NCBI GenBank assembly: GCA_005223125.1
Contig: NJBH01000028.1
Span: 1 to 53,413, forward strand
From: Promethearchaeota archaeon Loki_b32
Lineage (GTDB): Archaea; Asgardarchaeota; Lokiarchaeia; Sigyniarchaeales; SOKP01
Direction of reading: 5' to 3'
Length of the DNA: 53,413 nucleotides
The notes below the pieces were generated by a model. That model did no database searches. It had not been told where the DNA came from and was given only the letters and a program-made list of their open reading frames with translations. The position numbers and the translations under genes were made by a program. Numbering within the stretch: the first letter of the stretch is position 1; each line of letters starts with the position of its first letter. Shown here one piece after another: positions 1-53,413 of the stretch.

Positions 1-2
1 GA

Positions 3-995
3 GATTTCCTTGATGGTTCAATTGAAATAATTTATAAAAAAAATTATTATAAATTATGGGGAATAAATCCCCTTGTAAATATTTACTCCTTTTTAAGAAA
101 AAACTTTCAAAATTATGATGTGATTCATGTACATTCTTACCTTTTTTTAACTTCTTTTCAGAGTGCTCTATTTCGAAAAATAAGAAAATTCCCTTTTATA
201 CTACATTTACATGGAGGTATACGAACTCCACAAAATCTTAGCTCATGCCTTATTGAAAAGTTACAACTAGGCTTTAAAAACATGTTTTTTGATAAATCGA
301 TAGGGAGTTTTACAATAAAAACTGCAGATGCATTAATCTCTGTATCTAAAAAAGATTTAGATATTATTAAAAAACGCTATAATATTCGACATAATAATAA
401 TTACTACATACCAAATGGTGTAGATACTGAGATTTTTCAAAAAAAAAAAGAAAATGGGAAAATATATGTCACATTCATCGGAAGGTTATCGTATATCAAA
501 GGATTTGATATATATATGAATGTTATTAAAGAACTTTATAAATATGATAAAGACTTGAATTTTTTAATAATAGGGAAAGGTCCTTTAAAAAAATTAATTA
601 AACCAGCGCAAAAAATCCTTCCAATTCTGCACTCTGACTTTTATCCATATGAAAAAATGGTTGATATTTACAATCTTAGTAAAGTAGTACTTATTACTTC
701 TCGATTTGAAGGTGTCCCAACAATATTACTTGAAAGTCTAGCATGTGAGACACCAGTAATTGCATCAAATGTTGGAGGAATTACTGAAGTCCTAAGAAAT
801 GATGAAAACGGCTTATTGATCAAAGATTTTAATGCAAAATCAGCAATTTCACAAATAATAGATGTTTTACATGATCAAGACAAGTTAAGTACGTTTGGGA
901 GGAATGGAAGGAATTTAGTACTAAAGAATTTTACTTGGGATGTAATAACAGATAAAATAGAAATGGTTTACAAGAATTTTATAAAGAGTTTATAA
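3..995 (+). CDS. Glycosyltransferase family 4, 5' end outside window
   Basis: Predicted to transfer a sugar from a nucleotide-sugar to a lipid or glycan acceptor at the cytoplasmic face of the membrane. The reading frame is open from base 3, so the GTG at 120 is internal. The upstream codons read YDVIHVHSYLFL, the usual GT4 segment at the end of the N-terminal Rossmann domain. The C-terminal donor-binding domain is complete: FIGRLSYIKGFD, then EGVPTILLESLACETPVI, which holds the E-x7-E motif, then GLLIKD. About 330 residues are visible and only the extreme N-terminus is missing. The acceptor and sugar cannot be read from the sequence. The family call is firm; a role in surface glycan synthesis is inferred. 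Confidence 0.88.
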   Translation, partial: DFLDGSIEIIYKKNYYKLWGINPLVNIYSFLRKNFQNYDVIHVHSYLFLTSFQSALFRKIRKFPFILHLHGGIRTPQNLSSCLIEKLQLGFKNMFFDKSIGSFTIKTADALISVSKKDLDIIKKRYNIRHNNNYYIPNGVDTEIFQKKKENGKIYVTFIGRLSYIKGFDIYMNVIKELYKYDKDLNFLIIGKGPLKKLIKPAQKILPILHSDFYPYEKMVDIYNLSKVVLITSRFEGVPTILLESLACETPVIASNVGGITEVLRNDENGLLIKDFNAKSAISQIIDVLHDQDKLSTFGRNGRNLVLKNFTWDVITDKIEMVYKNFIKSL

Positions 996-1134
996 ATTCA
1001 TCTAATTCATACACATAGGTAATTCTATTTGCCCATACATTGCTATATGCGAAATTATAGTCAATGCTTTTATCAAATTTCTTTAGAAGCCTTTTACTAT
1101 TTTTAGTTTTGGGACACCTGCCACGGATTCTTAG
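979..1134 (-). pseudogene. Decayed fragment, possibly transposase C-terminus
   Basis: A minus-strand frame of 51 codons overlaps the 3' end of the glycosyltransferase gene. It reads LRIRGRCPKTKN, then RLLKKFDKSID, then VWANRITYVYELDEFI and a stop. Further coding-looking pieces continue upstream in other frames to about 1215 (for example AIGLRIDAL when frames are joined). The basic stretch and layout suggest the end of a transposase, but no catalytic motif is visible and the family is not identified. The rest of the gap up to 1501 is AT-rich and holds nothing I recognise. Confidence 0.3.
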
Positions 1135-1501
1135 TTAAGAGCATCAATTCTAAGCCAATAGCCCATTAAATAGCATTTACTGCAACCTTTGGGGAAAAGA
1201 AATATGGTACTATTCCTGAGCACCATATTCTGTGAAGAACTGGTATGAAAAAACTGAGATTTTTACTAGATTTATTTTCTATACTTTTTATACGATAAGT
1301 ATTATTCAATTAATTTAAACTGTAGAAATTGTCTATAGTTTGAGAATAGTGGAATAATACTTGGAAATTGTTCTATTTATATTTAACAATTTCACCTAAC
1401 TCTCTTATCAATTAAAAATTGATTAAAATAGTTTTATATTTTATATTATACAAGATCTATTTAACAATAAAAAATAAAAATTTTAAAAAAAGTGATCGAC
1501 A

Positions 1502-2026
1502 ATGATGACAGTAGGAAAAAAATTAAGTGTGATATCTGGAATAATAACACTTGTTGCGACCTTTTTATTTTCATGGATTGCTCTTGAAATAGGTAAAGGT
1601 GGTACAATTTACTATGCTAATGGCTTAGGGATAATTAAAAGCCTTCCAGCTATGTTTACAGATGCAGAAAGTATAGGAGACACATTAGCTATACATGTGT
1701 TTGCATTTTATATTATTGCGGGTATATTTATTTTATTCTTGGCTTCGGGTGTTTTACAAATTTTAGGAACAAAGCACCGTGCATTTGTATTAGTAGGGAG
1801 TATCGTATCGCTTGGAATAGTAACTTTACTCCTGTTAAGTAATGTTGATGTAATTGATAAGGCAAATTGGGTATATTATATTCTAGGTACAGACGAACCG
1901 TTAATAGAAAATATCATTCCATTAAAAATATTGGGTTTTGGTACTTTTGATATAGGGATGTGGTTATTATATGCTGGCGGTATTTTAGGGATTGTTGCTT
2001 CTGTTTATGGCCCAGGACCCTTTTAA
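1502..2026 (+). CDS. Four-helix integral membrane protein, unknown function
   Basis: A 174-residue protein with four hydrophobic segments at about residues 7-28, 62-85, 92-113 and 148-168. Short charged loops separate them, and there is no enzymatic motif. An archaeal-type ribosome site (AGTGATC) lies a few bases before the ATG at 1502; a second ATG follows directly and either could be used. The N-terminus (GKKLSVISGII) resembles the 22-residue peptide encoded at 2232, suggesting the two come from one expanded family of small membrane proteins. Function and partners are unknown. Confidence 0.7.
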   Translation: MMTVGKKLSVISGIITLVATFLFSWIALEIGKGGTIYYANGLGIIKSLPAMFTDAESIGDTLAIHVFAFYIIAGIFILFLASGVLQILGTKHRAFVLVGSIVSLGIVTLLLLSNVDVIDKANWVYYILGTDEPLIENIIPLKILGFGTFDIGMWLLYAGGILGIVASVYGPGPF

Positions 2027-2231
2027 CACAATTTCTTTTTTATTTTTTTTATTTTAATAACTTAATAATAACAGTTGAAATTCACATTAAATAAACTGCT
2101 TTATATGATATTTTAAGTTTTCAAAGTTCTTTTAACAAGAATTTATTCCAGTAAGACCAAAGGTAAATCTTGTATATATTACCTTCAATCTATCTTACAT
2201 TAAATAATATTTAAAAAAAAGTGTGATAAAA

Positions 2232-2300
2232 ATGGGAAAGGGAAAAATAATTGCCATAATTGGTGGTATATTAGGAGTAATAGGTGGAGCCACTAGTTAA
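2232..2300 (+). CDS. 22-residue hydrophobic peptide or truncated paralogue
   Basis: A short frame encodes MGKGKIIAIIGGILGVIGG followed by ATS and a stop. A ribosome site (GTGTGAT) sits just before the ATG, and a run of 13 T follows the stop, so it looks like a self-contained transcription unit. The start region resembles that of the membrane protein at 1502 in both leader (TTAAAAAAAAGTG) and protein. It could be a genuine micro-membrane peptide or the surviving N-terminus of a longer paralogue cut by a stop. The sequence does not decide between these. Confidence 0.45.
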   Translation: MGKGKIIAIIGGILGVIGGATS

Positions 2301-2311
2301 TTAAAAATTAA

Positions 2312-2324
2312 TTTTTTTTTTTTT
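2312..2324 (+). terminator. T13 terminator after the short peptide
   Basis: An uninterrupted run of 13 T begins 12 bases after the peptide stop. Runs of T on the coding strand are the usual archaeal termination signal. It lies between the peptide and the convergent mobA-like gene. Confidence 0.5.
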
Positions 2325-2349
2325 CTAATAATTAATTACTTTATATTCG

Positions 2350-3018
2350 TTAATTATTCCCCATTAAAAGTTTAATGTCTTCAAGAGTATTTATATTAAG
2401 AAAAGTAAGAAGATTTTGATCATACTGCTTAATTGAGTTTTCAACAGATAGGAAGTTAATTTTCCAATTATCACTAATAATATTAGTGAGTTTGTATTTA
2501 TGATTTTTCAAGTTTTCCTCAGCTTTTTTATATGCTTTTTTAATAGGATATATCGCAAATAAAGGCTCTAAGAATCCATTATTCCATTTTGGAATACAAC
2601 AATCATATCCTTTTGATTGTTTTATCAAAAATTCAATTACATCGAGATTAATAAGTGGTAAATCACAAGAAAGTGTAAGGGATTTTTCATAATCCATGTC
2701 TTTTAATTCTTTATATGCTGAGTATAATCCTTTCATAGGGGTATGAAAATTTGAATCTGATGAAGGAGAATTATCGTCAATTATGAATCCTGTAATCTGT
2801 CTAATATCAATTTTATTAATGTAAGACTGAACTTGTTCTATGGAATGTGCGACTAAGAAAATATCATAATCGGTTTGAGTTAATGTCTCAAGCTGATAGG
2901 AAATTAAAGATTTCCCGTGAAATTCAAAAAGCCCCTTATCACTTCCAAAACGGGTACTTTTCCCTCCAATTAATATAGCAATTGCTAGATATTTAGAATT
3001 GTTTTTTATTGATAACAC
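2350..3018 (-). CDS. mobA: Molybdenum cofactor guanylyltransferase MobA-like
   Basis: MobA attaches GMP to molybdopterin to make the guanine-dinucleotide form of the molybdenum or tungsten cofactor. The N-terminus carries the nucleotidyltransferase signature as LIGGKSTRFGSDKG (about residues 16-29). LSCDLPLI follows near residue 118, where the Asp binds the metal, and FLEPLFAIYP comes later, matching the family's substrate loop. At 222 residues it has the usual length. The ATG at 3018 is retained because the signature begins at the expected distance. It stands alone, divergent from purF, so no operon partner helps narrow the cofactor. Confidence 0.85.
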   Translation of the reverse strand: MLSIKNNSKYLAIAILIGGKSTRFGSDKGLFEFHGKSLISYQLETLTQTDYDIFLVAHSIEQVQSYINKIDIRQITGFIIDDNSPSSDSNFHTPMKGLYSAYKELKDMDYEKSLTLSCDLPLINLDVIEFLIKQSKGYDCCIPKWNNGFLEPLFAIYPIKKAYKKAEENLKNHKYKLTNIISDNWKINFLSVENSIKQYDQNLLTFLNINTLEDIKLLMGNN

Positions 3019-3126
3019 TTCTGTGTTAGAAATATTTAATATTCTATTAGACTAATAATTAAAAATTATATATGATTTAAATTAATTGAAGATAATAAAA
3101 TTGCTGCTCTCAATCGTACCAATATC

Positions 3127-4650
3127 ATGCTTTTTAAAATGAAAATAAAAAAAATGAGAGAAAAACCCCGAGAAAATTGTGCTATTTTTGGTGTAACTTG
3201 CAATGATCTTGGTTATTCTGTATCAAAGCTTTTATATCAAGGATTAATCGCTTTACAACATCGTGGACAAGAATCAACAGGGATTTCTCTTTTAAAAACT
3301 GGTGGAAAAATATACACATATAAAAGGAATGGATTAGTTTCGAAGGTATTAGAAAACCCAATTATATCGCAGTTTTGGGGCAATGTAGGAATCGGACACA
3401 ATAGATATGCAACTACAGGAGCAGTAGGTTATAAATCAATGGACTATATCCAGCCTTTTCATTTTAAAACCAATGAAATCGAATTTTCTATGGCTTTTAA
3501 TGGAACTATCGCTAATTTCGATGAAATAAAAAAAAATATGGATGATATGGGTCGTGTTTTTATTACTGATACTGATACTGAAGTAATAGCTCAATTGATT
3601 GGATCGATTGCATTAGGAACTGAAGATTGGCCTGAAGTATTGAAATTAACTAGTAGATTGTTGGATGGTTCTTATTCTTTGATTTTAATGACTGATGAGG
3701 GAGATATTTATGCTATGAGAGACCCTCTGGGGTTCAAACCGCTCTGTATTGGTGAATTAAAATCTGATAAAAGAAACCTCTATTTTGTTTCATCAGAATC
3801 ATGTGCTATAGATGCTGTAGGAGGGATTTTATTAAGAGATGTGGAACCGGGAGAAATATTGCATTTAAGTCATCAAAAAGATATTCATTCAGAATTGGTA
3901 ATTAAATCACCAAAAACAGCTTTATGCCAATTTGAATTTATATATTTCGCGCGACCTGATTCGATTATTGATGGCGTATCAGTTGCACAAGCTCGCTTAA
4001 GACTAGGTAGCCTTCTAGCGAAAAATGATCCTATTTTAAAGAATCCAGAAATAAGAGAAAATGCTGTTGTTGTTCCCGTACCAGATTCTGGTCGAAGTGT
4101 CGCGGTAGGATATGCTAAAGAAGCTAAACTACCCTATGTAGAAGGATTAATGAAAAACCGCTACATTTGGAGAACTTTTATTATTCCTGGACAAGCCCGT
4201 CGCAAAGCTGCTGTTAAAGAAAAGTTAAACCCAATTAAAAGTGTTATTCAAGGAAGAGATATAATATTACTGGATGATTCTATTGTACGTGGCACTACGA
4301 CCCAACAACTTGTATCCTTACTAAAAAATCGAGGAGAGGCTAAAAATATTCATTTACGTATTAGTTGTCCACCAATTGTAAGTCCATGTTATATGGGAAT
4401 AGATTTTCCTACAAAAGAAGAATTAATTGCTGGAAGATTCCAAAAATTATATAATGAGAATTATATTGAAGAAATCAGAAAAAAAATAGGTGCAGATACT
4501 CTATTATATCAGAACGTTGAAGATTTAGTAATGGCTATTGGAAAAGAAGAAAACCAGTTATGTTTAGCTTGCCTAACAGGTAATTATCCTCTAAAATCGG
4601 TAGAAAAGCTAGCGGAAATGGAACAATCAATTGTTCAAAGTAGAGTTTAA
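3127..4650 (+). CDS. purF: Amidophosphoribosyltransferase (PurF)
   Basis: Catalyses the first step of purine synthesis: PRPP plus glutamine gives phosphoribosylamine. The glutaminase domain starts at the Cys in ENCAIFGV. That Cys becomes the N-terminal nucleophile after removal of a short propeptide, so the upstream Met residues (ATGs at 3127, 3139, 3154) are all possible starts. IGHNRYATTG and AFNGTIANF are standard glutaminase motifs. The PRTase domain has the PRPP loop as ILLDDSIVRGTT (residues 380-391). Cysteines around CPPIVSPC and the C-terminal CLAC match positions that bind a 4Fe-4S cluster in Bacillus-type PurF. Length is 507 residues. It converges on a second PurF homologue whose stop is only a few bases away. 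Confidence 0.95.
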   Translation: MLFKMKIKKMREKPRENCAIFGVTCNDLGYSVSKLLYQGLIALQHRGQESTGISLLKTGGKIYTYKRNGLVSKVLENPIISQFWGNVGIGHNRYATTGAVGYKSMDYIQPFHFKTNEIEFSMAFNGTIANFDEIKKNMDDMGRVFITDTDTEVIAQLIGSIALGTEDWPEVLKLTSRLLDGSYSLILMTDEGDIYAMRDPLGFKPLCIGELKSDKRNLYFVSSESCAIDAVGGILLRDVEPGEILHLSHQKDIHSELVIKSPKTALCQFEFIYFARPDSIIDGVSVAQARLRLGSLLAKNDPILKNPEIRENAVVVPVPDSGRSVAVGYAKEAKLPYVEGLMKNRYIWRTFIIPGQARRKAAVKEKLNPIKSVIQGRDIILLDDSIVRGTTTQQLVSLLKNRGEAKNIHLRISCPPIVSPCYMGIDFPTKEELIAGRFQKLYNENYIEEIRKKIGADTLLYQNVEDLVMAIGKEENQLCLACLTGNYPLKSVEKLAEMEQSIVQSRV

Positions 4651-4657
4651 TTAACTC

Positions 4658-6055
4658 TTATTCCACCCCATCCCAGCAATAAGTACACAGCTTTTCTTTT
4701 GGTAATCCAATAGCTTTAACCAGATCCTCAAGTTTCTGGTATTGTAAAGTTGTTAGACGTAACCTTTTACGAATAACATCGACCATGGCTTTAAAATTGT
4801 CCGATTCTGGATCTGTATACTCAGCAGGATCGTCAATATCTCTTCCGATTAATTCTTTTATTGCCCATCGCCCTGCTAAATCTAACTCAGAACGAAACCT
4901 TGAGAAATTTAAGAATTTGCAGCTATAAACAAGTGGAGGACATGCTGGTCTCATATGAACCTCCTTAGCACCATAATCGAATAATCTTTGGATAGTTTTT
5001 CTAAGTTGTGTCCCTCTCACAATTGAATCTTCACAGAAAAGTAAACGCTTATCTTCAATAAGTTCTTTAATTGGAATGAGTTTCATCTTCGCAACTTCAT
5101 CCCTAATAGATTGTACTTGAGGCATGAAGCTCCGAGGCCATGTTGGAGTATATTTTACAAATGGTCGAGAGAAGGGAATTTTTGCTTCGTTTGCATAACC
5201 CAGCCCATGCCCTGTACCTGAATCTGGGATACCTGCAACTAGATCAATTTCAATATCATCATTCTTTGATAAATAAGAACCACATTTATAACGAACAACT
5301 TCTACATTTATATCTTCGTAATTAGATGCAGGATATCCATAATATACCCATAGAAAAGCACAAATCTGCATTTGGTCACGAGGTGCTGCTTTTTGTTCAA
5401 CACCCTTCTGGCTTAATAAAATTATTTCACCTGGTCCAAGATATTTTATTATTTCATATCCTAAGTTTGGAAATGCACATGTTTCCATTGTAACAGCATA
5501 CGAGCCAACTTTTTTTCCTAATATGAGGGGTGTCCTACCGAATTTATCCCTAGCGGCATAGATTCCTTCACTTGTTAATAAAAGAATTGTACATGAACCT
5601 TTTACTAAATTTTGAACTTTCTGAATGCCCTCTTTAAAAGTAGATCCTTGGCTAATTATAGTTGCCACCATTTCTGTTGGATTAATCTCTCCACCATGCA
5701 TTTCTGAGAAATGTGTTCCATTTTTTAACGCTTCTTTTGCCAGATATTCTAAATTATTAATTTTTCCAACTGTAGAGATAGCAAATACACCTAAACCTGA
5801 GCTAATTATTAAAGGTTGATCATCATAATCACTGATCACACCGATACCTTTATTTCCATGCATTTTTTTGATATCTTTCTCAAATTTCGACCTAAATTGA
5901 GTTGTTGTAATATCTTTGATGAATCTTTGAAAACCACCTGAATTTTTAACAGCCAATCCTCCTCTTCTCGTTCCTAAATGAGAATGATAATCAGTTCCAT
6001 AAAAAAGATCTTCCAAACAATCCGAATCTGAAAAAACTCCAAAAAGACCTCCCAT
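4658..6055 (-). CDS. PurF-like paralogue lacking the catalytic cysteine
   Basis: A 465-residue homologue of amidophosphoribosyltransferase. It begins MGGLFGVFSDSDC, so the position of the glutaminase nucleophile (normally Cys directly after the Met) is Gly. The rest of the glutaminase fold remains (SHLGTRRGG), and the PRPP-binding loop is intact (LLFCEDSIVRGTQL). The Fe-S cysteines are also kept (ACPPLVYSC and the final CTYC). It therefore probably binds PRPP but cannot take ammonia from glutamine by the usual route. It could be an ammonia-dependent PRTase, a regulator, or part of a complex with the active PurF encoded tail to tail next to it. Similar Cys-less PurF homologues occur in other prokaryotes, as far as I recall. 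Confidence 0.8.
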   Translation of the reverse strand: MGGLFGVFSDSDCLEDLFYGTDYHSHLGTRRGGLAVKNSGGFQRFIKDITTTQFRSKFEKDIKKMHGNKGIGVISDYDDQPLIISSGLGVFAISTVGKINNLEYLAKEALKNGTHFSEMHGGEINPTEMVATIISQGSTFKEGIQKVQNLVKGSCTILLLTSEGIYAARDKFGRTPLILGKKVGSYAVTMETCAFPNLGYEIIKYLGPGEIILLSQKGVEQKAAPRDQMQICAFLWVYYGYPASNYEDINVEVVRYKCGSYLSKNDDIEIDLVAGIPDSGTGHGLGYANEAKIPFSRPFVKYTPTWPRSFMPQVQSIRDEVAKMKLIPIKELIEDKRLLFCEDSIVRGTQLRKTIQRLFDYGAKEVHMRPACPPLVYSCKFLNFSRFRSELDLAGRWAIKELIGRDIDDPAEYTDPESDNFKAMVDVIRKRLRLTTLQYQKLEDLVKAIGLPKEKLCTYCWDGVE

Positions 6056-6166
6056 TATTTATACACAATATATTTGAACGAAAAAATATTATTAAATGAG
6101 ATTATTAATCCAATATGATTTGAAAAAGCTAAGATACTCCTAAATCATTTAGATAAAAATGTATAA

Positions 6167-6295
6167 TTAATTTATAATTTTGGCTCCCGGGATATCCTCT
6201 CTTTCAAATCTTTTCATAATTATTGCGTTGTTCGAGCAGGTTACAGCACATAATCCCTACCCAATACATTTGTCAAGATTAACTTGTGCAATATC
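6167..6295 (-). pseudogene. Ferredoxin-domain fragment interrupted by TAG
   Basis: On the minus strand, just downstream of hypF, the frame reads VNLDKCIG, TAG, GLCAVTCSNNAI, then MKRFEREDIPGA. This is the end of a 4Fe-4S domain (C-x2-C-x2-C-x3-C) with the second cysteine codon replaced by TAG at 6257-6259. No start codon is apparent and the upstream codons overlap hypF in another frame. It is best read as a gene remnant. The stretch is noticeably richer in GC than the surrounding spacer. Confidence 0.55.
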
Positions 6296-6296
6296 A

Positions 6297-8690
6297 TTAA
6301 CTGTGCTGGAATAATCCTCCAATTAATTGCCCTGTACTAATTCCAGCATCACCAGGAGGAACTAGATTGTGTTCTAAAAACTCAAATCCCTCTAATTTTA
6401 TATCTTTTTTTATAGTTTTTGCGAATAAGAAATTGTAGGCAACCCCTCCAGTCAATCCAATTTTATCTATTCCTTTTAGTTTAGCTATCTCTTTAGCTAC
6501 TTTTGAAAAAGCTAAAGCCAATTCTACATGAAATTTGGCAGCAATATCAATGGGTCTATTTTTTTTATCCTTAAGTAAATTTATGATATCAAGAGTTAAT
6601 TTTGATGTATCTATTATAGCTTTACCTTTTACTTCATCTATATTTATTTCAAGCTTAATATTTGCAGGATTGCCTCTTGATGCTAAACCTTCAAGCTTCA
6701 TAGCAGGTTCTCCTCTATATGTTTTAACATAAGAAGCCCCTAATATATATGAAACAACATCAAATATTCTGCCTGTTGAGCTTGTTAATGGAATATTTTC
6801 AGAAGGAAATCGATTATTTGCTTTTTCAAATTGTGAAATTAGCGTTTTTAATTCGGTTTCTTTAAATTCTAAATCATTTTTTATTTTTGATTTCTCAAAA
6901 ATCTTTGATGCTTCTTCTGTTCCAAGTTCTCTCAATAAAATTGAGCTTAACATACGAGCAGGATATTTAGTACATCGATCTCCTCCCACCATTGGTTGAT
7001 ATTTCAAATGTCCAATCCTTTCATAATTATCATAAGATGCTATTAGAATCTCTCCTCCCCAAATATTTTCATCATCACCATATCCAATTCCATCAGTACT
7101 TATACCAATGATTTTTTCATCAAGTTTCACCTTATTTTCAGCCATTAATCCCAAAACATGAGCATAGTGGTGTTGGATAGGGTAGAGCGGAACATTAAAC
7201 TGCTTAGATAATTCTTTTCCAAATTTGGTAGTAATGAATTCGGGGTGCGCGTCGCAAGCTATAAATTTAATTTCAGAATCCCTTATTTGAAGTAAACCTT
7301 TTAAATGAAAGAGAGAATTTTTTAAGAATTCATAAGTTTCAAGATGAGTTATATGTCCGATATGTTGAGTAGGAAATATTCTATTATATTTTAAAATACT
7401 ACCCGTTGCAGCCAACTCAGGACCCGTTGCAAAAGCACTTGGAATATCAACTTCAAAAGGTAATGAAAGATATTCCGGAACAAAACCTCGAGAACGTCTA
7501 ATTAATTTTTCAATACCATCATGTATTCTTAAAACACTATCATCTGCTCTTTGATAAATTGGTCTATTATGGATGAGAAAAATATCTGCTAGATCTTGAA
7601 GTTGATTAAATATATCCTCGTTTTCAATTGCCATAGGAATATAAGATTTATTCCCACTTGTATAGATTAAAGGTTTCTCTCCAATGTATTCAAATAATAA
7701 ATAATGAATTCCCGAATATGGAAGCATTATCCCAACATTATTCAATCCTGGAGCCACTTGTGTACTAATTATTGAATTATTACTCAACTTTTTTCTTTCT
7801 AAAAGCACTATTGGTCTACGGAATGAATTTAAAAATTCTCTTTCAGAACTTGAGATTTCAAAATCGTTTTCGATTAAATCTAAGTTTGGAACCATTAAAG
7901 CGAATGGCTTAAACTTTCTTTCACCTTTTCTTTTACGAAGTTTGATTATTGTGCCGTCATTCACTAAACAAACTAAATGTGTACCTCCAATACCCTTGAT
8001 AGCGATAACTTCTCCTCTGTTTATTCTGGTAGCAACCTCTTGTAATATTAGATCAATTGAACCACTCTCAATAATTTCTTTTTGTTTGTTATACAATTTG
8101 TAATGTGGTCCACAAACAGAACATGCAAATGTCTGAGCATGAAATCTTCTATTATTGAAATCTGAATATTCTCCAATACAAGACTCAGGTTCTGCGTGTT
8201 GGCAAAAAGGAAATTTAACCATTGTGCTACGTTCTCTATCATAAGGTAATTCAGTTACTGTTGTATACCTTGGGCCACACACTGCACACGCAATAAAAGG
8301 ATATTTATAATACTTTTTTTTATAAGGATTATGCATATCTTTTAAGCATTCATCACAAATTGCAATATCTGGTGGGAGTGTTAGACTAATACCACGACCC
8401 TGTTCACTTTGCCTAATCTCAAGATTTTGAAATTTTTCGTGATAATCTAAATACTCAACTTCAATTTCTTCAATGAAAGAAATCTTAGGTTTTTTAATCT
8501 TAATATCTTCTAAAAAATTTTTTATATTTTGAGAATTCCCTTGTAAGATTAATCTTACGCCTGCATTTCCTCTATTTAATATATAACCATTTAGATTTAA
8601 GGAACGAGCTAAATTATATAAGAAGGGTCTAAAACCTACTCCTTGAACTATTCCTATAATTCTAATTTCTACTGTTTTATAATCTCTCAA
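6297..8690 (-). CDS. hypF: Carbamoyltransferase HypF, hydrogenase maturation
   Basis: HypF makes the carbamoyl group from carbamoyl phosphate and ATP and hands it to HypE. This becomes the cyanide ligands of the [NiFe] site. The 797 residues hold the expected order: acylphosphatase domain (GIVQGVGFRPFLYNLA, residues 13-28), zinc-finger region (CDEC and CAVC near 113-139, a second set near 162-196), YrdC-like domain, and a Kae1-like domain with HHYAHVLG, GISTDGIGYG and GLTGGVAYN. The second zinc finger is odd: the usual C-x2-C is CQHAEPESC (C-x7-C). It is the last gene of the minus-strand maturation genes here and lies alone, separated from hypD by a PI-PLC-like gene on the other strand. Confidence 0.95.
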   Translation of the reverse strand: MRDYKTVEIRIIGIVQGVGFRPFLYNLARSLNLNGYILNRGNAGVRLILQGNSQNIKNFLEDIKIKKPKISFIEEIEVEYLDYHEKFQNLEIRQSEQGRGISLTLPPDIAICDECLKDMHNPYKKKYYKYPFIACAVCGPRYTTVTELPYDRERSTMVKFPFCQHAEPESCIGEYSDFNNRRFHAQTFACSVCGPHYKLYNKQKEIIESGSIDLILQEVATRINRGEVIAIKGIGGTHLVCLVNDGTIIKLRKRKGERKFKPFALMVPNLDLIENDFEISSSEREFLNSFRRPIVLLERKKLSNNSIISTQVAPGLNNVGIMLPYSGIHYLLFEYIGEKPLIYTSGNKSYIPMAIENEDIFNQLQDLADIFLIHNRPIYQRADDSVLRIHDGIEKLIRRSRGFVPEYLSLPFEVDIPSAFATGPELAATGSILKYNRIFPTQHIGHITHLETYEFLKNSLFHLKGLLQIRDSEIKFIACDAHPEFITTKFGKELSKQFNVPLYPIQHHYAHVLGLMAENKVKLDEKIIGISTDGIGYGDDENIWGGEILIASYDNYERIGHLKYQPMVGGDRCTKYPARMLSSILLRELGTEEASKIFEKSKIKNDLEFKETELKTLISQFEKANNRFPSENIPLTSSTGRIFDVVSYILGASYVKTYRGEPAMKLEGLASRGNPANIKLEINIDEVKGKAIIDTSKLTLDIINLLKDKKNRPIDIAAKFHVELALAFSKVAKEIAKLKGIDKIGLTGGVAYNFLFAKTIKKDIKLEGFEFLEHNLVPPGDAGISTGQLIGGLFQHS

Positions 8691-8839
8691 ATAGTTCCTT
8701 CAAGTTTTCATATTTAATTTGAGTTCTAATTTATTAAATAATCGCTATAAAATAAGATTAATATTTTATTATGAAAAGTATTATTAAATTAAGCTTTTGT
8801 TTTAGAATTAAACATTAACTTAAGTAGTACAGTGTTAAA

Positions 8840-9712
8840 ATGACTTTAAAAGAAAATATATGTGATATTCCATATAATAAAGCATTCTTCAAGACTAGTC
8901 ATAATTCATATATACATTCTATAAGGGAGCAATTAAATAAGGGAGTTAGAGGTCTTGAATATGATATACATGATGATAAAATACAAGAATTAGAAGATTT
9001 TGAAGTTTATCATTTACAAAACCATATTGATTCACTTCTTAATAAGGATGGTAACCCAAATAACCTTCTATTGACTAATTGGCTTAAATTATTAGATGAT
9101 TGGTCGGCTGAACAAAATAAAGACCATACACCCATCACACTCTTTATTGAGCTTAAAGATTCTATTATTGACTCAAATAATGAACCTGAAGAACTCTATG
9201 GGATCAAGAAACTTAATAAAATTATAGTAGATGCATTTCATTCGAAAACACTCTTCACTTTTAAAGATTTCAGAGAAAATAATTTTGATTGGCCAACAGT
9301 TAGGGAATTAAAAGGACGTATTATAATTGTTCTTGTAAGTTATTGGGGCGGATACTGGGCTGCCAGTGAGGGGGGTTTTAACTCTAGGCTCAAATATTTG
9401 AATAATTGCTTAGAAGGAATGGATGATGTCTGTTTTGTTTCTTGGGTACAAGAAGATCAAGGAGATAAAGCATCCTATCTTAAAGATAAAAGCCATTTTT
9501 GGAAATGTAGTCTTGAATTTAGCACTAAAAACTTTTCTCAAAACTCTGAATCCCAAAGAGTAACGCGGGCTGATTTTGATAAAATAGTATGGGGGATGCA
9601 CATAAAAACATATTATAAGAAAAATTATGAAAAAGGATATCGTTGTAATTTCCCTGCTACAGATGTGTGGGGGACAGAAAAATACGATTCATGTTTTCCT
9701 TGGTCAATTTAA
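8840..9712 (+). CDS. PI-PLC-like phosphodiesterase, X-domain type
   Basis: A 290-residue protein with the layout of the calcium-dependent phosphoinositide phospholipase C-like family. TSHNSY carries the first catalytic His (about residue 20). REQLNKGVRGLEYDIHDD holds the metal-binding acidic residues, VYHLQN the second His (about residue 58), and ITLFIELKDS the next strand. No signal peptide or membrane segment is visible, so it is predicted to be cytoplasmic. This is unlike bacterial secreted relatives. Archaeal lipids have ether chains and often inositol headgroups, so a phosphodiester of that kind is a plausible substrate, but this is inference. It overlaps the convergent hypD by three bases and interrupts the hyp genes. 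Confidence 0.65.
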   Translation: MTLKENICDIPYNKAFFKTSHNSYIHSIREQLNKGVRGLEYDIHDDKIQELEDFEVYHLQNHIDSLLNKDGNPNNLLLTNWLKLLDDWSAEQNKDHTPITLFIELKDSIIDSNNEPEELYGIKKLNKIIVDAFHSKTLFTFKDFRENNFDWPTVRELKGRIIIVLVSYWGGYWAASEGGFNSRLKYLNNCLEGMDDVCFVSWVQEDQGDKASYLKDKSHFWKCSLEFSTKNFSQNSESQRVTRADFDKIVWGMHIKTYYKKNYEKGYRCNFPATDVWGTEKYDSCFPWSI

Positions 9713-10812
9713 CTATTGTCATTACTGTGATATTTATAATAAATATTACACGTTCCTTCCATCGAAACCATACATGGACCAATTGGATTAATAGGAGTAC
9801 ATTCCTTTCTGAATAATTTACATTCATATGGATAAAGTTTCCCAACCATTATTAGGTGACATGAACATCCAGGAGGGATGTCTTGAGATTTTTCGATTTT
9901 TATATCAAATTTCTTATCGGCATCAAATTCTTGATGTTCTTCTTTAATTACTAATCCCCCATCGTACACTCTCCCAATGCCTCTCCATGGTGATGAAACA
10001 GACTCAAAAACGTCTTCTATTATTTTTTGAGCGATTATATTTCCTTCAGGCTTTACAACTCTAGAATATTCATTTATTGTATCAAACCTTTTGTCTCTTA
10101 ATTGCCTCAACAGCATTAAAATTGAGAGTAATACATCATTAGGTTCAAAACCAGATATCACATTAGGTATTTTGTATCCTTGAGCAAATATTTCATATGG
10201 TTTCAATCCAATTATTGTTGATACATGTCCGGGAGATATAAAACCATCAATTTTTAACTGAGATTGACTCATCAATAGCTCTAACGCAGCTGGTATTAAC
10301 TTATGAGCACAAATAACTGAGAAGTTAGAAGGAGGTCCAGATTGTAATTCATATCCGATCAACGGCACAGTGGTTTCAAACCCTATAGCAAAAAATATTA
10401 CTTCTTTATTTGGATTTTCTTTAGCAATTTTAATAGCATCATTAGGTCCATAGACAATACGAATATCAGCCCCTTTGGCTTTCAACTCAGCTAAAGAAAT
10501 ACTAGTAGCTGGAACTCGGATCATGTCCCCAAAAGTTGTTATTATCGTGTCATCTCGTCTTCCTAGCTCAACTGCTTTATCAATATCTGCTGCAGGACAT
10601 ATACATACTGGACATCCCGGCCCCGATAATATTTCGATTTCTTTAGGTAATAAAGTTCTTAATCCATATTTAGAAATTGTATGTTCATGAGTCCCACAAA
10701 CATGCATAAATTTAATTGGTTTACCTATTTCATTAATAGTTTTATGTATTGCCTTAATAATTTTATCTGTAAATTCTTTACTCCTTAAAATCTTTATACC
10801 GGGGATGTCCAT
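9709..10812 (-). CDS. hypD: Hydrogenase maturation Fe-S protein HypD
   Basis: HypD works with HypC as the scaffold on which iron receives its CN and CO ligands. The diagnostic residues are all present: MHVCGTHEHTI (about residues 37-47), SGPGCPVCICP (63-73), GFETTVP, and the C-terminal 4Fe-4S cysteines in PGCSCHL, CKLFRKEC and GPCMVSMEGTC. Length, 367 residues, is normal. The ATG at 10812 gives the expected N-terminus. The gene is divergent from the nucleotidyltransferase at 10951, leaving a 138-base AT-rich promoter region between them. Confidence 0.96.
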   Translation of the reverse strand: MDIPGIKILRSKEFTDKIIKAIHKTINEIGKPIKFMHVCGTHEHTISKYGLRTLLPKEIEILSGPGCPVCICPAADIDKAVELGRRDDTIITTFGDMIRVPATSISLAELKAKGADIRIVYGPNDAIKIAKENPNKEVIFFAIGFETTVPLIGYELQSGPPSNFSVICAHKLIPAALELLMSQSQLKIDGFISPGHVSTIIGLKPYEIFAQGYKIPNVISGFEPNDVLLSILMLLRQLRDKRFDTINEYSRVVKPEGNIIAQKIIEDVFESVSSPWRGIGRVYDGGLVIKEEHQEFDADKKFDIKIEKSQDIPPGCSCHLIMVGKLYPYECKLFRKECTPINPIGPCMVSMEGTCNIYYKYHSNDNS

Positions 10813-10950
10813 CTTAATCGATTCAAATTTTAAATTTTAATTTAAACCAATAAATATAATTATTCAAAATTATATTATTTAATTAAATCTACTTTAGAAA
10901 TATTAAGAAACAATAAAAATTATCCTAATATTAAAAATAATTTCATAGCT

Positions 10951-11250
10951 ATGAGTAATAATCAAAGTTTGACAGAAGATATTCGTAAAAAGATTATTGA
11001 AATCCTTAAGAAACATAGAGCAAAAAAAATATCCATTTTTGGATCTTATATTAGAGGGGATGCTACACCAGAAAGTGATTTGGATGTAATAGTTGAATTT
11101 AATGAACCAAAAGGACTTATTAAATTTGTTGGCATAGAAAATGAATTATCAGAGATATTAGGAATAAAAGTAGATCTATTAACTGAGAGTGCGATAAGCT
11201 TATATCTTATTAACGATATTAAAAAAGAAGCTATTGTGATATATGGATGA
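10951..11250 (+). CDS. MNT-family nucleotidyltransferase (antitoxin-type)
   Basis: A 99-residue minimal nucleotidyltransferase. The signature is IFGSYIRGDATPESDLDVIV (residues 32-51): the G-S-x10-D-x-D pattern that holds the catalytic metal. Such proteins pair with HEPN (HepT) partners and, in characterised MntA-HepT modules, AMPylate the toxin. The stop overlaps the ATG of a short HepT-like frame (ATGA at 11247-11250), which supports translational coupling. The partner is truncated, so the module may be inactive as a toxin system. Confidence 0.85.
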   Translation: MSNNQSLTEDIRKKIIEILKKHRAKKISIFGSYIRGDATPESDLDVIVEFNEPKGLIKFVGIENELSEILGIKVDLLTESAISLYLINDIKKEAIVIYG

Positions 11251-11402
11251 AAAAAGATAACCTCTTTTTAAGTCATATACTTGATTCCTGTATACATATC
11301 ATAGAATTTACAAAGGATATAGCTAAGAAAGACATATCTATTCTTAAAATAGATATTGAGAAAATATTAAATAAAAAAGATAAGGATGGATACGATGATT
11401 AA
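11247..11402 (+). CDS. Truncated HepT/DUF86-like HEPN protein
   Basis: A 51-codon frame begins inside the stop of the nucleotidyltransferase gene (ATGA overlap). It starts MKKDNLFLSHILDSC and continues IIEFTKDI, matching the first helix of HepT/DUF86 proteins. It then runs KKDISILKIDIEKIL to a stop at 11400, overlapping the convergent hypE end. Full HepT proteins are about 110-140 residues, and their RNase motif (R-x4-6-H) lies in the missing C-terminal half. It is therefore a degraded toxin, or a retained N-terminal helix that still binds the partner. Confidence 0.6.
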   Translation: MKKDNLFLSHILDSCIHIIEFTKDIAKKDISILKIDIEKILNKKDKDGYDD

Positions 11403-12451
11403 CAAATACGAGGTATGGGTTCCCCTAAAGGCATATCTATAAATCGAGTTCCTCCTACAATTGTTTTTAAGAACACTCTTTGAGGATTTTGTACTTTTAC
11501 CTCCCCAATTATTTCAGCATCTTTTCCAATCTCAGTTGACTTGATTTTTTTTAATATTTTTACAGAATGCTCTGGATCAACTGCCAAGAGAGCTCTCCCT
11601 TCACTTGCTATATTGTACGGATCTAATCCTAGCATATCACATATAGCTGTGACTGGTTTTTTAAGAGGGACTTTAACTTCATCAATCCAAATACTTATGT
11701 TAGATTTTATTGCCCAATTATTTAAGGCAGCTGCAATTCCTCCACGTGTTGGATCCTTCATCGCATGAATATAATTATTACTAATATCTAACTTCAATGC
11801 ATCATAAATTTCTAGTAAAAGTGAAATATCTGATATTAAATCAGTAGATATATTTAATCCTTCTCGTGAAGCCATTAATGCGGTTCCATGATCTCCAATA
11901 CTTCCAGTTAGGATAATAAGATCTCCAGTTCTAATGTTGTTGTCCAAAATCTTTATGTCTTTATCTTTAATTCCAATACCTGTTGTTGCAATAATCATTT
12001 CATTTAAAGTTCCTCTCGGCATTACTTTAGTATCCCCTGCAATTATTGCAATATTCGCTTTATGTGCCATGGTATTCATTGAGATAACAATTTTCTCCAG
12101 TTTTTTGAATTCAAAACCCTCTTCTATGATCATCATAGATGTTAAAGCTAATGGTTCTGCACCCATCATTATTAGATCATTTACTGTCCCACATATGCTT
12201 AAAGTTCCTAAATCTCCTCCAGGAAAGAACAGAGGATAAACGGTATGTCCATCTCCAGTTACAACAATTTCTTTATCATAATCTTCCAAAGGAATTGTGG
12301 CCCCATCGTCTAATTCCTCAACACCAATACCATTATTGACATTTTTAAAAGGAATATTTTTCGTGATAAATTTAATTAATTCTTCTTGTAAAACCCCACC
12401 TGCTCCATGTGCTAGGCGTATAACTTCTGAACTCTCTTTTTTTCCGCTCAT
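11399..12451 (-). CDS. hypE: Hydrogenase maturation protein HypE
   Basis: HypE dehydrates the thiocarbamate on its C-terminal cysteine to thiocyanate, the source of the cyanide ligands. Diagnostic features are LAHGAGGVLQEELI (residues 13-26), VVTGDGHTVYPLFFPGGD, GTVNDLIMMGA, and the terminal PRIC, whose Cys carries the carbamoyl group. The PRIC end and lack of a catalytic Cys or Sec near the N-terminus separate it from its paralogue SelD. At 350 residues it is of normal length. It is convergent with the truncated HepT frame. Confidence 0.96.
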   Translation of the reverse strand: MSGKKESSEVIRLAHGAGGVLQEELIKFITKNIPFKNVNNGIGVEELDDGATIPLEDYDKEIVVTGDGHTVYPLFFPGGDLGTLSICGTVNDLIMMGAEPLALTSMMIIEEGFEFKKLEKIVISMNTMAHKANIAIIAGDTKVMPRGTLNEMIIATTGIGIKDKDIKILDNNIRTGDLIILTGSIGDHGTALMASREGLNISTDLISDISLLLEIYDALKLDISNNYIHAMKDPTRGGIAAALNNWAIKSNISIWIDEVKVPLKKPVTAICDMLGLDPYNIASEGRALLAVDPEHSVKILKKIKSTEIGKDAEIIGEVKVQNPQRVFLKTIVGGTRFIDMPLGEPIPRIC

Positions 12452-12606
12452 AATAAAAAAAAAGAAGGGAAAATTAAAAGAATTTAGGTTATAAAAGAAT
12501 AATTAAAATTGTACTTTTGAATAATAATTTTCAAATTTAGATTAGTATCTATTCAATAAAAAGAAATTAAAAAAAATAAAGTATTTGAATGATTTAATCT
12601 CGTTAA

Positions 12607-12899
12607 TTACATATTTATGATAGCATCATTTTCAAAAATAAGATCGACGATTTCTTCTGTAGTAACTAATTTAATTTTATCAGAGATGAAATTGGTTAAT
12701 CCTCTTAAATCTATATGCTCTTTACATGCAGCTACGCTTTTCATTTGATTAATTGCCTGTGAAACTGCTTTATTTGATTTATTCGCGAAATATACAGCAT
12801 TTTGGAGAAAAAGAATTGTTACATCATCTTTGTCAGTATGTTCCATAGCAATTCTGCTTGGTATGGTCCATTGAAAAAAAGGATTCCAAGGCGTCCCAT
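12607..12899 (-). pseudogene. DsrE-family protein with apparent frameshift
   Basis: An intact 79-residue frame starts at 12846 (MEHTDKDDVTILFLQNAVYF). In a different frame directly upstream, from an ATG at 12899, the DNA reads MGRLGILFFNGPYQAE. That is the first strand and loop of DsrE/DsrF-type sulfur-relay proteins. A ribosome-site-like GGAGATGAT precedes that ATG, which lies 24 bases after the yedE stop. The two pieces join into one ordinary DsrE-like protein if one base is gained or two lost near 12852-12858. It is either a true frameshift, an assembly error, or a shortened protein using the internal ATG. The only cysteine, in AACKEHID, may be the sulfur or selenium carrier. Predicted third gene of the tusA-yedE group. 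Confidence 0.6.
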
Positions 12900-12922
12900 A
12901 CTTTCCTTATCATCTCCAGAAT

Positions 12923-13957
12923 TTATTCTTGTTTCCACATAAATAGAAGATAAGCTACTATCCAACATCCCATCACTATAAAAGCGCCTGTGATGATACT
13001 GTGTAATGAAAGTTGTGGGATACCGCTTAAGATATTCGTTACATTACATCCCATTGCTGTTACGGCACCAAATCCCATCAGGCCTCCACCAATAAATTGT
13101 TTGAATAATGTGAATCCATCTTTAGGAACTCTGAACTTAAATTCTCCAGCGATATAAGCACTAACAAAAGATCCAATGATTATACCAAAAATTATAAAAC
13201 CAGCCCACATAACAGAATCTGTAGTTGTAATCCACAAGTGAATATCCATCCAACCACCTGGGATACAAATAACTCCATTACTGGCAACATATCCAGCGGT
13301 TAAAATTAAGCCAATAAGGATCCCAGTAACCCACCAAGGATATCCCTTTTTGAATGTCGCTTCTTTAAAATTTCCAAATTTTATCAAAGAATCATTTAGT
13401 TCTCTTTTTTTCTTAATTGCGGGCCATCCCCAGAAGAAGAACATCAGTACAATTCCTATTATACCCACTATGAGCATAAAAACTGGTGTTAATGTGGTGT
13501 CAAATTCCCCGAAAAGTGTAAGTTTTGTTCCAACTGTTAAGTCTTGTAAGTTGTTCTTAGCATTTACTATGGGTCCCATAGCTGTCATTATTGCGCCTAT
13601 TGTTAATCCAACAGCAGCTATAAATGATCCCATCATTCCTTCTCCTACTCTATATGTCGTTCCACTCGCGCATCCTGCTGCAAGTACCATTCCAATTCCA
13701 AAAATTAAGCCACCAACAATTGCAGCTATTGGTTTTAAGGGGTTTGGATTTAAATCGATTACTCCACCAAAAGCAAATATGGCAAGACCAACCATTAGAA
13801 CGGCAAGTGAAATTGTTACTGCTTTTGCTAGTCTATATTCTTTTAAGAAAATAATATCTCTGAATGCAGAATTCATGCAGAATCTTCCACGTTGTAAAAT
13901 AAAACCAAAAATGGCTCCAATTATGAGCCCTGCTACCAATGAGTACCAAAATTCCAT
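12923..13957 (-). CDS. YeeE/YedE-family membrane transporter
   Basis: A 344-residue polytopic protein with about eight to ten hydrophobic helices. Conserved cysteines sit in the family motifs: QRGRFCMNSAF (about residues 23-33), AAGCASGTTYR (about 92-102), and GAVTAMGCNVTNILSG near the C-terminus. Members move thiosulfate or, by genomic association, selenium compounds into the cell. Here it lies between tusA and a DsrE-like gene on one strand, next to a selenoprotein hydrogenase operon, so selenium supply is the favoured role. A ribosome site (GGTGA) precedes the ATG at 13957. Confidence 0.85.
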   Translation of the reverse strand: MEFWYSLVAGLIIGAIFGFILQRGRFCMNSAFRDIIFLKEYRLAKAVTISLAVLMVGLAIFAFGGVIDLNPNPLKPIAAIVGGLIFGIGMVLAAGCASGTTYRVGEGMMGSFIAAVGLTIGAIMTAMGPIVNAKNNLQDLTVGTKLTLFGEFDTTLTPVFMLIVGIIGIVLMFFFWGWPAIKKKRELNDSLIKFGNFKEATFKKGYPWWVTGILIGLILTAGYVASNGVICIPGGWMDIHLWITTTDSVMWAGFIIFGIIIGSFVSAYIAGEFKFRVPKDGFTLFKQFIGGGLMGFGAVTAMGCNVTNILSGIPQLSLHSIITGAFIVMGCWIVAYLLFMWKQE

Positions 13958-13969
13958 TTTATTTTCACC

Positions 13970-14203
13970 TTATTTTATTTGGACGAGAATCTTCCAAGAA
14001 GAATCTCCGGTTTTTTCTACAGATAGCACTTCATGCCCCATAGATTTCATTGTCTCTGGAATTCTTTCAGCTGAAAGAGGATAATCAATCAAAATCTCAA
14101 GTACATCTCCAGAATTCATTTTTTTAACAATTCTCTTACTTTTTACATCTGGATAAGGACAAACATCGCCCGTGCAATCCAGTGTATCTGTAATATCTAC
14201 CAT
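13970..14203 (-). CDS. TusA/SirA-like (YedF-type) sulfur or selenium carrier
   Basis: A small carrier with the TusA-fold signature CTGDVCPYPDVKSKR; the CPxP cysteine binds persulfide or possibly selenium. The likely start is the ATG at 14203 (MVDITDTLDCTG). A longer frame from 14254 adds 17 lysine-rich residues not typical of the family. It is the first gene of a minus-strand group, 12 bases before yedE, and is transcribed divergently from the hydrogenase operon. TusA-YedE pairs are recurrent, and the version found with SelD has been proposed to handle selenium. Confidence 0.85.
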   Translation of the reverse strand: MVDITDTLDCTGDVCPYPDVKSKRIVKKMNSGDVLEILIDYPLSAERIPETMKSMGHEVLSVEKTGDSSWKILVQIK

Positions 14204-14392
14204 TTCAATCCAACTTTTTTTATTGTTTTTTATATATGACTTCTGAATAATCATTCAATAAAAGAACGATAATACTCATTGGATTTTAGAATATTTAAAA
14301 TTATTATATTTAAAAGTAAAATGAATCAGAAGTTTTTAATAAAGTTATGAATAACTTATTTCAACTAATTTTTTTTATTACAAATTAGCTAA

Positions 14393-14400
14393 TTTAAATA
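14393..14400 (+). promoter_or_regulatory. Candidate TATA box of the hydrogenase operon
   Basis: TTTAAATA lies 32 bases before the mvhG ATG in the 177-base gap between divergent tusA and mvhG. The spacing would give a short leader of roughly ten bases. The whole gap is AT-rich, so this is only the best-placed candidate. Confidence 0.3.
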
Positions 14401-14431
14401 AATAAAAAAAAACAACAAAAATTGATATAAA

Positions 14432-15745
14432 ATGGCAGTAAAAGTAGCTTTTATGCAACTTTCCGATTGTTGGGGCTGTCATCAATCCTTATTAAATAAT
14501 CACTTAGGATTGTTGCCAGTTCTTCCAGCACTCGAAATAGTTTACTGGCCAGCAGTAGTAGACTTTAAACATGATTCATTGAAAGCAAGAGAAAATGGTT
14601 CAGTATTAGTCGGATTCATTGAAGGATCAATTAGAACTAACGAAGATTATGAAAACGTAAAATTAATGAGAGACAAATGTGCTTTGATTATTGCTTTTGG
14701 TAGTTGTTCATGCTATGGAAATGTACATGGCCTTGCTAACCAATGGAATAAAGACGACTTAGTAAGAAGAAAATTCTCTGAAGTAGAAAGTATAGCGGAT
14801 GGTAGTGGTGGTGAACCAACAGAACATACACCGGGTTTTAGAGATAAAATCGTCCCGGTAGATGAAGTAGTTAACGTAGATGCGTATATTGCAGGATGTC
14901 CTCCAAAACCAGAAGGTATTGTCTCTGCGATAGCATTTCTGTTAGGACAAAAACCTTTTCCTATGAATGATCTAGCATTTTGTAATGATTGCAGTATTAA
15001 GGATAATTGTCTATTAGATACAGGAAAACTATGTTTTGGTCCAATTACTAGTATTGGTTGTAGTTTAAAATGTACTAGTAATGGAAACCCATGTGTTGGT
15101 TGCTTTGGTCCAGCAAAGACAGTGGATTCACGAGCAGAGAAATTAATCGGAATGACAAAAAGTCTTGCATCAATTAGTTCAGGGGATAAAAAGAATTTGT
15201 ATGAATTCTTAACACTATTCCTAAATATTCCATTGATGGCGGGATTTGATTTAGCTGGAGATATATTAAAGCAAGTTAAGAAATATGGAAGCCCTAGTAC
15301 CCCTTTAGCAAATCTACCTCCTACAACAGAGGAAATTGCAGGTGGTTTAATGGCTTTCTTAAGAGATAATCCAGATTTCACTGAAATTTCAAATGTCTGT
15401 GATACATGTCCTAGAATTATAGGAAGCAAGTCTACGATGACAAGAGTTAAAAGAGATTATGAAGGACTTCCTAATATGGAAGATTGCCTTATTGAACAAG
15501 GATATATCTGTATGGGACCTGTCACTAAAGCTGGCTGTGGTGGTTTATGTATAACGGTTAATACTCCATGTAGTGGCTGTTATGGTCAAACTAAATGGGG
15601 TGTTAATCAAGCAGAGAGATTTGCAGATACAGTGTTAAAACAGTTTAATGTGAGCTTATCGAAGGATGATCTACTTGCTCAAGTTAAAGATCCTATTGGT
15701 ACTTTTGAAAAATTCACATTAGCATCAAGAAAAGGAGGCGTATAA
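14432..15745 (+). CDS. mvhG: [NiFe] hydrogenase small subunit MvhG-like, extended
   Basis: Electron-transfer subunit of a group 3c (F420-non-reducing) hydrogenase. The N-terminal half binds the proximal cluster through CWGC (residues 14-17), GSCSCYGN and GCPPKPEG. A cysteine-rich segment follows (CNDC to PCVGCFGP, about 187-230) that holds the other clusters. The protein is 437 residues rather than about 300. The extra C-terminal part (about 330-405) repeats the cysteine segment: CDTCPR, then YICMGPVTKAGCGGLC, then PCSGCYG. This predicts two additional Fe-S clusters. It is the first gene of the operon, four bases before mvhA. Confidence 0.92.
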   Translation: MAVKVAFMQLSDCWGCHQSLLNNHLGLLPVLPALEIVYWPAVVDFKHDSLKARENGSVLVGFIEGSIRTNEDYENVKLMRDKCALIIAFGSCSCYGNVHGLANQWNKDDLVRRKFSEVESIADGSGGEPTEHTPGFRDKIVPVDEVVNVDAYIAGCPPKPEGIVSAIAFLLGQKPFPMNDLAFCNDCSIKDNCLLDTGKLCFGPITSIGCSLKCTSNGNPCVGCFGPAKTVDSRAEKLIGMTKSLASISSGDKKNLYEFLTLFLNIPLMAGFDLAGDILKQVKKYGSPSTPLANLPPTTEEIAGGLMAFLRDNPDFTEISNVCDTCPRIIGSKSTMTRVKRDYEGLPNMEDCLIEQGYICMGPVTKAGCGGLCITVNTPCSGCYGQTKWGVNQAERFADTVLKQFNVSLSKDDLLAQVKDPIGTFEKFTLASRKGGV

Positions 15746-15749
15746 AAAA

Positions 15750-17054
15750 ATGGTAAAAGTAATAGAAGTAGAGCCTGTTACTCGATTAGAGGGGCATGGA
15801 GGTTTAAGAGTAGTTTTAGATGATGATGGTAAGGTACAAGATGTTCAGTTTAATATCACTTCAACGAGATTTTTTGAAAAATTTCTTGAAGGTCGTTACT
15901 GCGAGCATATTCCAAGAATAACACCTAGAATTTGTGGTATCTGTCCAATTCCTCATCATTTAACACCAACTAAAGCAGTAGAAGATGCTTGGGGTGTCAA
16001 AATTCCTCCTGCTGCATATAAATTGCGTCAATTGTTGCAAAACGCAAAACAATATTCATCACATACATTACATTTCTATGCACTTGCAGCTCCTGATTTC
16101 TTATTAGGACCTTTTGCAGATCCTGCGCTAAGGAACGTAGTACATGTTATTAATAAAATGCCAGATGTAGGTAAAATGGCTTTAAAAATGATGGATTTTG
16201 GTCAAAAATTATGTGCTGCAATTGGAGGTAAATCTGTGCATCCTATCAGTGCTATAGTCGGGGGAATGAAAAAGCCTTTAGATGAAGATGTCCGAGATAA
16301 ATTCTTGAAGCAAATTGAGGATCAAGTTGAATGGGCTAAAAAAACTGTAGATATAGGATTAAAAGTTGTCGAAGATTATTGGGATGTTGTAGCTAATGTA
16401 GGTGTTGTCCCTACTTATTACGTTGGAATGACAAAGAATGGTATCCATGATATTTATGATGGAGATATTCGTATTGTTTCTCCTGACGGAGAAAAATTTG
16501 ATTATCCACCTCAAAAATATTTAGATGCTTTAGGTGAACATATACCGGAACATTCTTATGCAACTCACATGTATTATAAACCAGCAGGGTACCCTGAAGG
16601 TATTTATCGAGCGAATACATTAGCAATGACCAACTGTGCTGATAAAATGGCGACTCCCTTAGCTGATGAAGCATTGCAAGCAATGAGAGCAAAAATTGGA
16701 AACATATCTCATCATACATTCGCGTATCACTGGGCTCGATTAATTGAATTAGTTGAGTCAATTGAAGTTATTGCAACACTTCTTCAAGATGATGATGTGG
16801 TTAATACTGATTGTAAAACATTAGATGTGCAACCAAGAGAAGGAGATGGAGTCGGTATCACTGAAGCTCCTAGAGGATTACTCTTATATCATATATGGTC
16901 TGATGCTGAGGGTATTTGTAAGAAAGCAAACCTCTTAGTTGCGACTAACCATAATATCGCAGGGATTGAGAAGACACTAATGCATGTTGCTAAACAAGTA
17001 TTTGAAGACAAAGCGTTAGAAGGACTTAAATTACCAGATCCATGGATAAAATAA
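15750..17054 (+). CDS. mvhA: [NiFe] hydrogenase large subunit, N-terminal part
   Basis: Holds half of the hydrogen-activating nickel-iron site. The N-terminal motif L1 is present as RICGICPIPHH (about residues 61-71), after EPVTRLEGHGG. The usual C-terminal motif (D-P-C-x2-C-x2-H) is absent: the protein ends LPDPWIK at 434 residues. That motif is encoded separately by the tiny downstream vhuU gene, as in the split VhuA/VhuU enzyme of Methanococcus. AGCGGAGG-like spacing is not needed here, since mvhG and mvhA are only four bases apart with AAAGGAGG before the ATG. No C-terminal processing of this chain is expected. Confidence 0.93.
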   Translation: MVKVIEVEPVTRLEGHGGLRVVLDDDGKVQDVQFNITSTRFFEKFLEGRYCEHIPRITPRICGICPIPHHLTPTKAVEDAWGVKIPPAAYKLRQLLQNAKQYSSHTLHFYALAAPDFLLGPFADPALRNVVHVINKMPDVGKMALKMMDFGQKLCAAIGGKSVHPISAIVGGMKKPLDEDVRDKFLKQIEDQVEWAKKTVDIGLKVVEDYWDVVANVGVVPTYYVGMTKNGIHDIYDGDIRIVSPDGEKFDYPPQKYLDALGEHIPEHSYATHMYYKPAGYPEGIYRANTLAMTNCADKMATPLADEALQAMRAKIGNISHHTFAYHWARLIELVESIEVIATLLQDDDVVNTDCKTLDVQPREGDGVGITEAPRGLLLYHIWSDAEGICKKANLLVATNHNIAGIEKTLMHVAKQVFEDKALEGLKLPDPWIK

Positions 17055-17086
17055 ACTAAATCAAAATTTAGAGTGTGAACAAAAAA

Positions 17087-17236
17087 ATGAGTGATATACC
17101 AGAAGGAGTAGTAAACATCTTAGAAATGATAGTCCGTTGTTTTGACTGTTGACTATCGTGTGCCGCTCACATCACAGTAGTTGATGAGGATGGTAAAGAA
17201 ATTTACTCTCGTGAGATGAACGTTGGTTTAGGATGA
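17087..17236 (+). CDS. vhuU: Selenocysteine subunit VhuU (UGA at 17150 read as Sec)
   Basis: A very short gene completing the nickel site. From ATG 17087 it reads MSDIPEGVVNILEM, then IVRCFDC-Sec-LSCAAH, then ITVVDEDGKEIYSREMNVGLG. TGA at 17150-17152 falls exactly where hydrogenases have the first Cys of motif L2, which is selenocysteine in NiFeSe enzymes. The His ending the motif is where the maturation protease normally cuts; the 21 following residues fit a removable tail. A second in-frame TGA at 17234-17236 may be the stop, or a second Sec followed by NIQ and TAA at 17248. The motif is D-C-U instead of D-P-U/C. It lies 32 bases after mvhA and before hdrC. No standard gene call will find it. 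Confidence 0.85.
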
Positions 17237-17295
17237 AATATCCAATAAAAATTATAGATTGGATATGACTGCCCTTGCCTGGGTTAAAAACCAAC
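17222..17295 (+). promoter_or_regulatory. SECIS element, eukaryote-like, overlapping vhuU 3' end
   Basis: The RNA can form helix I from 17222-17229 (GUUGGUUU) with 17288-17295 (AAACCAAC), eight pairs. Helix II forms from 17238-17246 (AUAUCCAAU) with 17258-17266 (AUUGGAUAU), nine pairs. Between them lie AUGA (17233-17236) and GA (17267-17268), able to form tandem G-A pairs as in a kink-turn core. The apical loop opens with AAAAA ten bases after AUGA, the spacing of the conserved AA in eukaryotic SECIS elements. The 3' internal strand can also fold a small CCC/GGG hairpin. It lies at the end of a UGA-containing gene. Lokiarchaeota have been reported to carry eukaryote-like SECIS elements. Confidence 0.75.
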
Positions 17296-17345
17296 AAATA
17301 TGAACAAATATAGAATAAAAAACGTAAAAAAAAAGTGAAAAAAAA

Positions 17346-17870
17346 ATGACATTACCATTAGGTATAGATTTTGAATTTAGGAAACTTATAATGGACGTCC
17401 ATGTGTCATCTGATAAAATCAAATACTGTTATCAATGTAGCAGATGTACAGATAATTGTCCTGTCGCTGCAGTAGCTAACCCATTTTACGAAAACATTTT
17501 TGATCCTAGATTAATTGTCTTAGGTACTCTATTAGGGTATAAAGATGTTGTAATGGCTCTTGCCGGCAAAAAATCGGCGATTGTACCATGGGGTTGTACT
17601 GTATGTGATACATGTGATACTGTCTGTCCTCAAGCTATTGAGGTCACTGAAATTATTACTTTAGCGAAAAACATAACTACTGGAGCTGGACTAGCACCAG
17701 ACAGTGTTGTAGCTCAAGCAAAATCTGTTTTCGAGAGTGGAAAAGCTATTCCATCTCAACCCGCGATCGAGAGAAGACGTGAGCAATTAGGCTTACCAAG
17801 TGTTGTTGCACCAGATGTTAATGAAGTTCAAACTTTATTAAAAGCAATAGGTGCTGATAAAAAATTATAA
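17346..17870 (+). CDS. hdrC: Heterodisulfide reductase subunit C
   Basis: HdrC carries electrons between HdrA and HdrB through two 4Fe-4S clusters. Both cluster motifs are clear: CYQCSRCTDNCP (residues 28-39) and CTVCDTCDTVCP (about 84-95). At 174 residues it matches the family. A GTGA ribosome site precedes the ATG at 17346. Its stop overlaps the possible ATG of hdrB at 17870, so the two are coupled. With MvhGA/VhuU it would form the hydrogenase-heterodisulfide reductase complex that bifurcates electrons from hydrogen. HdrA and the connecting MvhD are not in this window. Confidence 0.92.
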   Translation: MTLPLGIDFEFRKLIMDVHVSSDKIKYCYQCSRCTDNCPVAAVANPFYENIFDPRLIVLGTLLGYKDVVMALAGKKSAIVPWGCTVCDTCDTVCPQAIEVTEIITLAKNITTGAGLAPDSVVAQAKSVFESGKAIPSQPAIERRREQLGLPSVVAPDVNEVQTLLKAIGADKKL

Positions 17871-17884
17871 TGGAGGATAAGAAA

Positions 17885-18751
17885 ATGACAGAATATAAAA
17901 TGTTTGAAGGATGTGTTATTGGAAACAGAATTCCGTTTATTGAGGCAGCCTCCAGAAAGGTTTTAGACAAAATTGGGGTCCAAACATCACAAGCTCCATT
18001 TGCTTGTTGTCCAGATCCTACAGGAGTAAAAAGCTTTGACAACACAGCGTGGTTGGCCTTAGGTGCTCGAAACTTATGTTTAGCAGAAGCTGAAGGCAAG
18101 GATATTATCTCTCTTTGTAATGGTTGTACTAATACACTTCGTGGAGTACAGCACCAATTAAAACATGATTCCAATAAAAAAGAAGCCATTAATAAAGAAT
18201 TGGCTAAAATTGGCAAGGAATATAAAGGTTCCATTGATGTAAAGCATTTTGTTGACGTATTATTGTCAAATTTAGATGCGATAAAGGGTGCAATTACGAA
18301 GCAAATGGGTGATTTAAAAGTTGCTTGTCATCCTGGTTGCCATTACATGCGACCTGTTGAATGGATGGATTCTGATGATCCCTTACGTCCAAAAAATTTG
18401 AAAGAAATTGTTGCTGTTTCAGGAGCTAATGTAGTTGATTATGAAGAATTAGCTCTTTGCTGTGGGAATGCTGTTGCAGGTCCGTTTCCAGAACATGGAG
18501 ACGCAATCTTAAAGCAAAAATATGACTCGATTAAAAAAGCTGGCGCAAATTGTATCGTTGTAAACTGTCCTGCATGTTTTCAAAGATTAGACGGAGAACA
18601 ACGAAATCTTTCAAAGAAATTTGAAACTGAATATAATATTCCTATATTATATATAACGGAATTGTTAGCTTTAGCTATGGGTGTAAGTTCTGAGGAGATT
18701 GGTTTAAAAAACCATCGAACTAGACGAAATACAGCTATAGAAAATCTTTAA
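17885..18751 (+). CDS. hdrB: Heterodisulfide reductase subunit B
   Basis: HdrB holds the noncubane Fe-S clusters that reduce heterodisulfide or an analogous disulfide. It contains the two CCG-type domains. The first is FEGCVIGNR, then FACCPDPTG, then LCNGCTNTL. The second is CHPGCHYMR, then LALCCGNAVAGP, then VNCPACFQRLD. I place the start at the ATG at 17885 because GGAGG lies eight bases before it; a frame from 17870 adds MEDKK. Length 288 residues is usual. It is the last gene of the operon, followed by a T12 run. In an Asgard archaeon without methanogenesis the natural disulfide is unknown. Confidence 0.92.
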   Translation: MTEYKMFEGCVIGNRIPFIEAASRKVLDKIGVQTSQAPFACCPDPTGVKSFDNTAWLALGARNLCLAEAEGKDIISLCNGCTNTLRGVQHQLKHDSNKKEAINKELAKIGKEYKGSIDVKHFVDVLLSNLDAIKGAITKQMGDLKVACHPGCHYMRPVEWMDSDDPLRPKNLKEIVAVSGANVVDYEELALCCGNAVAGPFPEHGDAILKQKYDSIKKAGANCIVVNCPACFQRLDGEQRNLSKKFETEYNIPILYITELLALAMGVSSEEIGLKNHRTRRNTAIENL

Positions 18752-18769
18752 GCTATAATCTATAAATTA

Positions 18770-18781
18770 TTTTTTTTTTTT
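18770..18781 (+). terminator. T12 terminator of the hydrogenase-Hdr operon
   Basis: An unbroken run of 12 T begins about 19 bases after the hdrB stop and is the first such run after mvhG. It marks the probable end of the mvhG-mvhA-vhuU-hdrC-hdrB transcript. Confidence 0.5.
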
Positions 18782-18943
18782 AATTTTCTTTAACATTCTT
18801 ATTATGATTGTAAGATTTAAATAAGAAAGAATTATTTAATAAATTGGAATTTTATAATTTTGTATAATTAAACAAATCCACTGTATTTATCTTAGGGATT
18901 ATTAAAAATAAAAGAATAAAAATAATGGAGAGTTAATATAATA

Positions 18944-19738
18944 ATGTTTAATTTAAAGCGTGATGCTCCTTGGTTTTTTCAGCATCTCGAAAATTACTAC
19001 CACCTTTTTCTCAACGTGAGATTTACTAATGGAGTGAATGTTCGAAGAAATATAAAATTCTCAGTAGAATTAAATCTTCAAGGATTTGAAGGATTATTAT
19101 TTTATATGTACAAACCTGATATTAAGAAAGTAAGTTTCAACTTGTATAAACATTCAGTTGATCAAACACATGAAATAAGGGATCTTAATTTAGTTTTAAA
19201 CCAGGGAACAATGAATCCATTAGATTTTGTAATAATTCCATTTGGCTATTTTAAAGATGAACATAAATTCACTTTGGATATACGGAGTGATGATGTAGAA
19301 TCCAGCTTCGATTTATATTCATGGTCTCCATCCAATCTTTATAAAAATATTAAATCTGTAATCAAAATCGCAAATCAATATTCAGAATCAATTCCAATAG
19401 ATGATTATAGGGGCTATTACTTCCAATTTATAAGTGCATTTAAGGGGAACGAAACTGGAAGGCTTTTCGATTTAATAAATCTTCTCGTAGATTTTGATAA
19501 AAGTGTTGATGAGATTGATAATTCTCCTATGTTTGAGGCAATGGATTCAGAGATAAAAAATCTAGTGTCAAAAAGTAACGAGTTTTTATTCGAATTATGC
19601 CACACTTCCGTTCCTTTGGATGTAAAAAATATAGTGAGAGAGTTAGAAAGATTAAAATTCAATATTGATAGTCTATCAAAAGAAGAGATTTTTAATTGGC
19701 TAGACGACCTAATAGCCTTCTACTCGGGTAAATCCTAA
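18944..19738 (+). CDS. Conserved-looking hypothetical protein, 264 residues
   Basis: I do not recognise this protein. It starts MFNLKRDAPWFFQHLENYYH and has no signal peptide, membrane helix or cysteine motif. The first 130 residues look like alternating beta-strands (FSVELNLQGFEGLLFYMY, FTLDIRSDDVESSFDLYSW). The remainder is helical and acidic. Codon use is like its neighbours. It lies between hdrB and hypC on the same strand, so a hydrogenase-related role is possible but has no direct support. Confidence 0.6.
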   Translation: MFNLKRDAPWFFQHLENYYHLFLNVRFTNGVNVRRNIKFSVELNLQGFEGLLFYMYKPDIKKVSFNLYKHSVDQTHEIRDLNLVLNQGTMNPLDFVIIPFGYFKDEHKFTLDIRSDDVESSFDLYSWSPSNLYKNIKSVIKIANQYSESIPIDDYRGYYFQFISAFKGNETGRLFDLINLLVDFDKSVDEIDNSPMFEAMDSEIKNLVSKSNEFLFELCHTSVPLDVKNIVRELERLKFNIDSLSKEEIFNWLDDLIAFYSGKS

Positions 19739-19807
19739 AAAGGATAATTTTATTTGTTCAATAATATTACATAAATTACTTGTTATAAAATTAAATAGAG
19801 AATTTTT

Positions 19808-20050
19808 ATGTGTTTAGCAATACCCGGAAAAATTTTAGAAATTGATGGTAATTCAGCATTAATAGATTTTGACGGGATTAAACAAAAAGTAATTATAGCT
19901 TTAATTCAGAATCCTGAGATAGGAAAATATGTTATTATTCATGCTGGCTATGCAATAGAAATGATGAATGAAAAAGATGCATTAGAAGCAATAGAACAAT
20001 GGAATGAACTTGCTGAAGAACAAAACTTAGACTTATCTGATATACTATAA
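19808..20050 (+). CDS. hypC: Hydrogenase maturation chaperone HypC
   Basis: Small chaperone that carries the Fe(CN)2CO unit with HypD and delivers it to the large subunit. It begins MCLAIPGKILEI, and the Cys at position 2 is the essential ligand. GYAIEMMNEKDALEAI ends the core. Length is 80 residues, normal. Placed after the structural operon on the same strand, with its own upstream AT-rich spacer. Confidence 0.95.
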   Translation: MCLAIPGKILEIDGNSALIDFDGIKQKVIIALIQNPEIGKYVIIHAGYAIEMMNEKDALEAIEQWNELAEEQNLDLSDIL

Positions 20051-20170
20051 ATTAATTTTCGAATTGGTAAAGAATATTTTGTGCTACAACATCCCATAAA
20101 TGAGCTTGCTTTATACTTTCAATGTTTAAGAATAAACAATTAAAAAGAAGTTAATTAAGAATTTAAGTAG

Positions 20171-20974
20171 CTATAGATCAAATAATTCTTGCTTCAATTT
20201 CTTTAATTTTTCATAAAGAGATTTTATAGATAAAATTCCATTGGAATTTGAATTAAAATCAACAGGGGATTTACCTTCTAAATCAGCTTTCCCAATATCT
20301 GGGTCAAAGGGAATTGAATGAAAAAGGGGAACTTCCCAATTTTTTATTTTTTGATTAATAATCTCTTTTTGTGGGTCATCTGTTATTTTATTTGCAATTA
20401 AATAAATATTGATGACTCCTAATTTTTTTGATAACTCAATTATTTTCTTGCAGAGATCTAGAGATTTTTGAGAAGGTTCTGTGATTACCAGCATTAAATC
20501 AATTCCTTTTGCAGTGCCACGTCCTAAATGCTCAATACCAGCTTCAAAATCAACAATTACGACTTCATCTCTTTTCACAAACAAATTGTATAATAAAGTT
20601 CTTATTAAAGCATTTTCAGGACATAAACATCCCGTAGCAGGCTCTTCAATACCACCTAAAACCAATAATTGTAATCCATCTGGGCCTGATACCTTATATT
20701 TATCAGGAATATCAGACACTTCTGGGTTTATATTATAGACTCCAGGACCCGCACTCTTTAAAAAAGTTCTTTCCTCTATCATTGACTTCATTTCTTTAAT
20801 CGGAACAATTTTTTCTTTAGTATTCTCATCAATACCTAAAGTATAGCTAAGATTCATTGCTGAATCGTTATCAATTGCAAGAACCTTAAATCCATCTTTT
20901 GCAAACAACCTTGCTAAAATACCTGCAACTAAAGTTTTTCCAACGCCACCCTTTCCACTGACTGCGATTTTCAT
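20171..20974 (-). CDS. CooC-like P-loop ATPase for nickel insertion
   Basis: A MinD/ParA-type ATPase of the CooC group, which drive nickel loading of carbon monoxide dehydrogenase and related enzymes. The start is placed at ATG 20974, giving MKIAVSGKGGVGKTLVAG with the deviant Walker A at the N-terminus; a longer frame to 21049 adds 25 unlikely residues. Other features are AIDNDSAMNLSYTLG, CLCPENALIRTLL (the paired cysteines bind metal between monomers in CooC) and VIVDFEAGIEHLGRG. It converges with hypC. No HypA or HypB is in the window, so it may supply nickel to this hydrogenase or to an unseen CODH/acetyl-CoA synthase. Confidence 0.85.
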   Translation of the reverse strand: MKIAVSGKGGVGKTLVAGILARLFAKDGFKVLAIDNDSAMNLSYTLGIDENTKEKIVPIKEMKSMIEERTFLKSAGPGVYNINPEVSDIPDKYKVSGPDGLQLLVLGGIEEPATGCLCPENALIRTLLYNLFVKRDEVVIVDFEAGIEHLGRGTAKGIDLMLVITEPSQKSLDLCKKIIELSKKLGVINIYLIANKITDDPQKEIINQKIKNWEVPLFHSIPFDPDIGKADLEGKSPVDFNSNSNGILSIKSLYEKLKKLKQELFDL

Positions 20975-21114
20975 GATTAATTTATAAGTAATTCGAAATG
21001 AATTAAATTTTTTATTTATAAGTTCAAATAATTTGAAATAAAATACCATAATAGAATAATATTAAACAAACTGAATCTAATAATACATAAGATTTACAAA
21101 GAAAATAATATAGA

Positions 21115-21855
21115 ATGCCAATTATTCAAGAATTACTAAGAGACAATTATTCCTTTGAACAAGCAGAATCCATCCAAATTAAATATCATAATTTAATTAC
21201 TCAAGCATTAAAGAACAATTATATTAATAACTTTGAGTTAATTGAAACGATTGTGGGAGTAGATATCTCATATTTTAAAAAAGGAAATTATGAATATGGT
21301 ATTGCTTGTGCAGTGATTTGGAATTTAAACCAAAAGACTAAAATTGGTCATTATTTTACTAAAGATCGTATTAATTTTCCCTATAAACCAGGATTTTTAG
21401 GATTTCGCGAGTGTAAGATGTTAGCAAAAGTAATTTTAAAAATTCCAGATAAACCTGATATTATAATGTGTGATGGTCATGGGAAAATCCATCCAAAAAG
21501 ATTTGGTGAAGCAGTTCATCTTGGTTATGCCCTAAATATACCTAGCATAGGTATAGCAAAAAATCCATTCATTGGATATTCAGAATGGCATAAAATTGAG
21601 AAAATTAAAGGGAAAAAATCTCCAATATGGGCAGAAGATCCAAAAACTTTGACAGAAAAACAGCCTAATGAATTATTAGGATATGCCATGTGTTTAAACG
21701 ACGGTTCAAAACCGGTTTTTATTAGTGAGGGATATAAAACTAATCTGGATATTGCTTTAAAAATTAGTTTTTATACAAGCACAGCACACCGGCAACCTGA
21801 ACCCCTTTATTTGGCAAATTTCTTTTCAAGAAAAGAAGTTAATAACCATATTTAG
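21115..21855 (+). CDS. nfi: Endonuclease V, deoxyinosine repair
   Basis: Cuts DNA (or inosine-containing RNA) one base 3' of hypoxanthine. Family motifs are all seen: TIVGVDISYF (first catalytic Asp, about residue 46), FPYKPGFLGFRE (about 91-102), IIMCDGHGKIHPKRFG (about 119-134), and SIGIAKNP. At 246 residues it is full length. Its 3' end (from codon GGA at 21730) and 30 bases past its stop are duplicated directly downstream and again near 24478, recording a local tandem duplication. Confidence 0.93.
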   Translation: MPIIQELLRDNYSFEQAESIQIKYHNLITQALKNNYINNFELIETIVGVDISYFKKGNYEYGIACAVIWNLNQKTKIGHYFTKDRINFPYKPGFLGFRECKMLAKVILKIPDKPDIIMCDGHGKIHPKRFGEAVHLGYALNIPSIGIAKNPFIGYSEWHKIEKIKGKKSPIWAEDPKTLTEKQPNELLGYAMCLNDGSKPVFISEGYKTNLDIALKISFYTSTAHRQPEPLYLANFFSRKEVNNHI

Positions 21856-21885
21856 CTGGGTTTAACGATTTTTCGCATTCTCTGG

Positions 21886-22083
21886 GGTTATAAAACTAAT
21901 CTCGATATTGTTCTAAAAGCTATATTATATTTAAGGAAACATAGCGCTAACAAGCGAGAATGTTCATTTAATCTCCTAAAACAAGAAGAACGATGGTTAA
22001 TAAATCACCGAGTATTGTGTCTTTTTAAAAGTTCTAAAAATCGTTTTTCTTTATCGAAATCTCTCTTCTTCACATCAAAATGA
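21886..22083 (+). pseudogene. Second, partial copy of the endonuclease V 3' end
   Basis: From 21886 the DNA reads GYKTNLDIVLKAILYLRKHS, a near copy of GYKTNLDIALK inside endonuclease V, exactly 156 bases away and in the same frame. GGG is present at both junction edges. After about 20 codons the match to endonuclease V is lost although the frame stays open to a TGA near 22081. The missing remainder of this copy reappears at 24478. The rest of the gap to 22406 is AT-rich and has short repeats (see 22073). Confidence 0.7.
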
Positions 22084-22145
22084 TACTGTTGAATACAAAA
22101 GAAGTCATCAAATCATCAAAATGATATTGTTGAATACAAAAGGAG
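22073..22145 (+). repeat. Two direct repeats of about 32 bases, period 41
   Basis: The unit CATCAAAATGATACTGTTG plus AATACAAAAGAAG at 22073-22104 recurs at 22114-22145 with two changes. TTTATCGAA at 22052 and TTCGATAAA at 22158 flank the pair as an inverted repeat, so the block could form a stem. There are only two copies and no spacer regularity, so it is not a CRISPR array. Confidence 0.7.
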
Positions 22146-22406
22146 AAAGAAATCTCCTTCGATAAACGCTCCTTGGCTGGTAATAGGCAAAGTGGTTAGA
22201 AGGTTTTGGGAATTATAATAATTCTTGCTAAAAGTATCTACATTAACAATATAATCGCAATATCCCGTAGAATCCCAGTTCATGTCAAATAGTACATCAG
22301 ATTCACATATATTTTTATATTATTTCTATAAAAATTGGGCTATTCAAATCTTAAATCAGAATCAAATTATTATTTATCTATACATACTCGAAAAAAAAAA
22401 TATTAA

Positions 22407-23492
22407 ATGATGAAATTGAGTAAAATGAATAATGATGTAATGATTCGATTTAGTAATCTCACAAAAAAATTTAAGGATTTTTATGCGGTATCTAATATTG
22501 ATTTAGAAATAAGAAAAGGAGAAATTGTAGGATTTCTTGGTCCTAACGGAGCAGGTAAATCCACCACAATGAAAATGCTGGCATATCTTTTAAAACCTAG
22601 TGAAGGTGAAATTTGGATTCGTAGCAATGGAGAATTGAAGAAATTGTCAAGCCATAATAAAGATTATTTGTTAGATAACATTGGATTTTTAATTGAAAAT
22701 CCTACTTTTTATGGAAATGTAACACCACGCTTAGTTCTGAAATATTTTGCAAAGCTCAAAGGATATCCAAGAAAACAAGTCAATAAGAGGGTTGAAGAAG
22801 TAATTGCTATTTTTGGAATGTCTGATTGGATTGATAAGAAAATTAAAACCTTTTCAAAAGGAATGCGTCAAAAAATCGGTGTTGCTTCTGCAATAATGCA
22901 TGATCCTGATATTGTTGTGTTGGATGAACCATCAACGGGTCTGGATCCACAAGCACGAAGAGAAGTACGTGATCTTATTTTAAAATTGAAGAAAATTGGA
23001 AAAACGATATTTCTAAGTAGTCATTTACTTTATGAAGTGAGTGAGGTTGCAGATAGAGTGGCTATAATTAATAACGGAAAATTAATTGCTTTTGACACTC
23101 TTGATAATTTAGAAGCAAAAGCGAAAAAAAGTATTATCCATTTTGAATTAATTAGGCAACCAGAAGAAAATATTGAAAATATGTTAAAAAACATTGAAGA
23201 AATAGTAACTCCTTTAACAGGGATTTCAACGGAATTAAATTGGGTTGATTATAATGAAGATTCAAAAGTATTTCAAATATTTTTCAATGGGCATCCTGAA
23301 AACCAATTAAATATTTTGGAAACTCTCTTAAAAAATAGATATAAGATTATCGAATTTTCAGTTCCTAAAGCAGGCTTACTTGAAAATCTATTTCTTGAGA
23401 TGGTTAATCCAGAAGGAAATCATGATTTCAATAATAATAGCCAAAATAACTTAAATAATTTAGAAAAAGAATTAATAATGGAGGTTCAATAA
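22407..23492 (+). CDS. ABC transporter ATP-binding protein
   Basis: Nucleotide-binding subunit of an ABC-2 type exporter. Walker A is FLGPNGAGKSTT (about residues 45-56), the signature is FSKGMRQKIG, and Walker B with the following Glu is VVLDEPSTGLDP. HLLYEVSEVADRVAII carries the switch His region. The N-terminus and a C-terminal extension of about 120 residues resemble the CcmA/NatA and gliding-type exporters. Several ATGs are near the start (22407, 22410, 22425), and the first is kept. It ends against the start of the permease gene, and both sit inside the stretch that split the duplicated endonuclease V end. Confidence 0.92.
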   Translation: MMKLSKMNNDVMIRFSNLTKKFKDFYAVSNIDLEIRKGEIVGFLGPNGAGKSTTMKMLAYLLKPSEGEIWIRSNGELKKLSSHNKDYLLDNIGFLIENPTFYGNVTPRLVLKYFAKLKGYPRKQVNKRVEEVIAIFGMSDWIDKKIKTFSKGMRQKIGVASAIMHDPDIVVLDEPSTGLDPQARREVRDLILKLKKIGKTIFLSSHLLYEVSEVADRVAIINNGKLIAFDTLDNLEAKAKKSIIHFELIRQPEENIENMLKNIEEIVTPLTGISTELNWVDYNEDSKVFQIFFNGHPENQLNILETLLKNRYKIIEFSVPKAGLLENLFLEMVNPEGNHDFNNNSQNNLNNLEKELIMEVQ

Positions 23493-24404
23493 ATGTTATC
23501 TAATCCAAAACAAGATGAAATTGAGATTGAAGAATTCCACGTTGATAGACAAAAAGTAGGTCTTAGACGAGCCCTTACTCAAATACGTGATACGATAAGC
23601 TTTGAATTAAGAAGAAATCTTAATAGATTTTTAGTGATACTACTTGTTTATATAGGTTTTTTTATTTTAGGTGTTTTAATATTTGAATCAGCGGAAGCTT
23701 TAGGATTACCTATCGCCGCTGATTCTGCAGAGTACGTTAAAGGCTATCTAGAATTGAATTTTGGTTTCCTCATAGTTATAAGTGGTGCTGCGTTTGGGGG
23801 ATCTATAATTGCAGAAGATTATCATAAACAGACAAATAATTTATTATTTCCCAAATCAAGGAAAGCAAACATACTTATTGGTAGACTAATTGCACGGTAC
23901 TTATTAATGGCTGCTTGTTTACTGTTTTTTTATCTTCTGGTAGCTGGTATTACATTAATTAAATATGAAGAAATACCTTTAACCATATTTAATTCATTTG
24001 GATGGGCATTATATTTTTCATTTGCTATATTGAGTTTTATTACTATGCTAAGTAGCTTTATGAAAAATACTTCAATGACCATTATTATGGGTATTATGAT
24101 TACCATAATAGTGTTTGAAATGATACCAATGCTTATAAGCATGTCAGGAGTATTTGAAAAGAATGAGTTTCCACTGTTTTTTGTTCTTACATATTATGGA
24201 AGAATTGTATCAGAAAGTCTGGCAATGCCTAACCCACGCTATAGTGTTGAAACTATTCAAATGATGGATAGCGAACCAGTTGAAACTATGACTTGGTTAA
24301 CTCCTAGTGAAATAGGGGCTTTTTTTGGAATCTTAATTTATATAAGTATCCTCCTACTAATTGCATATCTTAGATACAAGAAAAGGCAAAGTAAAGGAGA
24401 ATAA
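23493..24404 (+). CDS. ABC-2 type transporter permease
   Basis: Membrane subunit of 303 residues with about six helices, at roughly residues 43-61, 88-107, 139-161, 168-188, 193-215 and 273-293. AFGGSIIAEDYHKQTNNLLF in the second helix region is typical of ABC-2 permeases. The ATG follows directly on the stop of the ATPase gene, which carries a GGAGGT ribosome site in its last codons. The substrate cannot be deduced. Confidence 0.85.
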   Translation: MLSNPKQDEIEIEEFHVDRQKVGLRRALTQIRDTISFELRRNLNRFLVILLVYIGFFILGVLIFESAEALGLPIAADSAEYVKGYLELNFGFLIVISGAAFGGSIIAEDYHKQTNNLLFPKSRKANILIGRLIARYLLMAACLLFFYLLVAGITLIKYEEIPLTIFNSFGWALYFSFAILSFITMLSSFMKNTSMTIIMGIMITIIVFEMIPMLISMSGVFEKNEFPLFFVLTYYGRIVSESLAMPNPRYSVETIQMMDSEPVETMTWLTPSEIGAFFGILIYISILLLIAYLRYKKRQSKGE

Positions 24405-24407
24405 ACC

Positions 24408-24439
24408 TTTTTTTTTTATTTTTTCATCTATTTTTTTTT
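24408..24439 (+). terminator. Double T-run terminator of the ABC operon
   Basis: T10 at 24408-24417 and T9 at 24431-24439 follow the permease stop, a typical archaeal terminator arrangement. Confidence 0.5.
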
Positions 24440-24477
24440 ATTAAATTAAATTTAAATTAAACTTATATAGAAAGTTG

Positions 24478-24533
24478 ATGAACTTTATTTGGCAGATTAC
24501 CTTTCAAAAAAAGAAGTTAATAACCACATCTAG
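24478..24533 (+). pseudogene. Detached 3' end of a second endonuclease V copy
   Basis: The DNA encodes ELYLADYLSKKEVNNHI and a TAG stop. The endonuclease V gene ends EPLYLANFFSRKEVNNHI and TAG. Similarity continues about 30 bases past the stop (TTGGGTTTACCCATC versus CTGGGTTTAACGATT). Together with the fragment at 21886 this is the rest of a duplicated 3' end, now separated by about 2.5 kb holding the ABC transporter. Confidence 0.8.
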
Positions 24534-24793
24534 TTGGGTTTACCCATCTCTTGCATTTTTTGGGAAACTTTCATTAATTCACTAAATAATTTCGAATTTT
24601 CAACTGGATCTGTTGTTTCTAATAATTTTTCATTAAGTTCTTTCATTTTAATTGTTAATTCAATAAACTCTTTCGGTGGTTCTACTTGATAACGGTATTT
24701 TTTCTTACCTCTTTTAGTTATTTCAATGTAAACCCATTTTTCTGCTTTTTGACTCCAATTCCATCTTTTTGGTGTAAAAAGTCTCCTACCCAT
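24530..24793 (-). CDS. Small basic protein of unknown function
   Basis: An 87-residue protein, MGRRLFTPKRWNWSQKAEKW then a lysine- and tyrosine-rich strand region (ITKRGKKKYRYQV) and a helical, acidic C-terminus. I recognise no domain. Its stop overlaps the stop of the endonuclease V fragment on the other strand. The matching region after the intact endonuclease V gene preserves a fragment of the same C-terminus (QRMRKIVKPS versus QKMQEMGKPN). This shows that this gene was convergent with endonuclease V before the duplication. Confidence 0.6.
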   Translation of the reverse strand: MGRRLFTPKRWNWSQKAEKWVYIEITKRGKKKYRYQVEPPKEFIELTIKMKELNEKLLETTDPVENSKLFSELMKVSQKMQEMGKPN

Positions 24794-24889
24794 AATTAAA
24801 TATCCTGCTATTAAAGATCTGTAATTAGTTTAAAGAATAATAATTTATGAAGGCGTTGAAGTTTATTACAAATCTGTCAATGTGATTTC

Positions 24890-26476
24890 TTAGTTGGAAA
24901 AATCTTTTAAAATTTTTAGAGCAAGTTCTCTAACATCTACATCAACATCCCTTGAAAAATGTTTTAATAGTAATTTCAACTCATCATCTTTATCTTCAAA
25001 TTTACTTAGTGCTTTAATGATGCTATATCTTACTATCCAATCGTTATCATTTACCATCTCTAGAAAAGTATCATAAATTCTTTGATTTTTTAACACACTT
25101 AATATTTTTATAGCATTTCTTTTAATCTGATAATTAGCACTCTTTAAATCCTGGATTAGGTAATTAATCACTTTTTCTTTTTTAAAATCATCAAGGAGGT
25201 AATACATTCTAAAAAAAAGAGATTGCTGCATACGTTTTGTTAAACCCGGAACTTCAGGTAATTCATGATTGGTTCCCTCTCCTGCACTTATTTGCTTCTC
25301 TTTTAATTCAGTAATTGTTTGATTGAGGATTTGATTTTCTTTTTGAATTTTTAATAACTCTGTTTTAGTGTCATCGAATTCTTCTCTTAGTTCAGCAAAT
25401 TGTAAAGCATCCTCAGTTGAAACTATTACAGGTTTACTAGGCTTTTCTAATTGTTCTTGTAGATATTTAACTTGTGCTTCAAGATTTTCTATTTCCGACG
25501 TTAATGTATTTATTTTCTCATGAGCTAACCTTAAATCTTCCGCATCTGCTTTTTCTATTTGTTCTTGTAGATATTTAACTTGTGCCTCAAAATCTTCTAT
25601 TTCCAATGTTAGAGTATTTATTTTTTCATTGGCCAACCTTATATCTTCAGTATCTGCTTTTTCTATTTGTTCTTGCTGTCTAGCTTTTAATTCTTCAATT
25701 TCTGAGGTTAAAGCATTTGTTTTTTCATTAGCTAATTCTGCTTCTTTTGAAATTGCTTCTTCTACGCGTCCTTGAAAATTTGTTTTTAAAAATTCTAGTT
25801 CTGATGATAATTCATTTATTTTATCATTTGATAATTCTGATTCGTTCGAAATAGCTTCTTCCAATCGTTCTTGAAATCTAGCTTTTAAAGATTCTACTTC
25901 CATACGTAATAAACCATTTTCTTCCATTAATTGGAAGTTTAATCTTTTTATATTAATTAATTCTTCGTTTTCTATGGGTTCTTCCTCGTCCTCAATGAAA
26001 AGTTCATCTTCACTTAATCTTGATTCTAAATCTTCAAATTTATTTTGTAGAAATTCAATTTGATTTTTATAATCTTCATTCTCTTCTTTTAATTTGACAA
26101 TTCTAGTCTGAGCTTCGAGGAATTCTTTATTAGTTAATTTTAATTGACTTGAATCTTTATTGTTCTCAATAAATGCAGTGAGTTCATCAAATGTAACATT
26201 TAATTTTTCAATTTCAATCTCTTTTTCATTCAGTTCTTGACGTTGGGAGGTTATCATATCTTTTAAGATATCAATTTCACTAGGTAATTCTGCTTTTTCG
26301 ATTTCTTCATCTTTCATTTGACTCTGAAGATTTTGAATCAAGAGTTTCTGTTCTCTTATAGTAAAATTCATTCGATTTACTTCTTCTTTCATTGATTGAA
26401 TCTTTTGCTCTAATTCTGCATGTGATTTAGAATTTTTTTCAACAGTATTGATCATATCTTTCAAATCCCTGCTCAT
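24890..26476 (-). CDS. Long coiled-coil protein with C-terminal HEAT-like repeats
   Basis: A 528-residue protein. Residues about 1-385 are predicted continuous coiled coil, rich in Glu, Lys, Leu and Gln. They contain repeated units of about 33-36 residues: EKINTLTLEIEDFEAQVKYL is followed by EKINTLTSEIENLEAQVKYL. The last 110 residues form HEAT-like helical repeats (IKILSVLKNQRIYDTFLEMV, VRYSIIKALSKFEDKD, VRELALKILKDF). There is no membrane segment or nucleotide site. The layout suggests a structural or tethering protein with a protein-binding tip. Function unknown. Confidence 0.75.
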   Translation of the reverse strand: MSRDLKDMINTVEKNSKSHAELEQKIQSMKEEVNRMNFTIREQKLLIQNLQSQMKDEEIEKAELPSEIDILKDMITSQRQELNEKEIEIEKLNVTFDELTAFIENNKDSSQLKLTNKEFLEAQTRIVKLKEENEDYKNQIEFLQNKFEDLESRLSEDELFIEDEEEPIENEELINIKRLNFQLMEENGLLRMEVESLKARFQERLEEAISNESELSNDKINELSSELEFLKTNFQGRVEEAISKEAELANEKTNALTSEIEELKARQQEQIEKADTEDIRLANEKINTLTLEIEDFEAQVKYLQEQIEKADAEDLRLAHEKINTLTSEIENLEAQVKYLQEQLEKPSKPVIVSTEDALQFAELREEFDDTKTELLKIQKENQILNQTITELKEKQISAGEGTNHELPEVPGLTKRMQQSLFFRMYYLLDDFKKEKVINYLIQDLKSANYQIKRNAIKILSVLKNQRIYDTFLEMVNDNDWIVRYSIIKALSKFEDKDDELKLLLKHFSRDVDVDVRELALKILKDFSN

Positions 26477-26681
26477 GATATCAACATCCGATCAATTTAT
26501 TTTTCTAAGAAATTAATCACACTTCTAATTTAATAATATTGGTAATATCTATAAATATTTAGTATTATCCATAGATTTCATATATGTTTAGATCTTATAT
26601 CTTACAGATTTAGAAACTGATCATATATTAACGTTAATTTAATTAAAGAAAAATAGATAATTTAAAATTTATTTAGTTTTT

Positions 26682-27158
26682 TCACAAAACTTTGATCTCA
26701 AGGATTTTATCCCCTTGTGCGATTGAGTCTACGATAGCTTGATCGGATGCACTAACAACTTTCCCGAATATTGTATGTTTATTATTTAACCATGGTGTCG
26801 GAACATGAGTTATGAATATTTGAGATCCATTTGTATTCGCTCCCGCATTTGCCATTGCTAAAATACCTGGTTTGTCAAACGTTCTCCCGCTTTGAAATTC
26901 ATCGGCAAATGGATAATCAATTTGTCGGCCTTGATAAGGAAAAGAACTAATACCCTTATCTTTTGGACCCCCTGTTCCACGGCCTAAAGGACATCCAACC
27001 TGAATCATAAAATTTGGGATAACACGATGAGATACAATTCCATTATAGAAATTTTGATTTGCTAAAAAAAGAAAGCTTGTAACAGTCATTGGAGCGTCAC
27101 TATCAAACAAATTTAGATTTATTTCGCCTTTATTTGTTACTATAATAACTCTCGTCAT
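26682..27158 (-). CDS. Cyclophilin-type peptidyl-prolyl isomerase
   Basis: Catalyses cis-trans isomerisation of prolyl bonds during folding. The fold is shown by DAPMTVTSFLFLANQNFY, SHRVIPNFMIQVGCPLG (catalytic Arg and the active Phe-Met-x-Gln), LAMANAGANTNGSQIFIT, and HTIFGKV. The 158 residues form a single domain without signal peptide, so it is cytoplasmic. The conserved Trp of cyclosporin-sensitive forms is replaced within PTPWLNNKHT, as in many prokaryotic members. Confidence 0.95.
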   Translation of the reverse strand: MTRVIIVTNKGEINLNLFDSDAPMTVTSFLFLANQNFYNGIVSHRVIPNFMIQVGCPLGRGTGGPKDKGISSFPYQGRQIDYPFADEFQSGRTFDKPGILAMANAGANTNGSQIFITHVPTPWLNNKHTIFGKVVSASDQAIVDSIAQGDKILEIKVL

Positions 27159-27303
27159 ACAAGAAGAAAAGTTGAAATCTTTTTAATAATTATGTTTTTA
27201 GACATCTTTTCTAGAGATGTATTTTTAATCAATGAAAAATTTAAAAATAATTACAATAATTGAATTTTATACAAGTAGAATATATTTAATTTCAGATTCA
27301 AAA

Positions 27304-29454
27304 ATGGCTAACAAAGACATCTCATTTTTCTTCAACCCTAAAAGTATTGCAGTAATTGGGGCTAGTGCAACAAAAGGTAAAGTTGGTAATACCGTACTAA
27401 CGAATATCATAAGTTCGGGTTATTCAGGTAAGCTTTTTCCAATAAATCCTAGAGCTAATGAAGTTTGTGATCTGCCTTGTTATAAGAATGTTTTAGAAGT
27501 TCCTGATGATATCGATATAGCTATTTTTGTTATTCCTGGAAAATTTGTAAATGATGCCGCAGAAGAATGTGGTAAAAAGGGAATAAAAGGATTAATCATC
27601 ATTTCAGCAGGATTTAAAGAAATTGGTGGAGAAGGCGTTGAACGAGAAGAACAACTTATTGAAATCGGAAAAAAATATAATATGAGAATTTTAGGTCCAA
27701 ATTGCTTGGGGTTAATTGGACTCAATTATAATGGTTCATTCGCAGCAGAAACTCCTAAGAAGGGAGGGATTGCCATGATATCCCAGTCAGGCGCTATGCT
27801 GACAGGAATGATGGACTACAGCATGACACAGGCTTTTGGATTCTCTTGTAATATTAGTCTTGGGAATAAAGCTGATTTAGGTGCTGTTGATTTTATACAG
27901 TTTTTAGCTGATGATGATAATACTGATGTTATCTTATGTTATTTAGAAAGTATTAAAGATGGAGATAGATTCTTAGAAGTTTTGCCTAAAGCGACTCGGA
28001 AAAAACCCATTGTCATATTAAAATCAGGTGTAAGTGAAGCGGGTGCCAGAGCTGCCACGAGTCACACCGGAGCATTAGCGGGAGCAGATATAGCTTATGA
28101 TTTAGCATTTGAAAAATGTGGAGTTATTAGGGCTAAAACAATAGAAGACTTATTTGATTATGGGGAAGTTTTCTTATATCAACCTGTTCCAAAGAAAAAT
28201 TCATTTGCAATAATTACAAATGCGGGAGGTCCAGGTATTGTAGCAACTGATGCATTTGAGCGAGAAGGCTTAAAATTTGCTGGATTTTCCGAACCAATTC
28301 TCCATGCCCTAAGAGCAAAATTACCATTAGAAGCAGCAATATTTAACCCAATTGATATTGTTGGAGATGCTGCCCCTGATCGTTATGAATTTACAATGAA
28401 ATCTATTTTTGGTTTAAATTCTGGTCAAGAGCTTGGGGAAATAACTACAGAAGGTGCTCTAATAATTGTTACTCCACAAGCTCAGACAAGACCTACTGAA
28501 GTGGCAAAACTTATCCATATGATTTCTGCGAATGAATTAAAAGAAAAACCAATTGTGTGTTCTTTCATAGGTGGAAAGAATATATCAGAAGGTAGAGAAT
28601 ATTTAAAGCAAAATCATATTCCGTGTTATAACTTTCCAGATCGAGCCGCTCATTCTTTAAAAACCTTAATAAAACGACGTGCTTATTTAAATAGTGCTCC
28701 TTTAGATAAATTGGAAATTCCTTCATTTGATGTTAATAAAAAAAGAGTGAAGGAAATATTTACTAGTGTTAGAGAAGATGGTAGGATAGTTTTATTAAGC
28801 TATGAAACTAGTGAAGTATTTGATTGTTACGGCATAAAATCTCCAAAATCAAGATTAGCTCAAACCCCTAGGAAAGCAATGGCATTACAATCTGAGATTG
28901 GAAAATCAGTAATGAAGATTGTTAGTCCACAAATTATACATAAAACTGACGTTGGTGGAATTTTGTTAAATATCGAAACAGAACAAGATGCTTTCGAAGC
29001 CTATATACAAATAGTTAACAATGCTAAGAAATTTGGTCCTCAAAATGCTAAGATTTATGGTGTTGAAGTACAAGAAATGATTGACTTCAAATCGCAAGAA
29101 AAAGTTAATGAGATAATTATTGGAATGTCACGAGATCCTGGTTTTGGTCCTATGCTCATGTTCGGGATGGGAGGAATATATGCAAATTTTATGAAAGATG
29201 TATCATTTGCATTGGCATATAAGTATACAAGAGAAAGTGCTAAACAACAAATAGAGAATACAAGAGTTTTTAGCCTTCTGCAAGGAGTAAGAGGTGAACC
29301 TGCCTCGGATATTGAAGCGATAATCAATGTAATGTTGAGACTTTCACAACTTGTTGTTGATTTTCCGGAGATAGTTGAATTGGATATTAATCCTCTTTTA
29401 GCTTTTATGAAGGGTTACAGTGCTGTGGATATAAAAATCACAATAAAAAGATAA
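27304..29454 (+). CDS. Acyl-CoA synthetase (ADP-forming), fused alpha-beta
   Basis: Converts acyl-CoA (acetyl-CoA or branched and aryl forms), ADP and phosphate to the free acid and ATP, the main energy-yielding step of peptide and sugar fermentation in archaea. The CoA-binding domain begins FFNPKSIAVIGASATKGKVG. ATSHTGALAGADIAY holds the His that is phosphorylated. The ATP-grasp part (about 500-715) has KIVSPQIIHKTDVGG and ELDINPLLA. I use the ATG at 27304 because the 24 codons upstream do not match the family. The next gene encodes a DRTGG-domain protein often found beside this enzyme. Confidence 0.92.
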   Translation: MANKDISFFFNPKSIAVIGASATKGKVGNTVLTNIISSGYSGKLFPINPRANEVCDLPCYKNVLEVPDDIDIAIFVIPGKFVNDAAEECGKKGIKGLIIISAGFKEIGGEGVEREEQLIEIGKKYNMRILGPNCLGLIGLNYNGSFAAETPKKGGIAMISQSGAMLTGMMDYSMTQAFGFSCNISLGNKADLGAVDFIQFLADDDNTDVILCYLESIKDGDRFLEVLPKATRKKPIVILKSGVSEAGARAATSHTGALAGADIAYDLAFEKCGVIRAKTIEDLFDYGEVFLYQPVPKKNSFAIITNAGGPGIVATDAFEREGLKFAGFSEPILHALRAKLPLEAAIFNPIDIVGDAAPDRYEFTMKSIFGLNSGQELGEITTEGALIIVTPQAQTRPTEVAKLIHMISANELKEKPIVCSFIGGKNISEGREYLKQNHIPCYNFPDRAAHSLKTLIKRRAYLNSAPLDKLEIPSFDVNKKRVKEIFTSVREDGRIVLLSYETSEVFDCYGIKSPKSRLAQTPRKAMALQSEIGKSVMKIVSPQIIHKTDVGGILLNIETEQDAFEAYIQIVNNAKKFGPQNAKIYGVEVQEMIDFKSQEKVNEIIIGMSRDPGFGPMLMFGMGGIYANFMKDVSFALAYKYTRESAKQQIENTRVFSLLQGVRGEPASDIEAIINVMLRLSQLVVDFPEIVELDINPLLAFMKGYSAVDIKITIKR

Positions 29455-29514
29455 AAAATAATTAATAATAAAGTTATAATAAAAATAAGGAAGGAATTAC
29501 AAGAAGGGAAGAAA

Positions 29515-30576
29515 ATGGTAGAAATATTTTATTTAAGTTCATTAGAAGAAAACGCTGGAAAAAGTTTTCTTTCAATTGGTTTTATTCAAAAATTAGAAAA
29601 AGAAAGAAAAAAATATGCCTATTTTAAACCAATAGGGATTCCTAAAAGTGCGTTTACAAATAAAGCCGACCCAGATGTTGGTTTCATCTTAAATACGGTT
29701 TATAAAACAGATCATCCATATGATTTTATATCCCCTGTATCGATTCCAGATGCATATTATGTTGATTTGGTCGACACTGGTAAAAAAGAAGAGTTTTTAA
29801 ATAAGATTAAAAAGGCATATGAGAAAATTACTAAAGATGTCGATTATATTGTTATTGAGGGTAATCCCAGCATCAGGAAATTCATTAGAGTAGGTCTTGA
29901 TGATGTTAGTATAGCGGAAACTCTCGGAATAAATGAATTGATCTACGTTTCAACAGAATCTACAGATCGATGTATTGACAATTTTTTCTTCGCTAGAAAT
30001 TATTATGAATTCCGTAATGTTAGTATTAAGGGTATCCTTTTCAATAAAATTGACTATGAATATATTGCACGAATTAAAGAGCTTACAAAAGACCATATAA
30101 ACAGATATAACATTCCTGTTTTAGGAATAATAGAAAAGAGTTTAGAGTTATTTTCACCTCGAGTAAGTGAAATAAAAGAGCAAATTGGAGGAGAACTAAT
30201 AAATGAACAGTCATCATCAGGGTTAAATAATCTTGTAGAAACATTCCTTATAGGAGCCATGAATTCACAGGCTGCTTTAAAATATTTACGGCAAGTTCAC
30301 CGAGCTGCATTTATTACAGGTGGTGATAGAACAGATTTAGCTATGGCTGCTTTAGATCAAAATGTATCAACTCTAATATTGACGGGATTTATTCAGCCAG
30401 ATATGGGAGTCATTACTGCTGCAAATGAAAAGGAGATACCGATTATCTTAAGCCCCTCTGACACATATACAACAATAAGAAATTTAGAACGGTTGAAACC
30501 AGGTATTCAAGAAGATGAGATGGAAAAAGTTCTCCAACTTATTGAAAAAGAGATTAATTGGGACTTGTTGTTATAA
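29515..30576 (+). CDS. BioD-like P-loop plus DRTGG-domain protein
   Basis: A 353-residue protein resembling the N-terminal half of long phosphotransacetylases. Residues 1-210 form a dethiobiotin-synthetase-like P-loop domain (LSSLEENAGKSFLSIGFIQK, KPIGIPK, VIEGNPS). The C-terminal DRTGG domain is RAAFITGGDRTDLAMAAL through LTGFIQPDMGVI. The catalytic phosphotransacetylase domain is absent. In archaea such proteins commonly neighbour ADP-forming acetyl-CoA synthetase and may sense nucleotide or acyl-phosphate levels. A ribosome site (AAGGAAGG) is placed about 24 bases upstream and another (AGAAGGGAAG) just before the ATG. Confidence 0.8.
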   Translation: MVEIFYLSSLEENAGKSFLSIGFIQKLEKERKKYAYFKPIGIPKSAFTNKADPDVGFILNTVYKTDHPYDFISPVSIPDAYYVDLVDTGKKEEFLNKIKKAYEKITKDVDYIVIEGNPSIRKFIRVGLDDVSIAETLGINELIYVSTESTDRCIDNFFFARNYYEFRNVSIKGILFNKIDYEYIARIKELTKDHINRYNIPVLGIIEKSLELFSPRVSEIKEQIGGELINEQSSSGLNNLVETFLIGAMNSQAALKYLRQVHRAAFITGGDRTDLAMAALDQNVSTLILTGFIQPDMGVITAANEKEIPIILSPSDTYTTIRNLERLKPGIQEDEMEKVLQLIEKEINWDLLL

Positions 30577-30688
30577 TTTATATGCTAGGTTTGCTTCATT
30601 TTTTCTTTTAATCTCTTGATAAAGAGTTTTTCCTTTTTAAATTAAGGTTAAATAAGATAAATAAAGAAAAAAAAGGACATATAATATC

Positions 30689-30913
30689 TTAAAAGAAGAA
30701 GCCGCCGCCGTTGCCGTTTAAACCACTTAAAATTATTCCTACTAAAACTAATGGTGCTATTATCCATAAAACTATTCCTACTACTCCTAAGGCTTTTGAA
30801 TCATCTTTAGCTATACCAATTGCTCCAAATACCATTGCGAGGATTGGAAGTCCTATTCCCCAGAAAGCATAAAAAACAAAAGTTAATACAATTGAAAGTA
30901 CTCCAAAAATGAT
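30689..30913 (-). pseudogene. Small membrane protein (DUF4190-like) without a start
   Basis: A minus-strand frame of 74 codons encodes two hydrophobic helices: GVLSIVLTFVFYAFWGIGLP, then AMVFGAIGIAKDDSKALGVV, then GIVLWIIAPLVLVGIILS, ending GNGGGFFF. The pattern of two helices linked by a short charged loop resembles DUF4190-type proteins. The frame is closed by TAA directly before the first helix with no ATG, GTG or TTG there. The first ATG (30835) lies inside the protein. It is probably a gene that lost its 5' end; a 48-residue product from 30835 is possible. Confidence 0.5.
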
Positions 30914-31040
30914 TTAGATAATTAACAATTCGTTTAAATTATAAATAGTAATTAAAATAGTAAATTTAATTAGAATTGAAACATGAATTCAAGTAATAGA
31001 TTTAGTTCAGCTATTATTAAACAAGTTAAAATGGATTTTT

Positions 31041-31277
31041 ATGGTTTCTCAAAGAGTTAAGGAAATTTCATATGCTATTCGTGAAATAGCCGCAGTTGCT
31101 AATAGAGTTGTTAAAAGTGGAAAAGAAATTTATCATTTAAACATTGGAGACCCTGTTATTTATGATTTTAAAATGCCGGAATATATTTCACAAGCTTTAG
31201 CTGATGCTTCTTTTAATGGGAAAATTTTTACCAATTTGATTCTAATTAGTGAATTTTATTGGAAATATTTCTTTTAA
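31041..31277 (+). pseudogene. N-terminal remnant of a PLP aminotransferase
   Basis: The frame reads MVSQRVKEISYAIREIAAVA, then HLNIGDPVIYDFKMPEYI, then DASFNGKIFTNLI. This is the beginning of an archaeal aspartate/alanine-type aminotransferase of about 400 residues. At residue 67, just where the substrate-binding loop begins, it changes to an unrelated tail and stops. The PLP lysine domain is missing and nothing resembling it follows. Alanine dehydrogenase starts 46 bases later, so the remnant sits where alanine metabolism is now served by another enzyme. Confidence 0.75.
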
Positions 31278-31323
31278 TTAAATTATAAATATTATATTTG
31301 CACTATATAGTTTTGAGAGAAAA

Positions 31324-32439
31324 ATGATAATAGGAATCCCTAAAGAAATAAAACTTGGAGAAGGAAGAGTAAGCCTTACTCCATATAATGTTGAAGAACT
31401 TATTCGTTTAGGCCATAATGTAATTATCGAATGCAATGCAGGAAAAAACGCAGGATTTAACGATGAGGAATATATAAAAGCAGGATCAAAAGTTTATGAA
31501 GCTAAAAAGCAGATCTATTCAAACTCAGACATACTTGTTAAAGTGAAAGAACCAGTCTTGGGAGAATTAAATTTTTTTAATCCTGGACCAATTTTATTTT
31601 CTTTCCTGCACTTATCTGCTGTCAAAGAATTGACAGATGTTTTTATGAGGGGTAATTCAACTGCAATTGCATTTGAATCAGTTGAATTAGATAATGGACA
31701 TTTACCAATTTTAATACCAATGTCAGAGATTGCAGGAAGGATGGCGTTGATAAAGGGTGCTAATTTGCTTACAATACATAATAAAGGTAAAGGTATTTTA
31801 TTAGGAGGCGTTGCTGGAGTTTATAGAGGTCATGTTACTGTACTAGGAGGAGGTACTGCAGGTGTAAGTGCTGCCTTAGCAGGGTATGGTTTAGGTGCTA
31901 ATGTAACAATTTTAGAAAAGAGTATTAAGCGAATTAGATATTTAAAAGAGATTTTACCTAAAGGAATTAATATCATTATGTCCAATACAAGAAATATAAG
32001 AAATAGTGTTAAAGAATCAGAAATTTTAATAGGAACAGTATTAATTCCAAACGCAAAAGCACCAAGAATAGTTACAAGAGAAATGGTTAGATCCATGAAA
32101 CCTGGATCTGTAATTGTAGATGTTTCAATAGACCAAGGAGGTTGTATTGAGACTAGTAGAGCCACAACTCATGAAGACGCAACTTATATTGATGAGGGTA
32201 TAATTCATTATTGTGTAACTAATATGCCTGGAGCGTATCCAAGGACAGCTACAGAAGCTCTTTCTGAAAGTTTATTTCCATACTTATTAAATTTAATATC
32301 TGATGATGATCTTATAAAAGTACTAAAAGAAAGTCCCCCATTAAGAAGAGGTGTTAATCTACTTAAAGGAGTTATAACAATTAAGGAAATTGCGGAAACT
32401 TTCAATTATCCGTATAAGCTCATAGAATCCCTTTTATAA
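31324..32439 (+). CDS. ald: Alanine dehydrogenase
   Basis: Interconverts alanine and pyruvate plus ammonia with NAD(H). The 371 residues show the AlaDH/PNT layout: [20 protein letters not shown] with the substrate-binding Arg, LVKVKEP with the catalytic Lys, SFLHLSA with the catalytic His, and the Rossmann motif [14 protein letters not shown] (about residues 170-183). [20 protein letters not shown] and [15 protein letters not shown] follow. Length is normal. It is probably monocistronic; the small membrane protein at 32470 may be co-transcribed. Confidence 0.94.
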
Positions 32440-32469
32440 TACTAAATTAATTTTAAAAGGCTAGAATAA

Positions 32470-32748
32470 ATGGCGTCGGCAAGAGAAATAAAAAACGAAA
32501 GAAAAGCAATTTATTTTGATATCATTTGTGGCATCACATCGTCAGTTTTAGCATTAACTGGTATAACTTTTGCTGCTATTTCGCACCGGATTTATAGTAT
32601 GGGATGGTTCACAGTTAGTGTTACATTTTGGACTGGTTATTTATTATTCTCTTTTTTCTTAATAGGTTTAGGGATTTATACTTGGAAAAAAGAAAAGAAT
32701 TTTGATAGTACAGAGCCAAGAAAAGATATAAAAGCACCAATAGTTTAA
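32470..32748 (+). CDS. Two-helix membrane protein, unknown
   Basis: A 92-residue protein with two hydrophobic stretches (about residues 17-37 and 46-70) and a charged, lysine-rich C-terminal tail. No motif is recognised. The ATG comes 30 bases after alanine dehydrogenase, with AAAGG in front, so it may be co-transcribed. The 158-base gap beyond it holds no clear feature. Confidence 0.55.
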   Translation: MASAREIKNERKAIYFDIICGITSSVLALTGITFAAISHRIYSMGWFTVSVTFWTGYLLFSFFLIGLGIYTWKKEKNFDSTEPRKDIKAPIV

Positions 32749-32906
32749 TATTATTACTTTTTCGGTCCTTTTATACACTTCGAGCATGGATCGAAGAAGC
32801 TGTTTTTAATAATAAATCTTCACCTCATTAGAATAACTATGATTTGGGAAAGAATTCTAAAAAAAAATAAATAATAGAAAAAAATTATGATTAAATTATT
32901 AATTTT

Positions 32907-33401
32907 TTATTTATCTGGTGCTTGTTTTCCTAACCATTTTTCATAGAATGTATCAATATCTGGTAGAAAGTTAAAGGTTGTAGGATATCCGGGGGGTACA
33001 GCTTCAACGTCAAGGAGAGTAAAACAACCGGGGCATAAGTATTCTCTAAGTTCTTGCCAGGTAGGATCGCTTCCCATATCCTTGAGATAGAGTTCCTCAA
33101 TTGTTTCAAATGTATCTCTTACTCTTACTCGACATTTAGTTTTCCAATTTTCATTATAATTTCCAAATTCAAATCCACAGTCACATTTAACAATTCTATT
33201 ATTTTCCTTTAAGACTATGTACAAATGCTCATGAAGAGGCAAAATTATTTTTTCAGGCCAAGAAACACGTTCTTGTAGAATTTCGAGAATTTTTTCAAAT
33301 CTATCAGCATCCTTTCTTCCACTTATAATTAATCTTAATTCTTCCCAAGATAACTTTCCTTCAATCATCATTTCTAATGTTTTTTTATCATATTTCACCA
33401 T
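32907..33401 (-). CDS. acxC: Acetone carboxylase gamma subunit
   Basis: Small zinc-containing subunit of acetone carboxylase, which turns acetone, bicarbonate and ATP into acetoacetate. The match to the Xanthobacter-type gamma chain runs end to end: ILQERVSWPEKIILPL, then CDCGFEFGNYNENWK, CRVRVRDTFETIEE, EYLCPGCFTLLDVEA, and DTFYEKWLG. The two Cys pairs are the probable metal site. At 164 residues it is within a few residues of the reference subunit as I remember it. Its ATG abuts the stop of acxB, with GAGGTGGAT as ribosome site. Confidence 0.9.
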   Translation of the reverse strand: MVKYDKKTLEMMIEGKLSWEELRLIISGRKDADRFEKILEILQERVSWPEKIILPLHEHLYIVLKENNRIVKCDCGFEFGNYNENWKTKCRVRVRDTFETIEELYLKDMGSDPTWQELREYLCPGCFTLLDVEAVPPGYPTTFNFLPDIDTFYEKWLGKQAPDK

Positions 33402-35618
33402 TTAATCCACCTCCACCGTGAAATCTTCGGGAAGATTCCAGAATTCTAAAAAGTTCTTTTTCCATTTATCAGATAATTCTAAACTTTCTTTATACATTCT
33501 TTTTACTGGTTTAATTAATTGGTTTTCAACTATTTTATTTCGCTCCTTCTCCCAAAATTCTTCAAATGTCATTGATTTTTCTTTTCTTTCATTTAAAATT
33601 TCTTTTCTTCTTTCTTGAGTTGCCTTTTCATCAATTATCCATTCTTCTTTTTCTTTATTAAATTTTGCAACGACACCATAAATATAATTAACTTTTTCTT
33701 CCGTGTAAATTCCATCATTTAGGTCTTGCTCAACTGATTTAACATCTCTCTCAAGTGGATCTCCATAACCTGGACCTCCACTCATACACCAATGAAACAT
33801 ATCATAATTATCTAATGAAATGGGATACATTTGAGCATATGGTTTTCTTATAATATCTCCCTTTAACAAGCGTTCAAATTCACCATTTGCAGGGTCAGGA
33901 TCCCACAAAGGGTAATCTTGCTGATTCTCAAAAATCTCCTTTAAATTTGTATTCTTAGCAATAAGTCTATAAGCTGTGGGCTGAGGGTATCCCCCATGCA
34001 TTCCTCCAGCTCCACTAAAAACCAAACCTTCAGCAATTCCAAAAAATTCTACATCTTTAGAATTAGCTACAAAAGCGATTCCCCCATAATTTGAACCTCC
34101 TCGATATTTCCCGTGACCAGCATTATTAGGTTTAACTTTTCGTGCCAAATAAGGAACACCTCCTTGAAATAGTTCCCAAGTTTCTACATCACCTAAATCT
34201 GATTCAGGATTCCACATAGCATAACCCCAATTTAATCCATCTCTTACTGCACTTGCTCCTAATCCTTGACCACTTATTTCGAAAGTAGATAACATCCATA
34301 ATTGTCCTTCTAGGGGGCCAGCATTATATCTCCCTCCTCCTTGAATAGCGTCTCTAGTGAGCCCATATCCACTAAAGACTTCTTCTCTATAACCCCTTGA
34401 AAATAATCCATAGGAAAGACATTTCATCATACAAGAATATGCTGGGATTAAATTTGCCCATGGATTTTGATAAGATAGATAAGGGTCTCCTGGATTAGCC
34501 CATGAGCCTTTTGGAAAATAATTATTTACCGCAAAATATGCTCCATCATTGACTTTATCACCGTAAATTAAAATTTGTGTTAATAAAACCCAAGTAGCTC
34601 CAGATAGTGCTCCAACGCCGCAATTTACAGAATTATATCCACAAGCACTAGCACCATCAAAAGAAAGGTTTAACTTTCCATTTTCGTCTGAAATAATTTC
34701 TAATGGTTGGTTATATATTTTATTAACTTTAGCTTTAGGTTGCCATGCTTCCCATTCGCCAACTTGGTCAATAAAGGATACTGCTCTATATCTACCAGGT
34801 ATTAATCTCTCAATTACTCTCTTTTTAAATATCCTTGTCCCTTCTTCAATTGCTTCACGAATAAATTGTTTGTAATAATCAATTCCTTCTATTTTAATAA
34901 ACTCTATAACAGCATCACTAATCATGAGATCTCCTGCTAACCTGCATTTTTCATCAAGCTCCCAATACATTGGAGTTCTTACAGATTTCTTCGCCGTGAT
35001 CATATGATCTTTCCAGATTCTGTTATTTGACCCTATTTTCTTACATGTATAATATACTCCATCATCAAAACGTTGGATTGATGACATTAAAACATGGCCT
35101 GGGGTAATACCACCGATATCAATTTCGTGAGTAACTCCTCCTGCCCACCCAATTAATTCATCTTCCCAAAAAATAGGAATGATTGTTTGAACATCAGTAG
35201 TATGTACATTTCCGCAATCCGGATCGTTATTAAGGAAGATATCACCTGGATTAATACCAGGATCATCTTCATAATCTTCTCTAATCATAAATTTAATCGC
35301 TTCGCTCATTGTATGAACATGTACTAAGATTCCTGTTGAAACTACAATAGAGTCTCCTTCCGGAGTATATAAAGCAAAACAAAGTTCCCCTATCTCTTTT
35401 ACGATTGGTGAAGCAGCAACATGCAATGCTGTTTCTCTAGCAGAGACTAAAGCACCCCTTAAACTTGCATATGCTCTTTCATATCTAAAAGGATCATGTT
35501 CTTTAAATTTAAGCGTATCAATTCCATAGTAATGCTGAGTTTCATTAAATAAATCATTACTTTCTTCAAGCATTTCTTTTATTTTTTTTCCTTTCCATCC
35601 AATTGGTTTTTCTGACAT
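33402..35618 (-). CDS. acxB: Acetone carboxylase alpha subunit (HyuB family)
   Basis: Catalytic subunit of the hydantoinase B/oxoprolinase family, 738 residues. Recognisable segments are VSARETALHVAASPIVKEIG (about 53-72), PGDIFLNNDPDCGNVHTTDV (about 145-164, with metal-binding residues), GGVTHEIDIGGITPGH, and GGPGYGDPLERD near the C-terminus. In acetone carboxylase this chain binds manganese and performs the carboxylation. GGAGGT lies just before the ATG at 35618. The three genes are packed without gaps, consistent with one complex. Confidence 0.9.
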   Translation of the reverse strand: MSEKPIGWKGKKIKEMLEESNDLFNETQHYYGIDTLKFKEHDPFRYERAYASLRGALVSARETALHVAASPIVKEIGELCFALYTPEGDSIVVSTGILVHVHTMSEAIKFMIREDYEDDPGINPGDIFLNNDPDCGNVHTTDVQTIIPIFWEDELIGWAGGVTHEIDIGGITPGHVLMSSIQRFDDGVYYTCKKIGSNNRIWKDHMITAKKSVRTPMYWELDEKCRLAGDLMISDAVIEFIKIEGIDYYKQFIREAIEEGTRIFKKRVIERLIPGRYRAVSFIDQVGEWEAWQPKAKVNKIYNQPLEIISDENGKLNLSFDGASACGYNSVNCGVGALSGATWVLLTQILIYGDKVNDGAYFAVNNYFPKGSWANPGDPYLSYQNPWANLIPAYSCMMKCLSYGLFSRGYREEVFSGYGLTRDAIQGGGRYNAGPLEGQLWMLSTFEISGQGLGASAVRDGLNWGYAMWNPESDLGDVETWELFQGGVPYLARKVKPNNAGHGKYRGGSNYGGIAFVANSKDVEFFGIAEGLVFSGAGGMHGGYPQPTAYRLIAKNTNLKEIFENQQDYPLWDPDPANGEFERLLKGDIIRKPYAQMYPISLDNYDMFHWCMSGGPGYGDPLERDVKSVEQDLNDGIYTEEKVNYIYGVVAKFNKEKEEWIIDEKATQERRKEILNERKEKSMTFEEFWEKERNKIVENQLIKPVKRMYKESLELSDKWKKNFLEFWNLPEDFTVEVD

Positions 35619-35621
35619 TTT

Positions 35622-37787
35622 TTATACCTCCAAATGAAAAATTCTGTGCTTATCTAGTTTAACTTGAGCTCCAGGGGGTACAACCAATGTTGTTGCGGGT
35701 GCTTCTATAATTGCTGGGCCAATTATAATATTTCCAGCATTTATTAGCCCCATCTCCCAGATGTGCGCTTCATGCCATTTATTGTCCCAATAAAAATCTC
35801 GTGTGCCTTTAGCCGCATCTTCATTTGGATTTTCTCCACTTAATTTATGTTCTGGTAATTTAGGTTTTGGAACTGGAACGATACCGGTTCCAATCGCTTT
35901 AGTAATGTGATATCCAAGCTCTGGACTTTTTGTACCTCTACGATAAATTTCTTCAAAAAGATCATCATAACTTTTCATAATATCCTTTAATTCAGGTGAA
36001 TCATATCTTTCCAATTGAGGAGAGTAGTTTAAAGTTAACTCTTCTACTGGAGAATGTACTTCTAAATCATCCAACATACCAAAATATTGTACACGTAAAG
36101 AGGGTTTAAAAATCATTTCATTGGGATCCCTTCCTTCAGCTTCAAATTCTTTTATGATATTATTTTTTAATTCATTCCAAGTAGAACTAAGAATAGAAGA
36201 TACAAATGCAATCATACTTCCATCTGGTGGAATCACCAAATCAACTGATTTTTCATGCCTGTAAGAATGATCTGCGCAAGCACATCCATAAGCAGAAAAT
36301 GCTGGAGCCCATTCTGGGATTAATATCTCTTGAAAATTTAAACCTCTTGAATAGCCGGCAACATGTAAAGGTCCTCCTCCACCAAATGATATTAGTGTAT
36401 AATTTTCAGGTCTAAATCCTAAACCTTGTATCATTCCGTTAAGATGGTTTTTCATGTTAATTTCAATTAGATCTAAGGATCCACGAGCAGTGTTATAAGG
36501 ATCTGCCTTTAAAGGTTCAGCTAATTGTTCTTCTATATATTTGTATGATCTTTCTTTGTTTAAAGACACTTTCCCACCAAGAAAATAGTCCGGATTAAGA
36601 TAACCTAATATTAAACTACAATCTGTCATTGTAACTGTTTCAACTCCAGATTCCTCATTACAAACCCCAATTTTATAACCCGCGCTTTCAGGACCAAATT
36701 CTAATCGACTTGAAACTTCGTTGTATCTCACATACATACCTGTACCAGCACCAATTGAATCTAAGCCAATCATTGGAATGTTAAGAATGAACCTACCAAT
36801 AGAGCTTTCCCATTTAGTCGGCACATACCTTTCCATAACTAAACCTACATCGAAACTAGTTCCACCAACATCAGAAGATACTAGATTTTTGATCCCATAT
36901 TCCCTCGCAATGAATTGAGTCCCAATCATTCCACCAATTGGACCTGAAACCATAGTTGGAATAAGTGTTTTATGATAAGGAGATATAGTTCCCCCATATG
37001 ATGTTAAAATTCTTAGTGGGGCAAGAACGCTTTTTTGTTTCATTGTTTCAGCGATTTTTATTAACTGTTTTCTTGAAGGTTCAGCTGCGTATTGTTCAAT
37101 AATAAGAGCATTTAATCTAGGGGTTTCACCTCTCACAGGATTATGTTCACATGATAGAATGATAGGAATCTCCTTTCCCTTCTCTTTCATAACTTTTTCA
37201 GCGATCAATTTTACTTGTAATTCATGGCTAGAATTTATATATGAACAAAGTAAACATACGCAAATACTATCAACATTCTTATTTAGCAATTCCTCGACAA
37301 CTTTTTTTACATCCTCTTTATAAAGAGGAATTAATTCATCTCCCCAAAAATTAATTCTTCCACGAACACCTTTAATTTGTTTTCTTGGAATTAATGGTTT
37401 TGGATGTTCATGCTCTCTGGCATGTAACCGACCTGCATAATCAAGATAAATCCAGCATTGCAAAGCCCGACCGAGTCTATGTAAATCTTCAAAACCTGCA
37501 TTAACAATTACTCCTATATTGCTATTACCTTGACGTTCTAACAGTCTATTTACCATAGCCGTACCAGAATACACTAATGCCTCAAGAGATCCACCTGATT
37601 CTTCTATGTTAGTATTCCATTGTTCTAATGCATCTTCAATTGAGTTCAAAATTCCTTCAGATTCATTATCTGGAGTAGTTTGTGCTTTTCCTACCACAAA
37701 AGTCCCCTCTTCATCAATAATGAAAGTATCAGACATGGTTCCTCCTGTATCAAACGCCATGGCTATTAGATTTTTTGTTTTTGACAT
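35622..37787 (-). CDS. acxA: Acetone carboxylase beta subunit (HyuA family)
   Basis: ATP-binding subunit of the hydantoinase A/oxoprolinase family, thought to phosphorylate acetone and bicarbonate. The actin-like ATPase motifs are AMAFDTGGTMSDTFI (about 9-23), VSSDVGGTSFDVG (about 301-313) and ISFGGGGPLHVA. The ATG at 37787 is taken as start because GGAT lies eight bases upstream; a TTG codon at 37793 is the alternative. Length is about 721 residues. First gene of the acx operon, divergent from the aminopeptidase gene. Confidence 0.9.
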   Translation of the reverse strand: MSKTKNLIAMAFDTGGTMSDTFIIDEEGTFVVGKAQTTPDNESEGILNSIEDALEQWNTNIEESGGSLEALVYSGTAMVNRLLERQGNSNIGVIVNAGFEDLHRLGRALQCWIYLDYAGRLHAREHEHPKPLIPRKQIKGVRGRINFWGDELIPLYKEDVKKVVEELLNKNVDSICVCLLCSYINSSHELQVKLIAEKVMKEKGKEIPIILSCEHNPVRGETPRLNALIIEQYAAEPSRKQLIKIAETMKQKSVLAPLRILTSYGGTISPYHKTLIPTMVSGPIGGMIGTQFIAREYGIKNLVSSDVGGTSFDVGLVMERYVPTKWESSIGRFILNIPMIGLDSIGAGTGMYVRYNEVSSRLEFGPESAGYKIGVCNEESGVETVTMTDCSLILGYLNPDYFLGGKVSLNKERSYKYIEEQLAEPLKADPYNTARGSLDLIEINMKNHLNGMIQGLGFRPENYTLISFGGGGPLHVAGYSRGLNFQEILIPEWAPAFSAYGCACADHSYRHEKSVDLVIPPDGSMIAFVSSILSSTWNELKNNIIKEFEAEGRDPNEMIFKPSLRVQYFGMLDDLEVHSPVEELTLNYSPQLERYDSPELKDIMKSYDDLFEEIYRRGTKSPELGYHITKAIGTGIVPVPKPKLPEHKLSGENPNEDAAKGTRDFYWDNKWHEAHIWEMGLINAGNIIIGPAIIEAPATTLVVPPGAQVKLDKHRIFHLEV

Positions 37788-37919
37788 AATCAAATCCTTT
37801 TTTTATTTTTTTTGTGATTTCCTTATAAATCTATTTTTAATTTTTAAATTAATAAAGCTTTTTACCTTAGAATTTAAATTTATAATATTTGATATCTAGA
37901 AAATAAAAGTGAAAGAAAT

Positions 37920-39026
37920 ATTAATGAGTTTTATGAAAAATTAGCGAAATTAGCCATTAATTATGCAATTAGAGTAAAAAAGGGTGATAGAATATATATT
38001 AGCGGCCCTACATTGTCAGAGCCCCTTTTTCAGGCAATGTATATTGAAATTCTTAAAGCTGGCGGTCATCCCCTATTAATTCCATATATCGAAGGATTTC
38101 AAGAAATTTTATACAAATTTGCATCTGAAGAACAATTATCATATTTAGATGACGCTGTGAAATTAATAATAAAGGAATTTGATGGTTATGTTGAAATATC
38201 GGGTGATTACAATACTCGTAAATTGAGTTTAGTAGATCCTGAAAAAATTGCAAAGTATCGTGGTTCACCAGCACGAAAAGAATTATTTGGTACTTTGATG
38301 AAAAGGATAGAAAAAAAGGATCTAAATTACCTTGTCATCCCTTTTCCATGCAATTCTTTAGCTCAAGAAGCAAAGATGGATTTATTTTCTTATTTTGAGT
38401 TTGTACAAAAAGCATTATACCTTGATAGGGAAGATCCCGTTAAAGAATGGCAAAAAATAGAACAAAAACAGGAGATTATATGTAAATATTTAAATAAAGT
38501 CGAAAATATTCAGGTTATTGGCACTGATACTAATCTTACAATGTCTGTAAAAGATAGAATATGGATAAATAGTTGTGGCTATTTGAATTTACCTGATGGT
38601 GAAGTTTATACAGGTCCTATAGAAGATTCTGTGAATGGAAATATAAGATTTACATTCCCTGGAATATACCAAGGCAATGATATTGAAAATATTTACCTTG
38701 AATTTAAAGAAGGTAACGTAGTAAAAGCCAATGCTGATAAAGGAGAAGATTTACTTAAGGAAATATTAAAAATTGAGAATGCCAATATTCTTGGAGAATT
38801 TGCTATTGGAACTAATTATGGTATAACAAAATTCACTAAAAATATGTTGTTTGATGAAAAAATGGGGGGAACTTTGCATTGTGCTTTAGGTTTAGGAATA
38901 TTAGAAACGGGTTCAAAAAATATTAGTGCAATTCACTGGGATATTTTAAAAGACATGAAATTACCAGGTTCACAAATTTTAGCAGATGAAAAGATCATTT
39001 ATGAAGAGGGAAAATGGAAAATATAG
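37920..39026 (+). CDS. Aminopeptidase T-like metallopeptidase (M29), odd start
   Basis: Removes N-terminal residues from peptides using two metal ions. Homology begins at NEFYEKLAKLAINYAIRVKK, followed by GDRIYISGPTLSEPLF. Metal-binding segments near the end are NILGEFAIGTNYG, GTLHCALGLG and SAIHWD. The frame opens after a TGA at 37890 but has no ATG, GTG or TTG before the TTG at 38013, which lies inside the conserved region. A start at ATT 37920, preceded by AGTGA, would give the full N-terminus. Otherwise one base is missing after ATG 37924. Function call firm, start uncertain. Confidence 0.75.
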   Translation: MNEFYEKLAKLAINYAIRVKKGDRIYISGPTLSEPLFQAMYIEILKAGGHPLLIPYIEGFQEILYKFASEEQLSYLDDAVKLIIKEFDGYVEISGDYNTRKLSLVDPEKIAKYRGSPARKELFGTLMKRIEKKDLNYLVIPFPCNSLAQEAKMDLFSYFEFVQKALYLDREDPVKEWQKIEQKQEIICKYLNKVENIQVIGTDTNLTMSVKDRIWINSCGYLNLPDGEVYTGPIEDSVNGNIRFTFPGIYQGNDIENIYLEFKEGNVVKANADKGEDLLKEILKIENANILGEFAIGTNYGITKFTKNMLFDEKMGGTLHCALGLGILETGSKNISAIHWDILKDMKLPGSQILADEKIIYEEGKWKI

Positions 39027-39717
39027 CCATAATCCAATTCTCCTTAGATTAAATTCATTAATACTTTTTTTGATCAGTTAGATAATTAAAGAAAAGTTTT
39101 ATATACACATTTGTCTTAATATTGTAGTGCAGAAAACATATCCTTTTTTTTAAAAAAAGGGGTGATATATAGACTACAACGTATATATAATGTACAGAAA
39201 ATGCTAATGTAAACATTAAGCTCAAAAGTATGTACATTTAATACTAAAAAATAGGAATAAAACATCAAATCCTTTAAAAAGATCTATAATCAACCCACAT
39301 TATAAAAAATTCTCTTATTAATCCCATAAATTCTACTTAATTGAGGATGTTAGGATCTATGTAGTATTAAGTAAAAACTGAAATTAACACTTTCTCCAAT
39401 TCTTTTTTTGTAGATTTCCCGAAAATGTTTCTATCGAAAAAATTCTTAAAATTTTTTCTCTTTTGAAGTAAAATGATACCTATATATTATATTGGAAAAT
39501 AAAACAGCTGTAAGATTTATTACTAGGTTGTCATAAAATTTTGTACACACAAAATATTTTCATTAAAAACTTTAAATATAAGTCATATCGGATTGAATAA
39601 ATATAATTTATATATTTTTTGTACCGGAATACCATCACATAAAATTAATATAATATATGGGCTTAAAAATAAGTTTTAAGTTTAAATAATTAGAAGGTAA
39701 GAATTAGCTAATAAAAG
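39027..39717. other. 691-base gap without recognisable genes
   Basis: Very AT-rich. I find no coding frame with protein-like composition and no tRNA. A palindrome of T8/A7 bounded by CC and GG lies at 39142-39160 and could act as a terminator or fold. It runs into GGGGTGAT, which looks like a strong ribosome site with no start codon after it, so a small gene may have decayed here. Confidence 0.5.
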
Positions 39718-40032
39718 ATGAAAATTAATACAAATAGCGAAGATTTTGAGTTAGAGTTTTATTTAAAGATTGTAGATTATTTTCAAGATGATAATATTAG
39801 TCGAGAGAAGAGAGAAATTTGGAAAAATCAATCAATTATACAGCTTATGAATTTACTTGAGCGAACACAAAATCGAACTTTTGTTACTAATGCCTTAATT
39901 TTTCTCCTTTCTCTGTCAGAAGATAATCCACCTGATATATACTGTAATCGTGGACGTAATGTAAATTGTATTTCAGACAAAGATAAAAAAGCTTTAATCT
40001 TAGAATTAGAAAATGAGTTCTTGCCTAATTGA
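39718..40032 (+). CDS. Hypothetical protein, 104 residues
   Basis: Not recognised. It is mostly helical and acidic (FELEFYLKIVDYFQDDNISR, IIQLMNLLERTQNRTFVTNA), with two cysteines in IYCNRGRNVNCI near the C-terminus. GGTAAG lies some 20 bases before the ATG. No membrane segment. It stands alone between two AT-rich spacers. Confidence 0.5.
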   Translation: MKINTNSEDFELEFYLKIVDYFQDDNISREKREIWKNQSIIQLMNLLERTQNRTFVTNALIFLLSLSEDNPPDIYCNRGRNVNCISDKDKKALILELENEFLPN

Positions 40033-40262
40033 ATAAGAATTTGGTTTCATTTTTTAATACTGCTATTTATAAATCTTTTCAAAAGGAAATATATTTAATT
40101 AACATTCACATAAATCATAGGAATGGTAAAAATAGAGTGGGGATTATATAGTTGGAATAAGAGATTTTTATATAAAATATATATAACAATCATTTAAATT
40201 TATGAAACCTTATTTTTATTACATAAGAATATCAATTGATTTCTTTTTACAAGGGGATTTTT

Positions 40263-43200
40263 TTGCATAAGAACTTAACAAAATCTATTTATAATAAAAA
40301 AAAAATTAAGACAATCGTAATTACTTTTATCTTCCTCATTATTCTGTTATTCAATGTTAATTTTTTCAACCAATCACTACAATATAACAACATTATTAAC
40401 AATGATACTGAAGATTTTGGGCAATATGATCATAATTTAGAATCTGCTAATGGAGAAACAATTTTATTCGAAGAAATCGGAACTGCCTTAAATATAAATG
40501 ATACGGGCGTCCTTTATAAATCGAATCAAGAAATAATGATTTCTAATCAAGAAGATTTGAATTTGTCTTATTATTTAGATGAAACAAATAATTGGAAAGT
40601 AAGTAGAATTGAAACAACCATAAATAATTTGCAAGATACGAGAAATTGGGTTAATAATAGTGGATTTCAACCAGTTACAATATTTCGTAAAAATCAAACA
40701 TTTGAAAGTGCTCATTATCCATATGTCAATATGCGTACTAGATTAACAATTGATAATACAATTCAAGAGGATGGAGCTATTTATATACGAGCTCATTTTT
40801 CTAATATCTCTTTTGATGAAAGATCACCAGTAGTAGATTCAGATCATATTTATCTTTATAACAAAAGTGCTTATGAATATTTCGAAGCTACTGGATATAG
40901 AGAAGATTTTTATTCACCTTGGACTTCTGGTGATACAATTTATGTTTGTTATGAAACTGATAATCAAAATAATAATGAATATGGGTACTTTATAGATTAT
41001 TATGAATTTGTAAATGACTCTTCTAACCTTAATTTAAATACTAAAGATTGGAAATTCAATCATGAGCAAAGTGGTTTATATGGGGCTAATACTTATGGTT
41101 GTGGAGAAATCAGGAACGCAACCGCTATGTTTGTAGGCTATCATGGGGATTGGGAAAATGAAGAATCGTTTACTTATTATGCTGATTCTTTTTCAGAAAT
41201 ATATCAAGAAAATATAAGTATTCCGAGGGGTAAAATTGTAGATGCTTATCTGAGTTTTAATTATTATGTGGAATTTGGCTTTACTACAAATGATATTCTA
41301 ATGTACTTAGCTATCAATGATAAAGTAGTTTATTCAAAAGGGATGCTAACCATAATTGAATCTGGAAAATCTATTTGGCATAAAACTGGAAATATTCCTT
41401 TATATCTATGGAATAATCTATCCAGAGTATTTGAAACTAAATATATTCAAGATCAGCTTATTAATGTTTCTATAGGTATTAAAAAAGCGGGAATTTCTAA
41501 TGTAACCTATAGTAATTACGATGATATTTTTGGTAATATAATATGGTTTGATAATATTTCTTTAGGGATAACAACAATCGCTAACGCAACTCAAGATGGT
41601 ATAAACTTAACTATAGATAATATAGATTTTCAAGATCAAGCTCAATGGGGAAGAGCTACATTAAATCTAACTAAAGGATGGAATACTGATCCTGTTATCC
41701 TAAGTCTGAATACAACATCTCCAGAACTATCTTTTAATTTAAACACAACATTGTATGGTTATCATGAAACTTTCTCTAACTATAACCAACTTTACGATCA
41801 AGGTGTATCATATAAAATATTGGAGAATGGAACGATATTTTGGACTCTATATCATTATCTTTATATGCCTCCTACCTATGAAGAATTCGAATTTAAAATT
41901 GAAAAACCAAGAAATTGGGAATTCTTATCTGTTTTAGATCCATTCCTTCAAACTCGTTATTTTGAAGGGGGAAATCTTGGGGATGATTATATATTTATCA
42001 ATAGCTCAAATGCATTATTTGCTGGATGGTATACCTTAACAGCAACCTCACCAAATTATTTAGATTTGTCAAACACTAAATTACTTAAACAGGGTCAATG
42101 GGTTCAGAAAGCTAATTTCACTACAAGTGAATCTACTCAAATATCAACACAATTAGATTATATGGGTGATATTCCTGATGACGTAGGTAATATTAATCTT
42201 ACAGTTTATCATCCTAATGGAACTATTTTCTATGAGGAAAGTCAAACACATACCAATGGTAATGTCACTTTTTCTCAGATTACGTTTGGAGCTTTCAATA
42301 CGATTGGAGGTCTTTATGAATATACTTTAGTTTGGAGTAATGGTACAGCACTAGGAGGTTTGAAATCTGATTTTATAGTGAAACATCAGAGTTCAATTAC
42401 TTTATTGAAACCCGACGATGCTAAAATTGATTTAAGAACAGAGGGATTTGTAGGGGATCTCATTCCTGTAAGAATATTCTTAAAAGATTCTGAAAATAAT
42501 CTGTCAATATCGAATGCAGTAGTTCCATATAACTGGACAGATGGAACAAGACTTTTTACTGAATCAGCATCAGGAATATATGAAACTGTGTTGAATTCCG
42601 GCGACCTAGGAACTCGGGGATTATATAATATCATTATTAGTTCAGTGAATATTGGATTTGTTCAAGCGAATTTAACTTTAGAAATTAATTTGGGAGAAGA
42701 AACAAATATTCAAGTGCTTGAATCAGATTATAATATCGAGTTACATGCTAACAGTACTATTAGATTCAAATTTACCAATTTTGGTGGGGAAGGAATTGAT
42801 GGTGCATTAGTTAATATAAGTATCAGTAATGAATCTTTATATACAATTAATAATCCAGGAAATAGTATCTATAACATCGAGTTTAGTACTCTTTTCATTA
42901 ATGAGATTGGAATTTATCAGTTATCTATTAATTTTTCTGCCGTAGCTTACGAACCTCAATATTATATATACCAATTCCAGATAATTCAACAATCAGTAAA
43001 TTTATCATCATATATAGATTCTCAAGAAATTAATGAAAATGCATTAAAGACAACTAAGTTTAACGAACACCTAAATATATCTGCAAGAGCAATCTCTAAC
43101 ATAGATCAAGATTACATTTCTGGTGGTGTAATAACCTTTATTTGTGGTACTTACCAAAAAGTCTTAGCAGAGAAGCCAAATTTCTGGTTTAATACAACAA

Positions 43201-44459
43201 TTCTACTTTCACCAGAAAATTTTTCTCTAGGAATTAATCTTGTCTATCTGAAATTTGAGCACTCTAATTACAGAACATCTACTTTTTCATTTCAATTAAT
43301 AATAGACCAAATTGAAATAAATATCGATCCAATAAGTTTTGAAGATTCTATAATCGCTGAAATCGGAGATACTATTAATATTCAAATAGAATTGCTAGAT
43401 CCAAAAACCAATATCTCTATTGAAAATGCGTCTGTGAGATACTCATGGGAATATGGATTAGGTACCTTGAATGAAACAACTCCGGGGATATATCAGGCTT
43501 ATGTTGAATTACCTGCAAATTTACGGGGAACCTATGGATTTGACCTTATTATTACTCCCGATGAATCGACTTATCAAACAACACAATATTCTTTTGTAGT
43601 TGTTATTGGAGATCCCATAGTTAGTGAACCTGGATTTCCAAGCTATTTATTATGGATTATTATAGGTGTATTAATAAGTATTGTGAGTGCCTTAGGCGTC
43701 TTAAGTTTAAGAACTTATGTTTATATGCCAAGAAAGCGTAAAAGAGAAGCAGAATTAATTTCTAAAACTCAGAGATTTAAGGATCTAAAGAATATTCAAG
43801 CTATTGTAATAGTTCACAAATTAAGTGGCATACCAATATACTCTCAAAGTTATTCAATACTAGAGAAACATAAGAAAGAGCTATTTTCAGGATTTATTCA
43901 AGCAATAACTATGATTGGTGAAGAATTCGTTGAAAAAGAAGTAGCTAAACCAGAATCTGCTGAAGCAGAAGGGGGTTATGGAGTTGAAAAGATGATTGAA
44001 TTAGATTTTAAACAATTTTATTGTCTTATCGCGGATATTGAAGATATGAGAGCTGTTTTCATTCTTAAAGAAAGATCTTCTGAAAGATTGAAGAGTCAAA
44101 TCTCCCATCTTATTTTAGCCCTCAATCTTAAACTTTCAAAAGAGTTAGAAAATTGGGATGGATCATTAGATGAATTTGAAATTTTGATTCCAGAAATATT
44201 GAATGAATACTTTGAACTATATTATAAAGAAGCTTTTAGATTGGCAACTGATATCAACCTCATTAAAATGAAAAAGGAAAAGAAATTAACAAAAATGGAA
44301 ATGCGTATTGTAAATGTAATTCAATCAATGTCAAAAGATAATATAATTACTAATCTTAATAATATCGTTGAATTAGTTAGTGAAGAAAATAAAAATCTAA
44401 TTATCGACGCAATTGAATCACTAATTAAACAAAAATTAATTATACCCTTGAACGATTAA
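40263..44459 (+). CDS. Large surface protein with cytoplasmic longin-like and winged-helix parts
   Basis: About 1400 residues. A signal anchor (TIVITFIFLIILLFNVNFF) starts the protein. An ectodomain of about 1080 residues follows, rich in N-x-S/T glycosylation sites and beta-strands. Two modules share a pattern (PYNWTDGTRLFTESASGIYE and RYSWEYGLGTLNETTPGIYQ), like invasin-type Ig domains. One membrane helix (LLWIIIGVLISIVSALGVL) leads to about 250 cytoplasmic residues. These are a longin-like domain (AIVIVHKLSGIPIYSQSY, ELFSGFIQAITMIGEEF, FYCLIADIEDMRAVFIL) and a C-terminal winged-helix-like segment (MRIVNVIQSMSKDN to SLIKQKLIIPL). TTG at 40263 is chosen because AAGGGGA lies six bases before it; TTG 40236 is the alternative. 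It looks like a receptor, but the ligand is unknown. Confidence 0.75.
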   Translation: MHKNLTKSIYNKKKIKTIVITFIFLIILLFNVNFFNQSLQYNNIINNDTEDFGQYDHNLESANGETILFEEIGTALNINDTGVLYKSNQEIMISNQEDLNLSYYLDETNNWKVSRIETTINNLQDTRNWVNNSGFQPVTIFRKNQTFESAHYPYVNMRTRLTIDNTIQEDGAIYIRAHFSNISFDERSPVVDSDHIYLYNKSAYEYFEATGYREDFYSPWTSGDTIYVCYETDNQNNNEYGYFIDYYEFVNDSSNLNLNTKDWKFNHEQSGLYGANTYGCGEIRNATAMFVGYHGDWENEESFTYYADSFSEIYQENISIPRGKIVDAYLSFNYYVEFGFTTNDILMYLAINDKVVYSKGMLTIIESGKSIWHKTGNIPLYLWNNLSRVFETKYIQDQLINVSIGIKKAGISNVTYSNYDDIFGNIIWFDNISLGITTIANATQDGINLTIDNIDFQDQAQWGRATLNLTKGWNTDPVILSLNTTSPELSFNLNTTLYGYHETFSNYNQLYDQGVSYKILENGTIFWTLYHYLYMPPTYEEFEFKIEKPRNWEFLSVLDPFLQTRYFEGGNLGDDYIFINSSNALFAGWYTLTATSPNYLDLSNTKLLKQGQWVQKANFTTSESTQISTQLDYMGDIPDDVGNINLTVYHPNGTIFYEESQTHTNGNVTFSQITFGAFNTIGGLYEYTLVWSNGTALGGLKSDFIVKHQSSITLLKPDDAKIDLRTEGFVGDLIPVRIFLKDSENNLSISNAVVPYNWTDGTRLFTESASGIYETVLNSGDLGTRGLYNIIISSVNIGFVQANLTLEINLGEETNIQVLESDYNIELHANSTIRFKFTNFGGEGIDGALVNISISNESLYTINNPGNSIYNIEFSTLFINEIGIYQLSINFSAVAYEPQYYIYQFQIIQQSVNLSSYIDSQEINENALKTTKFNEHLNISARAISNIDQDYISGGVITFICGTYQKVLAEKPNFWFNTTILLSPENFSLGINLVYLKFEHSNYRTSTFSFQLIIDQIEINIDPISFEDSIIAEIGDTINIQIELLDPKTNISIENASVRYSWEYGLGTLNETTPGIYQAYVELPANLRGTYGFDLIITPDESTYQTTQYSFVVVIGDPIVSEPGFPSYLLWIIIGVLISIVSALGVLSLRTYVYMPRKRKREAELISKTQRFKDLKNIQAIVIVHKLSGIPIYSQSYSILEKHKKELFSGFIQAITMIGEEFVEKEVAKPESAEAEGGYGVEKMIELDFKQFYCLIADIEDMRAVFILKERSSERLKSQISHLILALNLKLSKELENWDGSLDEFEILIPEILNEYFELYYKEAFRLATDINLIKMKKEKKLTKMEMRIVNVIQSMSKDNIITNLNNIVELVSEENKNLIIDAIESLIKQKLIIPLND

Positions 44460-44484
44460 AATAATCAGAAAGCAATCTCAATTA

Positions 44485-44494
44485 TTTTTTTTTT
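44485..44494 (+). terminator. T10 run after the large surface protein gene
   Basis: A run of 10 T begins 26 bases after the stop, with a second run just before the next ATG. Likely transcription end. Confidence 0.4.
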
Positions 44495-44503
44495 ATTTTT
44501 TTT

Positions 44504-45124
44504 ATGAATACTGTTAAAAGTTTAAGATTCACTTGTATTAGATGTGGAAAATGTTGTACTGATAAGAATACAATAGTAAATCTTACATATTTTGATATTT
44601 TAAGAATTAAAAACGGCTTAAAGTTAAATATAGACGAGATAATTGACATCCTAGGTTTTTATACTTTTGACAAACCATTAAGCTCAGAAGAAGAAAAGCG
44701 AATGACTATTTCTCCAATAGAAACAGAAAGAGGATTCGCTTTTATTGGTCTTCTTAAAAATAGTTCGGGTGCTTGTTATTTTTATGAATCAAATGATGAA
44801 AAATGTTTAATTTATAATTTAAGACCTATATTTTGTAAAACTTTTCCTTTTTCATTTGGGATATTAAAGAAAGTGAACAACGAAGTTAATGCTGAGATAG
44901 ATATTTTTTATACTGAAAAAGGGAAAAAATTTTGTCTAGGAATTGGAAAAGATGCTCCTTTAATTGATAAAGATCACTGGATTAATTTAGGAACAAGAGC
45001 ATTACAAGAATTAAAAAAAAACCACAATTTAATAAAGGAATGGAATAATTCTGTAAGGATAGGGAAAATTATTCCAACTGTAAAGAAATTTCTAATTATA
45101 ATCTTCAAACTAGAAAATTTATAA
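44504..45124 (+). CDS. YkgJ-family cysteine cluster protein
   Basis: A 206-residue cytoplasmic protein. The family's metal-binding cysteines are CIRCGKCC (residues 11-18), then ACYFYESNDEKCLIYNLRPI and FCKTFPF. Members are predicted to chelate zinc or iron, or carry an Fe-S cluster, and some act as oxidoreductases or protein-modifying enzymes. The C-terminal 60 residues are helical. No partner is evident from neighbours. Confidence 0.85.
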   Translation: MNTVKSLRFTCIRCGKCCTDKNTIVNLTYFDILRIKNGLKLNIDEIIDILGFYTFDKPLSSEEEKRMTISPIETERGFAFIGLLKNSSGACYFYESNDEKCLIYNLRPIFCKTFPFSFGILKKVNNEVNAEIDIFYTEKGKKFCLGIGKDAPLIDKDHWINLGTRALQELKKNHNLIKEWNNSVRIGKIIPTVKKFLIIIFKLENL

Positions 45125-45182
45125 AGTTTAAATCGTAATTTAGATTAGAATCTTTAATTTTTTCTTAATCTGAATAATATTT

Positions 45183-46820
45183 TTATTTATTCACAGGAAT
45201 ATATTGAGAACTAGCCAATAATGCCCAATATAATATTTCTAATTCGATTTTAAAACCTAACTTGTCGTTTCGCCAATTGAAATTTTGATCAAGATTTTCT
45301 ATATTGAAGAAATCTGTTGTATTTATTATGTAATTCAACATTAAACTGCATAATTCTGGTTCTTTATTTTTTAAGTTAAGTAAATCAAAAATAAGTAGTG
45401 CTCGTGCTGACTCAGTTACCAAATCATTGATAGAGCCATTTGGAGTTATTAATTTCTTAATCTCATTAATATAAGGTGTTTCAAATTGTTTAAGACTTAC
45501 ATTTTTATCTATTAATTTCAATAAAGCTAAATGGTGGTAAATATCCAAAATTGGCTTAAAATTTTCAAGTGTAAACAAATTTATCTTCAACAAGAAGTCA
45601 AAAATTAGATTTCTATTTATACTAATTTTTTGGCTTTTTATTATAAATTTAAAGCAAAGTAATGAATGCAAATTCAATTCTAACTTTTCTGGGATGAATT
45701 TTTCAATTTGAGAATTGATAAAATTTTCAATTTTAATAAGATCAATAAGATCTGTTTTATCATATAAATTTAATTCCGAAAAAAGAGCAAGTCCAAAGAA
45801 AATATTTCTCGATTCTGGAATTTCATTCTTTGAGGAACTAAAAATCTTATTGTTAATATAATTCTTAACAATTTCTAAAATTTCAAAATTAGTAAAAGGA
45901 ACTTCAAGATCTAACATTTTTAGAATAGATATATATAAATACAAACTTTCTAAATCAAAAAAGTCTAGGTTTAATACTTTTGAATTAATTAAGTTAACTT
46001 TTTCAATTCTAAAACTATTTCTTACATCTGGATGAATTGGAGTAAAATGTCCAAAATAATCAAGAAAGGTACCACTATCTAATTCAATATGTATATCATG
46101 ATCAATTTCAGCACTCAATTTGACAGGAGATACACTCTTTTTAGAAATTGATTTAGCTTCTATACTCTCAATCGATGATCTGATCAAATCTTTTTTCGGC
46201 GTTTTTAAAGTCTCAATAATATCTTGTTTCGCTTCACGTAATTGAACTAATATATCTAATTCTGAAACCTCTTTAGACTTAATAAATAAATCTGTAAAAT
46301 TAACATAATTATCAATATCTTGCTGTATAAGGAGTTCTTTAATATTTGGATTAATATATTTTTTCTTAAATTTATCTAACTTTGAGACAAAATATGGAGG
46401 TAATAAATCAAATAAATTTACATTTTCAAGTTTTTTAACTTCTTTTTCAAGTAAATAATCTATCAATATATTGAATAATATCTTATTCACATAATTCATT
46501 AAATAGAATTCAAAATAAGAATTATAATCCTGAATTTCCGATCTGTTTTGATTTAAAGTGCTCATAAAATTATTTTGGGCTTCATTCAACGTATCCATCG
46601 AAACTCCAATTGTATTTAATCCAGTTTTTATTGCTTTTAACATCTTTCTAAGATTTGATATTAAATGTCTTTCACTTTTAGTATCAATTTTTTTATTTAA
46701 ATCGATTTTTTTATACAAAATTAGATCTTTTAAATAGGAATAACTGTTTTGATAAAATTTTAAAATATCATCCCTCATTAAAGCAAAAAAATCCGTAAAA
46801 ATGTCAGTGATCTCTTTCAT
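45183..46820 (-). CDS. Hypothetical helical protein, 545 residues
   Basis: Not recognised. It begins MKEITDIFTDFFALMRDDIL and is almost entirely alpha-helical. A helical, coiled-coil-leaning N-terminal half reaches about residue 185, followed by a charged linker (about 200-235). The C-terminal half has helices of repeat-like character (FFGLALFSELNLYDKTDLID, ARALLIFDLLNLKNKEPEL) reminiscent of helical solenoids. No membrane helix, cysteine cluster or nucleotide motif is seen. It is divergent from the amidohydrolase gene. Confidence 0.55.
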   Translation of the reverse strand: MKEITDIFTDFFALMRDDILKFYQNSYSYLKDLILYKKIDLNKKIDTKSERHLISNLRKMLKAIKTGLNTIGVSMDTLNEAQNNFMSTLNQNRSEIQDYNSYFEFYLMNYVNKILFNILIDYLLEKEVKKLENVNLFDLLPPYFVSKLDKFKKKYINPNIKELLIQQDIDNYVNFTDLFIKSKEVSELDILVQLREAKQDIIETLKTPKKDLIRSSIESIEAKSISKKSVSPVKLSAEIDHDIHIELDSGTFLDYFGHFTPIHPDVRNSFRIEKVNLINSKVLNLDFFDLESLYLYISILKMLDLEVPFTNFEILEIVKNYINNKIFSSSKNEIPESRNIFFGLALFSELNLYDKTDLIDLIKIENFINSQIEKFIPEKLELNLHSLLCFKFIIKSQKISINRNLIFDFLLKINLFTLENFKPILDIYHHLALLKLIDKNVSLKQFETPYINEIKKLITPNGSINDLVTESARALLIFDLLNLKNKEPELCSLMLNYIINTTDFFNIENLDQNFNWRNDKLGFKIELEILYWALLASSQYIPVNK

Positions 46821-46949
46821 GTCTCAAATATTTTATTATATTCTATTAGATATATTGAAAATTATTTATCAATTTTATTATGTTTTTGTATATTTATTTT
46901 TTTCCTTGTTGGTAATCTTTATTATCTGAAGGGTATTAATTTCATTAAT

Positions 46950-48224
46950 ATGCCTCAAGAAAAATCTAGATTAATTATTAAATCAGGAAATGTTTTTGAT
47001 TCAGTTAAAGGGATTTTGAAGGAAAATCAAACAATTGTAATTCGTGAAAATAAAATTCAATGGTGTGGAGAGGATGATGCTTTTGAGAAAGAAACGAATG
47101 ATAAAATTATTGATGTTAAGGGAAAAACAATTATTCCAGGAATGATTGATTGTCATGTCCATTTAGAATATTTGCATGAATTTTTTAGCAACATTGAAAG
47201 AGCAATTCTTCGTAATAAAGAAGCTATGTTCGGATATTATGCGCTTAAAAATGCCCAAGAGCATCTCAAATCCGGTTTTACAACGCTTCGTGATTGTGGC
47301 TCTCAGACTTTAGCACCAGCTTCTCTTCGAAAAGTGTTTGATAATGGATTATTTCTTGGCCCAAGATTAATAGTGGCGCAACGTGGTATCTTTCAATGGG
47401 GTGATCAAGAAGAATTTGGACCACAAGATTGGATCAATTACTTGAGAAAAGATGAAGTAATTAGTGGACCTGATGGAATTATTCATGCTGTTCGTGATCA
47501 GAAAAGAAATGGGGCAGATTTTATCAAAACAACAACTACGGGTGGAGTCCTCCACGGACAAGATAGTAAAGTAGAGTTATCGTTGTGGAATATTGATGAA
47601 CTTAAAGCAATGGTGTTAGAAGCAGAACGCTTGGGTATGCATGTTGCCGCTCATGCGCATGGAAGTTTGGGAATTCATAATGCTGTTCAAGCTAACATTC
47701 ATACAATTGAACATGGAACATTGATTACAGAAGAAACAGCATCAATAATGGTAAAGAAAGGGTTATATTTAGTACCTACTCAATCTGCTATGACAGCAGA
47801 GTTTTCTTCAGAAATGAAGAAAACATTTCCACCAGAGGTTATTGAAAAAGGGGAATATTTAGCTAAAGAAGTTATTGAACATCATAAAATGGCTTTTGAT
47901 AAAGGGGTAAATATAGCATTAGGTACAGATGCACCAGTTGCAAGTGCTCATGGAAATTCGGCTCAAGAATTAATATTAATGGTTAAAAATATGAGGATGA
48001 CTATAGCTGAAGCTTTACAAGCAGCGACTATTAATGCTGCGCGAGCTATAAGAATGGAGGATAAAATTGGATCCATCGAGGAAGGAAAATTTGCTGATTT
48101 AGTAGTTGTCAATGGAAATCCACTTGAAGATTTAACTTTACTACAAAAATCTAATAATCTACATCACATTATAAAAGATGGCAGGATTGTAGCGGAACAA
48201 GGAAAAATCACATATTTTAACTAA
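46950..48224 (+). CDS. Metal-dependent amidohydrolase (imidazolonepropionase/prolidase-like)
   Basis: A 424-residue amidohydrolase-superfamily enzyme. Metal ligands are visible in order: the HxH in IPGMIDCHVHLEY, Lys in FIKTTTTGGV (carboxylated in many members), His in HVAAHAHG and TIEHGT, and Asp in ALGTDAPVASAHG. The N- and C-terminal strands form the usual beta-sandwich (ADLVVVNGNPLEDL). Relatives hydrolyse Xaa-Pro dipeptides or cyclic amides. The substrate here cannot be named. It lies 15 bases before the methyltransferase gene and may be co-transcribed with it. Confidence 0.88.
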   Translation: MPQEKSRLIIKSGNVFDSVKGILKENQTIVIRENKIQWCGEDDAFEKETNDKIIDVKGKTIIPGMIDCHVHLEYLHEFFSNIERAILRNKEAMFGYYALKNAQEHLKSGFTTLRDCGSQTLAPASLRKVFDNGLFLGPRLIVAQRGIFQWGDQEEFGPQDWINYLRKDEVISGPDGIIHAVRDQKRNGADFIKTTTTGGVLHGQDSKVELSLWNIDELKAMVLEAERLGMHVAAHAHGSLGIHNAVQANIHTIEHGTLITEETASIMVKKGLYLVPTQSAMTAEFSSEMKKTFPPEVIEKGEYLAKEVIEHHKMAFDKGVNIALGTDAPVASAHGNSAQELILMVKNMRMTIAEALQAATINAARAIRMEDKIGSIEEGKFADLVVVNGNPLEDLTLLQKSNNLHHIIKDGRIVAEQGKITYFN

Positions 48225-48239
48225 TAGATTGAATATCTT

Positions 48240-48986
48240 ATGGAGAATTCTAGTTTTAACCAAATTGCTAAAGATTACCATTTAAAACGAAAAAAACCAT
48301 GGCGCCCCCTAATATTTTTTCTTGATTATTTAAAAAAAAAGGCTTTTACCTTTAGGGGACCTTCTTTAGATTTGGGGTGTGCCAACGGAAGAAATTTTAA
48401 GTTAATGAATACTCCTCCTAATAAGTTAATTGGATTAGATATTTCTCTCGAATTATTAACAATTGCTAAAAACAATTTGAAAAAAGTTAACCAATTTTCC
48501 CAATATGAATCAAGATTTATTCAACTTTTACTTGGAGATATTGCAAGCCTTCCATTTAGACAGAATTCAATCTATACTATTTACTCAATTGCTACATTAC
48601 ATCATATAAAGAAAAAAAGTGTTAGAAAAGATACAATACTTCAGATGTATGATTTGTTAAAAAAAAATGGCAACCTGATCCTTACTGTATGGCGAAAATG
48701 GCAAAAAAACTTTAGAAATTATTTCTTCTTGGAATGGTTTAAAAGAAATGTTACTGTAAATTATAAAAAACAACAAAAAATTATAGGATTAGAAGAATTT
48801 GGAGACAAGTATGTGTCTTGGACAATTTCTAAAGAACAAAAATCCTATAATAGATTTTATCACTTTTTCTCTAAATATGAACTTAAAAGAATACTAAGGA
48901 TTTTTGATTTAATTGAGTTTAAAATAACAGGTGGTCCAACTAATAAAGACAATTTTTTTATTTTTGCTCGCAAACCTAACCATTAG
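48240..48986 (+). CDS. Trm9/ALKBH8-like SAM methyltransferase
   Basis: A 248-residue class I methyltransferase. SAM motif I is SLDLGCANGRNF, followed by GLDISLELL and IYSIATLHHI. The family-specific parts are the N-terminus (FNQIAKDYHLKRKKPWRPLI), WRKWQKNF in the middle, and YNRFYHFFSKYELKRIL near the end. All resemble eukaryotic Trm9 and the methyltransferase domain of ALKBH8, which methylate the carboxymethyl group of wobble uridine in tRNA. Those enzymes need Trm112 as partner. The stop overlaps the end of the convergent next gene by four bases. tRNA wobble modification is the favoured role; a different substrate is possible. Confidence 0.75.
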   Translation: MENSSFNQIAKDYHLKRKKPWRPLIFFLDYLKKKAFTFRGPSLDLGCANGRNFKLMNTPPNKLIGLDISLELLTIAKNNLKKVNQFSQYESRFIQLLLGDIASLPFRQNSIYTIYSIATLHHIKKKSVRKDTILQMYDLLKKNGNLILTVWRKWQKNFRNYFFLEWFKRNVTVNYKKQQKIIGLEEFGDKYVSWTISKEQKSYNRFYHFFSKYELKRILRIFDLIEFKITGGPTNKDNFFIFARKPNH

Positions 48987-49474
48987 TGACATACGATAGA
49001 ATTGTATGAGTTTAAAATATATGGTTTATAATTCTCATATTGGTCCCCAATTATAGAAGTGTGAATATTAAATAACCGTTCAGTTATATCGCAATAAAAA
49101 ACGCAATGGATTCCATTTTCATGATAAAATCTTTTTCTGAGCATCTTGTTTCGATGACCAAGCCAAAAAGTTATTTCATGACTCATTAACCAATCTCTAT
49201 TTTTTTCTGTAACAACAATTCCAATCGCATTATAAACATCTATCGAGTTCTGGACTTCCTTATAATAAAAAAAGTTCATTCGATCTTTTTTTTCCCAACT
49301 TACCTCCATTTTTGACTCTGGACCCCAAATCTCATCATGCTCATTTTGAGAATGTAAAATAATAGAACCATTATTCTCGTCACCTTCATATTTTATTTCT
49401 TTATACCATTTTGGCATTCTAGTAATAGTTATCCCACATTCGGGTTTATTATATACGAAATAATTATATTCCAT
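48983..49474 (-). CDS. Hypothetical protein, 163 residues
   Basis: Not recognised. A beta-rich, aromatic-rich protein (YFVYNKPECGITITRMPKWY, FWLGHRNKMLRKRFYHENGI, VFYCDITERLFNIHTSII) with no signal peptide or membrane helix. The strand pattern with a closing helix resembles a small single-domain lipid- or ligand-binding fold, but no family was identified. Confidence 0.6.
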   Translation of the reverse strand: MEYNYFVYNKPECGITITRMPKWYKEIKYEGDENNGSIILHSQNEHDEIWGPESKMEVSWEKKDRMNFFYYKEVQNSIDVYNAIGIVVTEKNRDWLMSHEITFWLGHRNKMLRKRFYHENGIHCVFYCDITERLFNIHTSIIGDQYENYKPYILNSYNSIVCH

Positions 49475-49620
49475 ATTCTTTCCCTCTTACATATTTTTGT
49501 TTCAAGAATTAAATTTATTTCTAAAATAAATTTATTGTTTATAAAATTTCTGTGATAGGAAAAATAACTTTACATTCATTTCCAATTCATTAAAAAGTGA
49601 AATATTAAGGATTTAGAAGA

Positions 49621-50217
49621 TTATTTTATTAATTCATTTCCTTCATCAATCCATTTTTTTAATCTGTCAACAGATACTCCTTTTATTAATGCTGCTAATT
49701 CTTCAAGATTTTCTTGGCATAAATCTTCTATATTATTGACACCAAGTTCGATAAATTTTTTCGCTGTTGCTGCACCTAATCCAGATAATTCTGTTAAAGG
49801 AGTTCCAGCAGGTTCAGTTGGAATTTTTTCAAGTTTAACAGGCTTTACTTTTTCCTTCTTTTTAGGTTTAGTGACTGGCTTAGCCGGAGTTATTTTTGGT
49901 TCTACTTTAACAATTTTTTTCGGTTTTGCTTTAATTTTTTCGATTTTAGGTTTATATGGTGTTCTCTTCTTTTCTTTCATAACAAAGGATTTTTTCTTCT
50001 TTTTTACTTTTGGTGTTTTTAAAGATTTAATTTTTTCAATATTTTCAGATTGGGCTGATTTCCTAAAGTAATCGATTTTAATATTGAGTTTCTTTAATAA
50101 TTCAGGTGTTTTTCCCGCTTCTTTAATTTCTTTTAAGGAAAAACCATTACCTGCTCTCATATGAGCATCTATTGCTGGACTCTTTACAATTGCTTCCAGT
50201 GTAGGTTCTTTTTCCAT
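49621..50217 (-). CDS. eL13-like domain fused to a helix-hairpin-helix domain
   Basis: 198 residues in three parts. Residues 15-65 match ribosomal protein eL13: MRAGNGFSLKEIKEAGKTPE, then LNIKIDYFRKSAQSENIEKI. Residues 68-135 are a Lys- and Pro-rich linker (for example KPVTKPKKKEKVKPVKLEK). Residues 138-198 form a helix-hairpin-helix pair (TPLTELSGLGAATAKKFIEL, LCQENLEELAALI, SVDRLKKWIDEG), as in proteins that bind nucleic acid backbones. Archaeal eL13 normally ends after the first part, so this would be a ribosomal protein with an added RNA- or DNA-binding tail. Confidence 0.75.
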   Translation of the reverse strand: MEKEPTLEAIVKSPAIDAHMRAGNGFSLKEIKEAGKTPELLKKLNIKIDYFRKSAQSENIEKIKSLKTPKVKKKKKSFVMKEKKRTPYKPKIEKIKAKPKKIVKVEPKITPAKPVTKPKKKEKVKPVKLEKIPTEPAGTPLTELSGLGAATAKKFIELGVNNIEDLCQENLEELAALIKGVSVDRLKKWIDEGNELIK

Positions 50218-50364
50218 AATTTATCAACAAATTTAAATTAATAATAATTAATCTTGTAAAACTAAGAAAATTTTTATTTTTTTCGATTTAACTTAATGAT
50301 CAAAATTTAGATTGATATAAAACTATAAATTTATCTCTTATAATAAAACTTAATGAAATTTACT

Positions 50365-51000
50365 TTAGATTTTAATAATATCTAACTCTTCTAATTTCTT
50401 TAAAATCTCATTTATTTCTGTGCGCTTTTTGTTTAAATTTCTTGAAATTTTTAAAGGTGAATTTTTTCCAGAGCATTGTAAAGCAACTTGGAAATCGTTA
50501 TCGGTTATCATTCCCATAGTTAAAACTTTTTCTAATACTTTTTTAACAAGTAATAATTTTGGGAAAATTTCTGCTATACGGCCTCCAATTGTAAGGTTTT
50601 CTATATCTGCAATTAAGGTATGAAATCTGCTCTTATCAGTCGTTGCTCTAAAATTTTTAAGATCAGATTGATGCTTTTTCCAAAATCGATTTGCTATTTT
50701 GTGAATGATTTCTTCAATTTTATCTGTGTTATCATCTGCATCAGAAATAGAGCAGAAGAGAATTCTTGATAGATAGTGATAATAAATTAGAATAGTTGAG
50801 TCTTCCGACTGTAAAACTCTGTTCATCTCATTTACTCTTCTTCCTTTAGACATAGATTCTTGAATAACATCAATTGTAGTATTAATTGCATTGAAAAATC
50901 CAGTTAAAATTTCATCTTGAACTTTCTTTAATTCTTTGAAGGTTGATTCGAAAAGAGATATACCATTATCTGCATCTATCAGATAGATTTTATATATAAT
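50365..51000 (-). CDS. Longin-like plus winged-helix protein, odd start
   Basis: A 211-codon frame. The first ATG (50853) falls inside the domain. Upstream residues complete a longin-like fold: YKIYLIDADNGISLFES, ILTGFFNAINTTIDVI, STILIYYHYLSRILFCSISD, then helices. The C-terminal 45 residues look like a winged helix (LQCSGKNSPLKISRNLNKKR to ILKKLEELDIIK). The same order occurs in the cytoplasmic part of the large surface protein at 40263. No ATG, GTG or TTG precedes the domain after the TAG at 51001-51003; ATT 51000 or ATA 50997 are the only early candidates. TTTAATATA lies about 20 bases upstream, so a leaderless message is possible. Confidence 0.65.
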   Translation of the reverse strand: MIYKIYLIDADNGISLFESTFKELKKVQDEILTGFFNAINTTIDVIQESMSKGRRVNEMNRVLQSEDSTILIYYHYLSRILFCSISDADDNTDKIEEIIHKIANRFWKKHQSDLKNFRATTDKSRFHTLIADIENLTIGGRIAEIFPKLLLVKKVLEKVLTMGMITDNDFQVALQCSGKNSPLKISRNLNKKRTEINEILKKLEELDIIKI

Positions 51001-51243
51001 CTAAATTCTCAACCCATTTGTATATTAAAAGAAGTATATGTTCCTAATAAAAAAATAAAAATTTACCAAAATAAAACTATGTATATTAAATTCGATATGT
51101 TAATTTTCATAAAAATATAAATTTACAATACATTCTAAAAAAGCAAATTTAGAATTCTTACAGTTGTTTTTCTTAATCATTAAAATTAAAAATGTAAATT
51201 TTATATCTTTTATAATTAAATTTTATAATCTATGAATTAAATT

Positions 51244-52530
51244 ATGAAAGCTAAGGTATCATTAGTTCTTTTATATCTATTTATTTTTCCCTCGATTAAT
51301 TCAATGGGTGTTGCCTTTTTAACTCCTACAAACACAACTTTTACTTATCCTTTGTTATCTTCTCCTACCGATGGTGTCTCAAATTATAATATAACAGAAA
51401 GTGTAAAATATGAGGTAGTAATTAATTTTTCAATGACACATAATGAACCTTCATCTCAATACTACGGTTTCAAAGTAGCTAGACTGAATGATCGTCAACC
51501 AAATTCAGGAATAACTCAATATTGTCCTCCTTATCAAGAAACTAAATTACTATATAACTCAATTACAGGAGGGGATGACATTGAATTCGAACATTTGGAT
51601 AAATTCAACAACACTTATGATCTATTTAACACTACTTTAAGCGGATATGGCGACACATTAACCTTAGATCAAAAATATAATATTACTCTAAATGAAATTA
51701 GTTTTACTGATATTCAAACTGGAGATATTGGATCTTACAATCCTGGAGATGAAATACATTCTTTATATAATATTACTCAGATTTTTTATGAATGTAATAA
51801 TCCAACTTTAGTGGCTCGCTCAAATAGTATTGTAAATCCTCTAGATAACCCTGTCGAAAAAGCACAAGATATTTTTAATTGGGTTGTAAATAATATTGAT
51901 TATCAAGCCCAAACTATTGAGATTGGGGCACTTGAAGCATACAATCAGAGAAGCGGTGATTGTTCAGATTTTTCAGATTTAATGATAACTCTTTTAAGAA
52001 TTCAAAGCATTCCAGCGAGAAAAGTAACTGGGTTTTTAATTACCAATAATCCTTCACATAATCCTAAAGTCGGTAATAAATACATTTTTGATCTCAATTA
52101 TGATGGAGCAACTAAATCAGCATCATCAACAAATGAGATTCTCGGACATGCTTGGATCGAGTATTATGTTCCTGATATTGGATGGATTGCATGTGATCCA
52201 ACCTGGGGACAGGGATATTTCAATCGAATAGATCTTTTTAGATTCAATTTAAATATTGGCGCATGGTTTTTCTTACCTGAGGCAGACCCCCCCTTTGATT
52301 ATATCTCTGAATTTCCAATTCATCCAGCTCCTATATGTAGTGATCATGGAGAATATGATTGGCAATATTCGATTGAAGTAACAGTGTTAGAAACAGATCT
52401 TTCATCTCCAACTTCGTTTCCGATATTTGCTGTAATTTTTATTGTAGTGGGATTAGCGGTTATATTATTAGCAATTATCTTATTATTAAGAAGAGGAAGT
52501 AAAAAAGATATAGTAGCTTACGAATATTAA
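51244..52530 (+). CDS. Secreted, membrane-anchored transglutaminase-like protein
   Basis: A 428-residue cell-surface protein. The N-terminal signal is VSLVLLYLFIFPSINSMGVA, followed by a beta-rich region with many N-x-S/T sites. The transglutaminase-like (cysteine protease fold) core occupies about residues 200-320. The triad is Cys in RSGDCSDFSDLMITLLR, His in LGHAWIEYYVPD and Asp in IACDPTWGQG. A membrane helix (FAVIFIVVGLAVILLAIILL) ends the protein with a short basic tail. It may cut or crosslink extracellular proteins. Confidence 0.85.
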   Translation: MKAKVSLVLLYLFIFPSINSMGVAFLTPTNTTFTYPLLSSPTDGVSNYNITESVKYEVVINFSMTHNEPSSQYYGFKVARLNDRQPNSGITQYCPPYQETKLLYNSITGGDDIEFEHLDKFNNTYDLFNTTLSGYGDTLTLDQKYNITLNEISFTDIQTGDIGSYNPGDEIHSLYNITQIFYECNNPTLVARSNSIVNPLDNPVEKAQDIFNWVVNNIDYQAQTIEIGALEAYNQRSGDCSDFSDLMITLLRIQSIPARKVTGFLITNNPSHNPKVGNKYIFDLNYDGATKSASSTNEILGHAWIEYYVPDIGWIACDPTWGQGYFNRIDLFRFNLNIGAWFFLPEADPPFDYISEFPIHPAPICSDHGEYDWQYSIEVTVLETDLSSPTSFPIFAVIFIVVGLAVILLAIILLLRRGSKKDIVAYEY

Positions 52531-52553
52531 TTTCTTCTTTATTTTTTTCATTA

Positions 52554-53413
52554 TTATATATATGTTTGAATTAAATCGCCGATATTTTTTGAAAAATCGG
52601 GTAAATTCTTTTCAATTTTATCAATTTCTAGAGATTTCTCCAAAAATAAAAGTAGATATAAATTATATTTCCCAACTTTTATTTTTTTAAACATTACTTT
52701 TTTAGATTTATCGGTAATGCCTGAAGATACAATAAAATCTTGTTCTAATAATTTAAATTCCTTGAAAGTTTTGTACAAATTTTGAAAATGTGGGGCAGTA
52801 ATTTCGAAAACCTTTCCAGAGACTTCAGTTTTATAGAAATTTGATAAAATAATTCCATTCTCATTTAGTAATAATATTGCATCTGAATTTGTTTTTTTAG
52901 CAAATTTTTTTAGCTGATTTCTAAATAATTCTCGATTAGGACTTAATCGAGACAATCCAAAAGAATATGCTGTAATAAGACTCCAGTGATCAAAAATGCT
53001 TGTTTGGAAGATTTTAATGAAAAATCGATCAGAATTTTCCTTTATAGAGTCTGCAATTACCTCTAAATTTTTAAAAATATCTTTAGATCCTTTAAGATCA
53101 GGATCAAACTTATTTAAACAAACAACAATAGGTGGAAACTCATCTAATTCTAGTAGAATATTTAATATCTTTCTAAACAGGGTTAAAGCTTCATTTATTC
53201 TTTCTACATCTTGAATATCAATAAAAAAGAACATAAGATCGATATTATATAAATAGACTTTACTTTGTTCAAGATATCTTTCTCGATATTTTTTCTGGCC
53301 TCCTAAGTCCCATACAAAAATTTGAGAATTTTGTTCTTCAAAAATGTTTTCTTCAGTTCTTTCTACGCCTTTAGTTGGTAATGATTTAATAATTTGAGAG
53401 TATTTCCTTCTAA
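52554..53413 (-). CDS. Rag/Arf-like small GTPase with roadblock-like C-terminus, partial
   Basis: The frame is open to the window edge, so the P-loop end is missing. Visible switch motifs are LPTKGVERTEE (switch I Thr), FVWDLGGQKKYRERYL (G3, D-x2-G-Q as in Arf and Rag) and VVCLNKFDPDL (G4, N-K-x-D). After the GTPase domain, about 120 residues form a roadblock-like domain (SDAILLLNENGIILSNFY, KKIKVGKYNLYLLLFLE). A GTPase followed by roadblock is the layout of eukaryotic RagA-D/Gtr proteins. Such genes have been reported in Asgard archaea. It converges on the transglutaminase gene. Confidence 0.8.
   Translation of the reverse strand, partial: RRKYSQIIKSLPTKGVERTEENIFEEQNSQIFVWDLGGQKKYRERYLEQSKVYLYNIDLMFFFIDIQDVERINEALTLFRKILNILLELDEFPPIVVCLNKFDPDLKGSKDIFKNLEVIADSIKENSDRFFIKIFQTSIFDHWSLITAYSFGLSRLSPNRELFRNQLKKFAKKTNSDAILLLNENGIILSNFYKTEVSGKVFEITAPHFQNLYKTFKEFKLLEQDFIVSSGITDKSKKVMFKKIKVGKYNLYLLLFLEKSLEIDKIEKNLPDFSKNIGDLIQTYI

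Follow-up and report, generated by a model that had tools for sequence, protein, structure and literature searches.

The hydrogenase large subunit VhuA encoded at this Lokiarchaeal locus lacks its C-terminal nickel motif L2, and a 49-residue selenoprotein gene directly downstream, vhuU, appears to supply it. We consider it about 95% probable, from sequence and conservation, that the locus encodes the VhuG–VhuA–VhuU module of an F420-non-reducing [NiFeSe] hydrogenase/heterodisulphide-reductase complex, in which the UGA codon at position 17150 would be read as selenocysteine (Sec) via a SECIS element. The reading frame, its TGA, the RNA helices behind it and the machinery genes of the genome are all established at this level. 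The stretch of DNA analysed, 53,413 nucleotides in length and called the window below, is contig C41 of the 71-contig, 4.13-Mb assembly of a Lokiarchaeia MAG. The VhuA encoded here shares up to 95% identity with that of MAGs named Candidatus Lokiarchaeia.

The forward strand of the window carries, in this order, a vhuG-like gene, vhuA, vhuU, an hdrC-like gene, an hdrB-like gene, one further gene and hypC. The large subunit gene vhuA is located at 15750–17054. Downstream of vhuU are the hdrC-like gene (17346–17870; TIGR03290, E=1e-19), the hdrB-like gene (17870–18751; TIGR03288, E=4e-78) and the gene for the hydrogenase maturation chaperone HypC (19808–20050; TIGR00074, E=3e-26). Two more hydrogenase maturation genes, hypE (11399–12451; TIGR02124, E=8e-115) and hypD (9709–10812; TIGR00075, E=2e-144), are found on the reverse strand. 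NCBIfam and Pfam searches with the 264-residue ORF between hdrB and hypC (18944–19738, forward strand) gave no match. The vhuG-like gene (14432–15745, forward strand) encodes a small [Fe-S] hydrogenase subunit (NCBIfam VhuG, E=2e-71; PF01058, E=3e-23). Its 437 residues far exceed the 286 positions of the VhuG model, and the C-terminal extension is rich in Cys. Divergent from this gene, three genes for sulphur/selenium trafficking occupy 12607–14254 on the reverse strand. One encodes a TsuA/YedE-like transporter (PF04143, E=6e-72; also matched by NCBIfam TsuA and selen_YedE_FdhT), the other two a TusA/YedF-like sulphurtransferase and a DsrH/TusB-like protein. Because NCBIfam names YedE and YedF relatives as selenium-metabolism proteins, this neighbourhood may have a role in selenium supply.

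The NCBIfam VhuA model covers VhuA over positions 4–417 of 418 (E=6e-143). Solved chains of the MvhA type are about 473 residues long, but their alignments with VhuA stop at residue 416–420; motif L2 is therefore absent from the protein. A preliminary description of the window had proposed both this absence and the supply of L2 by a frame 32 bases downstream, with the TGA at 17150 read as Sec, and both proposals are borne out. The ATG of vhuU (17087–17236) is at 17087, 32 nt past the vhuA stop, and the frame ends with the UGA at 17234–17236. When the TGA at 17150–17152 (residue 22) is translated as U, the product is MSDIPEGVVNILEMIVRCFDCULSCAAHITVVDEDGKEIYSREMNVGLG, which contains the UxxCxxH motif with the Sec codon (DCULSCAAH). 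The best family match is NCBIfam VhuU (NF041786; E=5e-13, 48.7 bits), followed by the FrhA C-terminus (E=1.5e-6). The score of 48.7 bits lies under the NCBIfam cut-off of 70, which is a naming threshold and not a biological feature; the homology itself is significant. Judged by its sequence, the product belongs with the Asgard-type VhuU proteins rather than being the NCBIfam equivalog. It aligns with residues 373–402 or 425–453 of solved hydrogenase large subunits, and also with the separate 27-residue subunit of PDB entry 9sfi, the large subunit of which is a chain of 418 residues. Scanning the window for further UxxC or CxxU frames gave, besides vhuU, one frame antisense to hypE, which we take to be due to chance.

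Conservation of the TGA was followed across the phylum. We searched 228 genomes, 161 of which contain a VhuA relative at E≤1e-60. Wherever the downstream motif was present in loci from VhuA-bearing and named genomes, the codon was TGA and never TGC or TGT. This constancy spans Lokiarchaeia, MAGs named Thorarchaeota and several further families, and includes all 50 distinct Lokiarchaeal vhuU copies. In 19 loci no vhuU was present in the stretch fetched; several of these genomes have a vhuU with TGA about 0.6–1.6 kb beyond it. At six Lokiarchaeal loci the distance between vhuA and vhuU is about 0.6–1.6 kb, which is space for an intervening gene. Among the 50 distinct copies, variation after the TGA touches 21 of 22 third codon positions but three of 22 second positions. 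Pairwise comparison of the codons in these copies gave 11,376 synonymous and 4,564 non-synonymous changes in the true frame, compared with 1,445 to 12,010 and 494 to 12,209 in the other two frames. The stretch behind the TGA thus evolves as protein. The isolate YT5_1216 has an in-frame TAA in the vhuU tail past the His of L2, with an intact SECIS beyond it; a tail that is cleaved and can be dispensed with would fit this, and so would a sequencing error.

The SECIS element overlaps the end of the gene. RNA from 17221–17300 is predicted to fold with −21.5 kcal/mol (z=−3.5). The lower helix, P1, consists of 8 bp between 17222–17229, which lies within the vhuU coding region, and 17288–17295. It encloses the core AUGA (17233–17236), the UGA of which (17234–17236) is the vhuU stop, and the 3′ core GA (17267–17268; GA or AA in relatives). 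The upper helix, P2 (17238–17266), pairs 17238–17246 with 17258–17266 over 9 bp and carries an A-rich apical loop of 11 nt (17247–17257) that starts with AAAAA about 10 nt past the AUGA. The two perfect helices of 8 and 9 pairs around AUGA/GA and the A-rich loop ten bases from the AUGA were already named in the preliminary description, and all of these are present in the fold; its two-helix outline is now incomplete, as the element appears to contain a third helix (see below). According to the text of Huang et al. (2024; PMC11227280), the type I model of the Asgard eSECIS-like element has a GA_[G/A]A core, an upper stem of 7–15 bp, an apical loop of 8–20 nt and an energy below −5 kcal/mol. The window element, with AUGA_GA, a 9 bp stem, an 11 nt loop and −21.5 kcal/mol for the whole element, falls within these limits. 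The GAA_A internal loop of the euryarchaeal SECIS (eaSECIS), which there lies between two GC-clamped stems, is not apparent in the predicted fold.

Both helices are supported by covariation. In an alignment of 49 Lokiarchaeal copies, pairing holds in 98.5% of the cells and changes on both sides occur at 10 of 18 pairs, a result reached by none of 500 shuffles; when the partner was shifted by one column, pairing dropped to 44–51%. For P2, double changes occur at seven of eight pairs in Lokiarchaeia. A covariance model built from Lokiarchaeal vhuU elements, with the window sequence in the training set, finds the vhuU SECIS in its own genome with E=1e-24, the next match being at 0.4. The selD and vhuD elements of this genome were not picked up by this vhuU-trained model, which is therefore gene-specific. 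Applied to other Asgard families, it gave ten matches by the end of vhuU (E from 4e-9 to 0.015), and the Asgard-family alignment, fitted to the model, shows double changes at 15 of 18 pairs. The TGA and the helices are thus conserved in relatives, a check which the preliminary description had proposed. A scan of both strands of the 53-kb window with a plain SECIS consensus returned the vhuU site and one other, and the vhuU SECIS had no match to any Rfam model. The vhuU stop coincides with the core UGA in 49 of 52 Lokiarchaeal copies; two copies stop just earlier at a TAG and one at an earlier in-frame TAA. The core of four Lokiarchaeal elements reads UUGA rather than AUGA, and vhuU retains its UGA stop there.

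A search of the genome for the Sec machinery, likewise proposed earlier, identified the archaeal decoding set, namely SepSecS, aSelB/EFSec, SelD, PSTK and a tRNA-Sec candidate. SepSecS (TIGR03531, E=5e-146) and aSelB/EFSec are encoded on contig C57. The latter was detected with TIGR00475 and aligns over nearly its full length with Methanococcus maripaludis SelB (4ac9, E=1e-90), far above any EF-Tu or EF-1A; the Pfam model euk_SelB_III had no match in the genome and none in the controls either, and is therefore uninformative here. PSTK, on contig C49, reaches 138 bits against a curated cut-off of 290.5, and its best solved match is Methanocaldococcus jannaschii PSTK (3a4l, E=2e-25) over nearly the whole length. 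In a tandem selD pair (contig C16, 9975–12157), each gene contains one in-frame TGA and is followed by a SECIS-like element of its own. Of 12 FlpD-family matches in the genome, ten lack in-frame TGAs; the remaining two, both VhuD genes (contig C36, 76577–76942, and contig C50, 18860–19228), contain two each. The tRNA-Sec(UCA) candidate of 153 nt lies on contig C57 immediately upstream of SepSecS. It has a 9-bp acceptor stem, G73-CCA, the anticodon arm CTGGG-CTTCAAA-CCCAG, a long variable arm and an insert in the T arm. An intron in the T arm is a known peculiarity of Lokiarchaeal tRNA-Sec (PMC5330540). The Rfam score of the candidate, 23.9 bits, is below the curated cut-off because of the inserts. 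ARAGORN reported no tRNA-Sec in the scanned loci. The top Rfam tRNA-Sec match was rejected; with the general tRNA model it scores far higher, as an ordinary tRNA, and it does not have the anticodon UCA. A further insertion of about 30 nt, which includes a 7-bp hairpin (AAAGATC/GATCTTT), interrupts the D arm of the candidate and may be a second intron of the tRNA-Sec gene.

From these data we infer the following course of Sec insertion, termination, tail removal and assembly with VhuA. VhuA would bring the N-terminal nickel motif and the separate VhuU the C-terminal one, with Sec replacing the first Cys of L2. Sec-tRNA would be delivered by aSelB/EFSec to the UGA at 17150 at a time when the SECIS, with its core about 83 nt downstream, is still folded. 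The ribosome would then translate the 5′ arm of this element as Val-Gly-Leu-Gly, and the UGA within the AUGA core would terminate vhuU translation. Removal of a C-terminal tail during maturation is established for other [NiFe] hydrogenases. The tail past His28 is expected to be removed here also, however the core UGA is read; it would probably be cut off after nickel insertion by a HycI-type protease, and a gene of the HycI family of maturation proteases is present in the genome. The remaining peptide of about 28 residues would complete the active site of VhuA.

If the TGA were a true stop, vhuU would be a decayed gene or an assembly error and the cell would use a complete Cys-type large subunit instead. 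A protein of this kind is indeed encoded on contig C36 (10646–11839). Its last codon is the His of L2 (FDPCISCATH), which makes tail removal unnecessary. However, it is a distant protein of sulphydrogenase-like type, and the genome search gave no further VhuA with a complete C-terminus. The preliminary description had counted a second complete large subunit against Sec only in combination with a lack of conservation, and conservation was found. The invariant TGA in the Lokiarchaeal copies and the synonymous codon evolution beyond it rule out decay, assembly error and chance as origins of the frame, and termination at the TGA is therefore extremely improbable.

It is slightly less improbable, but still very unlikely, that the UGA is read as another amino acid, for instance because a near-cognate tRNA inserts Cys or Trp, with the RNA acting as a general readthrough or termination signal. 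According to the text of PMC11881835, a cloned Lokiarchaeal vhuU SECIS (vhuU.2) was inactive in M. maripaludis; this host may just lack the right factor. The scores of PSTK and tRNA-Sec below curated model cut-offs, and that of VhuU below its naming cut-off, also count against the Sec reading. On the other side, the genome has the full Sec machinery, the UGA occupies the position where NiFeSe hydrogenases are known to carry Sec, and the selD and vhuD genes of this genome, which contain UGA as well, are followed by RNA elements of a comparable kind. We retain Sec insertion as the preferred reading.

The locus itself is not new in kind. The preliminary description had seen the novelty in the locus and its arrangement, as eukaryote-like SECIS elements were known for Lokiarchaeota. 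The latter is in print, in the text of PMC11227280; the former has to be reduced, since the Lokiarchaeal vhuU with its eSECIS-like element, the VhuU of about 50 residues and the overlap of stop and AUGA are all published (PMC11227280, PMC11881835, PMC11291895). For Lokiarchaeia and other Asgards, Huang et al. (2024), citing Mariotti et al. (2016), list selenoproteins of the VhuU/FrhA, VhuD, HdrA, SelD and Prx-like kinds that have eSECIS-like elements, and their text states that UGA stops often overlap the AUGA. A separate VhuU of about 50 residues is mentioned for Asgards, Atabey-/Freyarchaeia, in the text of PMC11291895. The window agrees with the published Asgard VhuU/FrhA genes in gene, Sec position, type I element, AUGA_GA core, A-rich loop, UGA stop in AUGA and Sec machinery, and differs only in the genome and in a third hairpin that is not part of the two-stem model in their text.

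With the VhuA/VhuU of Methanococcus (PMC2933860; NF041785/NF041786) the locus shares the split large subunit, a tiny separate subunit that carries Sec at the place of the first L2 Cys, and the association with heterodisulphide reductase. In contrast, the methanococcal SECIS has the GAA_A internal loop (text of PMC11881835) and is found in a host where the Lokiarchaeal element does not work; the NCBIfam bit scores obtained here also remain under cut-offs set for methanogen proteins. The periplasmic [NiFeSe] large subunit of the Desulfovibrio type likewise has Sec instead of the first Cys of L2, but is a single unsplit chain with a bacterial SECIS within the coding region, and its significant alignment with VhuA extends over only about the first 190 VhuA residues. 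The eukaryotic type I SECIS has the same AUGA_GA quartet, an upper helix of 9–10 bp and unpaired A's opening the apical loop, whereas the Lokiarchaeal 5′ arm is located in the coding region. A further difference is that SBP2 is not reported for any Asgard genome in the text of PMC11227280. The vhuU gene shows clearly how automatic annotation may miss a gene that supplies part of a hydrogenase active site, and, being well conserved, it is a test object for Sec decoding without SBP2 in the Asgards, the closest relatives of eukaryotes.

The predicted fold and the comparison of relatives point to a third hairpin, P3 (17271–17284, forward strand), between the GA of the core and the 3′ strand of P1, so that the vhuU SECIS appears to have three helices rather than two. 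Its stem is CCC/GGG with GC in the loop (CCC-nnGC-nn-GGG). In a eukaryotic SECIS nothing but an internal loop separates the two helices; P3 is on the 3′ side of that loop. A review assigns only one apical loop to the Lokiarchaeal SECIS (PMC9499178), and the main texts on Asgard SECIS, figures and supplements aside, describe two stems and an internal loop. When we searched the literature for archaeal SECIS elements with a third stem or a three-way junction, no description turned up among the accessible texts. P3 is probably real and possibly undescribed.

Two explanations of P3 were considered, both tentative. The Asgard SECIS could be a three-helix junction, with P3 maybe docking an archaeal SECIS-binding factor or aSelB, and the helix may have been lost in eukaryotes. 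It is equally doubtful that P3 stands outside the SECIS as an independent hairpin, such as a remnant terminator or a processing signal between vhuU and hdrC. The independent hairpin would fit the shortness of P3 taken alone and its nearly invariant sequence in Lokiarchaeia, which leaves little covariation to read within the class although 95.9% of the cells pair. Single sequences also often fail to beat their shuffles: in 24 cases the median p was about 0.1, and the Fisher combined chi-square of 136 (48 df) is overstated by relatedness. In one vhuD SECIS of the genome (vhuD1), the hairpin at this place has only 3 bp and is no better than chance. Against an independent hairpin, P1 closes around P3, and the place of P3 between 3′ core and 3′ arm is fixed across the Asgard families examined. 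Both selD elements of the genome, and its other vhuD element, likewise have a hairpin behind the core. If a third helix common to the vhuU, selD and vhuD elements were confirmed, it would suggest a docking place for the missing binding factor. The stems themselves vary. Those of selD and vhuD differ from the one in vhuU. Among the vhuU elements of other Asgards the inner CCC/GGG is mostly kept while the outer pairs change together (GAGCCC/GGGCTC, AGACCC/GGGTCT, AACCCA/TGGGTT), and a few alter the inner pairs also (CTCT/AGAG, GGCGC/GCGCC).
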